Positions 1 to 64,000 of a DNA stretch of 64,000 bases are shown here, piece after piece. The notes under the pieces are model-generated. The model was not told the origin of the DNA, searched no databases, and worked only from the letters and a program-made list of their open reading frames with translations. This DNA is from Brevibacillus sp. JNUCC-41 (lineage in GTDB: Bacteria; Bacillota; Bacilli; Bacillales; DSM-1321). The stretch is taken from the NCBI RefSeq assembly GCF_014844095.1, contig NZ_CP062163.1, forward strand, positions 2,170,001-2,234,000. The letters run 5' to 3'. The position numbers and the translations under genes are program-made. The number at the start of each line of letters is the position of its first letter. The stretch's first letter is position 1.

Positions 1-80
1 CTAAATCCCTTAATAGAGGGGTTTAGCAAGGATTCTTAAATGAGTGCTCACCTAACATGTGTATATCTTTAAAGTTGAAA
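1..80 (+). repeat. Dispersed repeat, copy 1 (pair with 11812-11886)
   Basis: This stretch aligns with 11812-11886: both carry a TTAATA-AGGGG core, then ATGAGTGCTCACC, then AACAT-TG-ATATC and AGTTGAA, and both run straight into a strong terminator hairpin. Each copy encodes only a ten-residue in-frame peptide starting at the shared ATG (here ending at 71). The conserved block followed by a terminator looks like the 3' end of a multi-copy gene, but I do not recognise the gene. Confidence 0.6.
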
Positions 81-108
81 GCTCCCCCACAGTGTGGGGG
101 GCTTTTTT
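80..108 (+). terminator. Rho-independent terminator
   Basis: A GC-rich hairpin (GCTCCCCCAC / GTGTGGGGGGC) is followed by six T residues. It closes the repeat unit at 1-80 and would end transcription entering from the left edge. Confidence 0.75.
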
Positions 109-129
109 CTTTGTTGAAAGGTAAAATAA

Positions 130-552
130 ATGCATTTTTATCATCGAGGATTTATTGGCTCTGCTAATTTTAGTTTCGGGAGCAATAACAATTACGAGTG
201 CGGTGTTACTATTGATAATAAAGAAATTATTTCAGATATTAGAAAGTTTTACTGTGGGGAATTGCTTGAAGAAAGTGAGTTTACAAATGTCCCGGAATGT
301 TCGGATCCATTTGAACTTTTGCCACATATATGAATTGTGGTTGAAGAATTGAGCAAAGTAGCAAATAAGGAAGAACCAGAATTACTCTATTTAGATGGCA
401 TAGTAAAACATTTAGGCAAACTGGGTTATCCAGTACCAATCCATTTTGATTGGTATCATTTTTATATGCAACTTTATGACGAAAAATATGTTCCTAATAT
501 TGCTTTTATTGAATTAGTAAATTATCTTCATAAACTGTCTTCATATTGTTAA
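130..552 (+). pseudogene. Remnant of a phospholipase D-like (HKD) protein
   Basis: Two open segments in the same frame (130-333 and 334-552) are separated only by a TGA at 331-333. The first contains GSANFS followed by a run resembling the second half of a PLD-like nuclease catalytic motif (HxK...GSxNF), but the HxK part is missing and there is no upstream N-terminal domain. The second segment (about 71 residues, ending LHKLSSYC) is not recognised. The internal stop and missing half-motif suggest a decayed 3' fragment. A small accessory PLD-like protein is possible but less likely. Confidence 0.5.
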
Positions 553-644
553 GGTAAGAACCTAAATTAATGCTGGCATCAGCTCTTAGTATGTTAGTTT
601 GTCCGAAGTATACAGGGAAAAGGAAAGTTTTTTCCTCAAAAAAA

Positions 645-672
645 ACCTTTCTACTCATTAGTAGAAAGGTTG
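645..672 (-). terminator. Hairpin terminator reading leftward
   Basis: AACCTTTCTACT and AGTAGAAAGGTT form a 12-bp perfect stem around a short loop. On the minus strand the stem is followed by a run of T residues, so it would stop transcripts coming from the ykvI-like gene. On the plus strand there is no T run. Confidence 0.6.
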
Positions 673-698
673 GTTAAACAAATGGTTAAATATTCCGG

Positions 699-1018
699 GT
701 GGTGAGGCAAAGTTCAGTAGTTTATTTTTCGAAAGGAATGTATATATTGGATAGTTTTATATTGACATTAATAAAAACTCTAAATGAGGAAGTATCCCCG
801 CACCTTACTGCAATCCTTTTTCTTGTATGCTTCATTAGCAATAATCGTTATTCACTTAATAAATGGCAAAGGCTTGATGCTCGTGGAAATAAAAAGGGAA
901 TAGATGCCCAATTTTTCAATTAATGAAGAAAGCTGGTTATACAACTCAAGAGAAATATGACGAAAAGGATTATCCTATTATTTATATGAGGCCACATCCA
1001 AAAATAATAGCTGTGTAA
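699..1018 (+). pseudogene. Decayed hypothetical gene fragments
   Basis: An open frame at 699-923 ends with ARGNKKGIDAQFFN. A second frame starts at the overlapping ATG (923) and runs to 1018 as MKKAGYTTQEKYDEKDYP and on to a PHPKIIAV end. The two read like consecutive pieces of one protein C-terminus broken by a frameshift. I do not recognise the family. No good ribosome binding site precedes 699, so I treat it as debris. Confidence 0.3.
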
Positions 1019-1075
1019 GAAGAACATACAGATAAATTAGAATATCATTTACTAGAGAGCTTATAGTTATTCCAT

Positions 1076-2134
1076 TTAATTTTCTTTCGTTAATCGACTC
1101 ATTCGGAATGGAGTAATGATGAGAACGATAATAAGAACAATTCCCATATAGCCAAAGATTGGATAGAGAGAGGAAACAAGTTTAGTGAAGCCAAAGAAGC
1201 TTGCTATAAATCCTATCAACAGTGATGAAATGATGATTACTTTAAATTTTGTGGTATGCGGATTTGAAAAGCGTGTTCCAAATGAGTAGAACATGCTGAC
1301 TGCCGAGTTGAAAATCATAGCGAACAGAACGAGAGAGTACAGAATACCTAAGAGAGGTGAAACACTGTTGGCGATTCCCAGCATTGGCATATCTAAGTGC
1401 GATACAGTATGAATATGTGAGAAAATAGTAAGGTTACTAATCATAACAAGTAGACCTAAAGCAGCCCCTCCGATAAGTCCTCCAATGGATGATATCCTTT
1501 CATCAGGTTCATTTCCACCCATAACAAGTGTCATGGAAGCCCCCATTGCTATGGTTATTGAAATATAGTTTATTGCAGATATAAGCCAATGTCCCGCAGC
1601 TGAATTTTGTTCCAGTGCATGTGGTTCAAGTGACGTAAACGATGAATTCATTGTTAACATACTATAAATAAATAAGAAAAGTACGACAATAATCAGAAAT
1701 GGTGTGACGGATGCAATTACCTTAATCACACGGTCAACTTTCAGCATAACTGTTATCATAACAAGAACAGTCATAAGAATGGTGCCTATAAAAGAAGGTA
1801 ATCCGAATTGCTGATTAAAGATTGAGCCTGACCCCGCAATCATGACAATTCCGATACCTAGTAGGATGGCGTTCAGAACATAATCAATGATACCGCCGAG
1901 AAAGCGACCACAAATCTTATAAATTGCTTCCTGATGCGAATCTGTTTGTGTACGACTGCCAAGCTTCATCAGAATCATTCCAAGGTATGCAAAAATAACG
2001 ACTGAAATGATAGCTCCAATTGTGCCCAATTTCCCGAAGCTTACAAAATAAAGCATGGTCTCTTGTCCTGAGGCGTACCCTGCTCCGATAAGGATTCCGA
2101 TAAAAGCACTAGCGATCTTAAGGATTCTCTTCAT
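1076..2134 (-). CDS. ykvI: YkvI-family multi-pass membrane protein
   Basis: The product has 352 residues with about ten hydrophobic segments and opens with a short motif (GILIGAGYASGQE) typical of the Bacillus YkvI family, distant relatives of the APC amino acid transporters. It probably moves an amino acid or similar small solute across the cytoplasmic membrane, but the substrate is unknown. The start is supported by an ACGGAGG ribosome binding site a few bases before the ATG. It is transcribed leftward alone, and the nearest leftward terminator lies at 645-672. The gene looks complete. Confidence 0.75.
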   Translation of the reverse strand: MKRILKIASAFIGILIGAGYASGQETMLYFVSFGKLGTIGAIISVVIFAYLGMILMKLGSRTQTDSHQEAIYKICGRFLGGIIDYVLNAILLGIGIVMIAGSGSIFNQQFGLPSFIGTILMTVLVMITVMLKVDRVIKVIASVTPFLIIVVLFLFIYSMLTMNSSFTSLEPHALEQNSAAGHWLISAINYISITIAMGASMTLVMGGNEPDERISSIGGLIGGAALGLLVMISNLTIFSHIHTVSHLDMPMLGIANSVSPLLGILYSLVLFAMIFNSAVSMFYSFGTRFSNPHTTKFKVIIISSLLIGFIASFFGFTKLVSSLYPIFGYMGIVLIIVLIITPFRMSRLTKEN

Positions 2135-2267
2135 GTTGTCCTCCGTTTTTCTTACGTTTTTATTTATTCTAACTATTTGATAGGATTATCATTTTATAAC
2201 CATATCTTTTGATACATATATTTACTAAGGAGGATCCATGGTAATAGTTAACTTGGACACCTTCCTC

Positions 2268-3146
2268 TTATGGTACTGAAGTGCCACAATACTCTCGGGG
2301 AATAGCCGATTTCCTGTACGCTACTGACATCTCTTCATTCAGCTCTTTCGAACGTTTCGCTGCATGATGAATCGCCTGTGAAATGGCTCTGCCGCCATTA
2401 TTTTTCCGTAAAGCCTCAAGTCCGGATGCTGTCGTTCCATTTGGTGAAGTGACTTTCTCTCTTAGACTTGCCGGTGCCTCGTCGTTCACCATAATCATCT
2501 TGGCTGCCCCTAAAATCGTTTGGGCGACAATCTCACGGACCATCGCTTCATCCATACCCTTTTTAACGCCGGCATTTTCCATATGTTCCATTAAATAATA
2601 GAAGTAAGCAGGTCCGCTTCCTGCAATTCCTGTAAAAATATCCATTTGCTCTTCTTCAATTAAGAACACTTTTCCCAAACAGCCAAACAATTCCTTCACT
2701 GCTATCACATTGTCCATCGCTGTATGTCTTCCCGGACATAACGCAGTTGCCGACTCCTGGATCATGCTCGACGTATTTGGCATCAACCGCACAACCTGCT
2801 GTCCAAGCTGTAGATGACTTTCCATGAATTCAGTTGAAATGCCCGCTAAAACAGAAATTACAACTTGATCCACTTTTATTTTATCTTTCAATGCATCGAG
2901 AGCATCTGCTGCTCCCTGGGGCTTCATTGCCAAAATAAAGAAATCAATTTCTTCATATGGCAATGCATCCTGATGGACCGCCTGAACTCCATACACGTGA
3001 TTCATTTCCTTGAGTCGTAATTGATTCCGGCGATTTGTCACATAAATTCTCTCTGATGGTATGCTCCCCATCTGCACAATTCCTGAAATCATCGACTCTG
3101 CCATCGAACCGGCTCCTAAAAATGCCACAGTTTTATCTTTCAACAT
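2268..3146 (-). CDS. proI: Pyrroline-5-carboxylate reductase
   Basis: The product reduces 1-pyrroline-5-carboxylate to proline with NAD(P)H in the cytoplasm. Its 292 residues start with a Rossmann nucleotide-binding segment (AFLGAGSMAESMISG, about residues 8-22) and contain the P5C reductase signature around GIAGSGPAYFYYLMEHME and VTSPNGTTASGLEAL. The sequence is closest in my memory to B. subtilis ProI rather than ProG or ProH. The start codon has an AGGAGGGC ribosome binding site. In B. subtilis proI is T-box controlled, but I see no T-box sequence upstream here. It is a single-gene unit on the minus strand. Confidence 0.9.
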   Translation of the reverse strand: MLKDKTVAFLGAGSMAESMISGIVQMGSIPSERIYVTNRRNQLRLKEMNHVYGVQAVHQDALPYEEIDFFILAMKPQGAADALDALKDKIKVDQVVISVLAGISTEFMESHLQLGQQVVRLMPNTSSMIQESATALCPGRHTAMDNVIAVKELFGCLGKVFLIEEEQMDIFTGIAGSGPAYFYYLMEHMENAGVKKGMDEAMVREIVAQTILGAAKMIMVNDEAPASLREKVTSPNGTTASGLEALRKNNGGRAISQAIHHAAKRSKELNEEMSVAYRKSAIPREYCGTSVP

Positions 3147-3450
3147 TATGCCCTCCTAAAAGTTCATCGTTCGTATTTCCGTTCGTATTTTTCAGCCATT
3201 TTATCGTAACATGCTGAGATTCAGATTCAAGGGAAGAGAGGACATTCACAAGGAAAAGGCCGAGATAGTGAAGGGAAGCGTTATCATTTGGTGCTTACAT
3301 TATAATCAAGCCATTTAATCATGGATAATCGGCTGTAATCGGAGTATTTGCGGATATTTTAGGAAGAAAAATGAAATAAAGCAATTCATGTCGTTACAGG
3401 TTTTGTCCGTATTTTTTGTCTGTAAAATAACCTCTTAATAAGCTCTCCCA
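3147..3450. other. Intergenic, no gene seen
   Basis: The proI ribosome binding site lies at its left edge. I looked for a T-box leader on the minus strand (GGTGGNACCGCG-like element) and found none. Nothing else is recognisable. Confidence 0.5.
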
Positions 3451-3705
3451 TTGTATCTAAGACTTGACCTTAATTTATTGAGGGGAGAAGCACATGAAGA
3501 TGAATATACAACTTTATTAGTGCAAGGTGTTGATGAGGACGGGGTATCTTCAGAGTCAACTTCAAAGGTCATTACAGATATTAATGAAATACAAGCTTTT
3601 ATAGAAAAAGTGAACAAATTGGAAGTTTTGCAACTTCCTAATAAGGAGTTATTGGAGAAGAGTAAAGAATTAAATAAAAAAGGGAATTACTTTTTTATAG
3701 GCTGA
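3451..3705 (+). pseudogene. Truncated hypothetical protein
   Basis: The open frame gives 84 residues beginning at a TTG with no good ribosome binding site. The composition is protein-like (EDEYTTLLVQGVDEDGVSSE; later KELLEKSKELNKKGN). Its last codons and stop lie inside the dispersed repeat that begins at 3700, so the present C-terminus was probably made by that element. It is best read as a gene broken at both ends. Function unknown. Confidence 0.4.
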
Positions 3706-3896
3706 TTTCGCATACTTTGTTGCTATTTACCAAGTAAAGCAGTGTGGTTGATTTCTCCCTCCAGATGCTCGCTTTCCGCGGGGCGGGCGGTGAGCCTCCT
3801 CGGCGTAAACGCCTGTGGGGTCTCACTTGTCCCGCTGCTCCCGCAGGAGTCTCACACTTGCGCTCCAATCAACCTTAAATCGTTTAGTTTTTAAAC
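3700..3896 (-). repeat. ~197-bp dispersed repeat, copy 1 (inverted relative to 35539-35735)
   Basis: This stretch is the near-perfect reverse complement of 35539-35735. Shared landmarks are a TTTGTTGCTATTTACC border, a GC-rich centre with GCGGGCGGTGAGCCTCCTCGG, and a TTAAATCGTTTAGTTTT border. It has no open frame and looks like the non-autonomous extragenic repeats scattered through Bacillus genomes. A diverged third copy lies at 49436-49546. Confidence 0.8.
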
Positions 3897-3934
3897 ACAA
3901 AAAAATCTTTTTAGTGATGGGAGGGTTATGTTTC

Positions 3935-4204
3935 AAGAACGGATCCGGGGCAGCTTTTTCTTATGGAATTAAAGGGTCAGGATAGTTCAAGAGCACATAA
4001 AGAGTTGTTCAACAATTGGACCAGATTGCGAGGGAAGAATTGCTGACTTTACAAAAGGTAAATTAGTTAAGGATAAATAGTGGTGAACCGAAAAGAAGGC
4101 GCTTTTGAGTGGAACTATTATTTGGAATTTAATGCATAAGATTGGAACCAAGGTCCATTTCAAACGTAAGTAATGTAAAAGACTTAAGGTTGGGAGGCAT
4201 AAGT
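3935..4204 (+). other. Gene debris and partial terminator-type repeat
   Basis: Around 3935-3985 there is a degraded copy of the repeat seen at 4868-4935 and 5252-5312 (GGGGCAGCTTTTTCTTATGG and GGGTCAGG). An in-frame stretch ending at 4080 (IGPDCEGRIADFTKGKLV) reads like the C-terminus of a lost protein I cannot name. No complete gene is present. Confidence 0.35.
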
Positions 4205-4702
4205 ATGAGGCAGCTTTATATAAAGCAGAAGGTGTTCAGTCTTAGCGGGAAATTTACAGTAAAGGATCAGCAGGAGAAGGATATATATTACGTGGAGGGA
4301 AGTTTTATGCAAGTTCCAAAGACTTTCTCCATTATGAATACAGCAAGGGATGAAGTAGCACTCATTACGAAAAAGGTGTTCAGCTTTTTACCAAAGTTTT
4401 TGGTTGAGGTGAATGGTCGAGAGGTATTAACAATAAAGAAGGAATTTTCCTTCTTTAAAGCACGATATACAATTGATGCGGCAGGCATTGAAGTACATGG
4501 TAATTGGTGGGATATGGATTTTCGAGTTTTACAGCATGGTAAAATCGTAGGTGAAGTGGGCAAGGAGTGGTTCACTTGGGGTGATAGCTACAAGGTTGAA
4601 ATAATAGATGAAGAGATGGAAACCATTATTATTGCACTCGTTGTTGCAATTGATTGTGTGAAGGCTGATCAAGCAGCTGCTTCCTCAGCAGCGTCGATTT
4701 AA
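4205..4702 (+). CDS. LURP-one-related (YxjI-like) protein
   Basis: The 165-residue product opens MRQLYIKQKVFSLSGKFTVKD and alternates beta-strand-like segments (KKVFSFLPKFLVEVNG, KEFSFFKARYTID), which is the Tubby/LURP-one beta-barrel pattern of Bacillus YxjI. These proteins are cytoplasmic or membrane-associated and have no firmly known role. The open frame extends to 4142, but the ATG at 4205 follows a GGGAGG ribosome binding site and starts exactly where the family starts. The tail (ADQAAASSAASI) is low complexity. The gene stands alone on the plus strand. Confidence 0.8.
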   Translation: MRQLYIKQKVFSLSGKFTVKDQQEKDIYYVEGSFMQVPKTFSIMNTARDEVALITKKVFSFLPKFLVEVNGREVLTIKKEFSFFKARYTIDAAGIEVHGNWWDMDFRVLQHGKIVGEVGKEWFTWGDSYKVEIIDEEMETIIIALVVAIDCVKADQAAASSAASI

Positions 4703-4867
4703 AGTAGAAGTGTAAAATTAAAAGGCTGACAGTTTTAAAAAAGTCACTTGAATAGGTGCGGTGAACCGTATCATTAATAAATGACATGGCCATTTGTACC
4801 AAGTTTTTATATTCGTTCTTCAGTAATCGAGCGCGATTCTTGAATAAGGTTCACTTTCCTTATAGAA

Positions 4868-4935
4868 CTGACAGGCTGAAGATCGGAGCTGTCTTTAAGG
4901 GAGCTTTTTCTTTATGCAACTATAGGGGCGGGTTA
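4868..4935 (+). repeat. Terminator-type dispersed repeat
   Basis: GCTGAAGATCGGAGCTGTCTTTAAG, in two pieces, is followed by an AGCTTTTTCTT tract. The same words recur at 5252-5312, and degraded forms occur at 3935-3985 and 10600-10690. Here the second stem arm is imperfect. The upstream TTCTTCAGTAATCG also matches 10606-10620, so the repeated unit is longer than the hairpin. Confidence 0.55.
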
Positions 4936-4977
4936 GTTTAATTATAAATCTTATAAAAGCTCACAGGTGGTGGGAAG

Positions 4978-5208
4978 GTGACTTTAAAAGAGTTTATTGA
5001 GTTCCAAGAAGGTATAGCAATCGGGGAAGAATACTCATTTATATATCAAAATGAAGAATATTGGATAAGCCAAAATCCAGGTGCATATTATCTTACACGA
5101 GTCAGAGGTGCCTATACTCAAGAGTTTGAAACTTCTGAGGCTCTTTTTAAATATGGAACAATCGAAGAAAGACTTCTTTCAGAAATTTATATGGATTTTG
5201 AGTGGTAA
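4978..5208 (+). CDS. Small hypothetical protein
   Basis: A 76-residue acidic, aromatic-rich protein starts at a GTG preceded by a GGTGGTGGGA-type ribosome binding site. It has no signal peptide, membrane segment or cysteine cluster, and I do not recognise a domain. The sequence is free of low-complexity runs and ends before a good terminator (5263-5287), which supports a real gene. Small orphan proteins with this composition are often immunity proteins, but nothing beside it is a toxin, so that is only a guess. Confidence 0.6.
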   Translation: MTLKEFIEFQEGIAIGEEYSFIYQNEEYWISQNPGAYYLTRVRGAYTQEFETSEALFKYGTIEERLLSEIYMDFEW

Positions 5209-5251
5209 AATAAATCGTTGATAGATTCTTGTTGAACTAACAGGTGCATTA

Positions 5252-5312
5252 GCTGAAGATCGGAGCTGTCTTTAAGACAGCTTTTTCTTGTGGAACTAAC
5301 GGAGCAGGTTAA
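5252..5312 (+). terminator. Terminator within the dispersed repeat
   Basis: AGCTGTC (5264-5270) and GACAGCT (5276-5282) form a hairpin followed by a T run. It ends the small gene at 4978-5208. Flanking words match the copy at 4868-4935. Confidence 0.7.
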
Positions 5313-5388
5313 TCCGTTTCATTATTTTCACCAGAACCTTATATCATTTTGACTTATAGTAACGAGAATCCGGTTACATTCAAAATGC

Positions 5389-5416
5389 TTGCATTATTCA
5401 TTATTATTATTATAAA
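5389..5416 (+). promoter_or_regulatory. Sigma-A promoter of the gnt operon
   Basis: TTGCAT (5389-5394) and TATAAA (5411-5416) are 16 bp apart, directly upstream of the GntR operator and gntR. Confidence 0.65.
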
Positions 5417-5434
5417 ATACTTGTATACAAGTGT
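5417..5434 (+). promoter_or_regulatory. GntR operator
   Basis: ATACTTGTATACAAGTGT is nearly identical to the B. subtilis gnt operator (ATACTTGTATACAAGTAT). It overlaps the end of the -10 element, where bound GntR would block transcription until gluconate releases it. Confidence 0.85.
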
Positions 5435-5461
5435 ACTTGAACTCTATTGGAAGGTGAATTT

Positions 5462-6193
5462 ATGGCTGAATCAAAGGAGTTTCTATATCCTGTAAAATGG
5501 CTTTCAAAAGCCTCAGCAGGTGATCGTGTAACATCCGAGCTTAGAATGCGCATTATTTCGGGGATGATTGAAAGCGGTGCCATCCTATCTGAAAATAAAA
5601 TAGCTGCCGATTTCGGTGTAAGCCGCTCACCAGTTCGTGAAGCGTTAAAAATATTGGCCTCTGAAAATATCATCCGATTGGAAAGAATGGGTGCGGTTGT
5701 CATTGGTTTAACAGAAAAAAAATATGCAGAAATTTATGATGTGCGTATACTCATCGAAACGTTTGTATTCGAACGGCTAGTAAGGATGGAAACGAATGAA
5801 TTAGTGATGGAACTTAGTAAAATACTGGAAATGATGAAAATTTCCATAAAATACCGAGATGCTGATGAGTTTTCCTATCAGGATGTCCTATTCCACGAAA
5901 CGATCATTCGGTCCATCGATCATTCCTACATCCTGATGATTTGGGATAATTTAAAACCTGTAATGGAAAGTTTGATTCTTCTATCCATGCGCAGTCGTTT
6001 TAAAGAAAAGTATGAAGACTTTACACGGATCATAAATAACCATCAACTTTATATTGATGCAATCAGGACAAAAGATCGGGACCTCATGATTAAGTCGCTA
6101 CATGAAAACTTTGATGATGTTCAAGAGAAAGTTGAAGACTTATGGACGGCCCAACAGATGCTTTCAAAAGGAGTCGAACAAGAAAATGACTAG
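5462..6193 (+). CDS. gntR: GntR, gluconate operon repressor
   Basis: The 243-residue cytoplasmic DNA-binding protein has a winged helix-turn-helix at about residues 40-65 (SENKIAADFGVSRSPVREAL) and a C-terminal FCD ligand domain. It would bind the operator at 5417-5434 and let go when gluconate is present. The ATG at 5462 follows GGAAGGTG and gives the same length as B. subtilis GntR; the longer open frame from 5447 lacks a site. It overlaps gntK by 8 bp, so the two are co-translated. A perfect cre box lies inside its coding sequence. Confidence 0.93.
   Translation: MAESKEFLYPVKWLSKASAGDRVTSELRMRIISGMIESGAILSENKIAADFGVSRSPVREALKILASENIIRLERMGAVVIGLTEKKYAEIYDVRILIETFVFERLVRMETNELVMELSKILEMMKISIKYRDADEFSYQDVLFHETIIRSIDHSYILMIWDNLKPVMESLILLSMRSRFKEKYEDFTRIINNHQLYIDAIRTKDRDLMIKSLHENFDDVQEKVEDLWTAQQMLSKGVEQEND
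5567..5583 (+). promoter_or_regulatory. cre box inside gntR
   Basis: ATTGAAAGCGGTGCCAT matches the CcpA consensus WTGNAANCGNWNNCW and differs by one base from the B. subtilis gnt cre, which is also inside gntR. It predicts glucose repression of the operon by a CcpA roadblock or promoter effect. Confidence 0.85.
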
Positions 6194-7730
6194 CTATATG
6201 TTAGGTGTAGACATCGGTACAACAAGTACAAAAGCGGTATTATTCACGAAAAAAGGCGATGTCATCGAGCAGGAGAATATTGGTTATCCTCTTTATACAC
6301 CGGATATGACAACAGCGGAACAAGACCCTGAAGAGATTTTCCAGGCCGTTTTGAAAGCCTTTACAAATATAACGAAGCAGCATCCAGATAAACAGATATC
6401 ATTTATTTCATTTAGCAGTGCGATGCATAGTGTTATAGCCATGGATGAAAATGACCAGCCGCTGACACGTTGTATCACTTGGGCAGATAATCGCAGTGAA
6501 GCTTGGGCCCATAAAATAAAAGATGAATTAGATGGGCATGAAGTTTACAAACGGACCGGAACGCCGATACACCCGATGTCTCCATTATCCAAAATCGCCT
6601 GGATCGTGAATGACCGCCCAGATATCGCAACCCATGTTAAAAAGTATATCGGGATTAAAGAATATATCTTTAAAAAGTTCTTTGATCAATATGTTGTCGA
6701 TTATTCTCTTGCTTCATCGATGGGCATGATGAATCTCAAAAACTTGGATTGGGATGAGGAAGCCTTAAGAATTGCCGGAATAACGCGTGGGCAATTATCT
6801 GAGCTCGTACCAACAACAAAGGTCTTTAACAACTGTGACCCGGATTTAGCCAAACAGATCGGGATTGATCCACAAACCCCCTTTGTCATTGGGGCAAGTG
6901 ATGGAGTCCTTTCAAATCTAGGTGTGAACGCTATCCGGAAAGGTGAAATCGCTGTCACGATTGGGACAAGCGGTGCGATTCGGACGATTATAGACGAGCC
7001 GAAAACTGACGAAAAAGGAAGAATCTTTTGCTATGCATTAACGGAAAAGCATTGGGTGATTGGCGGGCCGGTAAACAATGGCGGGATGGTCCTTCGCTGG
7101 ATTCGCGATGAATTTGCTTCCTCCGAGGTAGAAACGGCTAAAAGGCTTGGCATCGATGCTTATGAAGTCTTGACCAAGATTGCCGAACGTGTAAGGCCAG
7201 GCGCAGATGGATTGTTATTCCATCCATATCTCGCAGGTGAACGTGCACCATTATGGAATCCGGATGTACGGGGATCATTTTTCGGATTAACACTCTCGCA
7301 TAAGAAAGAACATATGATTCGAGCGGCTCTAGAAGGGGTCATTTACAATTTATATACAGTATTTTTAGCCTTAACCGAATGTATGGACGGTCCCGTTACC
7401 CGAATTCAAGCTACGGGTGGCTTCGCAAGGTCGGCTGTTTGGCGGCAAATGATGTCCGATATTTTCGAATCGGAAGTCGTGGTTCCAGAAAGCTACGAAA
7501 GTTCGTGCCTGGGTGCTTGTATATTGGGGTTATATGCCACCGGGGAAATTGATTCCTTCGAAGTAGTTTCTGAAATGATAGGCAATACCCACAAGCACAC
7601 ACCGAAAGATGATTCTGTAAAAGAATATAGGCAACTACTGCCGATTTTCATTAACCTATCAAGGGTATTGGAAAACGAATATACACAGATTGCTAATTAT
7701 CAAAGAAACTTAATAAATGCTACAAAGTAA
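6186..7730 (+). CDS. gntK: Gluconokinase
   Basis: The product phosphorylates gluconate to 6-phosphogluconate with ATP in the cytoplasm. Its 514 residues form an FGGY kinase: the N-terminal phosphate loop VDIGTTSTKAVLF (about residues 8-20), then the C-terminal signature region around LAGERAPLWNPDVRGSFFG. The chosen ATG overlaps the gntR stop, lies after AAAGGAG, and matches the 513-residue B. subtilis enzyme; upstream in-frame extension to 6102 is within gntR. It sits second in gntRKPZ, so kinase and transporter are made together. Confidence 0.93.
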   Translation: MTSYMLGVDIGTTSTKAVLFTKKGDVIEQENIGYPLYTPDMTTAEQDPEEIFQAVLKAFTNITKQHPDKQISFISFSSAMHSVIAMDENDQPLTRCITWADNRSEAWAHKIKDELDGHEVYKRTGTPIHPMSPLSKIAWIVNDRPDIATHVKKYIGIKEYIFKKFFDQYVVDYSLASSMGMMNLKNLDWDEEALRIAGITRGQLSELVPTTKVFNNCDPDLAKQIGIDPQTPFVIGASDGVLSNLGVNAIRKGEIAVTIGTSGAIRTIIDEPKTDEKGRIFCYALTEKHWVIGGPVNNGGMVLRWIRDEFASSEVETAKRLGIDAYEVLTKIAERVRPGADGLLFHPYLAGERAPLWNPDVRGSFFGLTLSHKKEHMIRAALEGVIYNLYTVFLALTECMDGPVTRIQATGGFARSAVWRQMMSDIFESEVVVPESYESSCLGACILGLYATGEIDSFEVVSEMIGNTHKHTPKDDSVKEYRQLLPIFINLSRVLENEYTQIANYQRNLINATK

Positions 7731-7748
7731 AGACATGGAGGAATTACA

Positions 7749-9095
7749 ATGCCATTAGTTATTGTCGCTTTAGGAATTGTCGCTTTATTAATTTTAATAA
7801 TGGGTTTAAAATTAAACACCTTTATTTCCTTGATCATTGTATCGTTTGGAGTGGCTTTAGCGCTTGGGATGCCACTTGATGGAATTGTCAAAACCATTGA
7901 AGCTGGGTTAGGCGGAACACTCGGTCACTTAGCGTTAATCTTTGGACTTGGAGCGATGTTAGGTAAGCTGATTGCGGATTCAGGCGGCGCGCAGCGCATT
8001 GCCATGACCCTTGTTAAAAAGTTCGGTGAAAAGAATATTCAATGGGCAGTCGTTGCAGCATCATTTATTATCGGTGTCGCATTGTTTTTTGAAGTGGGAT
8101 TAGTATTATTAATTCCAATCGTATTTGCAATTTCAAGGGAATTGAAAGTTTCGATATTGTATCTTGGTATTCCAATGGTAGCGGCATTATCCGTAACACA
8201 CGGTTTCTTACCGCCGCATCCAGGGCCAACCGTCATCGCTGGTGAATATGGTGCAGACATTGGCCAGGTTTTACTTTACGGCTTCATTATTGCGGTTCCA
8301 ACCGTTATTTTAGCTGGACCGGTATTTACGAAGATAGCTAAAAGATTAGTACCTGAATCATTTACGAAAACAGGCAGCATTGCCTCTTTAGGAGAACAAA
8401 AATCATTTAAACTTGAAGAAACACCTGGATTTGGGATCAGTGTATTTACTGCATTACTTCCGGTTATATTAATGTCAATTGCTACGATTATCACTTTGAT
8501 GCAAAAAACAATGGGATTTGAAGATAATGGTCTACTAGCAGTTATCCGTTTTATTGGTGAGGCCGGTACTTCCATGCTGCTTTCCTTATTATTTGCGGTC
8601 TATTCAATGGGATTGGCAAGAAAGATTCCAATGAAAGATATTATGGAATCCTGTACATCAGCAATCCTGCATATCGGGATGATGCTTTTAATCATAGGGG
8701 GCGGAGGAGCCTTCAAGCAAGTATTGATCGACGGCGGTGTAGGTGACTATGTAGCTGAATTGTTCAAAGGAACATCATTATCACCGATCTTGCTTGCCTG
8801 GATCATCGCGGCAATCCTGCGTATTTCCTTAGGATCTGCTACCGTTGCTGCCTTAACGACAGCTGGTTTAGTAATTCCGATGTTAGGTCAGACGGACGTT
8901 AACCTTGCTCTAGTTGTGCTTGCTACAGGAGCGGGAAGTTTAGTCGCTTCACACGTTAACGATGCTGGTTTCTGGATGTTTAAAGAGTATTTTGGTTTAA
9001 GCATGAAAGAAACATTTGCAACGTGGACCTTGCTTGAGACGATCATTTCAGTAGCTGGATTAGGATTTATTCTATTACTAAGCTTATTTGTATAG
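7749..9095 (+). CDS. gntP: Gluconate:proton symporter
   Basis: The product imports gluconate across the cytoplasmic membrane. Its 448 residues are almost entirely hydrophobic, with about 12-14 membrane segments, and include the GntP-family stretch GFLPPHPGPTVIAGEYGADIG and a conserved SATVAALTTAGLV. A GGAGGAATT ribosome binding site precedes the ATG, 18 bp after gntK. The length equals that of B. subtilis GntP. The stem-loop downstream may lower expression of gntZ relative to gntP. Confidence 0.93.
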   Translation: MPLVIVALGIVALLILIMGLKLNTFISLIIVSFGVALALGMPLDGIVKTIEAGLGGTLGHLALIFGLGAMLGKLIADSGGAQRIAMTLVKKFGEKNIQWAVVAASFIIGVALFFEVGLVLLIPIVFAISRELKVSILYLGIPMVAALSVTHGFLPPHPGPTVIAGEYGADIGQVLLYGFIIAVPTVILAGPVFTKIAKRLVPESFTKTGSIASLGEQKSFKLEETPGFGISVFTALLPVILMSIATIITLMQKTMGFEDNGLLAVIRFIGEAGTSMLLSLLFAVYSMGLARKIPMKDIMESCTSAILHIGMMLLIIGGGGAFKQVLIDGGVGDYVAELFKGTSLSPILLAWIIAAILRISLGSATVAALTTAGLVIPMLGQTDVNLALVVLATGAGSLVASHVNDAGFWMFKEYFGLSMKETFATWTLLETIISVAGLGFILLLSLFV

Positions 9096-9104
9096 GTCTT
9101 TCCC

Positions 9105-9142
9105 GGCAGTAAATCCCCCACTTATGGCAGGGATTTACTGCC
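9105..9142 (+). terminator. Perfect hairpin between gntP and gntZ
   Basis: GGCAGTAAATCCC (9105-9117) and GGGATTTACTGCC (9130-9142) form a 13-bp perfect stem followed by a T-rich but interrupted tail. It could be a leaky terminator or an mRNA-stabilising stem that sets different levels for gntZ. Confidence 0.6.
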
Positions 9143-9174
9143 TATTATTCTTACATAGAAGGAGCAGAAATAAA

Positions 9175-10578
9175 ATGAACAATACAATTGGTGTCATTGG
9201 TTTAGGGGTAATGGGCAGTAATATCGCGTTAAATATGGCTAGTAAAGGGGAACAAGTGGCTGTCTATAACTACACAAAAGATTTAACGGATCAGCTTGTT
9301 GCTGAATTGGATGGTCAGTCGATCCATCCGTATTACGAAATCCAAGACTTTGTTCAGTCACTTGAAACCCCAAGAAAGATTTTTCTAATGGTGACTGCGG
9401 GTAAAGCGATCGATTCGGTGATCACTTCATTACTTCCTTACCTTGAATCAGGTGATATTATCATGGACGGTGGTAACTCCCATTACGAAGATACTGAACG
9501 CAGATATGATGAATTGAAATCTAAAGGATTCAGTTATGTAGGAATTGGTATTTCCGGTGGAGAAGTCGGGGCGTTAAAAGGACCTTCAATCATGCCAGGC
9601 GGAGATAAGGAAGCCTATGAAAAAGTAGCTCCAATCCTGACAAAAATCGCAGCCAAAGTAAATGATGATCCTTGCTGTACCTATATCGGACCAAAAGGAG
9701 CAGGTCACTTTGTGAAAATGGTACATAACGGGATTGAGTATGCGGATATGCAATTAATCGCCGAAGCTTATACGTTTTTAAGAGAAAAACTGCATTTAGA
9801 AGTTAATGAAATTGCTGACATCTTCGAAACATGGAATCAAGGCGAACTGAAAAGTTATTTAATTGAAATCACAGCCGAAATTTTAAGGAAGAAAGATGAA
9901 GTAACAGGCTTACCCTTGATCGATGTGATTCTTGATAAAGCAGGACAAAAAGGCACAGGAAAATGGACCAGCATGCAAGCTATTGATAACGGAATACCAG
10001 TTTCGATTATTACAGAGTCTTTGTTTGCTCGTTACATTTCCGCTTTAAAAGAAGAACGGGTTAATGCAGAAAATATTTTAACAGGCCCTGAAAACGATCA
10101 GCAAAAATTGGATAAAAATGAGTGGATTGATTATATTAGACAAGCGTTATATATGGGAAAAGTTTGTGCATACGCGCAAGGTTTTACTCAATATAAAATG
10201 ACTTCTGAACTTTACGGCTGGGATTTGCCTTTAAAGGATATTGCGCTGATTTTCCGCGGTGGTTGCATCATTCGTGCCGAATTTTTAAACGTCATTAGCG
10301 AAGCCTATCAAGAGCAGCCGAATCTGGCTAATTTATTAATCTCACCGTATTTTACCGAAAAGGTTACGGACTATCAGGTAGGATTGCGAAAGGTTGTCTG
10401 TGAGGGAATAAATTCCGGTATCTCGTTTCCATGTTTAAGCGCTTCACTCACTTATTACGATAGTTATCGAAAAGGCATCTCTAATGCTAACCTTTTGCAA
10501 GCACAACGTGATTACTTTGGTGCACATACCTATGAACGACGTGATCTGGCAGGAGTCTTTCACACAAACTGGCAGTAA
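9175..10578 (+). CDS. gntZ: 6-phosphogluconate dehydrogenase (decarboxylating)
   Basis: The product oxidises 6-phosphogluconate to ribulose 5-phosphate and CO2, finishing the gluconate route. Its 467 residues start with a Rossmann motif (GVIGLGVMGSNIALNMA) and contain IMDGGNSHYEDTERR and GISGGEVGALKGPSIMPGG, the 6PGDH substrate-binding signature. The ATG at 9175 has AAGGAGC upstream; the frame is open back to 9088 but that part is the hairpin region. As the last gene of gntRKPZ I name it gntZ. Bacilli usually also carry gndA elsewhere. Confidence 0.92.
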   Translation: MNNTIGVIGLGVMGSNIALNMASKGEQVAVYNYTKDLTDQLVAELDGQSIHPYYEIQDFVQSLETPRKIFLMVTAGKAIDSVITSLLPYLESGDIIMDGGNSHYEDTERRYDELKSKGFSYVGIGISGGEVGALKGPSIMPGGDKEAYEKVAPILTKIAAKVNDDPCCTYIGPKGAGHFVKMVHNGIEYADMQLIAEAYTFLREKLHLEVNEIADIFETWNQGELKSYLIEITAEILRKKDEVTGLPLIDVILDKAGQKGTGKWTSMQAIDNGIPVSIITESLFARYISALKEERVNAENILTGPENDQQKLDKNEWIDYIRQALYMGKVCAYAQGFTQYKMTSELYGWDLPLKDIALIFRGGCIIRAEFLNVISEAYQEQPNLANLLISPYFTEKVTDYQVGLRKVVCEGINSGISFPCLSASLTYYDSYRKGISNANLLQAQRDYFGAHTYERRDLAGVFHTNWQ

Positions 10579-10742
10579 TAGAAAGTGACAAAGACACAGT
10601 CATTCTTCAATAATCGTTCGTATTTTACTTCAATAAGGGTGCTGCTTTGGCAGCTCTTTTTCTTATGTAACAAAAAGGTGGTGTGAGGGGGGGGGAGCGA
10701 AACTCCGGGCGGGAAAGGCTTGTCCAGGGGAGACCTCAAATG

Positions 10743-10780
10743 CTGTAGACAAACTCGATTTTCATCGAGTTTGTCTACAG
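10743..10780. repeat. 17-bp perfect inverted repeat
   Basis: CTGTAGACAAACTCGAT and ATCGAGTTTGTCTACAG are separated by 4 bases. There is no T run on either side, so it is not a standard terminator. It lies between the convergent ends of gntZ and the 115-residue minus-strand gene. A partial similar word (TAGACAAACT) occurs at 14452-14461. Confidence 0.7.
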
Positions 10781-10817
10781 TCTGGAAGCCTCTAATTAAA
10801 GAGGGTGGAAATATTAG

Positions 10818-11165
10818 TTATGGCATTCTAATTGGTGTATTTAATTGATGATAATCCCTATATGATCGATAAGATACAATTTTTTTATCCTGATAATGTC
10901 CATCCAACTGCAAAATTTTAGATCTATTGGTTTCTAAATAATAATTATAACCGTTTGTTTCTAAGTTATGGAAGGTATAGGGAATTCCAAGCATTTGTTT
11001 CTTGGCGACTTTTACATCAGGGTGATGTTGTATATAATAGGCCAATTGTTGTACAGATGTTGATGGATTGTCTGTGATATTAAATAATGTTTCCTTAATA
11101 TTAGTTTTTAAATTATTCAAAGTAGTTTTTGCTTTATGTTTGGTTTTGTTGGAACGCCTTGTCAT
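10818..11165 (-). CDS. Hypothetical basic protein
   Basis: The 115-residue product begins MTRRSNKTKHKAKTTLNNLK, strongly basic, followed by a segment that looks globular (SVQQLAYYIQHHPDVKVAKK, then tyrosine-rich NGYNYYLETNRSKILQLDG). The ATG at 11165 follows GGGAGTG; a GTG nine bases earlier would overlap that site. No membrane segment, signal or known domain is visible. It stands alone on the minus strand. The basic N-terminus might bind nucleic acid or the spore core, but that is a guess. Confidence 0.6.
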   Translation of the reverse strand: MTRRSNKTKHKAKTTLNNLKTNIKETLFNITDNPSTSVQQLAYYIQHHPDVKVAKKQMLGIPYTFHNLETNGYNYYLETNRSKILQLDGHYQDKKIVSYRSYRDYHQLNTPIRMP

Positions 11166-11479
11166 AAATATCACTCCCTACTCTGATTTATAGTTAAAAG
11201 ATGTATTATGTTATTACCAATCAGCAAACGGAGTAAACACAAACCTGGGGGAAAGATAAAGTCTTGGTAGAAAAGATAATGTTTTTTGGTAGGTTTAATG
11301 CCTATTTTAAGTGGTATATAAAGGATATAGTTTTATAGCAGTTTATTCCCCTTGCTCCCTTGATTATGTTAGGGATTTTTTACGAAAGTGTATCGTTTCA
11401 AGAATAATGTCGACAAGTAGCACGTATTCTTCTTTTGATTATTACTAATTATTTCTGCATATTAAAGGAGTGATATATC
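11166..11479. other. Intergenic, promoters only
   Basis: Divergent spacer between the minus-strand hypothetical gene and the CxxC protein. AT-rich; I see no gene, repeat or structured RNA in it. Confidence 0.4.
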
Positions 11480-11680
11480 ATGAGACAAATGTGTATTTAC
11501 TGTTTTAAATGGGCTGACATAGATACGATGACACCAATTTTTGAACAAGGTAGGGAGTTCGTCAATTATTATTGCGAAGATTGTGTTACTGCTGTTATGG
11601 ATAATTTGTTTAAGCTCCCATACAAACATGGTCGTTCCTATTCCGATGTATGCGAACAATCAAGAATACACTTGCATTAA
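11480..11680 (+). CDS. Small protein with two CxxC motifs
   Basis: A 66-residue protein with CIYC at residues 5-8 and CEDC at 32-35, spaced as in a zinc ribbon. It follows an AAAGGAGTG ribosome binding site at good spacing. No membrane segment is present. Such proteins often bind zinc and act as small adaptors or regulators, but I do not recognise this one. The transcript probably ends at the GGGCTTTTTTT tract near 11740. Confidence 0.6.
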   Translation: MRQMCIYCFKWADIDTMTPIFEQGREFVNYYCEDCVTAVMDNLFKLPYKHGRSYSDVCEQSRIHLH

Positions 11681-11811
11681 GCAAAGCCTTTTAAAAGTTA
11701 AGCGATTGCTCATAGGCCATCTCAATAGAGAAGGGCTTTTTTTGTTCTTTTCTTAATAATATTGCATTTGCTTACTTTATTTAATATAAATGGGGGACAT
11801 GATACAAACGT

Positions 11812-11886
11812 CGCTCAAATCACTTAATACAGGGGGCGAGATTCAGAAATGAGTGCTCACCCAACATATGAATATCATTAGAGTTG
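11812..11886 (+). repeat. Dispersed repeat, copy 2
   Basis: Matches 1-80 (ATGAGTGCTCACC core and flanks). In this copy the shared ATG (11850) opens a ten-residue peptide ending at 11882, and a terminator follows immediately, as in copy 1. Confidence 0.6.
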
Positions 11887-11921
11887 AAGGCCTCCCACAG
11901 TTTATATGGGAGGCCTTTTCA
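11887..11921 (+). terminator. Terminator after repeat copy 2
   Basis: AAGGCCTCCCA and TGGGAGGCCTT form an 11-bp stem followed by TTTC. It occupies the same position relative to the repeat as the hairpin at 80-108. Confidence 0.75.
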
Positions 11922-12029
11922 TACTCAGTTATTGTATTTTCATGGTTGCCGTTTAATCGCTCGTTTTCACTTACAACATGTAATGCAAGAAGCCCATATG
12001 TGTTCATCCTGAGGGGCATATTCACTGAA

Positions 12030-12190
12030 GTACATTTTGCAACGGAAAACTAGATTTTGATTTGATCTTACTTTCTATTTTAATAAGCGGCATAGGAGGC
12101 AAAATTCTCGCTGTTCGATAGGCACTTTCCACAATGCCAACCAGACGAAACGCTGGAATTTCGCCTGCTGTCTTTGTTTCCAGTGTGTTG
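12030..12190 (-). pseudogene. C-terminal remnant, possibly an oxidoreductase
   Basis: On the minus strand a frame reads GEIPAFRLVGIVESAYRTAR followed by ILPPMPL, which resembles the last helix of Gfo/Idh/MocA-type oxidoreductases (ESAY-SAR). The upstream part is out of frame and there is no start. This is a tentative identification of a short fragment. Confidence 0.3.
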
Positions 12191-12995
12191 CTTGCTTTTC
12201 CTTTACTGATGTGATGAGCGCAAGATCAAGTAATTATTTCAAGCCATACGATTTTGCAAGACTTTCACTGATAACAATCACTTTCATATGGTGAGCGGTT
12301 AAGGGCTATTCACTTCTCATCAATGATAATTCACGAGTCATTTGAAGGGGGGAATCTCCCGTTTGAGAAACATTAACATAAGCTTTTTTTGTGGTCCGGC
12401 TTGTTTCGTTGTTGAACTTGCTACTTGTTCTTATGCAGTGAAGGTAAAGGCCATTAGCCGCTTTACATCAACTTAAACTTAGATTGAGCTATGTAGTAAA
12501 AGTGTTTGAATATGTGTGGGAGAGAAGGGGGAGAAATCGATTCTGGGACTTATCCGAATGATTATAGTGAGATTTAATGAACATGTATCGTGAACAATTG
12601 ATTGAGATGTTTTTAGAAAGAAAAAAAGGGGGTGGTTTTTATCGGTGCTTTTACAGGGTATTTTAATTAATGATTTTAATAATCGATTTTACCTCTTTGA
12701 AATGTAATTTTAAAAATATAAATATCAAATTGAAATGATGCTCGAAATCATATATACTGAAAATTGAGAATTATTGGTAAATATTAGCTAGGTTTGGAAA
12801 ATATCCGCATTTATCAGCTTTAGAGTAAGATAACCAATCGCTACCCAGAACGGAAAAGGATACACGATGATCGCATTATGGGATTGCGATGCCTGGTGAA
12901 AAAAGAACGGAATGAATGAGAAATTATCTTTCGATAGGAATCAAAAGACAAAGTTGTTCCTTAGTTACTAAAGTGCGATTTTAAAGGGGTGGAAA
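12191..12995. other. Long spacer without a recognisable gene
   Basis: About 800 bp with stops in all frames. AT-rich, with poly-purine stretches near 12540 and 12625. Apart from the AAAGGGGTGG ribosome binding site before 12996 I see nothing I can name. Confidence 0.4.
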
Positions 12996-14372
12996 ATGAT
13001 GAATATATGGACAAGCTGCACACTTAGTACAATTCTGGCTCTTTCCTTACTAGCGCCATCCGTGTCTTTCGCTAATGAAAATCCAAATCAGGAAGCCGCT
13101 GTGAGTAAGGAGACCGCCAGCCAGTATCCCGTGTTAAAGAAAGCCAAAAAACCTGAAGAAGCGGGCTTTTCGTCTGAAAAGCTGGAAAAGGTGGATCAGC
13201 TTATTGAAATGGAAGTGGCTGTGGGTTTCCCTGGTGCTGCCCTGATTGTCATAAAGGACGGAAAAATCGTTAAAAATGAAAGTTATGGGTACAAACAGAA
13301 ATATAATGAACATACACCTCTTAAGAAGTTTAAGAAAATGGAAAATGAAACGTTATTTGACCTTGCTTCAAACACGAAGATGTATGCAACCAATTTTGCC
13401 ATTCAGAAATTGGTCAGCGAAGGAAAGTTAAATATCCAGGCAAGAGTCCAGCAATACATTCCTGAATTCAAAGACACAAAGGAGGATGTGATCAAAGGAA
13501 AGGACAATCTGAGGATTATTGATGTTCTCCATCATACAGCAGGCTTTAGACCTGATCCGCAATATCATAATCCAAAGGTTTCGAAAGAACTCTACTCCCA
13601 GGAACGGGATAAAACCATCCAGTTCATTTCTAAAACACCGCTCACATATGTACCCGGGACACAGAATGTATACAGTGATGTCGATTATATGCTGCTTGGC
13701 GCCATTGTTGAAGAAATAACAGGTAAGCGGCTTGACACCTATGTTGAAAATGAATTGTACAAGCCGCTTGGTTTGAAAAATACAAAGTTCAATCCTCTTC
13801 AAAAGGGCTTTAAGCCAATGGATTTTGCTGCAACTGAATTGCTTGGTAACACCCGGGACGGCGTGATAGATTTCCCTAACATCCGCACATACACACTTCA
13901 AGGGGAAGTACATGATGAAAAAGCCTTTTATTCGATGGGGGGAGTTTCAGGGCATGCTGGTCTTTTCTCCAATACGCAAGATATGGCCGTTCTCCTGCAG
14001 GTGATGCTGAATGGCGGGGGATACGGTAAACATATGTTGTTTGATCAAGAAACCATCGATGAATTCGTCGCACCTTCCGCAATGAATCCTACATATGGAC
14101 TTGGGTGGAGACGAAATGGCGATGCTAGCATGGAGTGGATGTTCAGTCCTTATGCGAGCGACAGTGCCTACGGTCATACTGGATGGACTGGGACGGTCAC
14201 GATCATTGATCCGGAGAAGGATTTAGGGATTGTGCTACTAACTAATAAAAAGCACTCTCCGCTCGTTGACCCTGTAGCCAATTCCAATCAGTTTTTTGGC
14301 GATTTATTCAAAACAGGAAGCTATGGAAGTGTTGTGACTGCGATTTATGAAGCATTGGAAACGAATGAATGA
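12996..14372 (+). CDS. Secreted serine hydrolase (AmiE/YbbE-like, beta-lactamase fold)
   Basis: The 458-residue product has a signal peptide (about residues 1-26, ending SVSFA) and a class C beta-lactamase fold: catalytic SxxK at S125-NT-K128, YSD at 226-228, and an HTG triad in GHTGWTG near the C-terminus. It resembles B. subtilis AmiE (YbbE), an exported amidase that cuts the peptide from MurNAc during cell wall recycling; penicillin-binding protein 4*-type esterases are the alternative. The mur/nag genes that accompany amiE in B. subtilis are absent here. AAAGGGGTGG precedes two adjacent ATGs (12996 and 12999). Confidence 0.8.
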   Translation: MMNIWTSCTLSTILALSLLAPSVSFANENPNQEAAVSKETASQYPVLKKAKKPEEAGFSSEKLEKVDQLIEMEVAVGFPGAALIVIKDGKIVKNESYGYKQKYNEHTPLKKFKKMENETLFDLASNTKMYATNFAIQKLVSEGKLNIQARVQQYIPEFKDTKEDVIKGKDNLRIIDVLHHTAGFRPDPQYHNPKVSKELYSQERDKTIQFISKTPLTYVPGTQNVYSDVDYMLLGAIVEEITGKRLDTYVENELYKPLGLKNTKFNPLQKGFKPMDFAATELLGNTRDGVIDFPNIRTYTLQGEVHDEKAFYSMGGVSGHAGLFSNTQDMAVLLQVMLNGGGYGKHMLFDQETIDEFVAPSAMNPTYGLGWRRNGDASMEWMFSPYASDSAYGHTGWTGTVTIIDPEKDLGIVLLTNKKHSPLVDPVANSNQFFGDLFKTGSYGSVVTAIYEALETNE

Positions 14373-14387
14373 ATATCTCCATAAAGT

Positions 14388-14422
14388 AAAGGCCTCCGAT
14401 TAAAGTCGGGAGGCCTTTATTC
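14388..14422 (+). terminator. Terminator of the serine hydrolase gene
   Basis: AAAGGCCTCCGA and TCGGGAGGCCTTT form a long stem with a T-rich tail 15 bp after the stop codon. Confidence 0.8.
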
Positions 14423-14467
14423 TTGTTATATGAATGTGTGGATTTCTTTTAGACAAACTTTAATTTT

Positions 14468-14595
14468 TTACACAGTTTGGGCAAGGATTAGATTTTTGTA
14501 TGCTCCGTCTTGATGGAGCAAATTATCATGGGCACCTTGTTCGATGATTGCCCCATTTTGTACAACGATTATGCGGTCGGGGTGTTTAATTTCAG
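14468..14595 (-). pseudogene. C-terminal fragment of an ABC exporter ATPase
   Basis: The minus-strand frame reads EIKHPDRIIVVQNGAIIEQG followed by AHDNLLHQDGAYKNLILAQTV and a stop. This is the H-loop-to-C-terminus stretch of fused ABC transporters (normally TIKHADRIIVL-DGRIVEQGTH). The ATPase core and membrane domain are missing; homology stops abruptly near 14595, where an unrelated fragment on the opposite strand begins. Confidence 0.6.
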
Positions 14596-14832
14596 GAGCG
14601 ATCAGGCAGGGGATGACTATAAATCCATTGGCATCACCTAATGGGTGTAACGGTGCGGGCTTCATTTTTAATTGAGGTTCTCGTGGATATACCAGGTGTA
14701 AATTACCTAGGTTTAATGATGTTCTCTTTTGTAGGGGCAGGTTTAGGTGCTGCATTGGTTTTCGGGATTACGTCGTTTTCTAGAGGTGGCCTTATATCTG
14801 TAAAGCTCGCGTTGGCGGGCTCGGCCACTTAG
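14586..14832 (+). pseudogene. Remnant of a multi-pass membrane protein (EIIC-like)
   Basis: One frame gives GDDYKSIGIT and, after a shift at about 14638, the next gives MGVTVRASFLIEVLVDIPGV followed by YLGLMMFSFVGAGLGAALVFG. The run is continuous protein-like membrane sequence reminiscent of PTS-type EIIC subunits but too short to assign. The frameshift and missing N-terminus mark it as dead. Confidence 0.4.
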
Positions 14833-14968
14833 TCCTTGCTTAGCTCACTTTCTACCGCTTTTTTGCATTCACTGGTTTTCAAAGAATATTGATGAGAGCT
14901 GTATAGGTAGAAAGCTGCATTGGGGAGTGATGAATCATCCCCTGAAAGATTTATTTTCAAAAAATATA

Positions 14969-14998
14969 TTGACTGAATGGCTTGTATCCGCTTACAAT
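14969..14998 (+). promoter_or_regulatory. hut promoter with overlapping cre box
   Basis: TTGACT (14969-14974) and TACAAT (14993-14998) are 18 bp apart. TTGTATCCGCTTACAA (14982-14997) overlaps the -10 element and matches the cre consensus with one mismatch, predicting CcpA repression of histidine use, as in B. subtilis. Confidence 0.65.
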
Positions 14999-15046
14999 AA
15001 TATTTAGTTATTAGTGTATTTAGAAAATTGTAAAAGAGGTACTTGC

Positions 15047-15496
15047 ATGACAAATGAATTCGACAGAAGAATCGGGCGCCATGCAATCATGTACGCGTTT
15101 GCGGACGAAGAGGAAGAAGCCATATTGACGAATGATCTAAAGCGGATGGATTGGCTTTATGGAAAAGGTAAAGTCGGTTCAATGGAGCTGCAGAAAATAG
15201 TTGCGGCCATTGAGACATCAGCGAAAAGACTTGGATTAGTCAATCCCGATATGTATCGTGAAATGCATGCGCTGTATCATGCGATCATCGAAGCACTCCA
15301 AGGAGTGACACGCGGCCAAGTCGAGCTTGGCGGCCTTTTGAGGACTGCGGGCCTTCGGTTTGCAATCGTTCGGGGCAGGCCGTTTGAAAACGGGGACGAA
15401 GGTGAATGGATTGCTGTCGCCGTGTATGGAACGATTGGAGCACCGGTTCGGGGATTTGAACATGAAGCCGTTGGCTTGGGAATTAACCACATTTAA
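15047..15496 (+). CDS. hutP: HutP, histidine-responsive antiterminator
   Basis: HutP is an RNA-binding protein that, with histidine and a divalent metal, binds NAG repeats and lets transcription pass a terminator ahead of hutH. The 149-residue product matches the family across its length ([20 protein letters not shown] at the start, [20 protein letters not shown] near the end). The ATG at 15047 gives the usual length; a longer frame from 15014 has no ribosome binding site. The target terminator lies directly downstream at 15531-15580. Confidence 0.9.
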
Positions 15497-15509
15497 ATAA
15501 TTAAAAGCC

Positions 15510-15580
15510 TATAGTTATTTTAGTGAAATAGGGGGCTGTATTGAAAGACTGGATAAGTCTGTCAATATGGCCTCCTTTTG
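15510..15580 (+). promoter_or_regulatory. HutP-responsive terminator between hutP and hutH
   Basis: A TGTATTGA-AGACT / AGTCT-TCAATA stem, extended by GGGGGC/GGCCTCC (15531-15575), is followed by TTTT. Just upstream and on its edge are TAG triplets (TATAG, TTTAG, ATAG), the type of NAG repeats bound by HutP. Position and layout match the B. subtilis hut attenuator. Confidence 0.75.
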
Positions 15581-15611
15581 TGTGTTTAAAAAAAGAATAG
15601 GGGTGCAGGAA

Positions 15612-17129
15612 ATGATAATGTTAACGGGTCAAACTTTAACGATTGAAGAAGCGAAAAAAGTATTGTATGGAGAGGCATTTGTCTCGGCTTCTGCCGAAAG
15701 TGTTAAGAAAGTGGAAAAAAGCCGGGAAGCGGTTGAAAATATCGTGAAACAAAAGAAAGTCGTCTATGGCATCACAACAGGTTTTGGAAAGTTCAGCGAT
15801 GTTTTGATTGAGTCTGAGGACGCAGAGCAGCTACAGTGGAATTTGATTCATTCCCATGCTTGCGGAGTCGGGGAACCGTTTCCAGAGGTGGTTTCGAGAG
15901 CTATGGTCCTTCTCCGTGCCAATGCGCTATTAAAAGGGTTTTCAGGCGTCCGTCCTGTCGTCATAGAACGTTTGATCGATCTTTTGAATGCTCATATCCA
16001 CCCGGTCATCCCTCAGCAAGGTTCTCTTGGAGCAAGTGGGGACTTGGCGCCGCTTTCCCATTTAGCGCTAGTATTGATGGGAGAAGGGGAAGTGTTTTAT
16101 AAAGGAGAGCGAATGGAGGCCATCGTAGCTTTATCGAAGGAAGGCATTCTTCCAGTGACACTTAAAGCAAAAGAAGGTCTTGCATTAATTAACGGAACAC
16201 AGGCCATGACGGGGATGGGCCTAGTAAATTACATCGAAGCTGAACAGCTGGCCCATCAAACTGAAGCGATTGCTTCACTGACTTTAGAAGGATTACGCGG
16301 CATTGAAGATGCCTTTGATCCGGATGTCCATCTAGCACGCGGTTACCGCCAGCAAACAGAGGTCGCGGAACGGATCCTTCGCATGATCAGCGGCAGCCAG
16401 CTCATCACCAAGCAAGGAGAACTGCGGGTACAGGATGCTTATTCGCTCCGCTGCATCCCGCAAGTGCATGGTGCATCATGGCAAACTCTTGATTATGTAA
16501 AAGAAAAATTGGAGATCGAAATGAATGCGGCGACGGATAATCCGCTTATTTTTGACGATGGGGAAAAGGTTATTTCAGGGGGTAACTTCCATGGCCAGCC
16601 GATTGCATTTGCGATGGACTTCATGAAAATCGCTGTTGCCGAGCTTGCGAACATTTCAGAGCGCCGCATTGAGCGACTCGTCAATCCTCAGCTGAATGAT
16701 TTACCGCCATTCTTAAGTCCGTCACCTGGCTTGCAGTCGGGAGCGATGATCATGCAATATTGTGCAGCTTCACTCGTCTCTGAGAATAAAACACTCGCAC
16801 ATCCTGCAAGCGTGGATTCCATTCCATCTTCAGCGAACCAGGAAGATCATGTAAGCATGGGAACGATTGGGTCCCGACACGCACATCAAATCATTCAAAA
16901 CGTCCGCCGCGTTTTGGCGATTGAACTCATTTGTGCCCTGCAAGCGGTGGAATACCGTGGAATAGAAAAGATGGCTCCGTTTACAAAAGAGTTTTATACG
17001 GAAGCAAGAAAGCTCATTCCAAGCATTACACAAGATCGTATCTTTTCAAAAGACATCGAAGCAACGGCAAGTTGGTTACATCAAATCGATTGGAATTCAT
17101 TTATTAATAGGAGTTTGCCTACAACTTAA
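15612..17129 (+). CDS. hutH: Histidine ammonia-lyase
   Basis: The product converts histidine to urocanate and ammonia in the cytoplasm. Its 505 residues contain the self-forming MIO triad A141-S142-G143 within [14 protein letters not shown], and the full lyase core follows to the end. Two ATGs (15612, 15618) are possible starts; the first is listed. It is controlled by the HutP attenuator. Unusually, no hutU, hutI or hutG follows: the next gene is a permease. Urocanate would accumulate or need enzymes encoded elsewhere. Confidence 0.9.
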
Positions 17130-17360
17130 TATGAAGTGCGGAATATCCGAATAAACGTTAGGCTTATAGCCCTTTGACTTGGGTTTTAGGCCTAACATCG
17201 TTATGTAAATGCAACATAGATCCCAGAAATCCAAAAAGGTCCCGGCATTAGAGAAAATGACTTTGAAATTGTAATAAATGCAGGAAATGACCATTGATGG
17301 AATAATCGGCTTTACCTATTCGTGCTCGATTAAATATGCACTTTTGGAGGGTAATCTAAT

Positions 17361-18851
17361 TTGGAAAATCGGCAATTGCAACCACCTGTCATAAATGAAC
17401 AAAACCAGCCGTCAAATACTTTACAAAGGAAGCTAAAAGCGCGCCACCTTACGATGATTTCGCTGGGCGGTGCAATCGGAACAGGACTGTTTCTCGGAAG
17501 CGGGCCGGCCATTCACTCTGCCGGGCCTGGCGGTGCTCTGGTCGCCTACGCCGTAATAGGTATAATGGTGTATTTTATTATGACAAGCCTCGGGGAACTG
17601 GCATCATTTATGCCAGTCAGCGGAGCTTTCAGTACCTATGCTATACGTTTCATTGATCCGGCATTAGGGTTTGCGCTTGGTTGGAACTATTGGTTCACTT
17701 GGGCGATGACTCTTGCCGCAGAACTATCTGCGGCAACGATGGTAATGAAGTTTTGGTTTCCTGACAGCTCGTCTTTTTTATGGAGTTCTTTGTTTCTAGT
17801 TTTGATATTCTTATTGAATTACGTATCCGTTAAAGGGTATGGCGAAGGGGAATATTGGTTTTCCCTCATTAAAGTCGCAACCATCATCATTTTTATAGTT
17901 GTCGGAATATTGATGATATTCGGAATTATGAATGGGGAAGCGATTGGTTTTAAAAACTTCACAGTTGGTGACGCTCCGTTTGCCGGTGGTTTTTTGGCAA
18001 CATTGGGTATTTTCATTGCTGCTGGATTTTCTTTTCAAGGTACAGAAATAGTCGGAGTTGCAGCAGGTGAAAGTGAAGACCCGGCAAAAAATGTACCTCG
18101 TGCAGTTCGCAGCATTTTTTGGAGAATCTTCCTCTTTTACATCCTGGCCATAGTTGTTATTGGATTGATCGTTCCCTATACGAATGGCAATCTGCAGGGA
18201 CACACAATCATGGTTAGCCCGTTTACGATGGTGTTTGAAAAAGTGGGACTGGCATTTGCTGCTTCCGTGATGAATGCCATCATTTTGACAGCCGTATTAT
18301 CCGCTGGTAATTCAAGCCTTTATGTGACAAGCCGAATGTTGTACTCAATGGCAAAAGAAGGCCTGGCACCGCAGATTTTCGGGAAGCTTAACAAGCGTGG
18401 CGTTCCCATTTGGGGACTGATTGTCACTTCACTTGTAGGGATGTTGGCCTTTTTTGCTTCCGTTTTCGGTGATGGAGTTATTTATATTTGGCTTATGAAT
18501 GCGGTTGGAGTCACTGGATTTATATTTTGGCTGGGTATAGCGGCAAGCCATTATCGGTTTAGAAAGGCTTACATTGCCCAAGGGTACTCGCTGGACGATC
18601 TTCCCTATAAATCAAAATGGTTTCCTTTCGGACCGATATTTGCCTTTACTCTTTGCTTTTTCGTTTTATTGGCGCAAAACTATCAAGCCTTTCTTGGCGA
18701 TGGCATAAACTGGGCAAGTGTGATTGCTGCCTATCTTGGCATCCCATTCTTTTTGATAATGTGGCTTGGTTATAAGTTCATTAAGAAAACAAAAGTAATT
18801 CCGCTGGAGGAATGCCAAATCGATTTTGATGAACATAGGAATGCAAAATAG
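17361..18851 (+). CDS. LysP-like amino acid permease
   Basis: The 496-residue protein has about 12 membrane segments and AAT-family hallmarks (LKARHLTMISLGGAIGTGLF near residue 27, GPGGALVAYAVIGIMVYFIM, FALGWNYW). It imports an amino acid with protons. The sequence is LysP-type (lysine permease), but the position after hutH suggests histidine as a possible substrate; this is inference. The TTG start has GGAGG ten bases upstream. A paralogue of very similar sequence is at 33503-34981. Confidence 0.8.
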   Translation: MENRQLQPPVINEQNQPSNTLQRKLKARHLTMISLGGAIGTGLFLGSGPAIHSAGPGGALVAYAVIGIMVYFIMTSLGELASFMPVSGAFSTYAIRFIDPALGFALGWNYWFTWAMTLAAELSAATMVMKFWFPDSSSFLWSSLFLVLIFLLNYVSVKGYGEGEYWFSLIKVATIIIFIVVGILMIFGIMNGEAIGFKNFTVGDAPFAGGFLATLGIFIAAGFSFQGTEIVGVAAGESEDPAKNVPRAVRSIFWRIFLFYILAIVVIGLIVPYTNGNLQGHTIMVSPFTMVFEKVGLAFAASVMNAIILTAVLSAGNSSLYVTSRMLYSMAKEGLAPQIFGKLNKRGVPIWGLIVTSLVGMLAFFASVFGDGVIYIWLMNAVGVTGFIFWLGIAASHYRFRKAYIAQGYSLDDLPYKSKWFPFGPIFAFTLCFFVLLAQNYQAFLGDGINWASVIAAYLGIPFFLIMWLGYKFIKKTKVIPLEECQIDFDEHRNAK

Positions 18852-19074
18852 ACATAAGACTTCTTTAATAATTTGTTTGGGTTAATTATTGAAAAATACA
18901 ACTTTCTTTGTTAAGAAAGTTAGCAGCCCTGAAATGACAAGGTTCCTTACCGCCAAAGAAACAAAATAAACAATAATTTGAAGTTGATGCCAGTTGATTG
19001 AGCCGAAGTAACTGTTGGAGATGATTGAATCAATACGCATAATCTCAATTTCATTTAAGGGATATGCCTTTTTT
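18852..19074 (+). other. Spacer after the permease
   Basis: AACTTTCTT and AAGAAAGTT (18901-18921) form an imperfect hairpin without a good T run. No gene is visible. Confidence 0.35.
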
Positions 19075-19123
19075 ATCCCCTCCTAGGTAGATTAAATAAT
19101 CTACCTAGGAGGGGATTTTTTTA
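19075..19123 (+). terminator. Strong 19-bp terminator hairpin
   Basis: ATCCCCTCCTAGGTAGATT (19075-19093) pairs perfectly with AATCTACCTAGGAGGGGAT (19098-19116), followed by seven T residues. The arms resemble the hairpin after the opu operon (26075-26124). Confidence 0.85.
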
Positions 19124-19448
19124 TTGATGAAAAGGGACAAACATTTAAAACGTGAAGTAGTTCGATTAAAGTTGGAGGAGGTTCATTGAATTTATGCTTT
19201 GTTAAAAAGGCAAGAGATTTCCTTGATATAGCCTAGTTAACGGTTTTGGAAAACAGAGATAAACCCTGCTAAAAGGGTTTGGAGGGTTATTTGGCGTGGC
19301 CATGAATAATGTAACAAAAGGATATAAAATAATTCAGGTGTAATTGGGGAGGAAAGAATGGACACTATAATTTGCATTACAAAATGTTTGAGTCTAACGT
19401 CTATATGAAATGGTCTATGAACATGTTCGGAAATAATGGTTCATCTAC
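19124..19448 (+). other. Spacer with a short ORF after the hairpin
   Basis: An ATG at 19127 opens a 20-residue frame (MKRDKHLKREVVRLKLEEVH). A comparable short frame follows the hairpin at 26126. Both resemble the first residues of IS3-type OrfA proteins, but are too short to assign. The rest is featureless. Confidence 0.25.
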
Positions 19449-20402
19449 TTATTTAAATGTCCTTTCTTCTATATACTCACCGATTTTTCGGAACTTATCA
19501 AAACGTTGTTGGCGTAGAATGCCTTTATCTAATTGACCAAGTTCTTTTAATGCTTTTCGTAAGGTTTCTTTGATAAAGTGCGATTGAAGTGGGATGTCAA
19601 TATGTGCTCCTCCTACAGGTTCTTTGATGATCTCATCAATCACCCCTAGTTCCATCAAGTCCTTAGCCGTAATTTTCAATGCTTCAGCCGCTCGTTTTGC
19701 TTGTGTGGCATCCTTCCATAATAATGCTGCTGCTCCTTCAGGTGAAATAACCGAATAAAATGTGTTTTCTAGCATGTAGATTCGATTGCCGATACCAAGA
19801 GCCAATGCACCACCACTCCCACCTTCACCAACTACAAAACAGATGATAGGCACTCCAAAACTTGCCATTTCACGAAGATTGAGGGCGATAGCTTGAGATT
19901 GTCCGCGTTCTTCGGCTTCACGACCTGGGTAGGCTCCTGCCGTGTTGATAAATGTTACGATGGGGCGATTGAACTTATTGGCTTGTTGCATAATTCTTAG
20001 GGATTTCCTGTAGCCTTCAGGTTGCGACATGCCAAAACGACGATAGATATTGTCTTTAGTATTTTTACCTTTTTGATTTCCTAAGACAGTTATAGGCATT
20101 CCTTCGAAGGTAGCTATTCCTGAAACCAATGCAGGATCTTCCCCATAAAGTCTGTCCCCATGAAGTTCAATAAAGTCTTCAAAAATATGGTGGATATAAT
20201 CTAAAGTAGTAGGGCGTTGTTGAATTCTGGAAAGTTGAATTTTATCCCAAACTTCCATATTCTCGTTAAGATGAATTTTGATTTCATTGACTTTTTGTTC
20301 AAGATTATTTATTACTTCGTTAAAGTCAAGATTGTGCTTTGTGGACACCTCTTTCAATTCAGCAATTTGATTTTCCAGTTGTTTTAATACTTGCAAGTTC
20401 AT
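19449..20402 (-). CDS. accA: Acetyl-CoA carboxylase carboxyltransferase, alpha subunit
   Basis: With AccD it moves the carboxyl group from biotin to acetyl-CoA, giving malonyl-CoA for fatty acid synthesis. The 317-residue sequence carries the coiled N-terminus ([20 protein letters not shown]) and the crotonase-like core with [13 protein letters not shown] and [15 protein letters not shown]. Its ATG overlaps the accD stop (ATGA), so the two are translationally coupled. In most bacilli accDA precedes pfkA-pyk; here both flanks are unrelated, so this may be a second copy. Confidence 0.88.
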
Positions 20403-21262
20403 CGTTTAAAACACTCCCTGAAGTCGAGATGATGGATTTTTAAAATGGTTGTTAATGATTGTTTTAATTCACTCCTATTTACAACCATATCCAGTTGCCC
20501 ATGCTCCAATAAAAATTCGGAGGTTTGGAAATTTTCCGGAAGTTCTTCTCTTATCGTCTGTTCAATTATGCGTCTTCCTGCAAAGCCAATTAAAGCTTGT
20601 GGTTCGGCAATATTGATATCACCTAATGAAGCGAAGCTAGCAGAAACTCCACCCGTTGTAGGATTCGTTAAAACGGATACGAAAAGGATTTTTTCGTAGT
20701 TTAGTTGTTCTAAAGCAACACTCGTTTTCGCCATCTGCATGAGGCTAAGAATTCCTTCTTGCATACGAGCTCCGCCGCTTGCCGAAAACAATATAAATGG
20801 TTTTCGTGTTTTTAATGATTCCTCAATGGCTCTTGTGATTTTTTCACCGACTGCTGAGCCCATACTTCCCATACGGAAACGAGAATCCATGACACCAATC
20901 ACAATCGGATAGCCACCTATGGAAGCTTCCCCGGTAATAACCGCATCATTTAATGCAGTCTTATTCATATCAGAAATTAATTTATCTTTATATTCAGGGA
21001 AGTTCAGCGGGTCAACCGAAATTAAACTTTTATTGAATTCCGAAAAAGAACCACTATCTGTAAGCATTGAAATGCGGTCATAAGCTGAAACCGGGTAGTG
21101 ATATTGGCATTTCGGACATACATTCAATTCTATTTTCATAAGAGATTCATCAAAGGTTTCCCCACATGATTTACAAGTAAAAGGGAGTGGAGTCATGCTT
21201 TTGTCTATTTCAAAAAAAGAATTCGATTCTATTTTTTCTCTCTTTAATGGATAAATCTCCAT
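20399..21262 (-). CDS. accD: Acetyl-CoA carboxylase carboxyltransferase, beta subunit
   Basis: Partner of AccA in malonyl-CoA synthesis. The 287-residue protein has the N-terminal zinc ribbon (C30-x2-C33 and C49-x2-C52) and the crotonase core ([20 protein letters not shown]). The ATG at 21262 follows AAAGGAGG; a TTG one codon earlier is too close. It is the first gene of a two-gene minus-strand operon. The upstream 1.8 kb holds only remnants, so the unit stands alone. Confidence 0.88.
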
Positions 21263-21823
21263 CAATCCTCCTTTGGTAAGAACGCTTTTTACAAGTTACG
21301 CTCACCGTTGTGTTTTTTAGCTTTTCATTAAAAAGTTTTATACAATCAGCAATCATCCTAGAGAATGAAGATTTTATTTGGTGGGTCTTCATTATGAAAT
21401 TATCTATTCCTGTATGAGTGCATTTTTACATGGAAAATCAGAAACGATTTTATCAGGTAAAAACATAGGCTTGTATACAAATCGAGTAAACAAACATTAA
21501 AAAACGCTTATTATCTTCTATATGGAGAATAAAGGTTATCGATGGCTTCACTATTGCTCCAGTTTTTGGAAATAACGATTTACCAAATAGCAAGGCGTCA
21601 TTTAATAAAGCGAATACTCCCATTTGTTGGTGTAAGCTCATAATATGCAATTACTAATATAATTGAATGGGGCATTCTTCCATGGATAGTATTTTATTGA
21701 CACATAATATTCAAGAGGACAATCTTAGAATGTAATTGAAACTTTAAGAGCTATATATTTGTATAAATTGATAGAGATTTAATTGAAAGTGGAATTATCA
21801 GGCTAATGGAAATTAAAGGAGAA
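21263..21823. other. Upstream region of accDA without a gene
   Basis: It contains the accD leader on the minus strand. A short plus-strand run (IDGFTIAPVFGNNDLPNSKA, about 21539-21600) is protein-like but has no start and hits stops, so it may be debris. Confidence 0.35.
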
Positions 21824-21931
21824 ATGAACCAAATGTTTAAGAGGTTTATGGCTAAGTTAGGGAAAGGTGCAGCAACTTTGATTTACGCAATGAAAACCGT
21901 GCTTATTATGCTGGTTCATCCATGCTCCTGA
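21824..21931 (+). pseudogene. N-terminal remnant of Spo0M
   Basis: An ATG after AAAGGAG starts MNQMFKRFMAKLGKGAAT, which matches the start of sporulation-control protein Spo0M. The following family residues (RNENRAYYAG) are present but in another frame, so a deletion has shifted the reading. The frame ends at a TGA at 21929 after 35 codons. Everything after that is unrelated. Confidence 0.55.
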
Positions 21932-22150
21932 GAATCGTTTCTTAGTGATCCAGGATGTCAGCCAGGGGCTGCAGGTATTTCATGTGCATGGTTTTTCCCT
22001 GCTGTTAGATTAGTGATGATATACAAAAAAAAGCGACTGATTATGTCAAATTGTAGCCGGTTTCACCAAACGAGCCAACGATTCTGTCGTACCGCGCGCT
22101 TCACGCTCTTTTTCGTACTTCGCAAACGTTGTTTTTGTCCTTTTTTTCGT
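21932..22150. other. Mosaic of gene debris
   Basis: A plus-strand run at about 21931-22012 reads ENRFLVIQDVSQGLQVFHVH and ends in a stop. A minus-strand run at about 22040-22150 reads TKTTFAKYEKEREARGTTES. Neither has a start or a family I recognise. Confidence 0.3.
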
Positions 22151-22152
22151 TA

Positions 22153-22212
22153 ATTTTTAAATTTTTTCTTTGCAACCTGGAAAGCTTGTACAGCCAAAGA
22201 AGCTATGAATGG
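22153..22212 (-). pseudogene. Fragment of a topoisomerase-type C4 zinc finger
   Basis: The minus-strand frame reads HSFFGCTSFPGCKEKI then stop. FxGCxxFPxC is the second half of the topoisomerase I C-terminal C4 zinc finger, also used in some nuclease-type proteins. Only this half-finger survives. Confidence 0.4.
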
Positions 22213-22394
22213 GTTAATAGAAAGAAGGCAATCCACTAACTAAAGTAGCCATATTTTTTGCACCTCTGGTTTTGTTCGTATTCAATTGTGAGATAATTTC
22301 ACATTTATAAAAAAATGATAAATCGTGTGTCTAGAAATATATTTTCAATGTCGCGTTTTTTGCTTTAACCGTTGATAAATCAATGTTTATAGAA

Positions 22395-22427
22395 GGATGG
22401 TGCCACTTTCATATGAGGCACCATCAA
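22395..22427 (+). terminator. Hairpin without T tract
   Basis: GATGGTGCC and GGCACCATC flank a 10- to 12-base loop. There is no T run afterwards, so terminator function is uncertain. Confidence 0.4.
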
Positions 22428-22482
22428 AACATATGTACTCAACAATTCCGCCGCACATCATTTGAATTTATATTCATTGTTT

Positions 22483-22985
22483 GTTAAGGTAATGAAGTGC
22501 TTTAGAGAGAACGGTTTATTCCATGTGATGGGGATGGCCAAAACTCTAAAAAATAAAAACCATTATATTTCAGTTGATATATGCTGTGCCTGTTAGTTTC
22601 CTCAGTTGTATTGCACCCTCTTTCCCTACTTGAAATGCTCAAATTAGACACATTGGGAACCCATAATCATATTTCTATGCGTTTTGGTGTTATACTGCAC
22701 TGCAAGTATCATTCTACCTGGTTAAGGAAATGAAGTACTTTAGAGGGTAGTCGTATGTCCATCATCCGGACAAAACTCTAAGTGGAAATCGTTTATATTA
22801 CAGTTGGTATAGGTTGTGCCTGCTAGTTTCCTCAGTTGTGATTGCACCTCTTTTTCCCTACTTGAAATGCTCAATTAATCACACATATATAATCCAAGTA
22901 AAGAACTGCTTCTTGGGAATAATAAATATAGATTATTTTTTCTATGCACGTTATGCCCTGTGCCACTGAGTAAGTGTCACTTCCG
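22483..22985 (+). repeat. Tandem ~240-bp repeat with conserved, foldable core
   Basis: Copy 1 begins at 22483 and copy 2 at 22721. The shared words run in the same order: GTTAAGG-AATGAAGT-CTTTAGAG, then CAAAACTCTAA, then GTGCCTG-TAGTTTCCTCAGTTGT, then CCCTACTTGAAATGCTCAA. In both, TTTAGAG can pair with CTCTAA around a variable loop that itself contains a small hairpin of different sequence. No open frame is present. The pair lies 130-600 bp before the opuA-type operon. It could be a duplicated structured RNA, a repeat family, or regulatory sites. Confidence 0.65.
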
Positions 22986-23114
22986 CTTTTAAAAAGATAG
23001 GGGTGGAATTTCGTTTTTTCAAGGTACTTGTGCATGAATAATCCACTCGCATAAAACGGGGGAATTCAGCAAAACTGAATATCATATGGGCAACTATTAG
23101 AATGAGGTGAATTG

Positions 23115-24320
23115 ATGAAGCCGTATGTAGAAGTCAGAAATGTCTCGAAAATTTTTGGTAAATCTCCAAAAGCAGCAACAGACTTATTGAAGCAAGGCAA
23201 AACGAAAAAAGAAATCTTGAAAGAAACAGGACAAACGGTCGGAGTGAATAATGTTAATTTCGAGATTTATCCCGGCGAGATTTTTGTCATCATGGGCTTG
23301 TCAGGAAGCGGAAAATCCACTTTGATCCGCATGTTCAATCGTTTGATCGATCCGACATTGGGTGAAATCTTAATTGATGATGAAGATATCGTGAAGATGA
23401 ACGCGGCCCGCTTAAGGGAAGTCAGACAAAAGAAAATAAGCATGGTCTTTCAGAACTTTGCTTTATTTCCGCATAAAACAATATTGGAAAACGCCGAATT
23501 CGGGCTCGAAATTCAAAAAGTGGATCCAGCGAAACGTCATGAAAATGCGATGAAGGCTCTTGAGGCCGTTGGATTGAAAGGCTACGAAAATCAACTGCCA
23601 TCACAGCTTAGCGGCGGTATGCAGCAAAGGGTTGGGTTAGCCCGGGCACTCGCAAGTGATACGGACATATTATTGATGGATGAGGCCTTCAGTGCCCTTG
23701 ATCCATTGATTCGCAAGGATATGCAGGATGAACTGATTCAAATCCAAGATCAGTATAAAAAAACGATCATTTTCATTACACATGATCTTGATGAAGCATT
23801 AAGAATAGGGGATAGAATTGCCCTCATGAAAGATGGAAGTGTAATTCAATTGGGAACCCCTGAACAAATCATGATGAATCCAGCCAATGAATTCGTCGAG
23901 AAGTTTGTGGAAGATGTTGATCTATCAAAAGTATTGACAGCATCTCATGTGATGATACGCCCAGAGAAGATCGCGGTGGACAGAGGTCCGAGGGTTGCCT
24001 TGGAAATCATGCGTAAACAAGGGTATTCCAGCATTTTTGTTGTGGATAGAAAGCAGAAGTTATTGGGGGCCGTGACTGCTGAACAGGCTCGTCAGGCAAT
24101 GAGCAATAACCAATCGATCTCAGAAGTGATGTCAACTGATATCCCAACTGTAAAAGAGGATGAATTACTTGGAAACCTCATGGATGTGATGGCGACTTCA
24201 AGCTTGCCAATCTCAGTCATCGATGATCAAAACAGAATTAAAGGAATCCTTCTTCGCGGTGCCGTTATTGGTGCTTTGGCCGGGAATAAAGATTCCTTGA
24301 ATGAAATGGAGAGTGAATAA
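23115..24320 (+). CDS. opuAA: Glycine betaine ABC transporter, ATP-binding subunit
   Basis: The ATPase powers osmoprotectant uptake. Its 401 residues include an N-terminal extension typical of OpuAA/ProV, Walker A GLSGSGKST at 61-69, the LSGGMQQR signature near 170, Walker B LLMDEAF, and two CBS domains in the last 120 residues that sense ionic strength or c-di-AMP in relatives. The ATG follows GAGGTGA. It is 4 bp from the next gene, so both form one operon. A tandem repeat lies upstream. Confidence 0.9.
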   Translation: MKPYVEVRNVSKIFGKSPKAATDLLKQGKTKKEILKETGQTVGVNNVNFEIYPGEIFVIMGLSGSGKSTLIRMFNRLIDPTLGEILIDDEDIVKMNAARLREVRQKKISMVFQNFALFPHKTILENAEFGLEIQKVDPAKRHENAMKALEAVGLKGYENQLPSQLSGGMQQRVGLARALASDTDILLMDEAFSALDPLIRKDMQDELIQIQDQYKKTIIFITHDLDEALRIGDRIALMKDGSVIQLGTPEQIMMNPANEFVEKFVEDVDLSKVLTASHVMIRPEKIAVDRGPRVALEIMRKQGYSSIFVVDRKQKLLGAVTAEQARQAMSNNQSISEVMSTDIPTVKEDELLGNLMDVMATSSLPISVIDDQNRIKGILLRGAVIGALAGNKDSLNEMESE

Positions 24321-24324
24321 TTCA

Positions 24325-26052
24325 ATGAATATGCCGAAAATCCCACTAGGAGCTTGGGTCGATTCTTTAGTGGATTGGATAACTATTGTATTTGCTGGAT
24401 TATTTACATTTATTACGGATGTAATCGAGGGTCTTTTGAATATCTTGGTCGATGTAATGAGTGCAGGACCTTCGATTGTTTTAATCATCGTCCTGACCCT
24501 TTTAGTTACTTATACAAGCAAATGGCCATTAGGGGTATTTGCATTCATCAGCTTGCTATTGATTGATAATCTGGGTTATTGGGAATCAAGCATCCAAACT
24601 CTGGCAATCGTTATATTGTCAGGAGCTTTAACGATAGTGATCGGGATACCGATCGGAATATGGTGTGCCCAAAATAAAACCGTGCGCAATATCGTAACCC
24701 CAATCTTGGATTTCATGCAAACGATGCCTGCATTCGTTTATTTGATCCCTTCGATATTATTTTTTGGAATAGGCGTAGTGCCTGGGATCATTGCGTCATT
24801 CATTTTTGCTATCGCACCGACGATCCGAATGACCAATCTTGGGATTCAGGAAGTGCCTAATGATTTGATCGAGGCATCGGATGCTTTTGGTTCCACCAGC
24901 AGCCAAAAGTTATTCAAGGTACAAATACCATTGGCTACTCCAACGATCATGGCAGGAGTTAACCAAAGCATCATGCTCGCACTGTCAATGGTTGTTACAG
25001 CCTCATTGGTTGGGGCACCCGGACTTGGTGCTGATGTCTACAGGGCTGTCAGCCAAATTAATGTTGGGCAAGGATTTGAAGCAGGATTATCCATCGTAAT
25101 CATTGCAATCATTTTAGATCGTATCACGCAAAACCTTCGTAAACCAGCTTACGAACATATCGTTAGCAGGAAAATCATTTTTACAATATTGGCTTTACTA
25201 GTTGTGGGTACGGCACTATTCGGTGTTTTTACAAAAGAAAAAGCTGTGAACGGGGATGAAAACAGTCTTGCTGCCAAGGTAAATTATGAAATCATCGGAA
25301 TTGAACCTGGAGCAGGGATAATGAAGTTGACTAAAACGGCAATGGATGATTATAAGCTGGATGATTGGAAAGTGGTTGAAGGGTCATCGGCAGCAATGGT
25401 TGCAGAATTGAAAAAAGCAATTGATAAAAAAGAACCAATCGTCGTTACAGGATGGTCACCGCATTGGATGTTCTCGAAATATGACTTGAAATATCTCAAA
25501 GATCCGAAGGAAACCTTCGGCAAGGCTGAAAATATTAATTCGATTGCCAGAAAAGGCCTCGAACAAGATGCCCCTGGCGCTTATAAAATTCTTGATCAAT
25601 TCTTCTGGGATACTAAAGATATGGAAGATGTAATGGTCAAGGTTACTGAAGGTATGACTCCTTCAGAAGCAGCAGAAAAATGGATAAAGGAAAATCAGAA
25701 CAAAGTATCCGAATGGACCAAGGGTGCTGAATCAGGAAATGGTGAAAAAATCAAACTGGTTTATGTTGCTTGGGACACTGAAATCGCCAGTACGAATGTG
25801 ATTGGCAAGGTACTGGAGCAGAATGGCTATGATGTAACATTGAGTCAGGTCGAAGTGGGGCCAATGTTTGCTGGCGTTGCAAACGGAAGTGCGGACGCAA
25901 TGGTAGCTGCATGGCTCCCGGGAACACATCTTGAATACTATAATAAGTATAAAGATGAAATGGTTGACCTTGGACCTAACTTAAAAGGAACAAAGCTTGG
26001 TCTGGTCGTACCGGATTACGTCGATATTGATTCGATTGAAGACTTGAAATAA
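24325..26052 (+). CDS. opuABC: Fused permease and substrate-binding protein of the OpuA transporter
   Basis: The first ~290 residues form a ProW-type permease (several membrane segments and the EAA-like loop around LIEASDAFGSTSSQKLFKVQ). After another membrane segment (ILALLVVGTALFGVF) comes a full OpuAC-type binding domain with tryptophans of the betaine pocket (GWSPHWMF, AWDTE, AAWLPGTH). B. subtilis has separate OpuAB and OpuAC; the fusion is the Lactococcus OpuABC arrangement. The binding domain would face outward, tethered to the permease. The start at 24325 avoids overlap with opuAA. Confidence 0.88.
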   Translation: MNMPKIPLGAWVDSLVDWITIVFAGLFTFITDVIEGLLNILVDVMSAGPSIVLIIVLTLLVTYTSKWPLGVFAFISLLLIDNLGYWESSIQTLAIVILSGALTIVIGIPIGIWCAQNKTVRNIVTPILDFMQTMPAFVYLIPSILFFGIGVVPGIIASFIFAIAPTIRMTNLGIQEVPNDLIEASDAFGSTSSQKLFKVQIPLATPTIMAGVNQSIMLALSMVVTASLVGAPGLGADVYRAVSQINVGQGFEAGLSIVIIAIILDRITQNLRKPAYEHIVSRKIIFTILALLVVGTALFGVFTKEKAVNGDENSLAAKVNYEIIGIEPGAGIMKLTKTAMDDYKLDDWKVVEGSSAAMVAELKKAIDKKEPIVVTGWSPHWMFSKYDLKYLKDPKETFGKAENINSIARKGLEQDAPGAYKILDQFFWDTKDMEDVMVKVTEGMTPSEAAEKWIKENQNKVSEWTKGAESGNGEKIKLVYVAWDTEIASTNVIGKVLEQNGYDVTLSQVEVGPMFAGVANGSADAMVAAWLPGTHLEYYNKYKDEMVDLGPNLKGTKLGLVVPDYVDIDSIEDLK

Positions 26053-26074
26053 GAAAACGCGGGAAATTTGTATG

Positions 26075-26124
26075 ATCCCCTACAGGTAGACTGTTCTTAA
26101 CAGTTTACCTGTAGGGGATTTTTC
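26075..26124 (+). terminator. Terminator of the opu operon
   Basis: ATCCCCTACAGGTA-ACTGTT pairs with AACAGT-TACCTGTAGGGGAT, followed by TTTTTC. The arms share ATCCCCT, AGGTAGA and AGGGGAT with the hairpin at 19075-19123. Confidence 0.85.
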
Positions 26125-26407
26125 TATGGAAAAAAGCAGCAAAGAATTTATGCGAGATGTCAAACGTTTTAAGTTGGATGAAGGGTTAGTCATATAGTCA
26201 GCTTCGTGAGCGATAAAGAGTGATACCAAAAGGAAGATGTCCAATAAAGCTTTTTGAAGATAAAGGTGATGTATGGAGGCACGTCAGAAGTTAGCCGCAA
26301 ATTTTGTTCATGTAAGACCTATCCAGCTCAATTTTGGCCTGGCTTAGGATGGAACTGAAGGACGACAGTATACATCCAGCTTTAAAATCTATAATACCAG
26401 AACGTTG
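26125..26407 (+). other. Spacer with a short ORF and debris
   Basis: ATG at 26126 starts MEKSSKEFMRDVKRFKLDEG and stops at 26200, similar in position and style to 19127. The rest has no recognisable gene. Confidence 0.3.
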
Positions 26408-26439
26408 AATCGCCTGAATAAATTGAGGGCGATTTTTTC
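26408..26439 (+). terminator. Rho-independent terminator
   Basis: AATCGCC and GGGCGATT form a stem followed by TTTTTCTTTC. Confidence 0.65.
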
Positions 26440-26644
26440 TTTCATCAGAAGTAACACAATAACATTTTATATGTATCCTATTTCAGTTAAACGATAACCG
26501 ATATGTTAATGAACCATTTTATACAAGTTGATTTTATTACAGGTGCAAAAGTAGTTCCCATTCTTAAGAAGGCATCAAGCTTGATGAGAAAGTCTTTTTA
26601 AGGGGAATGGTGGCAAAATTGAGAATTAATAAAGTGCGGGGTGT

Positions 26645-26663
26645 GTAAAACAAGCGGTTTTAC
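26645..26663. promoter_or_regulatory. Inverted repeat just upstream of the sigma-54 promoter
   Basis: GTAAAAC and GTTTTAC flank AAGCG. It ends 12 bp before the -24 element at 26676. It could bind the activator or an additional regulator; no exact copy occurs before the second sigma-54 promoter. Confidence 0.4.
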
Positions 26664-26675
26664 AGGAGAAATTAG

Positions 26676-26693
26676 TTGGCATGGTTTTTGCTT
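26676..26693 (+). promoter_or_regulatory. Sigma-54 (SigL) promoter 1
   Basis: TTGGCATGGTTTTTGCTT has the invariant GG (26678-26679) and GC (26690-26691) exactly 10 bp apart, as required for -24/-12 promoters. It points toward the thioredoxin/SQR/CstB genes. Confidence 0.85.
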
Positions 26694-26739
26694 ATATAAA
26701 TAAGAGTAAATCAAAAAGGAGGAAGAGCTGAACAGCCAA

Positions 26740-27000
26740 CTATTTGGTAAGAGTCTTGGAGAGAAGGACGACTATTAAAGTACTCCTCTCCATTGTTTCA
26801 GGAACTATTGTCAGATTCGTACTAGGTTTGCTCGGCGGATATGGATCAATTTACGGACGATATGGAATATATCATCGTGAATCCTGGTACAAGATCATAA
26901 ATACGGCCATGCAATTACTGCTGCAGGAAATGGTTGTATGGCTGCTCCGGATTGTGAATGATATCTTGATGCAAGAGCGATCAAGTAATGGAGACAATCT
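26740..27000 (+). pseudogene. C-terminal remnant of a thioredoxin reductase-type flavoprotein
   Basis: One frame reads ILVQDHKYGHAITAAGNGCM followed by AAPDCE, a TGA, and YLDARAIK. This matches the end of TrxB-like enzymes (normally GD..., TAAGDGCMAA, ERYL). The tract before it, including a GIY, is in other frames. So the sigma-54 unit once began with a reductase next to the thioredoxin gene. The 93-residue open frame over the same DNA is in the wrong frame and not believable. Confidence 0.55.
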
Positions 27001-27039
27001 GTATAACATTGAGAACAAAATATAGGGAGGATTGTATTT

Positions 27040-27381
27040 ATGAAAGAGATCAAAACTGAGCAAGAGTTTGATGAGGCGATTTTATCAACAAAACCAGTTG
27101 TTGCCAAATTTTATGTTGAATGGTGCCCGGACTGTCAGAATACCAATTTATTCATGCCAATTGTAGAAGAAGCGTATAAAGAAAAAATAGATATGATTGC
27201 AGTAAATCGAGACCATTTTCCAGAACTATTAGAGAAGCTAGATGTGTATGGAATCCCAAGCTTCATTGCTTTTCAAGAAGGGAAGGAACTTAATCGCTTT
27301 GTAAGTAAAATCGGAAAAAGCCAGGAAGAGGTTGAACAGTTTCTCAATCAAATCGTAGAAAGTGGGAAATTAAAAAGATAA
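27040..27381 (+). CDS. Thioredoxin-family protein
   Basis: The 113-residue cytoplasmic protein has a thioredoxin fold with active site W28-C29-P30-D31-C32 and the cis-proline region YGIPSFIAF. The CPDC centre differs from the usual CGPC, so its redox potential may differ. It follows a GGAGG ribosome binding site and lies downstream of sigma-54 promoter 1, before the sulfide-oxidising genes. In this context it might reduce persulfides or cystine; that is inference. Its likely reductase next door is a pseudogene, so it must be reduced by a protein encoded elsewhere. Confidence 0.8.
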
Positions 27382-27734
27382 TTGTTTATTAGTATTTAAT
27401 TGGAGGCGCCTATCCAAAAAGATTTCCGTGCCGCCTCTATGCAAATCCAATACTGAAACTCAATAAGAGCTGCTCTACTTTGTAACGTTAATCAGAGATC
27501 CGCGTTAATCTGAAGCCAATAAATATTGAGTAGTTACCTTATTTTTTTTATAGGAACTTATACAGTGTTCAGGGCTAGAAGAGAAGAATAGATAACTTTT
27601 AATATAACTTTTTTGCATTAGGGGATTATGCTCGCATTTGTTGGAGGGGGAGCTGTCGGCGAAACAAGCTAATCATTAATGCTGAAGCGTTAGATTGGTG
27701 AGCTACTTTATAAAATTGAGATGAGGTGCTTAGA
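27382..27734 (+). other. Spacer between the thioredoxin and SQR genes
   Basis: GAGGCG and CGCCTC (27405-27440) form an interrupted hairpin with no T run. No separate sigma-54 site was found. A tiny frame (MLAFVGGGAVGETS, about 27629) may be debris. Transcription could pass through from promoter 1. Confidence 0.4.
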
Positions 27735-28943
27735 ATGGCAAAGATGAAGGATGAAAACCATTACAAGATTTTGATTGTAGGGGGTGGCAGTGCCGGGATT
27801 ACGGTCGCAGCTCGTCTCTTGCGTGAATCACGTACTCTGAGCGGAAACATTGCTATCATTGATCCTGCGACGAAACATTATTATCAGCCATTATGGACAC
27901 TTGTGGGAGCTGGCGAAGCTGACAAAACCGTAACACAAAGGGAGGAAGCATCCGTTATTCCGAGCGGAGCAGTGTGGGTACAGGATGCGATAACCACTTT
28001 TGAGCCCGATGAAAATGCTGTTGTAACAGCATCCGGAAAGAAACTGCACTACGAATATCTAGTTGTCGCAGCCGGGATTCAAATTGACTGGCATAAAATC
28101 AAAGGTTTAAAAGAGAGTATTGGAAAGAATGGTGTATGTAGTAATTACTCTTATGATTATGTTGATGGCACTTGGGAGGCAATCAGAAACTTCAAGGGGG
28201 GGACTTCCATTTTCACCAACCCGAACACGCCGGTAAAATGCGGTGGGGCTCCTCAAAAAATTATGTATATGGCAGAAGACTATTTCAGAAAATCAGGAGT
28301 TCGCGAGCAATCTTCAGTTATTTTTGTTTCAGGGAACCCATCCATATTCAATGTAAAAAAATATGAACAGGCACTAAATAAAATAATTGAACGAAAAGAA
28401 ATAGAGACATATTTTATGCATCATCTTATTGAAATTGATGGTGAGAAGAAGCGAGCGACATTTGAAAACCTGAACACGGAAGAGCGCGTGATTATGCATT
28501 ATGACATGATACATGTGGTACCACCGATGAGCGCTCCTGATTTTATCAAGAATAGTTCGCTCGCGGCAAGTAGTGGGTGGCTGGATGTTGACAAATATAC
28601 TCTTCAGCATCAACACTATGACAATGTATTTGGCATAGGGGATTGCACAAACCTGCCTACATCGAAAACGGGGGCTGCGATTCGCAAACAAGCGCCCGTG
28701 CTTGTGAAAAATTTGCTTCATCGGATGCGTGCCAAACTTATGGTTCATAAATATGATGGCTATACATCATGTCCGCTTGTTACCGGATATGGGCGGCTTA
28801 TACTGGCTGAGTTCAATTATGATTTACAGCCGCAAGAAACCTTTCCAATCGATCAATCCCGTGAGAGGTTCAGTATGTATTTATTGAAGAAAAACTTGCT
28901 TCCCCTTATGTATTGGAACGGAATGCTTAAAGGAAGGATGTAA
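27735..28943 (+). CDS. sqr: Sulfide:quinone oxidoreductase, type II (SQOR-like)
   Basis: The 402-residue flavoprotein has an N-terminal FAD motif (ILIVGGGSAGITVAARLL, residues 12-29) and HYYQPLWTLVGAG. The two catalytic cysteines of human SQOR-type enzymes are present: C169 in TPVKCGGAPQK and C346 in YTSCPLVTGYGRLILAEF. It would oxidise sulfide to a persulfide at the membrane face and pass electrons to menaquinone. The ATG at 27735 follows GAGGTG. It sits directly before a CstB-like gene, the same pairing as in the S. aureus cst operon. Confidence 0.87.
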   Translation: MAKMKDENHYKILIVGGGSAGITVAARLLRESRTLSGNIAIIDPATKHYYQPLWTLVGAGEADKTVTQREEASVIPSGAVWVQDAITTFEPDENAVVTASGKKLHYEYLVVAAGIQIDWHKIKGLKESIGKNGVCSNYSYDYVDGTWEAIRNFKGGTSIFTNPNTPVKCGGAPQKIMYMAEDYFRKSGVREQSSVIFVSGNPSIFNVKKYEQALNKIIERKEIETYFMHHLIEIDGEKKRATFENLNTEERVIMHYDMIHVVPPMSAPDFIKNSSLAASSGWLDVDKYTLQHQHYDNVFGIGDCTNLPTSKTGAAIRKQAPVLVKNLLHRMRAKLMVHKYDGYTSCPLVTGYGRLILAEFNYDLQPQETFPIDQSRERFSMYLLKKNLLPLMYWNGMLKGRM

Positions 28944-28993
28944 AAGCCATAACAAAACATCAGTATCCGAGGTGCTTGAAAGGAGAAAGGTTT

Positions 28994-30406
28994 ATGCTAT
29001 TAAAGTATTTTTATGATGAGAAACTGGCTCAAGCTTCCTACCTTGTGGGATGTCAGGCTACCGGGGAAGCGATCATTGTCGATCCGTCACGAAATATAGA
29101 ACCTTACATAAAAACGGCAAGAGCACATGGTGTGAGAATCGTGGGCGTAACGGAAACACACATCCATGCCGATTTTTTGTCTGGTTCGCTGGAGTTGGCT
29201 TCCAGGCTTGAAACGACATTGTATTTGTCTGATGAAGGGAGGCCGGACTGGAAATATGAGTACGCAACTGGGTATGACCACCGCTTTCTAAGAAATGGAG
29301 ATGTATTTGCCATTGGAAATATCCATTTTGAGGTGGTACATACGCCAGGACACACACCTGAGCATATATCGCTGCTCGTAACAGATGGGGGTGCATCTAC
29401 CAAGGATCCGCTCGGCATATTTACCGGGGATTTTGTATTTGTGGGTGATGTGGGGCGTCCCGACTTATTAGAAAAAGCCGTAGGGGTACATGGTTCTTCA
29501 GAAAAAATGGCACGCATGATGTATCGGTCATTGCAACAATTTAAAAACTTTCCAGATTATTTGCAAGTATGGCCAGGGCATGGGGCGGGCAGTGCCTGTG
29601 GTAAAGCGCTAGGTGCGATCCCGTCGTCAACCATCGGATATGAAAAACGGACAAATTGGGCACTGCAATATAATGATGAAAATCTCTTTGTTGAAGCGCT
29701 GTTGGCTGGGCAGCCTGAGGCACCCCCTTATTTTTCAATGATGAAGCGGTTGAATAAAGATGGAGCGCAACAAATCCGGAGGATAGCAGCGCCACTTCCT
29801 ATGGTGGGGTCAATAGATATTGTGCAGGAGTGGTCGGAACAGGGAATAGTCTTGGATACGCGCCCGGCCAGTGCATTTGCCTCCAAGCATATACGGGGCT
29901 CAATTAATATCCCCTATAACAAATCATTTGTAACGTGGGCGGGGTGGCTGTTGGATTATGACTTGCCTATATATCTTCTGGCAAGCAATGATGATGTTGC
30001 AGATATTGTAAAAGATCTCCAGTCTATTGGCTTGGATCGCGTCATTGCGACATTGGATCCATATATCATTGAGCAGGCTGGCGAATCTGATTCACGTGTT
30101 ATGAAATATGAAGAAGTGACAATGGACATGATAGATGACGCCATTCAAACAGAAAGCATCTATGTGCTAGATGTCCGAAGCATGGCCGAATGGCAGGAAG
30201 GCCATTTTCCACAAGCTAATCATGTCATGCTTGGCCATTTACAAGAACAGGCACCTAACCTTCCGCATGATAAACCAATTTTAGTTTATTGCAAATCCGG
30301 AGGAAGATCAGCCATCGCTGCAAGCCTTCTGCAAGTTCATGGTTTTAAAGAAGTACAAAGCCTTGTAGGTGGGTATGAGGAATGGCAGAAACGGAAGAAG
30401 TTGTGA
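28994..30406 (+). CDS. cstB: CstB-like persulfide dioxygenase-rhodanese fusion
   Basis: The 470-residue protein has an ETHE1-type metallo-beta-lactamase domain (H56-x-H58-x-D60, H120 in HTPGH, D146) that binds Fe(II). A degenerate rhodanese domain without a cysteine follows (about 271-357), then an active rhodanese with C433 in YCKSGGRSA. The extra cysteine near 202 (GAGSACGKALG) also occurs in S. aureus CstB. It would oxidise SQR-made persulfides to thiosulfate or sulfite in the cytoplasm. The start at 28994 follows GGAGAAAGG; the frame from 28976 is longer but has no site. Confidence 0.88.
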   Translation: MLLKYFYDEKLAQASYLVGCQATGEAIIVDPSRNIEPYIKTARAHGVRIVGVTETHIHADFLSGSLELASRLETTLYLSDEGRPDWKYEYATGYDHRFLRNGDVFAIGNIHFEVVHTPGHTPEHISLLVTDGGASTKDPLGIFTGDFVFVGDVGRPDLLEKAVGVHGSSEKMARMMYRSLQQFKNFPDYLQVWPGHGAGSACGKALGAIPSSTIGYEKRTNWALQYNDENLFVEALLAGQPEAPPYFSMMKRLNKDGAQQIRRIAAPLPMVGSIDIVQEWSEQGIVLDTRPASAFASKHIRGSINIPYNKSFVTWAGWLLDYDLPIYLLASNDDVADIVKDLQSIGLDRVIATLDPYIIEQAGESDSRVMKYEEVTMDMIDDAIQTESIYVLDVRSMAEWQEGHFPQANHVMLGHLQEQAPNLPHDKPILVYCKSGGRSAIAASLLQVHGFKEVQSLVGGYEEWQKRKKL

Positions 30407-30511
30407 CCTACCAGAAATCTTGTGAAATGTTTTGATTTTATCATCTATAAGAAAATATTTCCTAAGATCGTAAAAGTGCTGATGTTTAGGCTGAAAGGGT
30501 TTAAAAAAAAG

Positions 30512-30519
30512 ACCGCGGT
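30512..30519. promoter_or_regulatory. Candidate activator site upstream of sigma-54 promoter 2
   Basis: ACCGCGGT is an 8-bp perfect palindrome 60 bp before the -24 element, a usual distance range for a sigma-54 activator in Bacillus. It shares GCGGT with the dyad at 26645-26663. Weak evidence. Confidence 0.3.
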
Positions 30520-30578
30520 ATTGGGGAATTCCATTAAGATATTATTTGAAAATAAGAAGATTTTATAAGAGAAATGAG

Positions 30579-30596
30579 TTGGCATGACAATTGCTT
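30579..30596 (+). promoter_or_regulatory. Sigma-54 (SigL) promoter 2
   Basis: TTGGCATGACAATTGCTT has GG (30581-30582) and GC (30593-30594) 10 bp apart and matches promoter 1 at 13 of 18 positions. Both continue with ATATAAA. It drives the patB-like gene and probably the genes behind it. Confidence 0.87.
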
Positions 30597-30644
30597 ATAT
30601 AAAAGGCAGGATACACAAGCAAACATGAGAAGGAGAGATACTCG

Positions 30645-31820
30645 ATGAAATATAACTTTGACCAAGAAATCCGTCGACTGAACACTGACTGCGAAAAGTG
30701 GGATGATCTTGAAAATCATTTCGGCGTAAAGGATGTTATACCGATGTGGGTGGCCGATATGGATTTTCAGTCTCCACAACCTATCATCGAAGCATTAAAA
30801 CAACGTGTGGAGCACGGTGTTTATGGCTACACGCTTAGACCGGAATCATATATAGAATCCATTGTTGGTTGGCTGAAAAGAAGACATCGATGGTCCATTG
30901 AGAAAGAATGGATTACCCACAGCCCAGGAGTGATTCCAGCCCTATCGTTGGCGATTCAGTCCTTCACGCAGACAGGGGACAAGATTATTATCCAACCGCC
31001 TGTTTACCATCATTTTGCCCGTGTGATCCAAGCGAACGGCCGTGAAATTGTAAACAACCCGCTTAAGCTTGAAAATGGGCGTTATTTAATAGATTTCGAA
31101 GACCTAGAGGCAAAGATGGATTCAAAAGTGAAAATGTTGATTCTATGTAGTCCCCATAACCCAATCGGAAGGGTATGGAGCAGAGAAGAATTGACGAGAC
31201 TGGGGCAGCTTTGTATGAAGCACAATATTCTCGTTGTCGCAGATGAAATTCATTTTGATTTTGTTTATAAAACACATACCCATATTCCTTTTGCCTCTAT
31301 TTCAGAAGAGTTTGCGAATCATTCTCTTACCTGCATTGCTCCAAGCAAAACTTTTAACCTAATGGGTGTGCAGACGTCAAGCATCATTATTCCAAACCAG
31401 CAACTGCGTGAAAGGTATGACCGGGAACTTAATACATTATCCATTGGTTCACCGAACATATTTGGTGTTGTTGCGTTAGAGGCTGCATACCGCCATGGAG
31501 AGGAATGGCTGGATCAGCTCCTCGAATATTTGCAGGGGAATCTGGAGTTCACTCTGGGTTATTTCAGCGAAAACATCCCGCAAATCAAAGTCATTCAGCC
31601 TGAAGGCTCATACCTTGTATGGCTTGATTGCCGAGAATTGGGAGTTGAAGAAATGGATCAATTTATGTTGCGCCGAGCAAGGGTTGCCATGAATGAAGGG
31701 CAGATCTTCGGTATGGAAGGAGAAGGGTTTATGCGGCTTAATATCGCTTGCCCGCGTTCGATGTTGAAAAATGCGTTGGGTGGCATAGAAAAAGCTGTTT
31801 CCTCTTTGTGTAAAGCGTAG
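30645..31820 (+). CDS. patB: PatB/MalY-type cystathionine beta-lyase (C-S lyase)
   Basis: This PLP enzyme cleaves C-S bonds of cysteine, cystine or cystathionine, giving sulfide or a thiol plus 2-aminoacrylate, which becomes pyruvate and ammonia. Its 391 residues show the fold-type I pattern: PMWVADMDF at 33-41, SPHNPIGRVW near 169, DEIHFDF at 200-206 and the PLP lysine K235 in APSKTFNLMG. An AGGAGAG ribosome binding site precedes the ATG. It is the first gene after sigma-54 promoter 2, which ties its expression to the activator encoded next. Confidence 0.87.
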   Translation: MKYNFDQEIRRLNTDCEKWDDLENHFGVKDVIPMWVADMDFQSPQPIIEALKQRVEHGVYGYTLRPESYIESIVGWLKRRHRWSIEKEWITHSPGVIPALSLAIQSFTQTGDKIIIQPPVYHHFARVIQANGREIVNNPLKLENGRYLIDFEDLEAKMDSKVKMLILCSPHNPIGRVWSREELTRLGQLCMKHNILVVADEIHFDFVYKTHTHIPFASISEEFANHSLTCIAPSKTFNLMGVQTSSIIIPNQQLRERYDRELNTLSIGSPNIFGVVALEAAYRHGEEWLDQLLEYLQGNLEFTLGYFSENIPQIKVIQPEGSYLVWLDCRELGVEEMDQFMLRRARVAMNEGQIFGMEGEGFMRLNIACPRSMLKNALGGIEKAVSSLCKA

Positions 31821-31875
31821 AAATTTATTTTATTATAGAATTATTTCATACAGCCCTATAGCAGAGGAGGATAAT

Positions 31876-33321
31876 ATGGCAGGCTTTACCAGCATACAAA
31901 AATTTATTCAAGATTACGCTGAGAACACGGCAGGTATCCTTGGTCTGGATTTAACGGTGCTTGATGAAAAGGGCGTTCGCGTTAGCGGAACCGGCTACTA
32001 TAAAGACCTCATTGGCAAAACGGCTCCGGAAGGCTCCTTTTTCAGAATGATATTGGAAACAGGGGAGCCTGGAGTGGTTTACGATGTGAAAAAAAATGAG
32101 TCGCAATGTAGGAGTTGTAAATTCGTGAATCAATGCAAAGAGCTCGCGACCATTGGGTTTCCTATTGTAAAGCAAGATAAACTGGTTGGCGTCATCGGCA
32201 TGATTGGTTTTTCCCTTGAACAAAAGGAAAAAATGATTATAGAATCAGAGAACCTCATACAGTTTTTACGCAATGTTAGTACAATGTTGGTCAATAAATT
32301 AGCAATGCTGGACCTTGGTAAAGAACAGGGTTGCAAAATTCAAGAAGATATACCGGCATCCCCGAAATCCATTACTTTTGAAAACATTCTTGGTAAAGAT
32401 TCCGGGCTTCAAGATGTTATTAAAAAAGCAAAAAGGATTGTCAACAGCCCATCCACTGTGTTGATTAGGGGAGATAGTGGTACGGGGAAGGAATTATTGG
32501 CTAAGGCGATTCATTTTGAAAGCAAGCGTCGAATGCATTCATTTGTAGCAGTTAATTGCGCTGCCATACCTGAAAGCTTGTTAGAAAGTGAATTGTTTGG
32601 ATATGAGGGCGGATCATTTACTGGCTCAAGGCGGAATGGGAAAATGGGGAAATTCGAATTAGCGCACAACGGAACCATTTTTCTTGATGAAATTGGAGAT
32701 ATGCCGCTTTTCTTGCAGCCAAAGTTATTACGGGTTTTACAGGAAAAAGAGATTGAAAGAATCGGTGGTAATAAAGCGATCGAGATTAATGTACGGGTGA
32801 TTGCGGCCACTCACCGTAACCTGGAGGAAATGGTAAAAAGCGGAACCTTTCGCGAGGATTTATATTATCGTCTCAATGTCCTCCCTCTCCATACCAAACC
32901 ATTGAAAAAGCGGCGTGATGATATTGTTTTGTATCTCGAACATTTCATACATAAACATTGTATGATCATGCAAAGGAATCCACTGAGACTTGACCCCGTG
33001 CTGGAGAGGTGGCTCATTCGTTATGATTGGCCCGGGAATATACGGCAATTGGAAAACGCAGTAGAATATATGGTGAATATGGCCGAATCGGATATTGTGG
33101 GCTTTCAAGATTTACCTGACTATCTCTTTCAACGGGATCCTCTCTCTGTTGAGTGTGGTGGTTTAAGCTTAGAACAAATGATTTCAGAATATGAAAAAGA
33201 CGTAATCCAGAGCTATTTCCTGGCTGAAAAATATCGAGATGATAAAGAACAGATTGCCAGGGAACTACAGATTAGCCTGTCTACTCTATATCGCAAGTTG
33301 GAAAAGTATAAATTATGTTAA
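31876..33321 (+). CDS. Sigma-54-dependent activator with cysteine-rich sensor
   Basis: The 481-residue protein has an N-terminal sensory domain (about 1-145) with C78-x2-C81-x5-C87, an AAA+ domain (Walker A GDSGTGKE 199-206, sigma-54 loop GSFTGS 246-251 in place of GAFTGA, Walker B FLDEIGD) and a Fis-type helix-turn-helix at the end (IARELQISLSTLYRKLEKY). It would activate the two SigL promoters here. The three cysteines could bind metal or react with sulfide or persulfide; this is inference. It lies 55 bp after patB. The variant loop keeps the phenylalanine and threonine that contact sigma-54. Confidence 0.87.
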   Translation: MAGFTSIQKFIQDYAENTAGILGLDLTVLDEKGVRVSGTGYYKDLIGKTAPEGSFFRMILETGEPGVVYDVKKNESQCRSCKFVNQCKELATIGFPIVKQDKLVGVIGMIGFSLEQKEKMIIESENLIQFLRNVSTMLVNKLAMLDLGKEQGCKIQEDIPASPKSITFENILGKDSGLQDVIKKAKRIVNSPSTVLIRGDSGTGKELLAKAIHFESKRRMHSFVAVNCAAIPESLLESELFGYEGGSFTGSRRNGKMGKFELAHNGTIFLDEIGDMPLFLQPKLLRVLQEKEIERIGGNKAIEINVRVIAATHRNLEEMVKSGTFREDLYYRLNVLPLHTKPLKKRRDDIVLYLEHFIHKHCMIMQRNPLRLDPVLERWLIRYDWPGNIRQLENAVEYMVNMAESDIVGFQDLPDYLFQRDPLSVECGGLSLEQMISEYEKDVIQSYFLAEKYRDDKEQIARELQISLSTLYRKLEKYKLC

Positions 33322-33502
33322 CTTCATCTTTACTCAAATAATATTAATGCGGGGAAGTGCTTATAGCATTTTCTCGGCTGAATTATAAGTGGAAGGCAGA
33401 GGTATTTTGTTAGTTAACAGAAAATTATAAAAAATAAAAAGAACAACAAGGTGAGCCTGCATACCAATTGTATTTGAACTATGAGTAAACAGGGGGTGCA
33501 AT

Positions 33503-34981
33503 ATGGGGAAATTAGAAGCGGAGATAAGCAACACCCTAGAAGGGCGAAATCAAAAGTCATCATTACAAAGGAAGCTGAAATCCAGACATTTAACGATGAT
33601 GGCCATTGGTGGCGCTATTGGAACTGGATTGTTTGTATCCAGCGGATCGACGATTAGCACTGCGGGGCCGGGAGGAGCGCTTGCTGCATATATTCTGGTA
33701 GGAATCATGGTCTATTTTGTCATGAATAGTTTAGGGGAGCTATCGGCCTTCTTACCGGTCCCGGGGGCCTTTGATATCTATGCATCAAAGTATATCGATC
33801 CTGCGTTAGGCTTTGCGTTAGGTTGGAACTATTGGTATACAACCGCGATAACGGTTCCTGCAGATTTGGTGGCCTCTACCCTTATTATGAAATATTGGTT
33901 TCCAGACTCACCTTCCATATTGTGGAGCGCACTATTTCTGGGGTTGTTGCTAATCTTAAATGTTTTATCAGTCAAGGCATATGGGGAAAGCGAATATTGG
34001 TTTGCCGGAATTAAGGTCATCTCGATCATCGTGTTTCTCGTTATTGGGGTTGCCATGATTTTTGGAATTATGGGAGGGCATGCGGCCGGGTTCAGTAACT
34101 TTACCCAAGGGGATGCTCCTTTCCATGGCGGGCTTATATCTATCTTTAGTGTAGTGCTCATCGCTGGCTTTTCGTTTCAGGGAACAGAGGTGATTGCGAC
34201 GGCCGCAGGTGAAACCGAAAATCCATCGAAAAACGTGCCGAAAGCGATCCGGTCAATCTTCTGGCGCATCCTTATTTTCTACGTGCTGACGATTTTTGTT
34301 ATCGGTTTGATTATCCCTTATACGGATCCAAACCTGCTTAAATCCGGCGTTGAAAATGTATCTATTAGCCCTTTCACGCTCGTTCTTCAGAGAGCTGGGT
34401 TGGCATTTGCCGCTTCCGTAATGAATGCAGTGCTTCTTACCTCTGTATTATCAGCTGCAAATTCAGCAATGTATGCTTCTTCACGCATGCTTTGGGCTTT
34501 AGCAAAAGAAGGGAAGGCACCAAGAATCTTTGCTAGTCTTAATCGGAAGGGAATTCCCATGTTGGCGCTCTGTGCAACGGCAATTATAGGACTAGTCTCT
34601 TTTTTGGCTTCCCTTTTTGGAAATGGTTCCGTTTTTATATGGCTGATAAATGCTTCAGCCCTTACTGGATTTATCAAATGGTTCGGGATTGCCGCTAGTC
34701 ATTACCGCTTCCGTAAAGCATATGTAGCACAAGGTCGAGATCTAAATGAATTGCCGTTTAAAGCCAAATGGTACCCTTTGGGCCCGGTTATCACACTGTT
34801 ATTTTTTGTGGTTTTCATTCTTGGACAGACTCTTTTTTTCGGACATCAGATTGGCTGGGCGGAAATACTGGCTACCTACATTGGTCTACCTATTTTCTTA
34901 CTTCTCTGGTTGGGTTATAAAATCATTAAGAAAACAAAAATGGTGCCGCTCATGGAGTGTGATTTTGAGCGAAAAGAATAA
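33503..34981 (+). CDS. LysP-like amino acid permease
   Basis: The 492-residue protein has about 12 membrane segments and is a close paralogue of the gene at 17361 (LQRKLKSRHLTMMAIGGAIG near the start). Both are proton-coupled AAT-family permeases. Its place among C-S lyases suggests uptake of a sulfur amino acid such as cysteine, but sequence alone points only to the LysP group. It starts at an ATG after GGGGGTGC, 181 bp behind the activator gene; I found no convincing sigma-54 site in that gap, so it may be read through from promoter 2. Confidence 0.82.
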   Translation: MGKLEAEISNTLEGRNQKSSLQRKLKSRHLTMMAIGGAIGTGLFVSSGSTISTAGPGGALAAYILVGIMVYFVMNSLGELSAFLPVPGAFDIYASKYIDPALGFALGWNYWYTTAITVPADLVASTLIMKYWFPDSPSILWSALFLGLLLILNVLSVKAYGESEYWFAGIKVISIIVFLVIGVAMIFGIMGGHAAGFSNFTQGDAPFHGGLISIFSVVLIAGFSFQGTEVIATAAGETENPSKNVPKAIRSIFWRILIFYVLTIFVIGLIIPYTDPNLLKSGVENVSISPFTLVLQRAGLAFAASVMNAVLLTSVLSAANSAMYASSRMLWALAKEGKAPRIFASLNRKGIPMLALCATAIIGLVSFLASLFGNGSVFIWLINASALTGFIKWFGIAASHYRFRKAYVAQGRDLNELPFKAKWYPLGPVITLLFFVVFILGQTLFFGHQIGWAEILATYIGLPIFLLLWLGYKIIKKTKMVPLMECDFERKE

Positions 34982-35072
34982 GTGGGAAGGCTGTTTCATG
35001 TAAGCGTTGCATTTAGAGGGATATTACATTCAAGTCCGTTTTAACGGAATTACAAAAAAAGAGGTGGTTTAT

Positions 35073-35450
35073 ATGATAAAAGAAGCAGTCATAACAAAAG
35101 AAGCCCCCATGGCTATCGGTCCTTATTCACAAGGTATTAAGGCAGGAAATATAGTGTACACTTCAGGGCAGCTCCCAATTGATCCTGAGTCTGGAGAAAT
35201 GCCTAATGATATTGAAGGGCAAGCAAGGGTGTCATTGAGGAATCTTGAAAAGGTTTTAGAAGCGGCGGGATCAAGCTTACAGCAGGTAATAAAAACAACG
35301 GTTTTTTTAAGCGATATGAATCACTTTGCCGTGATGAATCAAGTATACGGAGAGTTTTTCCCTGATAATTATCCGGCAAGAAGTGCGGTTGAAGTTGCTC
35401 GTTTACCTAAAGATGCTTTTATTGAAATAGAAGCGGTGGCTATTATTTAA
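35073..35450 (+). CDS. ridA: RidA-family enamine/imine deaminase
   Basis: The 125-residue protein has the RidA hallmarks (PMAIGPYSQGIKAGNIVYTS near the start, RSAVEVARLPKDAFIEIEAV at the end with the conserved arginine). It hydrolyses reactive 2-aminoacrylate to pyruvate and ammonia. The two PLP lyases flanking this gene both release that enamine, so its location makes sense. The ATG at 35073 follows AGAGGTGG; the frame open from 35007 is not used. A second general RidA (YabJ) is normally encoded elsewhere. Confidence 0.88.
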   Translation: MIKEAVITKEAPMAIGPYSQGIKAGNIVYTSGQLPIDPESGEMPNDIEGQARVSLRNLEKVLEAAGSSLQQVIKTTVFLSDMNHFAVMNQVYGEFFPDNYPARSAVEVARLPKDAFIEIEAVAII

Positions 35451-35538
35451 TGATATATAATTGAAAAGGGAAGGCAGATTGATATTTAATGTAAATATGG
35501 CCAGTCTTAAACAAAGGCTCTTTTCGTAAAGATTGTTG

Positions 35539-35735
35539 TTTTTTAAAACTAAACGATTTAAGGTTGATTGGAGCGCAAGTGCGAGACTCCTGCTGGAGCA
35601 GCGGGACAGGTGAGACCGAACAGGCTTTTACGCCGAGGAGGCTCACCGCCCGCCCCGCACAAAGCGAGCATCGGGAGGGGAAATCAACCACACCGCTTTA
35701 CTTGGTAAATAGCAACAAAGTATGCGAAAGCAGCC
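35539..35735 (+). repeat. ~197-bp dispersed repeat, copy 2
   Basis: Near-perfect reverse complement of 3700-3896. It separates ridA from the D-cysteine desulfhydrase gene and ends about 30 bp before that gene's start, so it may carry or break transcription signals. Confidence 0.8.
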
Positions 35736-35766
35736 TAAACAAAAAACATCAGGAGGAGTTTAAAAA

Positions 35767-36759
35767 ATGAATTTAGCACAATTCCCCAGGCAGCGATATA
35801 CACCAACAAATACACCAATTGAAAGATTAGATCATTTTTCTGAAGTTCTTGGGGGCCCATCCATTTATGTTAAACGAGATGATATGCTTGGTTTGACGGC
35901 GGGGGGAAATAAAACAAGAAAACTGGAATTCCTTGTTGCCGATGCATTGGATAAAGGTGCGGATACGTTGATTACATGTGGAGGCATTCAATCCAATCAT
36001 TGCCGTTTAACATTAGCGGCAGCAGTTAAAGAGAAAATGAAGTGCATTCTTGTGTTGGAAGAAGGTCTTGAAAATTCTGAACCAGATTTTAACGGTAACT
36101 ATTTTCTCTATCATTTATTGGGCGCTGAACAAATCAAAGTAGTGCCTAATGGAGCGGACTTAATGCAGGAAATGCAGAAAATAGCTAAAGAGGTAACAGA
36201 GAATGGACATAGCCCGTACATCATTCCGGTTGGTGGATCGAATGTCATTGGTGCAACGGGATATGTGGCTTGCGCACAGGAGATCTTGGCACAGTCCTTT
36301 GACCAAGGGATTGATTTGAAGGCAGTTGTTTGTGTAAGCGGCAGCGGAGGAATGCATGCTGGTTTGGCCGCAGGATTTCATGGGAGTCAAAGTGGAATAT
36401 CAGTAATTGGGATAAACGTAAGCAGAGGAAAAGCTGAACAAGAAGAGAAAGTTTATCAGCTAGTTAAAGAAACGTTAGCACACATCGGGATTCCACAGTC
36501 AATTCCTCGTGAGGAGATTACGTGTTTTGATGAGTATGTCGGACCGGGTTATGCTTTGCCTACACCTGAAATGGTGGAAGCAGTCAAGCTAATGGCAAGA
36601 ACGGAAGGGATTTTGCTGGATCCGGTATATACGGGTAAAGCGGCAGCGGGACTCATCGATTTAATACAAAAAGGCACCTTTAAGCCTGAGGATAACATTC
36701 TATTTGTTCACTCTGGTGGAGCTTCATCGTTATACGCCAATACTTCTCTTTTTTATTGA
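35767..36759 (+). CDS. dcyD: D-cysteine desulfhydrase (DcyD-like)
   Basis: This PLP enzyme splits D-cysteine into pyruvate, sulfide and ammonia. Its 330 residues align with E. coli DcyD throughout; the PLP lysine is K49 in AGGNKTRKLEF, and CGGIQSNHCR, PVGGSN and SGGMHAG form the cofactor pocket. ACC deaminase is the close alternative. An AGGAGG site precedes the ATG. It is the last gene of the sulfur cluster, 30 bp behind a dispersed repeat. Having both a C-S lyase and a D-cysteine enzyme suggests the cell uses both stereoisomers. Confidence 0.87.
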   Translation: MNLAQFPRQRYTPTNTPIERLDHFSEVLGGPSIYVKRDDMLGLTAGGNKTRKLEFLVADALDKGADTLITCGGIQSNHCRLTLAAAVKEKMKCILVLEEGLENSEPDFNGNYFLYHLLGAEQIKVVPNGADLMQEMQKIAKEVTENGHSPYIIPVGGSNVIGATGYVACAQEILAQSFDQGIDLKAVVCVSGSGGMHAGLAAGFHGSQSGISVIGINVSRGKAEQEEKVYQLVKETLAHIGIPQSIPREEITCFDEYVGPGYALPTPEMVEAVKLMARTEGILLDPVYTGKAAAGLIDLIQKGTFKPEDNILFVHSGGASSLYANTSLFY

Positions 36760-36888
36760 ATTATATGGCGATAGTGTGAAGCAAAAAACAATAGAGTGGA
36801 AGGCAAAGGAGCTTCTGGTTCTAAGTAGAGGTATATAGAATCAGCCCAATGAAGCCGTACCAACTAGTATAGGAATGAACTTATCTGA

Positions 36889-37008
36889 TTTGCTATAGAC
36901 TTTAACAATGCTTTCTCCTGGTGTGGGATAGAATATGATGAAAGTTATCCCGTTAATAGACCATTAAATAAGGTTTGTTATGTTGCATTAGGAAAACATT
37001 CACCATAA
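36889..37008 (+). pseudogene. C-terminal fragment of an unknown protein
   Basis: A frame without a start reads AIDFNNAFSWCGIEYDESYP followed by VNRPLNKVCYVALGKHSP and a stop. It is protein-like, but I do not recognise it. The flanks 36760-36888 hold nothing clear. Confidence 0.3.
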
Positions 37009-37041
37009 TGTACTGTCCTTTCCTTCCACATATTCAGTTTT

Positions 37042-37070
37042 TTAGTCGCTGGTTCGATCCCAGCGCCTTC
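37042..37070 (+). other. tRNA-3'-end-like sequence
   Basis: CGCTGG-TTCGATC-CCAGCG is a perfect T-arm (stem and 7-base loop), followed by GCCTTCCA, as in the end of a tRNA. No D-arm, anticodon arm or matching 5' acceptor strand is visible upstream, so it is not a complete gene. It could be an att remnant or chance. Confidence 0.3.
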
Positions 37071-37076
37071 CAAAGG

Positions 37077-37128
37077 AAAATCTCCATTTGGCTATGCTGC
37101 TTACAGCTTAACCAAATGGAGATTTTTA
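37077..37128. terminator. Bidirectional terminator
   Basis: AAAATCTCCATTTGG and CCAAATGGAGATTTTT form a 15-bp stem with T runs in both directions. It ends the minus-strand small gene at 37131. Confidence 0.75.
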
Positions 37129-37130
37129 AA

Positions 37131-37313
37131 TCAATGGATGGAAACGAATTTACTCCTCAATTCCTCTTCCGTTACTTCGATCTTTCCTTTCAAATCTTCA
37201 GCCAGTAATACATAACTTTTCACGCCAATGAATTCTGAATGTGATATTAAAAAGAAATTTGTTCCTTTTTTATATGCAGAAGGAACATCTTCAATCAACT
37301 TAAACATTTTCAT
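37131..37313 (-). CDS. Small hypothetical protein
   Basis: The 60-residue protein (starting MKMFKLIEDVPSAYKKGTNF) has no signal or membrane segment. A GGTGG ribosome binding site lies 8 bp before the ATG, and the shared terminator follows the stop by 3 bp. Its compact gene layout supports a real gene. Family unknown. Confidence 0.6.
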   Translation of the reverse strand: MKMFKLIEDVPSAYKKGTNFFLISHSEFIGVKSYVLLAEDLKGKIEVTEEELRSKFVSIH

Positions 37314-37692
37314 CCTTTTTCCACCTTGGATATCATAAATTCGAAACGCGAGTATTCAAACTGCTTTTGTAGTAGACGTAATAGTATTGAACAAGTTGAT
37401 GAGGAATTGGTCACTACTAGGATATAATTTCTTCTTTTCACTTTTTATATCATTGATATTTATGAGCGGTCAACTATTATTACCGGTCGATACAAGAAGG
37501 GGCTAGCATTGTCAATTGTTTGCGAATTAAGAGTATTCCTAACTTTCTGTGGAACTGCCTATCGTTGAATGTTAAAATTCAATTGGAAAACAGTGTTTCG
37601 TGATACATAAGAAAGAGAAAAGAGAGGGCAATCAATTTGTTATTTCTTTATTGAAAAACTCTCAAAAAGTGATTTTGGAAGGTGTGGAAATA
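37314..37692 (+). other. Leader of the nucleoside hydrolase gene
   Basis: Contains divergent promoters. No gene, strong hairpin or riboswitch is recognisable. Confidence 0.35.
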
Positions 37693-38607
37693 TTGAAACC
37701 AATCATATTTGATGTTGATACTGGGATTGATGATGCCATGGCAATGGCATATGCTTTAAATTCTCCGGAATTGGAAGTGCTCGGATTCACCACTTGCTTT
37801 GGTAACGTGCCCGTTGTTGAATCGACCCGCAATACACTTGCCGTTTTGGAAAAATTAAATAGGCGCATTCCGGTTTTTGAAGGTGCTGACCAAACTTTGG
37901 TGCGCGGAAGGAAGAAGAAATATCCGAAGCATGTTCATGGGGAAGACGGGTTAGGAAATACTCTTCAGTTTGAACCAACAATCAAAGCATCACAAGGAAA
38001 TGCAGTAGATTTCATTATCGATCAAGTGAAAAGCCGACCGCATGAAATTACGATTATTGCAGTTGGACCACTGACTAACATTGCATTGGCGATTAAAAAA
38101 GCCCCAACGATCATGTCATTAGTAAAAGAGGTCGTTATTATGGGCGGTGCCGTAAACGTACCAGGAAATGTAACGCCTTATGCTGAAGCGAACATAATAT
38201 CAGATCCTGAAGCAGCTGATCAGGTATTTGCTTCAGGACTGCCGATCACCCTAGTGGGCCTTGATGTGACACTCCAAACATACCTGTTGAAATCGAAGCT
38301 TGATGATTGGCGGGCCACTGGTAAGGAAAGCGCCAAATTTTTAGCAGAAATGACCGATTATTATATGAAAGCATATGAAAATTCCCATCCAGGCTTGGGC
38401 GGTTGCGCCCTTCACGATCCGCTTGCTGTCGGGGTTGCGGTTGATTCAAGTTTTGTGAATACAGAACGGATGAACGTCAAGGTGGTGACCGAGGGTGAAG
38501 AAACAGGCAGGACAATTGGTCAAAAGGATGGCGAATCTGGAATCCGCGTCTGTACTACTGTGGAAAGTGGTCGGTTTTTGAAACATTTTTTGGAACGGGT
38601 TATATGA
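37693..38607 (+). CDS. Inosine-uridine preferring nucleoside hydrolase
   Basis: The product splits ribonucleosides into base and ribose. Its 304 residues begin MKPIIFDVDTGIDDAMAM, the calcium-binding DxDxGxDD motif of the family; GGCALHDPLAVGVAV carries the C-terminal metal aspartate. The TTG at 37693 follows AAGGTG with proper spacing and gives the standard start; the frame is open to 37600 and a GTG at 37684 is possible. It stands alone and ends at a hairpin (38639-38684). It may supply bases that the pbuG-type permease and guaA handle elsewhere in the window. Confidence 0.85.
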   Translation: MKPIIFDVDTGIDDAMAMAYALNSPELEVLGFTTCFGNVPVVESTRNTLAVLEKLNRRIPVFEGADQTLVRGRKKKYPKHVHGEDGLGNTLQFEPTIKASQGNAVDFIIDQVKSRPHEITIIAVGPLTNIALAIKKAPTIMSLVKEVVIMGGAVNVPGNVTPYAEANIISDPEAADQVFASGLPITLVGLDVTLQTYLLKSKLDDWRATGKESAKFLAEMTDYYMKAYENSHPGLGGCALHDPLAVGVAVDSSFVNTERMNVKVVTEGEETGRTIGQKDGESGIRVCTTVESGRFLKHFLERVI

Positions 38608-38638
38608 CTAAGCAACGTAATTGAATCATGTATTATAA

Positions 38639-38684
38639 AGGCCATCACTTTTCCAAAACCTTTGGGAAGAGATGGCCTGTTTCT
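38639..38684 (+). terminator. Hairpin terminator after the nucleoside hydrolase
   Basis: AGGCCATC and GATGGCCT plus an inner CTTTTCC/GGAAGA pair form a stem followed by GTTTCTG. T run is weak. Confidence 0.55.
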
Positions 38685-39187
38685 GTTGGATAGACCGATT
38701 CCCGCTATATGACGTATTCCTCGCCGAAATAAAAGACCGAAAAAAGCGGAATCAGTTCAAAGTATCTTTGTAAAGCAGGTCCCCCGTTCAATCGGATGTC
38801 CATTTCTGAATGATTTGGGATCGGTCATTTCTAAAGGCGAACAGTATGGAAACGTTTGTTTTCAGGTTTTAATCAAACGTTTGATTAATTGGCTAAAAGA
38901 AGTCTAAAGTCTCTATTATTATGGTGTAAACCATATTATTGGATGATGGTTCTGAAATATTAGGTATAAGGAACTTTTTTTACCATAAAAAAGTAAAAAG
39001 TTAAAAAAAAACTAAAAAATGGGTTTGAAGGTTTGGGAAAACAGGTACATAGACTTTCATAATGCCATATTTAGGTTTTTTTTCATAATCATAATTTACC
39101 ATTTTTCGACTTTGCGCTTATTTATATGGCAGAAATTGTATGGTTCTATTAAAATGTACTATATAAGATAAAAGGAGGGTTTTTTCT
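38685..39187 (+). other. Long upstream region of the type VII operon
   Basis: About 500 bp, AT-rich toward the right with A- and T-runs at 38988-39075 that may be curved. It includes the palindrome at 38869-38888. No gene is present. Confidence 0.4.
38869..38888. promoter_or_regulatory. 20-bp perfect palindrome, probable repressor site
   Basis: TTAATCAAACGTTTGATTAA reads the same on both strands. The related AAACGTTTG occurs 20 bp upstream (38850-38858). This looks like a TetR- or LacI-family operator 300 bp before esxA. No such regulator gene lies beside it in the window. Confidence 0.6.
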
Positions 39188-39478
39188 ATGTCACAAATTC
39201 GTGTAACACCTTCGGAACTGAAAGATGTAGCTAGACAATACGATAATGAAAGCCAACAAGTAACGGATATGATTGGTCGTTTAGATAGAATGAGAGATCA
39301 TTTAACTGGTATTTGGGAAGGTTCTTCCAGTGAGGCTTTCGTAGGCCAGTACGAAGAATTAAAGCCTTCATTCATGGATATGGCACGTTTGTTGAATGAA
39401 GTTTCTCAACAATTGAATAAATCAGCTCAAATCCTTGAAGACACAGATAATCAGATTGCTAGTCAAATTCGCGGATAA
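39188..39478 (+). CDS. yukE: WXG100 secretion substrate EsxA/YukE
   Basis: The 96-residue helical hairpin protein is exported by the type VII system. It has the turn motif W-E-G in GIWEGSSSEAFVGQY (the WXG position) and helices on both sides. AAAGGAGGG precedes the ATG. As first gene of the operon it is followed by a partial terminator (39515-39553), which would give more EsxA than machinery. Confidence 0.92.
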   Translation: MSQIRVTPSELKDVARQYDNESQQVTDMIGRLDRMRDHLTGIWEGSSSEAFVGQYEELKPSFMDMARLLNEVSQQLNKSAQILEDTDNQIASQIRG

Positions 39479-39514
39479 TCATTAGGTCAATGAGATAAAG
39501 AATTTTCTAGGAAA

Positions 39515-39553
39515 AAGCGCCGCGACTCTTTATGAAGATCGTGGTGTTTTTTT
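39515..39553 (+). terminator. Attenuator between yukE and yukD
   Basis: AAGCGCCGCGA pairs imperfectly with TCGTGGTG-TT, with seven T residues after it. It lies inside the operon and probably reduces, but does not stop, downstream transcription. Confidence 0.6.
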
Positions 39554-39565
39554 GCTTTAAAAGAG

Positions 39566-39814
39566 GTGGTTTCCATATATATTCAACTGACGATCGATTT
39601 AAACAGGTATACAGGGGAAGTGTTTGATTTGCAAGTGTCGAATTACCGCTCCATCAAGAAGGTTGTGGAAATAATATGGCAGGTAAAGGATATTGCCAGT
39701 GCACCTAAAGAAGGCTATTGGGTGCGGGTCCAGAATAAAGAGTTCGTATGTTCAGGTTATGAAACCCTGCTTGATAGCGGAATTACGACGGGGGACCGCC
39801 TTGAGATCCTTTAA
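39566..39814 (+). CDS. yukD: YukD, ubiquitin-like type VII accessory protein
   Basis: The protein of about 80 residues has a ubiquitin-like fold and matches B. subtilis YukD through the end (GYWVRVQNKEFVCSGYETLL, then GDRLEIL). The start is unclear. The GTG at 39566 is part of the AAAGAGGTGG ribosome binding site itself. The family's first methionine aligns with an ATA codon at 39575, five bases behind that site. Either a non-standard start or a tight GTG is used. YukD belongs to the machine's cytosolic side in B. subtilis. Confidence 0.8.
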   Translation: MVSIYIQLTIDLNRYTGEVFDLQVSNYRSIKKVVEIIWQVKDIASAPKEGYWVRVQNKEFVCSGYETLLDSGITTGDRLEIL

Positions 39815-39885
39815 TGGGTTAAGTGTGGACTCTTTATAGGAAAAAAGTCTAAAGCCCTTTAGCAGGGGTAAAGGAGTTACATAAA

Positions 39886-41217
39886 ATGGATGAGAAAAAA
39901 TCCTCATATCTGGAGAAAAAAACAGAAGCTGCAATGATGAGGGATGATAAGGGGCATTCGTTCGTTTTCCAACGGGCAAAACTATCGATGCAAGACCCAC
40001 TGGAATTACAGCTTATTCATGAAGCGGATGATGCTCTCCGGAAACATATAGAAGTGACAGAGGACGAGGTGCAGATCAGAGTAAATCCACCAGCCTCTTT
40101 TTTTGTTTTTTCAAAAGCTAAAGATAAAAATCCATTGAGTAGATGGTTAGCGTCTTATCAAATCTTGAAGAAAACCAAGAATCATGAATTGAGTCGCCTG
40201 CAACTAGTCGTCTGTCCAGAAAATATCGTTTTTGATTCAAGCTTGGCCCCATATTTCCTGCATTATGGTGTAAAAGACAGTTTGCCTCCTTATGAGAATG
40301 ATCAAGATGAGCTATTTAAAGAAACGAAGGCAACGATTTCAGCGCTTGTGGATGGACAGTATACATTCGAAGAGTACCTGCTTTACCATAAAACACTGAA
40401 ACTATCGAATGAATCACAAAGTATATTGGCATCGGGAACATGGGATGAGCTTTCCACGGTCATTCAAAATCGGATAGATGCTTTAGAGAAGGAAGAAAAA
40501 GCATTTGTGCATATCCCTGAAAAGAAATGGAAAACGGGCCGTTATACACTTTGGGGTACGGTGATCGTTCTAGTGCCACTGCTGTTGTTCACGATTTACA
40601 CACTATTTTTCTCCCACCCTAAGCAGGAAGCATATGTAGCAAGCGGTGAAAGCTTCTTAAAACAAAAATACAGTGAAGTCATTGACCGTTTGGAAAACTA
40701 CGATCCGAAAAAAATGCCGTATGTCGTTCAGTATGAACTGGCGAAGTCCTACGTCACTTATGAGCCGTTAGATGATGTCAGGAAGAAGAATGTAGAAAAT
40801 GCAATCACATTGCAAACCGATAGTCAGTACCTCCTATATTGGATTTATATAGGCAGGGGCATGAACGAGGACGCGATCGATTTGGCGAGAATCATGGAGG
40901 ATCGCGAATTGATTATGTATGGGATGGTAAACCAGAAAGAACAAATTAAGTTGGACGATAACCTTTCTGGGGAAGAAAAGGAAACGCAAATTAAAGAGGT
41001 CGATACTGAGTTGTCCCAATATGAAAAGGAAATAAAGGAATTGCAAAAGCAAATGGAGGAACAGCAAGATCAGAACCAGCCTTCAACAGAATCTAATATA
41101 GAGGATAAAGGCGCAGCGGAGGAAAAACCTGCTGTAAAAGAAGAAGGGGAAAAGGAATCTGCTTCCAAGGATTCCTCCAATAAATCATCTGAAGAAAAAG
41201 AGAAAAGCAAAGAGTGA
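39886..41217 (+). CDS. yukC: EssB/YukC membrane pseudokinase of the type VII system
   Basis: The 443-residue protein has a cytosolic pseudokinase domain (1-215), one membrane segment (about 221-242, TLWGTVIVLVPLLLFTIYTL) and an extracellular helical part. It ends in a charged low-complexity tail rich in E, K and S. The ATG follows AAAGGAG. EssB forms the core of the secretion channel with EssC. The tail is longer and more acidic-basic than I expect for B. subtilis YukC. Confidence 0.9.
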   Translation: MDEKKSSYLEKKTEAAMMRDDKGHSFVFQRAKLSMQDPLELQLIHEADDALRKHIEVTEDEVQIRVNPPASFFVFSKAKDKNPLSRWLASYQILKKTKNHELSRLQLVVCPENIVFDSSLAPYFLHYGVKDSLPPYENDQDELFKETKATISALVDGQYTFEEYLLYHKTLKLSNESQSILASGTWDELSTVIQNRIDALEKEEKAFVHIPEKKWKTGRYTLWGTVIVLVPLLLFTIYTLFFSHPKQEAYVASGESFLKQKYSEVIDRLENYDPKKMPYVVQYELAKSYVTYEPLDDVRKKNVENAITLQTDSQYLLYWIYIGRGMNEDAIDLARIMEDRELIMYGMVNQKEQIKLDDNLSGEEKETQIKEVDTELSQYEKEIKELQKQMEEQQDQNQPSTESNIEDKGAAEEKPAVKEEGEKESASKDSSNKSSEEKEKSKE

Positions 41218-41247
41218 GCAATGGGCCTTTTGCGGAGGTGAGATTTA

Positions 41248-44200
41248 ATGAGTTTATTATGGATTTATTCTAAGGAGACCTACCAATCCTTTACGATCAA
41301 GGACGATCATAACGGTCCAATTACGATTGGCCCATCAAAACAGGATACGATCACGGTTTATTCCATTCCCTTTGAATATGGTTCCATCAAGCTAAAAAAA
41401 CATGAAGGAATTGATGGATATGGGGTGTTTAGAGAGGGCAAGAAGCTTGGCGATGTAAAGCCATTCCAAAGCTTCACCTTTCATGAAGGAGAAGAAACGG
41501 TCGGGATTTTTTATACAGCAGGGGAATTGGAAGAAAGCCTCTATTATATAGGCAATTTGAAGGAAATCACTTTATCGGCCAAGGTGGGAGCGACTATCCG
41601 TAAAGAAGGACCAGTTTCAGGCAATGGATTTTCCTTTTTGCTTCATAAAGGGCAGTGGCTTCTCATGCCAAAGGGAAATAGCACGATATTCCTGAATGGT
41701 GAAAGGGTGACGAAGACTGTTCCCATTCAAAATGGTGATCTGATTTGCTGGCCGAATATGGTGTTGAGGTTGGTTGAAGGCGACTTATTGATGATTCACT
41801 GTGCCGAGAGCTATGAAACATCTTTATCTAAAATGAAGAAGCCAATTTCTGAAATGAAAAAAAACTATCCACAATATCGCAGGACACCAAGGATGATCTA
41901 CGAATTGCCGGATGAGAAAGTGACAATATCTTTTCCGAGCCAGGAATCGGAAGATAATAATAGAGGGTTATGGCTAATCCTTATGCCACCTTTAATGATG
42001 CTAATCGTCATGGGGGTCATCACGATCATTCAGCCTCGGGGCATTTTCATCATCATATCGATTGTGATGTTCACAACGACTTTAGTTACCTCGACGGTAC
42101 AATACTTTAAAGACAAAAAGAAGCAAAAATCCAGAGAAGAAAAACGTCAACGTGTATATACAAGGTATCTAGAACAGAAGAGGGAAGAATTGCAAGAGCT
42201 GTCTGAGACACAAAAGAAGGTGCTGTTCTATCATTACCCTTCCTTTGAAAGGATGAAGCTTCTCACTGAAAGTATCAGCGACCGTATATGGGAGCGAACT
42301 TTGGAAAGTGAAGATGCCCTGCACTTTAAGATCGGAACGGCGACCATACCCTCAAGTTATGAGGTATCCGTAAATAGTAGCGATATGTCCAATCGGGATA
42401 TAGATGATTTACTTGAGCAGTCACAAGAACTGGTGGATGTATACAAAAACCTGGATGATCTTCCGTTATCCATCGATTTATCAAGCGGATCGATGGGCCT
42501 GGTCGGAAAGGAATCGATTGTTAAACGGGAGCTGCAACAATTGATTGGGCAACTGGCCTTTTTTCATAGTTATCATGATGTTCGATTTGTGGCCATTTTT
42601 CCGGAAAAGGATTACCAAGAATGGGAATGGATGAAATGGCTCCCTCATTTTCAATTGCCGCATGCCTATGCAAAAGGCTTTATATATAATGAGCAATCAC
42701 GTGACCAGATACTGACCTCGATTTATCAGCTATTGAGGGAAAGGGATTTGGATGAGAACAAAGGGAAAGTGAGATTTACTCCCCATTTTGTCTTTATTGT
42801 CACGGATCGTAATTTAATTGCGGAGCATGTCATATTGGAATATTTAGAAGGCAAAACAGACGATTTAGGTATCTCGACGATTTTTGCAGCGGATGCAAAA
42901 GAAAGTTTGACTGAAAATGTCCATACGCTTGTGAAGTATATAAATGATCTTGAAGGTGAAATTCTCATCCAGCAAACGAAGGCCGTTCATACTCCTTTTA
43001 AACTTGATGCCCATTCAAAAGAAGGGAATGAGCGATATGCACGTACGCTGCGTTCACTAGATCATCAAAAAGGCATGAACAATTCCATACCGGAAACGGT
43101 ATCATTTCTGGAATTATTGAAAGTTCGTGAAGTGGAAGATCTGCCTATTAGCCAAAACTGGCGGACCAATCAGTCTTCCAAATCCTTGGCAGTTCCCATT
43201 GGATTGAAAGGGAAAACGGATAGGGTTGAATTGAACTTGCATGAAAAGGCCCATGGCCCGCATGGATTGGTTGCTGGGACGACAGGGTCGGGGAAAAGTG
43301 AATTACTGCAAACCTACATCCTATCATTAGCCGTTCATTATCATCCGCATGAAGTTGCTTTTTTGCTCATTGATTATAAAGGTGGCGGAATGGCACAGCC
43401 ATTCAGGCAGATTCCGCATCTGCTCGGAGTCATTACGAATATTGAGGGAAGCAAGAACTTCAGTGCAAGGGCATTAGCCTCCATCAATAGTGAATTGAAG
43501 AAACGCCAGCGCTTGTTCGATCGATATGAAGTCAATCATATCAACGATTACACGGACTTATACAAAGAAGGCAAAGCGGATGAACCGTTACCGCATTTAT
43601 TTTTGATATCAGATGAGTTTGCGGAACTTAAAAACGAAGAACCGGATTTCATCCGTGAATTGGTGAGTACGGCGCGTATTGGACGGAGCTTGGGAGTTCA
43701 TTTAATTCTTGCTACACAAAAGCCGGGCGGTGTAATTGATAACCAGATTTGGAGCAATGCCCGTTTTAAAATTTCCTTGAAAGTGCAGGATGCCAATGAT
43801 AGTAAGGAAATTCTTAAAAATAGTGATGCGGCAAATATTACTGTCACCGGACGGGGATATTTACAGGTAGGAAATAACGAGGTTTATGAATTGTTCCAGT
43901 CTGCGTGGAGCGGTGCACCATATTTAGAGGATACGGTTGGATCTGAGGATGAAGTGGCACTTGTCACGGACCTCGGCCTTGTTCAAATCTCAAATGTATC
44001 GGAACAGATCACTGATAAGAAGAGAGAAAAGATTAGTGAAATTGAAGCCGTGGCAGATCGAATTGTGGCGACACAGGAAGTAATGGATATTAAGAAGCTG
44101 GCAAGCCCATGGCTGCCGCCTCTTTCAAATCGTTTATCGAGAAATGCTGAAAGAAGCTTGACGAGCAATCAATTCCACTTGGGAATGAAGGATGAGCCCG

Positions 44201-45729
44201 AATTGCAGAGCCAGACAAATTATGTATATAACTGGATTGAAGATGGGAATGTTGGGGTTTTTGGTTCTTCCGGATACGGCAAATCAACCACCGTTTTGAC
44301 ATTTCTCTTTAGTTTTGCAGATCAGTTCAGTCCAAAAGAGCTGCATTATTATATTTTCGATTTCGGGAATAGCGCTCTATTGCCAATACGACAGCTGCCT
44401 CATACAGGGGAATACTTCAGGTTCGATGAGTTAAGGAAAATTGAAAAGTTCATGTTATTCATGAAGGCGGAAATGGAAAGGCGTAAGCAGCTTTTTTCAG
44501 AAAAGGAGCTTAGTAACATAAAGCTTTATAATGCATTAGTGGAAGATAAATTGCCGATTATTTATATCGTCGTCGACAATTTCGACTTAGTGAAGGATGA
44601 GATGCAAGACCAGGAAGCGCAATTCGTTCAGTTTGCACGTGATGGACAATCACTTGGAATATTCATGATCTTAACGGCAACGAGAATCAATGCGATTCGC
44701 CAGCCGTTAATGAATAGTCTTAAGACGAAGGTCGTCCATTACTTAATGGACAGTTCGGAACAATATTCAGTTTTGGGGAGAACCCCTTATGAAAATGAAC
44801 CTGTTCCGGGTAGGGCGTTGGTGAAAAAGGACCAAACCTATCTAACGCAGGTTTATCTACCAGCCGATGGTGCGGATGATATAGCCGTCTTGGAAGAAAT
44901 GAAACAAGCCGTGGCAGAACATAAGGTTACATATAAGGAAACAGCCAAACCGCCTGCGATTCCGATGTTACCGGCTCATCTTGATTCCAGCAGCTTCAAG
45001 AGTTACTGCTCACAAGCCATTAAGAAGGATTCCATTCCAATCGGGCTTTCAGAGGAAAGTGTTGCACCTGTTTTCGTGGAGTTGAATTCCAATCCATTCC
45101 TGCTTGTCGTAGGACAGTCACGTAAAGGGAAAACGAATGTCCTTAAAGTGCTCTTGGAATCGATGCTTACACAGGAAATTGGGGAAATTGGTTTATTTGA
45201 CGGAGTTGACCGTGGTCTATCCTCTTATGCTATAGAGGAGAAGGTGAGCTATGTGGAAACAAAAGATCAGATAACCGAATGGCTCGATCATATCTCTGAA
45301 ATCTTTGAAGAACGTGAAAGAAGTTATCTAGCAGCATTGGAAAATAAATCGATGAAGCAACTGGAATTCCCACGGATCATGTTTGTCATAGATAGCATTT
45401 CAAGGATCCAGCAAACGATAGACGGCAGGATTCAGGATAGGATCAGCAGTTTGATGAAACAGTACAGCCATCTCGGGTTTAGTCTGATTGTCGCTGGAAA
45501 TGCCAACGACTTCACGAAGGGGTATGACTCTTTGACTACCGAATTGAAACAAGTCAGACAGGCTGTTTTGCTTATTAAAAAATCGGACCAAAGCTTGTAT
45601 ACCCTCTCCTATTCCAGAAAAGAAGAAGAAATACAGCCGGGTTACGGATACTTTGTGCTGAATGGCCAGGAGAGTAAAATCCAAATACCACTAAGTGAAG
45701 AAAGAAGGAGAGTGCAAGAAAGTGTCTGA
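41248..45729 (+). CDS. essC: EssC/YukBA motor ATPase of the type VII system
   Basis: The 1493-residue protein has two N-terminal FHA-like domains (about 1-190), a pair of membrane segments (about 235-275), and three FtsK/SpoIIIE ATPase domains. Walker A motifs lie at about 676-684 (GTTGSGKSE), 1006-1014 (GSSGYGKST) and 1289-1297 (GQSRKGKTN, degenerate). It powers and selects substrates. The single full-length frame corresponds to B. subtilis yukBA. It overlaps esaA by 8 bp. No LXG toxin gene is next to the operon. Confidence 0.93.
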   Translation: MSLLWIYSKETYQSFTIKDDHNGPITIGPSKQDTITVYSIPFEYGSIKLKKHEGIDGYGVFREGKKLGDVKPFQSFTFHEGEETVGIFYTAGELEESLYYIGNLKEITLSAKVGATIRKEGPVSGNGFSFLLHKGQWLLMPKGNSTIFLNGERVTKTVPIQNGDLICWPNMVLRLVEGDLLMIHCAESYETSLSKMKKPISEMKKNYPQYRRTPRMIYELPDEKVTISFPSQESEDNNRGLWLILMPPLMMLIVMGVITIIQPRGIFIIISIVMFTTTLVTSTVQYFKDKKKQKSREEKRQRVYTRYLEQKREELQELSETQKKVLFYHYPSFERMKLLTESISDRIWERTLESEDALHFKIGTATIPSSYEVSVNSSDMSNRDIDDLLEQSQELVDVYKNLDDLPLSIDLSSGSMGLVGKESIVKRELQQLIGQLAFFHSYHDVRFVAIFPEKDYQEWEWMKWLPHFQLPHAYAKGFIYNEQSRDQILTSIYQLLRERDLDENKGKVRFTPHFVFIVTDRNLIAEHVILEYLEGKTDDLGISTIFAADAKESLTENVHTLVKYINDLEGEILIQQTKAVHTPFKLDAHSKEGNERYARTLRSLDHQKGMNNSIPETVSFLELLKVREVEDLPISQNWRTNQSSKSLAVPIGLKGKTDRVELNLHEKAHGPHGLVAGTTGSGKSELLQTYILSLAVHYHPHEVAFLLIDYKGGGMAQPFRQIPHLLGVITNIEGSKNFSARALASINSELKKRQRLFDRYEVNHINDYTDLYKEGKADEPLPHLFLISDEFAELKNEEPDFIRELVSTARIGRSLGVHLILATQKPGGVIDNQIWSNARFKISLKVQDANDSKEILKNSDAANITVTGRGYLQVGNNEVYELFQSAWSGAPYLEDTVGSEDEVALVTDLGLVQISNVSEQITDKKREKISEIEAVADRIVATQEVMDIKKLASPWLPPLSNRLSRNAERSLTSNQFHLGMKDEPELQSQTNYVYNWIEDGNVGVFGSSGYGKSTTVLTFLFSFADQFSPKELHYYIFDFGNSALLPIRQLPHTGEYFRFDELRKIEKFMLFMKAEMERRKQLFSEKELSNIKLYNALVEDKLPIIYIVVDNFDLVKDEMQDQEAQFVQFARDGQSLGIFMILTATRINAIRQPLMNSLKTKVVHYLMDSSEQYSVLGRTPYENEPVPGRALVKKDQTYLTQVYLPADGADDIAVLEEMKQAVAEHKVTYKETAKPPAIPMLPAHLDSSSFKSYCSQAIKKDSIPIGLSEESVAPVFVELNSNPFLLVVGQSRKGKTNVLKVLLESMLTQEIGEIGLFDGVDRGLSSYAIEEKVSYVETKDQITEWLDHISEIFEERERSYLAALENKSMKQLEFPRIMFVIDSISRIQQTIDGRIQDRISSLMKQYSHLGFSLIVAGNANDFTKGYDSLTTELKQVRQAVLLIKKSDQSLYTLSYSRKEEEIQPGYGYFVLNGQESKIQIPLSEERRRVQESV

Positions 45730-48649
45730 AAAAATAAAACCGATGCTATTAATCGGTAAAATACTGGTGATCTTAGCGCTGCCGATCTTGTTTTTTTCTT
45801 ATATTGGACAAAATCCAATGAAAAAGACAGAAACGGCTTCTCGTGAAATCGCCATTGTAAATGAAGATAATGGCACTGAATTTAATAATAATCCTATTTT
45901 CGTGGGCTCAGAGCTTGTTACTACATTGGACAAGGATTCTGAATATCAGTGGTTTGTGGTTAATAGAAGCACGGCGGAAAGTGGGCTTGCAAATGAAAAG
46001 TATGATGCAGTTATATATTTTCCATCCGATTTTTCAGAGAATATTTATACGTTCGATGATGAACAGCCTGTCAAGGCGGGGATAAAGTACAAGGTACAAC
46101 CTAGTTTGAATGCAGAGAACATGGAAAAGGTGCAAAAGGAATTAGAGAAGACAAAGAGTAAAATGAATAAGCATATTTCAACACAGTATTGGAGCTATGT
46201 TTCCCAATCGGTAGAGGACATCCGTAAGAAGTTCGATAATGTCCTTGCTAAAGAAATCGCTTTTCAAAACACGATGTATGAGTTTTATACTCCAAGCTCA
46301 GAAAGCCTTGCCGGCGAAATCAAGCAGCATAAGGACATGCTTGAAGGAGTCTTTACCCAAACGAAGGATGCTGGCAAAACGAGTAATGAAACAATGGATG
46401 AAATAGGGAACACCAAGACTCAAATGGCTTCCTTTGTAGAAGATGTAGTTTCTTTTGAGGAATATCAAAAAGCTCAAAGTATTCTTTTTGAGAAGGCTTC
46501 GGCTCAAAATCAGCAACTTGTCAACGAGAGTGTTCAATCATATGACAAGGTGCTGAATGAGGGGAACCAGTCGATACCGGAGATTCAGCAAGGGATGAAT
46601 ACGAAATACAGCCTTAATGATCAAGGCATTAGTGAGAATGTTGGTATCATGCAGCAGAAGATCGATTCCAGCAGTAATGAATTGGAACAATTTTCGACAA
46701 GCATGAAAGACAAACAAGTAGAACAAATTACGAAAATCACCCAAGAACAACAAAGCTCGATTGAACGATTGAAACAATCGGAAGAGGCGGGTCTTGATAA
46801 CCTACAGTCTACCTTGCTTGTGCAAAGAGGAAATCTTGCAAGCAGCTCTGGTGATGGGGAGGTCATTGGTGAAGGAACGACGCCTATAGAAGATATCGAA
46901 ACGGAAACGGGCAAAGATGAATCGGTTGCTGCACCTGAAAAGAAGGACCCGATTGATGAACTGTCGCTACAGGTACTGCTGGATCAAATCACTGGGATTA
47001 ACATGGCACTTGAAAGTTTGGTGCCGGCAGAAGGAAGTGAAGGAGCTGCTGAACAAATCAACATCCTTACAGCAGAACTCCAAACGGAAATCAATAATCT
47101 CAGCGGAACGGTAAACGGAAGGACAGGAAATTATAACCAATTGATAACTGAGTTTAATACACTGGTAGATTCGTATAATGAGCTGCTGGCACAGTTTACG
47201 CAATTACAAGCTGATTATAATGAACTCGGCACGAATTATAAGGATTTAGGTGACCAATGGAAAAAGTCACAGGAAGATATTCAAAAATTACAGGACATCC
47301 AGAGTATGACAATCGATGAAGCCATAGCAGAAATCAAGACTCTCGAACAGTCACTTCTTGGAAAAGTGGGGGGAGAAAGGCGAGCGGTGCTGGTGAGGGC
47401 CTTTGAGAATCCTATCACCAATCGGGATTCAACCACCCTCCTTGCCTATTACGGTTCACTCTCATCTTATGGGGAATTGGCTGAAAGAGTCACGGAAGCA
47501 AATGTAGATAAGGTATTTGCAGCCAATATAAAAGAATTGGAAAACTTGAAAAGTGGGGTTTCCGGAAACGTAGATGAAGAAGCGAAACTCGTTAAAGCCA
47601 GCTTAGCAGGAGTCAATGAGAACTTCGGCATGTTCTCAGATTCAATTAAGGGGTATATGAAAGAATATGATGCCAACGTAGAAACCGGGCAGAAAGCCAC
47701 TTTAGCTGAATTAGCCGCAATTACCGGCAAGGCTCAAGAAGTGTCTGCCAATTTGTCTGATCATATGGAAGTTCCTGAAATGGAGGCTGAACCTCCAGTT
47801 AATCTTGATGGAGAAATGTTTGTATCACTTCAAGACAATACGGCAACAACTGTCGGCTTCATTTCCGAACTTGTCAATTCTGTAGCGGAACGACAGGACA
47901 CGGTCACGAAGGATACTGCGGACCTGCAAGCGAAAGTGGGGTCAGTTCAGGAAAGGGCCGATCAGCTTAATGACAATTGGTCCCAAAATGTGGACTCAAC
48001 CGAAAGAATCAAGACGGACGTATATAGTGTCTTGAACAATACTCTAGTCGATGATCAGCAGAATGGGTATGTGTACGAATATTTAGCGAATCCCGTACAA
48101 ATCAGCGGGGAAGTCCTTCATCAGGAAAAGGTTAATATTCCGCCGATCGTCATGTTGGTGATCATTCTCATCTCTGGGTTATTGATTGGTTTCTTCCTGC
48201 ATCATTATGAAACCATTCCAATGATGGTCCATGCGGCCTTGTTTACCTTATTGAACCTGATCGTAGGTTTAATCATCAGCATGTATGGTTTGAAGATCTA
48301 TCCGCTGGGAGATATGCAGGAGATTAAATGGACCGTATTCACCGTCCTGCTTTTATTCTTCTGTGCAGCGTTTACCAGACTGGCGTTCTCGATTGGGCCG
48401 TTTGTCGGTGCTATCCTGGTGATTGGTTTGATCAGTTTCTTTACCATTCCATTATTGGATTTAATCATGCCTAATTTCAATGTAGACCACCCGGTTGCGG
48501 ACGTATACATGTCCATACAATTCGGTAATCAGTCGGCATTCATTCCGGCTAGTATCATCTTGATTGTGCTGACGCTTATTGCAACGATCATTCCATATAT
48601 AGTGAAGCGTCTTACAGAAAGAAGAGCAATGGCCCATGAAGTGGAATAA
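45722..48649 (+). CDS. yueB: EsaA/YueB type VII membrane protein
   Basis: The 975-residue protein has one N-terminal membrane segment (about 10-30), a very long extracellular coiled-coil region, and five or so membrane segments in the last 170 residues. B. subtilis YueB has this layout and is the receptor of phage SPP1. The GTG at 45722 follows AAGGAG and overlaps the essC stop; the frame from 45695 lies within essC. The extracellular stalk may vary between strains because of phage pressure. Confidence 0.9.
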   Translation: MSEKIKPMLLIGKILVILALPILFFSYIGQNPMKKTETASREIAIVNEDNGTEFNNNPIFVGSELVTTLDKDSEYQWFVVNRSTAESGLANEKYDAVIYFPSDFSENIYTFDDEQPVKAGIKYKVQPSLNAENMEKVQKELEKTKSKMNKHISTQYWSYVSQSVEDIRKKFDNVLAKEIAFQNTMYEFYTPSSESLAGEIKQHKDMLEGVFTQTKDAGKTSNETMDEIGNTKTQMASFVEDVVSFEEYQKAQSILFEKASAQNQQLVNESVQSYDKVLNEGNQSIPEIQQGMNTKYSLNDQGISENVGIMQQKIDSSSNELEQFSTSMKDKQVEQITKITQEQQSSIERLKQSEEAGLDNLQSTLLVQRGNLASSSGDGEVIGEGTTPIEDIETETGKDESVAAPEKKDPIDELSLQVLLDQITGINMALESLVPAEGSEGAAEQINILTAELQTEINNLSGTVNGRTGNYNQLITEFNTLVDSYNELLAQFTQLQADYNELGTNYKDLGDQWKKSQEDIQKLQDIQSMTIDEAIAEIKTLEQSLLGKVGGERRAVLVRAFENPITNRDSTTLLAYYGSLSSYGELAERVTEANVDKVFAANIKELENLKSGVSGNVDEEAKLVKASLAGVNENFGMFSDSIKGYMKEYDANVETGQKATLAELAAITGKAQEVSANLSDHMEVPEMEAEPPVNLDGEMFVSLQDNTATTVGFISELVNSVAERQDTVTKDTADLQAKVGSVQERADQLNDNWSQNVDSTERIKTDVYSVLNNTLVDDQQNGYVYEYLANPVQISGEVLHQEKVNIPPIVMLVIILISGLLIGFFLHHYETIPMMVHAALFTLLNLIVGLIISMYGLKIYPLGDMQEIKWTVFTVLLLFFCAAFTRLAFSIGPFVGAILVIGLISFFTIPLLDLIMPNFNVDHPVADVYMSIQFGNQSAFIPASIILIVLTLIATIIPYIVKRLTERRAMAHEVE

Positions 48650-49118
48650 ATATGTAATGCCTGTCTTGCTCATCCTGTTTTTTAGCCATGCACCTCATGG
48701 CGGGGCGGTAGAGGAACCCATGGTGGAGCCCAATGAATATCAAGAAAAGGAAATTGATATTCAAACGGAGTATTTCCATGAAGAAGGATTGTTGGAACAG
48801 AAGCGGAAACTGCCTGAAGAACAAAAGGACCTCACTTTTGAAAGAGGGAAATATGATGCCGTTGACTCGGTGAAGGACTCACTGTTTCTGTCTCCTGTAA
48901 TGGAGAATCAGAATAATACCATCGCTTCAAAATCAGAACAGCTTGGATTATTCTCGGAAGTCGCCATTCGAACGAGAAGCGAAGAAGAAATAGAGCCTTC
49001 CCTTAATTTTGACCTGACGATATTGCTCGGCATCGTTTTGGCACTTTTGGTCGTTTGTTTGTTTTTTATCCTTATCCCGAAAATGGGGAAGCTGAATGGA
49101 GATGTTAATCGAAAATGA
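48636..49118 (+). CDS. yueC: EssA/YueC type VII accessory protein
   Basis: The 160-residue protein has an N-terminal hydrophobic signal (about 5-25), an acidic extracellular region and a C-terminal membrane segment (about 127-150, LTILLGIVLALLVVCLFFIL). This matches EssA. It overlaps yueB by 14 bp and is the last gene of the operon, ending at the terminator whose stem starts in its stop codon. Confidence 0.85.
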   Translation: MKWNKYVMPVLLILFFSHAPHGGAVEEPMVEPNEYQEKEIDIQTEYFHEEGLLEQKRKLPEEQKDLTFERGKYDAVDSVKDSLFLSPVMENQNNTIASKSEQLGLFSEVAIRTRSEEEIEPSLNFDLTILLGIVLALLVVCLFFILIPKMGKLNGDVNRK

Positions 49119-49161
49119 AAACAGCCCGATTCCTGGCATAAGTTTGGAATCGGGCTGTTTT
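49118..49161. terminator. Bidirectional terminator of the type VII operon
   Basis: AAAACAGCCCGATTCC (49118-49133) and GGAATCGGGCTGTTTT (49146-49161) form a 16-bp stem with T runs both ways. It also serves the convergent small peptide gene. Confidence 0.85.
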
Positions 49162-49162
49162 G

Positions 49163-49240
49163 CTACATATCCATAACGGTTTTAATAAGCCCTAAAAGAA
49201 GGGCGGCTGCGATGATTAAAATGAAAAATTTTTTATACAT
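49163..49240 (-). CDS. 25-residue membrane peptide
   Basis: On the minus strand MYKKFFILIIAAALLLGLIK followed by TVMDM is a single hydrophobic helix with a positively charged N-terminus. A GAGGT ribosome binding site lies 7 bases before the ATG, and the stop abuts the shared terminator. This is the layout of a real small-protein gene. It could be a membrane microprotein or a type I toxin; I see no antisense RNA. Confidence 0.6.
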   Translation of the reverse strand: MYKKFFILIIAAALLLGLIKTVMDM

Positions 49241-49435
49241 GATCAGTACCTCTTATATTTTATGAGTGGATTGCGTTCATTTTAGCATAAACAAGACAGA
49301 AATGAGGTTTCCTTAAAATGTACAGATCGGTGGGGCGTGGCTTCAATGTCCAGATATCGGTGCGGAAAATTATGAAAAGGTGGACCATTTATTGAAGTTT
49401 GCCTGCCGTTTTTTTATGGCTTGTACAATTTGGAC
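49241..49435. other. Spacer, promoter of the small peptide
   Basis: Minus strand: TGCTAAAAT (near 49284) could be an extended -10 for the membrane peptide. Nothing else is recognisable. Confidence 0.35.
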
Positions 49436-49546
49436 ATTGATTTCCGCTAAGGAAACTCGCTTTTCGCGGGTGGTCAGGGAGCCTCCTCGGCTTGCGCCTG
49501 CTGGGTCTCCTTAGGCGCGCATTTCTAAGCAGGAGTCTCGTACCTT
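49436..49546 (-). repeat. Diverged copy of the dispersed repeat
   Basis: Shares the GC-rich middle (CTCGCTTTTCGCGGG, GGGAGCCTCCTCGG, GGAGTCTCG) with 3700-3896, but the outer borders differ. Confidence 0.6.
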
Positions 49547-49574
49547 ATAACATTTAGATAGTAACCATACCTGA

Positions 49575-49795
49575 GGACTGGCGGGCGTATGTTTCAGATG
49601 CATATCATCTGCGTAATCATCATGGTGTAAAAAATGGATATCCGAAATACAAAAAACAATTTGGCATGTATTCGCAGATGCAAATGAAAAGCATGGTATT
49701 CGTTGGATTACATTAAGGGGACTTAAAAATAGTCGATACAGACGATGCTCATTTCGCTTTCAATAATTAAAAGAAGATGGCCCATAGGACATGGC
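49575..49795 (+). mobile_element. IS1182-type transposase remnant
   Basis: A frame reads VFADANEKHGIRWITLRGLK, the conserved C-terminal block of IS1182-family transposases (usually ADAKEKHGMRWTTLRGLKK), then decays; LKEDGP in the same area corresponds to the next conserved NLKK stretch. No N-terminal part, inverted repeats or target duplication were found. Confidence 0.6.
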
Positions 49796-49868
49796 AAGGT
49801 TCAAAAATGGCTTAACATAGTCGATGTAGAGCCTAATTCTCTTAAACCTGGCCCAAATTGGTGTTTCT

Positions 49869-49907
49869 AAAAGGGGTTCAGAATTTTTTAATTCCGAACC
49901 CCTTTTG
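49869..49907. terminator. Terminator of the btuF-like gene
   Basis: AAAAGGGGTTC-GAAT and ATTC-GAACCCCTTTT form a stem with T-rich loop and T run. It lies 50 bp beyond the minus-strand stop at 49956. Confidence 0.7.
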
Positions 49908-49955
49908 ACTACAAACTTAGATGCGCCGATTAATTGGCGCATCCCTCTTATCGTG

Positions 49956-50906
49956 TTATTTGAACAAGTCAGGATAGACAGTCTTTGCTGCGAGTTCAAC
50001 AGCTTCCCCAATCCTTGGTCCAGGACGTGACATGATATTTTCATCAAGTAAATGGACTTCATCGTTCTTCACCGCATCGATATCTACCCAGCCCTTACGC
50101 GATTTAATTTCACCAATGGCATCATCTGCATACGTGGCCGTGGTGATGATGGATTTAGGGTTCCTTTTGACGATTTCTTCATCGGATACTTTAACCCAGC
50201 CTTTTTGGTCATCAAAGATGTTTTTTATGCCGGCAGTGTCCAGGATTTCATTTTGGAAGGTCTCCGATCCTGTTGTATAGATTTCCGGAGCAGGGCTAAT
50301 TTCAAAGTATGTTTGCTCCTTTTCATCTACAGTTTTCACTTTTTCTTGGACATTTGTAATTTGGGATTTGATATCTTTCACTAATTCATCCCCTTTTTCG
50401 GCTACACCCATCACTTTAGCAATCTGCCCGATATCACCATATACATCATCGAAATTTGCCGCAGATTTAATGATGAATACAGGGATGCCGGCATCTTCAA
50501 GTGGTTTCAGTGCCGTTTCATCCCCAATGGAATAAGCGATGATGGCATCAGGTTTCAAGGCAATGATTTTTTCTGCATTGATGTTAACGGAGTCTGAAAC
50601 ATGTTCGATATCCTTCGCTTCCTCTGGATAATTATCAAAGTCGGTCACGCCAACGACTTTATCACCCTGTTCAAGGGCAAATAAGATTTCCGTATTGCTT
50701 GGCTGAAGTGAAACGACCTTTTCCGGGATTTTCTCGAATTTTATTTTTTTACCAGAATCATCCGTAACGGTATAGTCCTTGATATCTTCGACCTTTTTAC
50801 TATCTTTATTATCCTTTGAGGATTGATCATCGTTCACTCCGCATCCGGTGAGGAAAAGCGTAAGCATCAGCATGGAAATCCAACTGAATCCTAGGGTTCT
50901 CTTCAT
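49956..50906 (-). CDS. btuF: Cobalamin-type ABC substrate-binding lipoprotein
   Basis: The 316-residue protein has a lipoprotein signal (LTGCG, lipid-bearing C22) and the two-lobed BtuF/FhuD fold (VVSLQPSNTEILFALEQGDK, then TYFEISPAPEIYTTGSETFQ). The cobalamin riboswitch upstream of the two-gene unit indicates B12 or another corrinoid as ligand. The matching BtuC permease and BtuD ATPase are not in this window, so it must work with ones encoded elsewhere. It is 3 bp behind the adenosyltransferase gene. Confidence 0.85.
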   Translation of the reverse strand: MKRTLGFSWISMLMLTLFLTGCGVNDDQSSKDNKDSKKVEDIKDYTVTDDSGKKIKFEKIPEKVVSLQPSNTEILFALEQGDKVVGVTDFDNYPEEAKDIEHVSDSVNINAEKIIALKPDAIIAYSIGDETALKPLEDAGIPVFIIKSAANFDDVYGDIGQIAKVMGVAEKGDELVKDIKSQITNVQEKVKTVDEKEQTYFEISPAPEIYTTGSETFQNEILDTAGIKNIFDDQKGWVKVSDEEIVKRNPKSIITTATYADDAIGEIKSRKGWVDIDAVKNDEVHLLDENIMSRPGPRIGEAVELAAKTVYPDLFK

Positions 50907-50909
50907 TAT

Positions 50910-51455
50910 TTATTCCTCCGTTTTCTTTTTCATTGGTTTGGTTGGGTATGATTTACTTATAAAAGGAATCTCCTCGATCCCCTGTTGCTTATTGACGTAG
51001 ACTGCCATCACAAATAATACATTTGCAAGCAAGTGAGCGTAATCAAAAAGAATTCCTGGAATTTCCTTTTCTAGACTTACCTTGTGTAAAGCGCGCACGG
51101 ACTTTTTGGCCTCACTGCGGCAAGTATGCAAAGTACATGCTGCGGTTGATCCTTGTGGAAGGACGAATGTTTCGATTCGATCCCTCACTTCAGCGACATA
51201 TCGGTCGTAGATTGCACTTAAGCGGTCGAGATCATCGCCGGTAATGGCTAAAACCCCACGGACTGAGCCGTTTAAATGGTAAACCATGGGCAATAATTCC
51301 ATTAAGTCATAGTATACATCGGGGACGTCCTCAGTAAGTGAGGCGGCCAAGCCGATCTGTGTCGTCAATGAGTCTGTGCGGATTTCAAAATCGACGGTCG
51401 ATACTGACTCACGCATGTATGGGTAGCATAAAAAACGAAAGTCTTTCTTTGCCAT
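50910..51455 (-). CDS. ATP:cob(I)alamin adenosyltransferase-like protein (PduO type)
   Basis: The 181-residue helical protein contains ETFVLPQGSTAACTLHTCRS, the adenosyltransferase core motif (usually ILPGGS-AA-LH-AR), and a four-helix pattern of PduO. It would turn cobalamin into the coenzyme form. The N-terminal ATP-binding motif is poorly conserved, so the activity is likely but not certain. The ATG at 51455 follows AAAGGAGG; the frame from 51512 is longer without a site. The riboswitch upstream supports a B12 role. Confidence 0.75.
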   Translation of the reverse strand: MAKKDFRFLCYPYMRESVSTVDFEIRTDSLTTQIGLAASLTEDVPDVYYDLMELLPMVYHLNGSVRGVLAITGDDLDRLSAIYDRYVAEVRDRIETFVLPQGSTAACTLHTCRSEAKKSVRALHKVSLEKEIPGILFDYAHLLANVLFVMAVYVNKQQGIEEIPFISKSYPTKPMKKKTEE

Positions 51456-51520
51456 AAATCTTCCTCCTTTTACGTATTGGGTGAATGACCTCCGTATTGC
51501 TTTTCCCAGCAAGACAAATA

Positions 51521-51543
51521 GCCGACCAAGAGTTTTGGTCGGC
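51521..51543 (-). terminator. Hairpin after the cobalamin riboswitch
   Basis: GCCGACCAA and TTGGTCGGC form a 9-bp stem followed on the minus strand by a weak T-rich run. It is the likely expression platform for the riboswitch. Confidence 0.5.
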
Positions 51544-51627
51544 TTCGGGCATCTATATATCTGTAGTAGAAAAAGATGGGAGAGCCGTACAATCTCCTAT
51601 CTTCCGAAGAGCATAATACGATGAAAA

Positions 51628-51850
51628 AAGGCAGGTCTCCTGGCTTGTGCGTCATTTTACTCTAAGAACCTTCCCATTTGGGTTAAATGGCCGGTAGTCG
51701 GCGAGCGATTACATCCTCAAATAGTGGTAAACATCTTATTTCATTAGCACTTACAGTTGCGGAAACAGCTTCGGTTTTAAACCGAATTCCCTATTAAGCT
51801 GACAATGCAGCACCATTTTCTGCAAGATTCATATTCACTTAGCAACAGTT
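51628..51850 (-). ncRNA. Cobalamin riboswitch
   Basis: On the minus strand: CCGCAACTGTAAGTG (the conserved B12-box-side motif) and the 3' end AAGCCAGGAGACCTGCC, both hallmarks of this class. It precedes the adenosyltransferase and btuF-like genes, which would be switched off by adenosylcobalamin. Confidence 0.9.
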
Positions 51851-52020
51851 TACCATACCTTTTTCAATAGACTGCATTAATATTTTTAGACAAATTCGTT
51901 TATGGTTTACCGAATATCTAGTAAACTTACAATGTAAGGTTTAATTGGTGCTTAATGTAAAATTTTGATATAGAAAAGGTATGAAATAATGGTGATACTG
52001 TGAATCCCGGGAGGTAGAGA

Positions 52021-52977
52021 ATGAATTATAAGCAAGTCAATCAAAAACTGGAAATCGTTCTGGGGAATATCGAAAAGGTGATTATCGGAAAACGGGATAT
52101 AGCAGAACTAAGTATCGTGGCACTCCTTTCCGGTGGACATGTTTTATTGGAGGATGTTCCGGGCGTGGGGAAGACAGTCATGGTAAGGGCACTGGCAAAA
52201 TCTATAGGTGCAAGCTTTAAGAGAATTCAATTCACACCTGATTTACTTCCTTCTGATGTTACTGGTGTTTCGATCTTCAATCCTAAGGAACAAGAATTCA
52301 TTTTTAGGCCAGGTCCGATAATGGGACATATTATTTTAGCCGATGAAATTAACCGGACCTCGCCGAAAACTCAGTCTGCATTACTTGAAGCCATGGAAGA
52401 GGCAAGCGTGACGATTGATGGTGTCACAAGGAGATTGGAGAAGCCGTTCTTCGTAATGGCGACACAAAATCCGATCGAATACGAGGGGACGTATCCGCTT
52501 CCGGAGGCTCAATTGGATAGATTCCTATTAAAAATGAAAATGGGCTATCCGGGTGTGGGAGAAGAGATAGAGGTTCTTAATAGAGCTCAATACACGGTAC
52601 CGCTTGATGAGCTGGAAGCCGTCATCACCTTGGATGAATTGATAGAATTACAGGCTGAGGTAAAAGCTGTGATAGTGGATGACACAATAAAACGATATAT
52701 TGTTGAATTGGCGAATCGAACACGTACGCATGAAGGGGTCTATTTAGGTGTAAGCCCGCGTGGATCGATAGCCTTGATGAAGGCAGCCCAGGCTTACGCG
52801 CTGGTCCAGGGCAGGGACTATGTTCTGCCGGACGATGTTCAATATTTGGTTCCATTCGTATTTTCCCACCGGCTTATTTTGAAACCTGAAGCGAAGTATG
52901 ATGGCTTCGATGCTGGAATGGTGATACATGAAGTTGTGGCGACAACACAGGTACCTGTAAAGCGGGCTATGACCTAA
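52021..52977 (+). CDS. yeaC: MoxR-family AAA+ ATPase
   Basis: The 318-residue cytoplasmic protein has Walker A DVPGVGKT (45-52), Walker B ILADEINR (near 106) and the sensor stretch MATQNPIEYEGTYPLPEAQLD. MoxR ATPases act as chaperones with DUF58 and transglutaminase-like partners; those two genes follow here, as yeaC-yeaD-yebA do in B. subtilis. An GGGAGGTAG site precedes the ATG. Its stop overlaps the next start by one base. Confidence 0.88.
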   Translation: MNYKQVNQKLEIVLGNIEKVIIGKRDIAELSIVALLSGGHVLLEDVPGVGKTVMVRALAKSIGASFKRIQFTPDLLPSDVTGVSIFNPKEQEFIFRPGPIMGHIILADEINRTSPKTQSALLEAMEEASVTIDGVTRRLEKPFFVMATQNPIEYEGTYPLPEAQLDRFLLKMKMGYPGVGEEIEVLNRAQYTVPLDELEAVITLDELIELQAEVKAVIVDDTIKRYIVELANRTRTHEGVYLGVSPRGSIALMKAAQAYALVQGRDYVLPDDVQYLVPFVFSHRLILKPEAKYDGFDAGMVIHEVVATTQVPVKRAMT

Positions 52978-54170
52978 TGCGCAAATTCATCAACATTTTA
53001 AGGGGAAATATGAGTGTGGTCGGACTTGTATTACTCATGACCGTTTCCTTTTGCTATGCAATGTTTCAAGGTGGTTTTGTCAGTTGGTTCATTTTTTATT
53101 CATTTTTGCCGTTTTCTGTGTACGCTTTGATTCTGCTGTTTTATCCGCTGCATGATTTGATCGTTGAGAGAAAGGTCAATAAAAGGGAATGTCAGGCCGG
53201 CGAATCTGTTGAAATAGCATTGACGTTTATCCGTAAAAACCGGCTGCCCCTATTATTTATGGTGGTAGAGGAGGAATTCCCTCAGCGTCTGGAAGATAGG
53301 GGATTCCAAAGGAAAGTCATTATCTTTCCGGGATTCAGGCGTACCTTCAGCATGTCATATACCTTGGAAGACATGGAGCGTGGAGAGCATTCATTTCAAT
53401 CGATCCGCTTTTGGGTTGGGGATTTTTTCGGGTTAGTCGAAAAGGAAGCGATATATAGTTCACCTCTGAAAATAACTGTTTTTCCTCGTTATCATGAGCT
53501 TGCCTACAGTGGTATTGATCGAGTGTTCAATCAGGGGGCAGTGGTTTCAACAAAGAAAACACAACGGGAACATTCAGTGGTATCCGGAGTAAGGGAATAT
53601 CAGCCAGGCGATCAGTTGTCATGGATTAATTGGAAGGCGACGGCCAGAACGAGTGAAATCATGACGAAGGAATTCGAAGTGCAGAAAAACCGGGATGTAT
53701 TCATCATGCTTGATGTAAAGCCGTCGGATTTATTCGAAGAATCCATTGTAATGGCGGCTTCCGTTGCTCACGCCATGTTAAAGAAAGGCATGGAAATTGG
53801 GTATGTGAGTATGGGGTCGAGGATGATCATACCGGCAGCAGCAGGCAATAACCAGAAACGAAAGATTTTTTACAGACTTGTTAAAGAAGAGCCGAGTGTT
53901 GTAAACGCATTAAATGAAAATGTCAGGAAGGGAATTCTTCCGGCAAACGCTGCTGTGATATTCATCGTTTCAGACTTAACTTTAGAAAAGGTGGACATAT
54001 TGAGTGCTTTCCAGCCTAATCAGGGATTAATGTTATGTGTTAAGAAACAGGCAAATCTTACTGATGAGGAAAGGTTATCAAGTTCTACAGCTGTTTCGAG
54101 GGGGATGAAGGTTAGCTTTTTTGAACAGGGCCAACTAAAGTTTGATAGATCAGAGGTGATGGCAAAGTGA
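52977..54170 (+). CDS. yeaD: DUF58 membrane-anchored protein
   Basis: The 397-residue protein has two N-terminal membrane segments (about 13-52) and the DUF58 core with YQPGDQLSWINWKATARTSE, followed by a von Willebrand A-like part (VFIMLDVKPSD). It works with the MoxR ATPase in an unknown envelope function. It overlaps both neighbours by 1-4 bp, so the three genes are coupled. Confidence 0.85.
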   Translation: MRKFINILRGNMSVVGLVLLMTVSFCYAMFQGGFVSWFIFYSFLPFSVYALILLFYPLHDLIVERKVNKRECQAGESVEIALTFIRKNRLPLLFMVVEEEFPQRLEDRGFQRKVIIFPGFRRTFSMSYTLEDMERGEHSFQSIRFWVGDFFGLVEKEAIYSSPLKITVFPRYHELAYSGIDRVFNQGAVVSTKKTQREHSVVSGVREYQPGDQLSWINWKATARTSEIMTKEFEVQKNRDVFIMLDVKPSDLFEESIVMAASVAHAMLKKGMEIGYVSMGSRMIIPAAAGNNQKRKIFYRLVKEEPSVVNALNENVRKGILPANAAVIFIVSDLTLEKVDILSAFQPNQGLMLCVKKQANLTDEERLSSSTAVSRGMKVSFFEQGQLKFDRSEVMAK

Positions 54171-56359
54171 ATGTCACTACCGAAAAGTTGGAAGGATACA
54201 TGCATGTCTTGATGTATGTATTTGGTCTGTTGTTGATTACTGAATGGTTAAGGCCTGTCGATAAACTCACCGATACAGGTAATATCATCATTTTTATTTT
54301 ATTTTTGCTCTTTTCCCTGCTGCTGCATTATTTCCGCCTACATTGGTCAATCCGAGTTATTCTCAATAGTGCTTATATAATGATTTCATTACAGTTCCTC
54401 CATTTAAACGACGCTTTATTTCAATTGTCATGGCTGAAAGGATTTCTAGCGGATTTTAAGGGCAATCTTGGTTTCATATATGATGGGAATTGGGAGTTGA
54501 TCACAAATCCATTTCGAACGTTGTTATTTTTTGTCCTTCTTTGGCTTGTAACATACTTGATCCATTACTGGGTGATGGTGAGGCAAAGCATCTTTTTCTT
54601 TTTTATGTTAACGGTGATTTTTATATCTGTACTAGACACATTCACTCCTTATGCGGGGGATATGGCAATGATTAGAATAATCATCATCGGCTTCTTGATG
54701 CTAGGCCTGCTGTCCCTGCTGCGTCTGACGATACAGGAGAGGATCAAGTTTCAGATGGCTTCCATCAATAAGTGGATCTTGATGCTGACCGGCATGATAT
54801 TGGTAAGTGTCCTTGTTGGTTTCGCTGCCCCGAAGCTCTCTCCGCAGTGGCCGGACCCGGTGCCTTATATTACTTCTTATTCTGATAAAGCGGGGAAAGA
54901 AGAAGGCGGTTCGAAGCGTAAAAGTGTGGGATATGATGAAGACGATTCGGCGCTTGGCGGTTCGATAGAGCCGGATAGTTCCATCGTTTTTTATAATAAT
55001 GCTCCTGCAGGACATTACTGGAAAGTCGAGAACAAGGATATTTATACCGGTAAAGGGTGGGATTCCATACTGGAAACGGACTTTCACACTTTTTCCAACG
55101 GACAGGATATGGCATCTTTAGGTCTTCACGACGTTACTGAAGTGGTGAGGACAGAAGGAATGACGGCAAATGTGTCCATGATGGAATCATATTCCCATAT
55201 CCTTCATCCGCAATCCGGGTATTTAAAAAAGATTGAGGCCAAAAACGGGAAGGATTTCAAATATTATCAGGGAATGGACAAAGTTATTTCCGAACAGGAT
55301 AATGGCGAACGACTTTCCCTGAAAGAGTATGAGCTTAGCTATGATATGCAGAGTTTTGATATAGCTGAGTTAAGGAAGGTAACGGATCCCGACGGGTCGA
55401 TGGATTTAATAATGGAAAAAAACACTCAGCTTCCAGAGGGTTTGCCAAACCGGATATATGAATTGGCATCCCGGCTTATAAGAAATGAAACGAATTGGTA
55501 CGATAAAGCAAAAGCCATTGAGGATTATTTTGACGGACCTGAATTCATTTATTCTAAGGATGATGTTCCCTATCCGGAGAGCAATCAAGATTATGTCGAT
55601 CAATTCTTATTCGAGACACAGATAGGGTATTGTGATAATTTTTCAAGTGCAATGGTCGTTTTACTAAGAGCCGCCAATATGCCTGCAAGGTGGGTAAAGG
55701 GTTATACGGAAGGGGAAAAATCAATCCTTGATGGCGAATCCGTTTATAAGGTGACCAATAATAATGCGCATTCCTGGGTCGAGGTTTATTTTGCAGGGAT
55801 AGGCTGGGTTCCCTTCGAGCCGACAAAGGGTTTTGATGGGGAAGTTGAATTTTACGATTCGGAATGGAAACAGGAAGTGAAGAACACTGAAGAAACCCCA
55901 ATTAATAAAGAGCAAACAAGGAAAGAGGCCAAGGAACGTCATGATACACCTGATAGGGAAACTCGATCCCCCTTGAAAACAGGGAACATGGAATGGTTCT
56001 TAAAATGGACTGCCATCACACTGTCAGGTGTAATGATACTTGCTTCTATTGGTTATTTCTTCAGAAGGAAGTGGATTCCCCATCTGCAGATTCTTCGTTA
56101 TAGAAAGAAAACCGGTGCTCATTTCTCGACTGCCTATTTAATATTATTGAAACAGTTAAAACGAGCTGGTTTGGTTCGTCCGGAGGGGCAAACTTTAAGG
56201 GAGTACGCCGCCTATGTGGATGCAGTGTACGATACGGATGAGATGAGTGAATTAACGGCTAAATACGAGATAATGATATATCGTGGAGACGTGGAAGATG
56301 GCGAATGGAAACACTTTCAAAAGGGTTGGGAAAGTTTAATGAGAAAAACTAGCTCTTGA
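54167..56359 (+). CDS. yebA: Transglutaminase-like membrane protein
   Basis: The 730-residue protein has five to six N-terminal membrane segments (within 1-220), an extracellular transglutaminase-core domain with the Cys-His-Asp triad (GYCDNFSSAMV, AHSWVEVYF, PFEPTKGFD), and one more membrane helix (about 610-630) before a cytosolic tail. It may cross-link or cleave a cell-surface protein. It completes the MoxR-DUF58-transglutaminase operon. Confidence 0.85.
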   Translation: MNVTTEKLEGYMHVLMYVFGLLLITEWLRPVDKLTDTGNIIIFILFLLFSLLLHYFRLHWSIRVILNSAYIMISLQFLHLNDALFQLSWLKGFLADFKGNLGFIYDGNWELITNPFRTLLFFVLLWLVTYLIHYWVMVRQSIFFFFMLTVIFISVLDTFTPYAGDMAMIRIIIIGFLMLGLLSLLRLTIQERIKFQMASINKWILMLTGMILVSVLVGFAAPKLSPQWPDPVPYITSYSDKAGKEEGGSKRKSVGYDEDDSALGGSIEPDSSIVFYNNAPAGHYWKVENKDIYTGKGWDSILETDFHTFSNGQDMASLGLHDVTEVVRTEGMTANVSMMESYSHILHPQSGYLKKIEAKNGKDFKYYQGMDKVISEQDNGERLSLKEYELSYDMQSFDIAELRKVTDPDGSMDLIMEKNTQLPEGLPNRIYELASRLIRNETNWYDKAKAIEDYFDGPEFIYSKDDVPYPESNQDYVDQFLFETQIGYCDNFSSAMVVLLRAANMPARWVKGYTEGEKSILDGESVYKVTNNNAHSWVEVYFAGIGWVPFEPTKGFDGEVEFYDSEWKQEVKNTEETPINKEQTRKEAKERHDTPDRETRSPLKTGNMEWFLKWTAITLSGVMILASIGYFFRRKWIPHLQILRYRKKTGAHFSTAYLILLKQLKRAGLVRPEGQTLREYAAYVDAVYDTDEMSELTAKYEIMIYRGDVEDGEWKHFQKGWESLMRKTSS

Positions 56360-56413
56360 CCAGGTTTTTATTATATTGATACAATAACAAAAACTAACTT
56401 AAACTAATATATC

Positions 56414-56482
56414 CTTCATATATCCTCGATAATATGGATCGAAAGTTTCTACCGAATCACCGTAAATGATTTGACTATGAAG
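56414..56482 (+). ncRNA. Guanine-class purine riboswitch before guaA
   Basis: CTTCATA and TATGAAG form P1. The conserved loops are GATAATATGG, GTTTCTACC and CCGTAAATG, and GACTATG places C at the specificity position, which selects guanine rather than adenine. A terminator (56479-56530) overlaps P1. Confidence 0.9.
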
Positions 56483-56530
56483 GCGGATTTTAACAGGAAA
56501 GCTGAAAATCTGCCTTCGTCTATACTTTTT
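56479..56530 (+). terminator. Riboswitch-controlled terminator
   Basis: GAAGGCGGATTTT and GAAAATCTGCCTTC pair, with a T-rich tail. Guanine binding would let this hairpin form and cut guaA expression. Confidence 0.7.
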
Positions 56531-56639
56531 CTGTATTTTTGAGGGTGGATTTTTAGTTTTTCTTTTTTTATGATAATATTTTTTATAAGAAATTATCACT
56601 CGATTTTATGAGTGAATTACATTGATAGAGGTGACGTTT

Positions 56640-58196
56640 GTGCCGGGGAAAACAGAATTGCAAAAAAACCAGGAAATGATCGTAGTACTTGATTTCGGAA
56701 GCCAATATAATCAATTGATCACTCGTCGTATCCGCGAATTTGGTGTGTACAGTGAGCTTCATCCTCATACAATTACTGTAGAAGAAATCGAGAAAATGAA
56801 CCCAACGGGAATTATTTTCTCAGGTGGTCCGAACAGTGTTTATGATGCAAATGCATTTGGTTGTGATGAACGCATATTCGAAATGGGCCTTCCGATTTTC
56901 GGTATTTGTTATGGAATGCAGCTTATGACTAAACATTTTGGCGGTAAGGTGGAGCCAGCGAAAAACCGTGAATACGGAAAAGCGACACTTTCCATTCAAA
57001 ATGAGTCTAAGTTATTCAGCGACCTGCCGAAAGAACAAATCGTCTGGATGAGCCATGGTGATTTAGTGGTGGAAACGCCTGAAGGTTTCAAAGTTGATGG
57101 GACAAACCCGTCTTGCCCAATTTCGGCTATGAGTGACGAGTCACGTAAATTGTATGCCGTGCAATTCCATCCTGAAGTCCGTCATTCGGTTTACGGTAAT
57201 GACATTTTGAAAAATTTCGTATTCGGCGTTTGTGGCTGTAAAGGTGACTGGTCAATGGAGAACTTCATTGAAATTGAGATGGAGAAAATCCGCCAAACGG
57301 TCGGAGATAAAAAAGTATTATGCGCATTGAGCGGCGGTGTGGATTCATCCGTGGTTGCTGTATTGATCCATAAAGCGATTGGCGATCAGCTGACATGTAT
57401 TTTCGTTGATCATGGATTACTTCGTAAAGGGGAAGCTGAAGGTGTAATGGAAACATTCAGTGAAGGCTTCAATATGAATGTAATCAAGGTCGATGCAAAA
57501 GAACGTTTCCTATCGAAACTTGCTGGCGTTTCAGATCCGGAACAAAAACGGAAAATCATCGGTAACGAGTTCATCTACGTATTCGATGACGAAGCAACGA
57601 AGCTCGAAGGAATTGATTTCCTTGCACAGGGTACACTTTACACAGACATTATCGAAAGTGGTACGGCCACTGCACAAACAATTAAATCGCATCATAACGT
57701 TGGCGGTCTGCCGGAAGATATGCAATTTAAATTGATTGAGCCTTTGAACACTCTATTCAAGGATGAAGTGCGGGCACTTGGAAGTGAAATGGGCATTCCG
57801 GATGAAATCGTTTGGCGTCAACCATTCCCGGGTCCAGGTTTAGGTATTCGTGTATTAGGCGAAATTTCAGATGAAAAACTTGAAATCGTTCGTGAATCTG
57901 ACCATATCTTACGTGAGGAAATTAAAAAGAATGGTTTGGAACGTGAAATTTGGCAGTACTTTACGGTGCTTCCTAACATTCGAAGCGTTGGGGTAATGGG
58001 CGACGCGCGTACGTATGATTATACAATCGGAATCCGTGCGGTTACATCCATTGACGGAATGACGTCCGATTGGGCAAGAATCCCATGGGATGTACTTGAA
58101 ATCATCTCAACGAGAATCGTTAATGAAGTAAACCATGTAAACCGCGTGGTGTATGACATTACGTCTAAGCCGCCTGCAACAATCGAGTGGGAATAG
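56640..58196 (+). CDS. guaA: GMP synthase (glutamine-hydrolysing)
   Basis: The product turns XMP into GMP using glutamine and ATP. Its 518 residues have a glutamine amidotransferase domain with catalytic C90 (GICYGMQLM), the PP-loop [11 protein letters not shown] and a C-terminal dimer domain ending [10 protein letters not shown]. The GTG at 56640 follows AGAGGTGA; the frame from 56622 lies over that site. It follows a guanine riboswitch. The order yeaC-yeaD-yebA-guaA-pbuG matches B. subtilis. Confidence 0.95.
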
Positions 58197-58212
58197 AAGA
58201 TTAAAATCATCC

Positions 58213-58248
58213 AATCAGTGAAGGAATTAACCTTCACTGATTTTTTTT
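58213..58248 (+). terminator. Terminator of guaA
   Basis: AATCAGTGAAGG and CCTTCACTGATT with a six-base loop, then seven T residues. Confidence 0.85.
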
Positions 58249-58440
58249 GGTTAAAAATAATTTTTTGAATATGTAGATTACTTACATTTCCCGTATGTTG
58301 GCGAATATATAGCCATAATAAGTAAGAGATATATAGCGAAAAGCGAACATTTCCTAAAATTGCATAAAAAATATTCGTTTGGTATATTGACGATTATTTT
58401 AGTGATTGGTACACTATACCTATAATAATAAAAAACATAA

Positions 58441-58511
58441 TTGTCGTATAATATTGGGGATATGGCCCAAAAGTTTCTACCAAGCTGCCGTGAACGGCTT
58501 GACTACGATGT
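58441..58511 (+). ncRNA. Guanine-class purine riboswitch before the pbuG-type gene
   Basis: TCGTA (58444-58448) and TACGA (58504-58508) form P1. GGATATGGCCC, GTTTCTACC, GCCGTGAACGGC and GACTACG match the class, again with C at the ligand-specifying position. Confidence 0.9.
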
Positions 58512-58565
58512 GTATGGATTGGCGAGTATGGATAAACCGCCACTTCTTTACATGACTGCAGTCAA

Positions 58566-58600
58566 GCCCCGTTCAAAAGTGAATGGGGCATTTTCTGTTG
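58566..58600 (+). terminator. Riboswitch-controlled terminator
   Basis: GCCCCGTTC and GAATGGGGC with a short loop and TTTTC; sits between the aptamer and the permease start. Confidence 0.75.
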
Positions 58601-58631
58601 GCTTATGATTTTATGATAGGGGAGACTCATA

Positions 58632-59963
58632 ATGAAAAATTATTTTCGGTTTAACGAGCTGGGGACTAATTATCGCCGTGAAATACTTGGCGGACTAACT
58701 ACATTCCTTTCAATGGCATATATCCTGGTTGTTAACCCTGTGATGCTGACTTTACAAAGTATCGAGGACTATCCGGATGAATTGAGAATGGACTACGGAG
58801 CGGTTTTTGCAGCTACCGCCTTAGCAGCCGCAATTGGCTCGATATTGATGGGACTTATAGCCAGGTATCCAATCTCGCTTGCCCCGGGCATGGGATTGAA
58901 TGCTTTCTTTGCTTTTACAGTTGTACTTGGTTTTGGGATTCCTTGGCAGACGGCTTTATCAGGGGTATTGATTTCAGGTATAATCTTCGTTTTGCTTTCC
59001 CTATCGGGAATACGTGAGAAAATCATTAATGCAATTCCGGTCGAATTGAAATACGCAGTTGGAGCCGGTATCGGTTTGTTCATTACCTTTGTAGGGTTTC
59101 AGAATGCTGGAATCATAACGAATGATGACAGCGTTCTTGTCGGACTGGGCGACTTGACATCAGGAAATACTTTATTGGCTGTGTTCGGAATTGTCGTAAC
59201 CGTCATTTTGATGACGAGAGGCGTCAAAAGCGGCGTGTTCATAGGTATGGTCATCACGGCCATTGCAGGAATGATCTTTGGACAAGTTCCGGTGCCGGAG
59301 AAAATAATCGGTGCCGTTCCTAGCATAGCGCCAACATTCGGGGTTGCGTTCGATGCCTTCGGAAATCCCGGTGATCTCTTCACTGGTCAAATGCTAATCG
59401 TGATATTGACCTTCTTGTTCGTAGCTTTCTTTGATACAGCCGGTACGTTAGTGGCCGTTGCGCAACAAGCTGGACTAATGAAGGATAATGTTCTTCCTAG
59501 AGTGGGAAAAGGATTACTTGCTGATTCATTATCCATCGTTTCAGGTGCAATTCTTGGTACATCCACCACGACATCATATGTAGAGTCTACATCAGGTGTT
59601 GCTGCTGGTGCTCGAAGCGGTTTCGCTGCTGTGGTGACAGGCTTACTGTTTGTCCTATCCCTTTTCTTCTTCCCGCTTCTTTCAGTTGTGACATCTGCGG
59701 TGACTGCGCCGGCATTGGTTATAGTCGGAGTATTAATGGCATCATCACTTAAAAATATTGACTGGCAAAAGTTCGAAATTGCGGTTCCGGCCTTCTTTAC
59801 GGTCATCATGATGCCTATGACATATTCAATTGCGACAGGTATAGCTTGCGGATTCATATTCTATCCAATCACCATGTCGATGAAAGGTAGAGCTAAAGAG
59901 GTTCACCCGATCATGTGGGGTCTTGGAGTCGTCTTCCTGCTATATTTCATTTTCTTGAAGTAA
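58632..59963 (+). CDS. pbuG: Guanine/hypoxanthine permease
   Basis: The 443-residue membrane protein has about 12-14 membrane segments and AzgA/NCS2-family motifs (LGGLTTFLSMAYILVVNP near residue 19, LAPGMGLNAFFAFTVV, SYVESTSGVAAGARSGFAA). It imports hypoxanthine and guanine by proton symport. A GGGGAGA site precedes the ATG. The riboswitch upstream shuts it off when guanine is plentiful. It is monocistronic with a terminator at 59979-60012. Confidence 0.9.
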   Translation: MKNYFRFNELGTNYRREILGGLTTFLSMAYILVVNPVMLTLQSIEDYPDELRMDYGAVFAATALAAAIGSILMGLIARYPISLAPGMGLNAFFAFTVVLGFGIPWQTALSGVLISGIIFVLLSLSGIREKIINAIPVELKYAVGAGIGLFITFVGFQNAGIITNDDSVLVGLGDLTSGNTLLAVFGIVVTVILMTRGVKSGVFIGMVITAIAGMIFGQVPVPEKIIGAVPSIAPTFGVAFDAFGNPGDLFTGQMLIVILTFLFVAFFDTAGTLVAVAQQAGLMKDNVLPRVGKGLLADSLSIVSGAILGTSTTTSYVESTSGVAAGARSGFAAVVTGLLFVLSLFFFPLLSVVTSAVTAPALVIVGVLMASSLKNIDWQKFEIAVPAFFTVIMMPMTYSIATGIACGFIFYPITMSMKGRAKEVHPIMWGLGVVFLLYFIFLK

Positions 59964-59978
59964 TAATGCAAGTAAGAA

Positions 59979-60012
59979 AGAAGAGTCCTGATTTCGGGGC
60001 TCTTCTTTCATG
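59979..60012 (+). terminator. Terminator of the permease gene
   Basis: AAGAAGAGTCCTGA-TTCGGGGCTCTTCTTT hairpin with T run. Confidence 0.8.
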
Positions 60013-60116
60013 TTGTAAGAGAAAGCTCATATCGTGTATAGTAAAAGGACTAAGTACTAAGTACTTTATCCTGTATGGGGCATAGAGATGACTTTGAGAA
60101 AAAAAGAGGGAGAAAA

Positions 60117-60959
60117 ATGAATGGTTTTATCGTTGAAAAGGTTTTGAACAATAACGTGGTGATTGCCACTCATCCGTCGTATGGAGAAGTCGTTTCTATT
60201 GGAAAGGGCTTAGGCTTCAACCGAAAGAAAGGCGAAGAGTTAAGTCCGAAACTTGCGGAAAAAACGTTTGTCCTGAAAAATGTTAAGGAACAGGAAAGTT
60301 ACAAAAAACTTTTGCCGCAGATCGATCAAAATCTTCAAGCTGCCATTATAGAATCCATTCATCTCATTAACGACCGGGTAACTGGGAAACTCAATGAACA
60401 TATACATGTCGGTTTAACTGATCATTTATTGTTCGCCCTTCAGCGAGTTTCGCAAGGAATGACTATCAAAAACCCATTCTTGAAAGAAACGATAACCCTT
60501 TATCCTTTTGAACATGATATTGCTGTTGATGTAATCGAATTAATCCAAGATAAGACAGGCATAGGCCTGCCCCAAGGGGAAATCGGTTTTATTACGCTTC
60601 ATATTCATAGTGCAATATCAAATAAAGACTTATCGGAAGTCAATCAGCATTCGCAGTTAATCTATCATCTTATCCAAATCGTTGAGGAACAGCTCAACGT
60701 ACAAATTAATAAGGATAGCATAGACTATTCACGTTTGGTCCGTCATTTAAGATTCATGATAGACAGGGTGTTGGCTGGGGAAAAAGTTGAGGAACCCGAA
60801 AAAATAGCAATGCTATTGAAAGAAGAATATCCTCTGTGTTACAATATCTCTTGGAAGCTAATAAAAATTATGCAGCAGAAATTAGGCAAACCGGTTTGTG
60901 ATGCGGAAGCTGTCTATTTAACGATGCATATCCAACGATTACAAAAGAAAATAAAATAA
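60117..60959 (+). CDS. glcT: GlcT, transcription antiterminator of ptsG
   Basis: The 280-residue protein has an RNA-binding CAT domain (about 1-60: MNGFIVEKVLNNNVVIATHP) and two PTS-regulated domains (PRD1 with EHIHVGLTDHLLFAL; PRD2 with VRHLRFMIDRVL and LTMHIQRL). When glucose is present it is dephosphorylated and binds the RAT ahead of ptsG, opening transcription. The ATG follows GAGGGAG; the upstream in-frame extension to 60075 lacks a site. Confidence 0.92.
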   Translation: MNGFIVEKVLNNNVVIATHPSYGEVVSIGKGLGFNRKKGEELSPKLAEKTFVLKNVKEQESYKKLLPQIDQNLQAAIIESIHLINDRVTGKLNEHIHVGLTDHLLFALQRVSQGMTIKNPFLKETITLYPFEHDIAVDVIELIQDKTGIGLPQGEIGFITLHIHSAISNKDLSEVNQHSQLIYHLIQIVEEQLNVQINKDSIDYSRLVRHLRFMIDRVLAGEKVEEPEKIAMLLKEEYPLCYNISWKLIKIMQQKLGKPVCDAEAVYLTMHIQRLQKKIK

Positions 60960-60967
60960 AAGAACAT

Positions 60968-61083
60968 TAACTTACGTGTTACTGATTCGATCAGGCATAA
61001 GTGAGGAGAATGATTGTTATGAAAGAGGGTATTATATACCTGAATTTTCATTTCAATCCTATCTTTGCTTATGCCTTTTTTGT
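60968..61083 (+). promoter_or_regulatory. RAT antiterminator and overlapping terminator of ptsG
   Basis: TACGTGTTACTGATTCGATC and AGGCATAAGTGAG match the B. subtilis ptsG RAT closely. GGCATAAG (60994-61001) can pair instead with CTTATGCC (61068-61077), followed by six T residues, giving the terminator that GlcT prevents. Confidence 0.88.
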
Positions 61084-61174
61084 ATTTGAATTCTGATGCG
61101 TGGGAAGATGAATACCATCGTTTAATGTAACCGTTTTATTAGCGTGGAAAAAGCAGTAAAGAGGAGGAAAGCCT

Positions 61175-63244
61175 ATGTTTAAGAAGTTGTTTGGTGTTTT
61201 GCAAAAAATCGGAAAAGCTTTGATGCTTCCTGTAGCTATTTTACCGGCGGCCGGAATTTTGCTTGCATTTGGTAATGCATTGCAAAACGAAACTTTGTTG
61301 GATATCGCCCCGTTTCTTGCGAGTGGCGGAGTGGAAATGGTTGCATCGGTAATGGAGAATGCCGGAAATATTATTTTTGGGAATCTTCCCTTGTTGTTTG
61401 CTGTTGGGGTCGCGATTGGGTTAGCTGGCGGAGAGGGTGTTGCCGGCCTGGCTGCGATTATCGGGTTCTTGATTATGAATGTAACGATGGGAACCGTTCT
61501 TGGGATTGACGCTGCCGACATTGAGAACAATGGTGCGGTGTATAGCAATGTTCTAGGAATTCCGACGTTAGGGACGGGTGTGTTCGGCGGTATTATTGTC
61601 GGTGTCATGGCTGCTGTTATGTATAATAAATTTTATGAAATTGAACTGCCTTCATATTTAGGGTTCTTTGCAGGTAAACGTTTTGTACCAATTGTAACGG
61701 CCGCAAGCGCAGTTATTCTTGGGTTGTTGATGATTTTGGTTTGGCCGACGATTCAATCGGGGTTAAATTCATTTTCCGAAAATATGTTGGGTGCTAACCT
61801 GACTCTGGGAGCTTTCGTGTTTGGGGTTGTAGAACGTGCGTTGATTCCCTTTGGATTGCATCATATTTTCTATTCGCCATTCTGGTTCGAATTTGGCAGC
61901 TACATCCCTCAAGGTGGGGGGACGCCAGTCAGAGGAGACCAAGCCATCTTCATGGCACAAATTAAAGATGGTGTACAGAATTTAACGGCAGGTACCTTCA
62001 TGACTGGTAAGTATCCATTCATGATGTTCGGGTTACCAGCTGCGGCTTTGGCCATTTATCATGAAGCAAGACCGGAAAGAAAGAAAATAGTCGGGGGCTT
62101 GATGGCTTCTGCGGCACTTACATCTTTCTTGACGGGGATTACTGAGCCACTTGAATTTGCATTCTTATTTGTTGCACCGGTACTTTTCGGGATTCACTGT
62201 TTGTTTGCGGGTCTATCATTCATGACCATGCATTTACTGGACGTAAAAATCGGGATGACGTTTTCAGGTGGGTTGATCGATTACGTACTGTTCGGTTTAA
62301 TTAATCCGCAAACCAATGCATGGATCGTTATTCCGGTTGGTTTGGTCTTTGCGGTTATCTATTACTTTGGATTCCGATTTGCGATAAGGACGTTTAACCT
62401 TAAAACTCCTGGCCGTGAAGTGGAAGAGGATGAGGAAGCTGAAGGATCTGCAAGTACAGCTGGAAGTCTTCCTGGAGATATCTTGGATGCTATGGGCGGA
62501 AAAGAAAATATTTCTCACTTGGATGCATGCATTACCCGTCTTCGTGTATCAGTCAATGACATCGGTAACGTTGATAAAAATAGGTTGAAGAAACTTGGTG
62601 CCGCTGGAGTTCTGGAGGTGGGCAATAACATCCAGGCAATCTTCGGACCGCGTTCAGAAACTATCAAGGGACAAATGAAAGATATCATCGATGGAAAAAG
62701 GCCTCGTAAAGTTGAAGCATCTCCTGAAGTAGGCGTGGAAAAGCAAATTGAGGATGTCGTCCCGAAACCTTTACGGACGGATGAAGTTTCCGAGCGTTTT
62801 GTTTCTCCTATTAAAGGGGAATTAAAACCGATCACAGAAGTGCCTGATGCAGTTTTTGCTGAAAAAATGATGGGTGATGGGTTTGCAATTGTACCTGAGG
62901 AGGGAGTGGTTGTTTCTCCTGTAGACGGTACTATCGTTAACCTATTCCCTACTAAACATGCAATAGGTATCGTTTCCGAAGCTGGACGTGAAATCTTGAT
63001 ACATGTCGGGATCGATACAGTTAAGTTAGAAGGCAAAGGTTTCGAAGCGCTTGTTGCTCAAGGAGATAAAGTGACAAGTGGACAGCCGCTGCTTAAAGTT
63101 GATATAGAGTATGTCAAAAACAATGCCAGCTCTATCATTACGCCAATCGTCTTTACTAACCTTTCCGAAGGTGAAACTGTGAAGATTGAAAAGGCGGGAA
63201 ATGTAAATAGGGAAGAAGCGGACGTAATTTCCATCATTAAATAA
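61175..63244 (+). CDS. ptsG: Glucose PTS permease EIICBA
   Basis: The 689-residue protein imports and phosphorylates glucose. The order is EIIC membrane domain (about 1-410), EIIB with phosphorylated C452 ([10 protein letters not shown]) and EIIA with phosphorylated H610 ([10 protein letters not shown]). AGGAGG precedes the ATG. ptsH and ptsI, which follow ptsG in B. subtilis, are not here: a terminator and an rRNA operon come next. Regulation by GlcT is supported by the RAT directly upstream. Confidence 0.94.
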
Positions 63245-63254
63245 TCATTAATAA

Positions 63255-63291
63255 AAGGAGGGCAGCTATAATCAGCTGCCCTCCTTTTTTG
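63255..63291 (+). terminator. Terminator of ptsG
   Basis: AAAGGAGGGCAGCT and AGCTGCCCTCCTTT with a 6-base loop, then T residues. Confidence 0.9.
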
Positions 63292-63452
63292 ATAATTCAT
63301 TAGCAGAGTCCGGCTTTTATAGAAAGAAAGTGGTTCATGAAAAAAATGAACGGAATTTTAAAAGATTAAATTGACTTATCTATTTGCGAGTGCTAATATA
63401 TTAAATACACCACTTGAGACAAAAAGGATAAACAAGTAAATGATAACTTGTT

Positions 63453-63481
63453 GTTGACTTTATGTTTGAAAGGTGTTATAA
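63453..63481 (+). promoter_or_regulatory. rRNA operon promoter
   Basis: TTGACT (63453-63458) and TATAAT (63476-63481), 17 bp apart. A boxA-like TGCTCTTTGAAAACTG follows at about 63517-63532, as in Bacillus rRNA leaders. Confidence 0.85.
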
Positions 63482-63605
63482 TTAAAAAAGTCGCTAAAGA
63501 AGCGATGGGAAATATTGCTCTTTGAAAACTGAACAAAACAAAGCGCCAACGTTAAATTTTAAGTGAGCACACACTATCAAAAAAGCAAATGAGCAAGTCA
63601 AACAT

Positions 63606-64000
<395 letters not shown>

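What the first reader, a model, noticed from the sequence alone, without database searches (positions are those of the whole stretch)
26645..36759. A sigma-54-controlled sulfur amino acid degradation and sulfide oxidation island
Seen: two strong -24/-12 promoters, a sigma-54 activator, a permease, two sulfide-releasing PLP enzymes (PatB type, DcyD type), RidA, a type II SQR with both catalytic cysteines, a CstB-like persulfide dioxygenase-rhodanese and a thioredoxin-like protein, all on one strand within 10 kb. Known: each family's reaction. Inferred: together they import cysteine or cystine (either stereoisomer), release sulfide and pyruvate, quench 2-aminoacrylate, and oxidise the sulfide to thiosulfate or sulfite. 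I know cst operons under CstR and cysteine lyases under other regulators, but not this set under SigL.
Basis: partly seen in the sequence, partly recalled or inferred. Interest (0 to 1): 0.85.

Follow-up and report, generated by a model that had tools for sequence, protein, structure and literature searches.

The report
Sigma-54 sulfur amino acid catabolic island
A soil Bacillus relative carries a conserved set of genes that probably break down sulfur-containing amino acids and at the same time dispose of the toxic sulfide released, all apparently switched on together by one activator protein.

Summary
The genes and the two -24/-12 promoters are real. They are the only two perfect consensus matches in 64 kb. 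The window is Peribacillus. The same seven genes, in the same order and on one strand, occur in 11 of 12 loci with an orthologous activator, and both promoters in 12 of 12, so this is not a chance grouping. Corrections: the "DcyD type" enzyme passes the CuyA (cysteate sulfo-lyase) model and no DcyD equivalog model; the permease is nearest to lysine permease; the thioredoxin is not part of the conserved core. In the window, a trxB'-trx segment has replaced the middle of a TauE/SafE exporter gene that is intact in four relatives. The activator's GAF-type sensor is related to activators beside L-cysteine desulfidase genes in clostridia (CdsR-like). Both promoters share an upstream element in nearly the same register. 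A second locus in the genome has three more such promoters (methionine-gamma-lyase-like enzyme, cystine-like ABC importer, trxB-trx) but no activator gene. Sigma-54 control of sqr-pdo-tauE (FisR) and of cysteine desulfidase (CdsR) are each known. Both under one activator, in Bacillaceae, is a new variant. No expression or enzyme data exist.

The parts
26533..26559 (+). candidate upstream activator element of P1
   Evidence: 27-mer starting at -144 from the -24 element, similar to the one at -143 of P2; the two starts agree within 2 bases in 11 of 12 loci. In the window alone the similarity is not significant (195 of 300 shuffles)
26677..26692 (+). P1, -24/-12 (sigma-54) promoter
   Evidence: perfect consensus match; a perfect site upstream of sqr in all 11 relatives
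26768..26851 (+). remnant of the 5' end of a tauE/safE exporter gene
   Evidence: tblastn 89% to aa 2-29 of L024 TauE; blastn break at 26851
26853..26985 (+). remnant of the 3' end of a thioredoxin reductase gene, with an in-frame stop
   Evidence: tblastn to L026 TrxB aa 278-309; blastn
27040..27381 (+). thioredoxin-like protein (WCPDC), brought in with the trxB remnant
   Evidence: PF00085; present before sqr in 6 of 9 Peribacillus genomes with the island
27623..27701 (+). remnant of the 3' end of tauE
   Evidence: blastn to L021/L024 tauE, 84-91%
27735..28943 (+). type II sulfide:quinone oxidoreductase
   Evidence: 477 bits to human-type SQOR 6mo6; C169, C346
28994..30406 (+). CstB-like persulfide dioxygenase (MBL) with two rhodanese domains
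   Evidence: PF00753 plus 2x PF00581; 3tp9 586 bits, 3r2u 395 bits; HIHAD, C20, C202, C433
30437..30463 (+). candidate upstream activator element of P2
30580..30595 (+). P2, -24/-12 (sigma-54) promoter
   Evidence: perfect consensus match; a perfect site before patB in all 11 relatives
30645..31820 (+). PatB family C-S beta-lyase
   Evidence: TIGR04350 519 bits vs cut-off 340; PatB 6qp3 428 bits
31876..33321 (+). sigma-54 enhancer-binding protein: GAF-type sensor with CxxC-x5-C, AAA+ with GSFTGS loop, Fis-type HTH; CdsR-related
33503..34981 (+). amino acid permease, LysP-like
   Evidence: PF00324 474 bits; 9eyd lysine permease 612 bits
35073..35450 (+). RidA family enamine/imine deaminase
   Evidence: TIGR00004 170.6 vs 106.25
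35767..36759 (+). CuyA family PLP lyase (cysteate sulfo-lyase; D-cysteine activity not excluded)
   Evidence: NF052482 490.5 vs 450; yardsticks

Best explanation
A laterally spread, inducible regulon for sulfur amino acid breakdown with built-in detoxification. Inferred steps: a sulfur amino acid (cysteine or a derivative) is sensed by the GAF domain of the CdsR-related activator. The activator binds the element near -145 of P1 and P2 and opens sigma-54 polymerase at both. From P2 come the PatB lyase (thiol or sulfide plus aminoacrylate), its own activator, a permease, RidA (aminoacrylate to pyruvate and ammonia) and CuyA (sulfite plus pyruvate from cysteate, or sulfide from D-cysteine). From P1 come SQR (sulfide to persulfide) and the CstB-like enzyme (persulfide to sulfite and thiosulfate), with a TauE exporter in relatives where that gene is intact. 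Supply and disposal of sulfide are therefore co-induced (feed-forward). Shown: gene content, conservation, promoter conservation, a shared upstream element, family assignments, and exact co-occurrence of SQR and activator in 36 genomes of the genus. Not shown: transcription, SigL dependence, inducer, substrates.
For: Same order and strand in 11 of 12 activator-bearing loci, both perfect promoters in 12 of 12. The activator is in 9 of 36 Peribacillus genomes and SQR in exactly the same 9. P1 and P2 share an element starting 142-145 bases before the -24 element in 11 of 12 loci; in L021 and L024 none of 300 shuffles reached the score. The activator's sensor domain aligns with EBPs next to L-cysteine desulfidase-type genes in three Clostridium loci: tblastn 29-42% over about 110-130 aa, MAFFT identity 29-36% (the desulfidase was tested on the L029 copy only). 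A 51-52% relative (L036) sits behind a sigma-54 site and a methionine-gamma-lyase-like gene. A second locus in the same genome has three perfect sigma-54 sites before an MGL-like enzyme, a cystine-like ABC importer and trxB-trx, plus a thiol dioxygenase gene, and no activator. In L026 part of that set lies next to the island. CdsR/SigL induction of cdsB by cysteine is published (PMC5767170 passages).
Against: No expression data. The sensor ligand is unknown, and the Cys3 motif also occurs in an own paralog (L058) in a cluster without recognised sulfur genes. The upstream element is weak in most single loci: in 8 of 12 at least 19 of 300 shuffles reached the observed score, in the window 195, and between -70 and -28 the two upstream regions share no register. 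The P1/P2 matrix does not separate the second-locus promoters from 32 other sigma-54 promoters of this genome unless the register is fixed, and then Ptrx fails. The permease looks like LysP. tauE is broken or gone in 8 of 9 Peribacillus loci, and no close homolog is elsewhere in the genome (best 28-29% identity). In C. difficile, one study did not detect SigL control of cdsB in its medium (PMC7438776 passage).
Confidence: 0.68

Rival explanations
1. FisR-like feedback system: the activator senses sulfide or sulfane sulfur through its three cysteines, and the lyases are induced as a consequence.
For: A. baumannii FisR, a sigma-54 activator, controls SQR, PDO and TauE and responds to sulfide (PMC7315123 passages). 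P1 in four relatives has tauE-sqr-pdo. C78, C81 and C87 are invariant in the sensor domain of all 17 rows.
Against: The Cys3 motif is also present in a paralog beside CoA-transferase-type genes (L058) and in L027, where no sulfur gene was recognised by eye in the 6.5 kb held. Three of the five relatives from outside Bacillales (L027-L031) sit at L-cysteine desulfidase-type genes. A passage of PMC7315123 says that A. baumannii FisR itself lacks the regulatory cysteines.
Confidence: 0.2
2. The primary substrate is not free cysteine but a sulfonate (cysteate) or an S-substituted or cationic cysteine; the permease and PatB process that compound and CuyA desulfonates.
For: CuyA model passed; LysP-like permease; PatB family relatives are named cystathionine or cysteine-S-conjugate beta-lyases (6qp3, 9k71); TauE/SafE in relatives and, in L026, a YeiH-type exporter of the kind next to R. 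pomeroyi cuyA.
Against: SQR and the persulfide dioxygenase would be superfluous for a pure sulfite-yielding pathway. The second locus adds a cystine-like importer and a cysteine dioxygenase family protein. CuyA is only 45% identical to the characterised R. pomeroyi enzyme and 47% to E. coli DcyD.
Confidence: 0.3
3. Chance grouping of unrelated sulfur genes.
For: The trx gene is indeed a late arrival, and cuyA has a second copy elsewhere without sigma-54 sites.
Against: Conservation of order, promoters and co-occurrence across genera; six of the seven core proteins are more alike between the window and Ectobacillus (86.8-94.1%) than GyrB (79.6%) and ParE (83.6%), RidA (82.4%) lying between these two, which suggests transfer as a unit.
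Confidence: 0.02

Closest known systems
CdsR-SigL-cdsB cysteine catabolism, Clostridioides/Clostridium (PMC5767170, PMC6615313, PMC7438776: passages seen)
   Same: sigma-54 activator beside a cysteine-degrading enzyme; related GAF-type sensor in the Clostridium loci L028, L029, L031
   Different: the target enzyme is a desulfidase, not PatB/CuyA; no SQR or persulfide dioxygenase named in the passages; the EBPs of those three loci carry an extra ~100-residue region between sensor and AAA+ domain
FisR-sqr-pdo-tauE, Acinetobacter/Cupriavidus (PMC7315123: passages seen; the Cupriavidus paper only as a citation there)
   Same: sigma-54 activator controlling SQR, persulfide dioxygenase and TauE
   Different: no lyases, permease, RidA or CuyA in the operon described; proteobacterial; induced by sulfide. 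Sequence relation of FisR to the window's EBP not tested
cst operon of Staphylococcus aureus (PMC5480029: passages seen)
   Same: tauE, cstB and type II sqr
   Different: no CstR-like or CstA-like gene was recognised among the island ORFs; no amino acid lyase is named in cst in the passages seen
yrkD-nreBC-sqr-pdo cluster of Bacillus licheniformis (PMC9918477: abstract, section 6 and part 1 of section 14 read)
   Same: sqr, pdo, TauE and a thioredoxin-like protein serving cysteine overload on feathers
   Different: regulated by a CstR-type repressor and a two-component system that sense sulfane sulfur and sulfide
cuyRZA of Ruegeria pomeroyi (PMC4334477 passages; record NC_006569)
   Same: CuyA family lyase beside an exporter
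   Different: LysR-type neighbour; no SQR in the 7 kb shown; 45% identity; the exporter is of YeiH type, not TauE

Membership tests
type II SQR | homology to human/staphylococcal-type SQOR and two catalytic cysteines | tested here: met
   6mo6 E 3e-142; C169 and C346 at the conserved PVKC and TSCP motifs. That these are the catalytic ones is recalled; that S. aureus SQR is type II is the title of a reference in PMC5480029
CstB (PDO-rhodanese) | MBL dioxygenase domain plus rhodanese domains over full length | tested here: met
   that C20, C202 and C433 match S. aureus C20/C201/C408, and that 3r2u is S. aureus CstB, is recall
CstB (PDO-rhodanese) | persulfide to sulfite/thiosulfate activity | not testable with these tools
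   needs assay
CuyA cysteate sulfo-lyase | NCBIfam NF052482 cut-off 450 | tested here: met
   490.5 bits; R. pomeroyi CuyA 553, E. coli DcyD 405
D-cysteine desulfhydrase DcyD | NCBIfam PRK03910 equivalog cut-offs | tested here: not met
   305.7/469, 299.5/429, 297.1/610; E. coli DcyD passes all three. The broad subfamily TIGR01275 is passed by both kinds (333.9/289.4 here)
PatB C-S lyase | TIGR04350 cut-off 340 | tested here: met
   519 bits
CdsR | sigma-54 activator with related sensor, adjacent to a cysteine-degrading gene | tested here: inconclusive
   sensor similarity to three EBPs linked to desulfidase-type genes, but no cdsB here and C. difficile CdsR itself was not compared
FisR | sulfane-sulfur/sulfide-sensing sigma-54 activator of sqr-pdo | not tested
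   no FisR sequence fetched; sensing needs experiment
cst operon | CstR repressor gene | tested here: inconclusive
   none recognised by eye among island ORFs of 80 aa or more; no CsoR-family search was made in the island or the rest of the genome
sigma-54 promoter | perfect -24/-12 consensus, and a sigma-54 gene in the genome | tested here: met
   two rpoN genes. In vivo use not testable here

The most novel reading that the evidence does not exclude
One GAF-type sigma-54 activator co-induces, by the amino acid itself, both the enzymes that release sulfide and sulfite and the SQR/persulfide dioxygenase disposal arm. It acts across two unlinked loci with five -24/-12 promoters: a feed-forward sulfur regulon, unlike the sulfide- or persulfide-sensing regulators in the papers read.
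Probability: 0.4. Interest if true: 0.65.

Novelty: new variant of a known kind. Interest (0 to 1): 0.5.

Why it matters
The regulators of sulfide oxidation in the papers seen here (CstR, FisR, BigR, YrkD/NreBC) respond to sulfide or sulfane sulfur after it has appeared. A unit in which the sulfide-releasing lyases and the disposal enzymes share one amino-acid-type activator would show anticipatory control. It would also give a defined system for testing what GAF/CxxC-x5-C activators sense. It further links the clostridial CdsR regulators with the sqr-pdo-tauE module.

Tried and rejected
Rfam scan of 26000-37500 with E up to 0.5: three matches, all below their gathering scores, nothing usable. 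The 93-aa ORF at 26744-27025, first taken for a possible small gene, is a tauE'/trxB' remnant. The Cys3 motif as a sulfur-specific sensor: rejected as specific, since a paralog in another cluster has it. A first reading, that the P1 element's best match in the whole locus is at P2 in 10 of 12 loci, counted ties as wins: strictly best in 5, tied in 5, not best in 2 (five top matches per locus shown). The P1/P2 matrix on second-locus promoters: no separation from 32 control promoters without fixing the register; with the register fixed at -147 to -140, Pabc ranks first, a control second and Pmgl third of 35 own-genome promoters, and Ptrx is not among the 14 rows printed, suggestive only. Plasmid origin: among plasmid records at megablast level only one 106-bp, 81% match. 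Structure of the sensor domain: GAF fold (mean pLDDT 83; best Foldseek E 1.5e-5, second hit the A. aeolicus Nlh2 GAF), which does not reveal the ligand. Paper searches on 'D-cysteate' gave nothing and on cuyA/Z/R one relevant paper among 20 listed of 1,008.
Full report
What is there. The window lies in a 5.49-Mb single-contig genome (G000) of a genus whose other members with this island include named Peribacillus simplex, P. butanolivorans and P. frigoritolerans records. Within 26.5-36.8 kb, eight ORFs with recognised families lie on the + strand. The pattern TGGCAYRN4TTGCW has two perfect matches in the window, at 26677 (P1) and 30580 (P2). The whole genome has 37 against 6 for the reversed control, and it has two sigma-54 genes. 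By profile searches the ORFs are a thioredoxin-like protein, SQR, an MBL plus two-rhodanese protein, a PatB family C-S lyase, a sigma-54 activator, an amino acid permease, RidA and a PALP-family PLP lyase.

Corrections to the identities. SQR is the human/staphylococcal (type II) form (477 bits to 6mo6). The MBL-rhodanese protein matches 3tp9 and 3r2u over its full length. The last lyase passes the NCBIfam CuyA model and fails three DcyD equivalog models. With the same library R. pomeroyi CuyA passes the CuyA model with 553 bits, while E. coli DcyD fails it (405 vs 450) and passes the DcyD models; the broad subfamily TIGR01275 is passed by all. By plain identity it is about equally far from both (45% and 47%), so its substrate is open. 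The permease is nearest to lysine-specific permease (NCBIfam 683.7 vs cut-off 735 for PRK10836), so cysteine or cystine import is not supported.

Conservation. The activator has orthologs of 84% identity or more in 11 loci besides the window: eight other Peribacillus genomes (9 of 36 with the window), Ectobacillus panaciterrae, Neobacillus pocheonensis and Bacillus sp. AFS073361. In 11 of the 12 loci, sqr-cstB-patB-activator-permease-ridA-cuyA are all present in this order and strand. In L025 (Neobacillus) the last three are missing from the ~10 kb held downstream, and cstB there lies in three reading-frame pieces. Both perfect promoters are present in 12 of 12. SQR at E <= 1e-100 occurs in 9 of 36 Peribacillus genomes, exactly the nine with the activator. 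In an even draw of 299 genomes of the order, 5 have the activator at E <= 1e-120 (the window's genome, two other Peribacillus, and two at 51-52%). Six of the seven core proteins of the window and Ectobacillus are 86.8-94.1% identical and RidA 82.4%, against 79.6% for GyrB and 83.6% for ParE, which points to lateral transfer.

History of the P1 operon. In L021, L024, L025 and L026, P1 is followed by an intact 260-261-aa TauE/SafE-type protein (PF01925, 172.7 bits in the L024 copy) and then sqr. In the window, blastn shows three blocks: 26495-26851 equals the P1 region plus the tauE start; 26853-27537 equals the end of trxB, trx and its 3' flank as found in L026 and in the second locus L077; 27623 onward equals the tauE end plus sqr. 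So a trxB'-trx segment replaced the middle of tauE. The 93-aa ORF between P1 and trx is this scar. The same arrangement is in G027 (L032), G031 (L035) and G033 (L020); G004 (L033) was not but has the same trxB remnant and trx; G006 (L034) has other break points, with the tauE start gone. In G008 (L022) about the first 155 codons of tauE are missing, and in G029 (L023) nearly all of it. Of nine Peribacillus loci one (G007, L021) keeps tauE. The thioredoxin is therefore a recent member of the P1 operon. B. licheniformis also has a thioredoxin-like protein in its sqr-pdo cluster (PMC9918477).

A second locus. A cysteine dioxygenase family protein from L026 finds a 62% match at 3.65 Mb of the same genome. 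This family at E <= 1e-30 is found in 4 of 36 Peribacillus genomes, all of which have the activator. Around it (L077) lie three of the 37 perfect -24/-12 sites. They precede a Cys/Met PLP enzyme closest to methionine gamma-lyase (514 vs cut-off 549.7), an ABC importer whose binding protein is closest to cystine-binding PRK11260 (210 vs 312), and trxB-trx. The thiol dioxygenase (CDO_I 33.1 vs 23) lies between the last two. No sigma-54 activator domain was found in this stretch. In L026 importer ORFs (binding protein and ATPase shorter than in L077), trxB-trx, an aminotransferase and the dioxygenase follow cuyA directly. I infer that one activator serves five promoters. The direct sequence test is only suggestive: with the register fixed near -144, Pabc ranks first, a control second and Pmgl third of 35 promoters of this genome; Ptrx fails, and an unrestricted scan does not separate the three from controls.

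The activator. It has a sensor domain predicted as GAF, an AAA+ domain with a GSFTGS loop (variants such as GSFTGA are reported to remain active, PMC6615313 passage; two of the other own EBPs looked at have GSFTGA), and a Fis-type HTH. In a 17-row sensor alignment C78, C81 and C87 are invariant, but the same motif occurs in an own paralog beside CoA-transferase-type genes (L058, neighbours judged by eye). Of five relatives recovered from outside Bacillales, three Clostridium loci stand beside a desulfidase-type gene, of which the L029 copy matches L-cysteine desulfidase 9fsl (E 1e-42); perfect -24/-12 sites are at two of these three. At L027 and L030 the neighbours are other genes. In L036 a 51-52% relative follows a sigma-54 site and a methionine-gamma-lyase-like gene. 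This points to a CdsR-like regulator of sulfur amino acid use. Upstream of P1 and P2 a shared element (about TTTATCAyMkATGCrAAAAta) starts 142-145 bases before the -24 element in 11 of 12 loci, and at -112 for P2 of L034, which has a deletion there. Shuffle tests per locus, number of 300 reaching the score: 0 in L021 and L024; 9 to 27 in L020, L022, L032 and L034; 42 to 97 in L023, L026, L033 and L035; 162 in L025; 195 in the window. Averaged over loci, the zero or +1 offset is the best of 91 offsets in the blocks -150 to -110 and -110 to -70, but not between -70 and -28. The loci are related, so these are not independent tests.

Mechanism and literature. The chemistry is inferred from family knowledge. 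Published systems cover each half: CdsR/SigL with cysteine-induced cdsB (PMC5767170, passages; prediction in several Clostridium, PMC6615313, passages; not detected in the medium of PMC7438776, passage) and FisR with sqr, pdo and tauE (PMC7315123, passages). The S. aureus cst operon has tauE, cstB and sqr under CstR (PMC5480029, passages). Ten searches of the paper library showed, in their capped lists, no paper on the combined set in a Bacillus. Subscription journals are mostly not held, so this is not proof of absence.

Verdict. A real, conserved unit and a new variant of known sigma-54 sulfur regulons. The bold reading, feed-forward control by an amino acid over two loci, is open and directly testable.

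Noticed in passing
G000:C1:1471885-1472367 (L079) and 2415592-2416071 (L080): The genome has two sigma-54 (rpoN/sigL) genes, one beside a glycolytic cluster and one beside aminotransferase and aldehyde dehydrogenase genes with two perfect -24/-12 sites (neighbours judged by eye); which one serves the island is unknown.
   Followed up: partly
G000, whole genome: 34 PF00158 matches, 29 of them near full length: a large set of sigma-54 activators for a Bacillus relative (impression from general knowledge).
   Followed up: no
G000:C1:4276917-4277903 (L054): A second cuyA, 98% identical to the island copy, divergent from a GntR-type regulator, with no perfect sigma-54 site and no recognised sulfur lyase or SQR next to it; copies also occur in Peribacillus genomes without the island.
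   Followed up: partly
window 35443-35691 (gap ridA-cuyA); L020:5210-5413 (gap trx-sqr): A dispersed repeat whose reverse strand reads as a similar short ORF in both places; it sits in different gaps of the island in different species.
   Followed up: no
window 39188-41217: Start of a type VII secretion (WXG100, YukD-like, YukC-like) cluster, by resemblance only.
   Followed up: no
L021:2793-4454: Upstream of the island in P. butanolivorans: remnants of a second patB, an aminotransferase and the start of a second activator of the same subfamily around an open thiol dioxygenase gene, as if the second locus once had its own activator.
   Followed up: partly
L026:3551-4597: A YeiH-type putative sulfate exporter directly upstream of P1 in Bacillus sp. 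AFS073361, the same family (below its cut-off in both) as the gene next to R. pomeroyi cuyA.
   Followed up: partly
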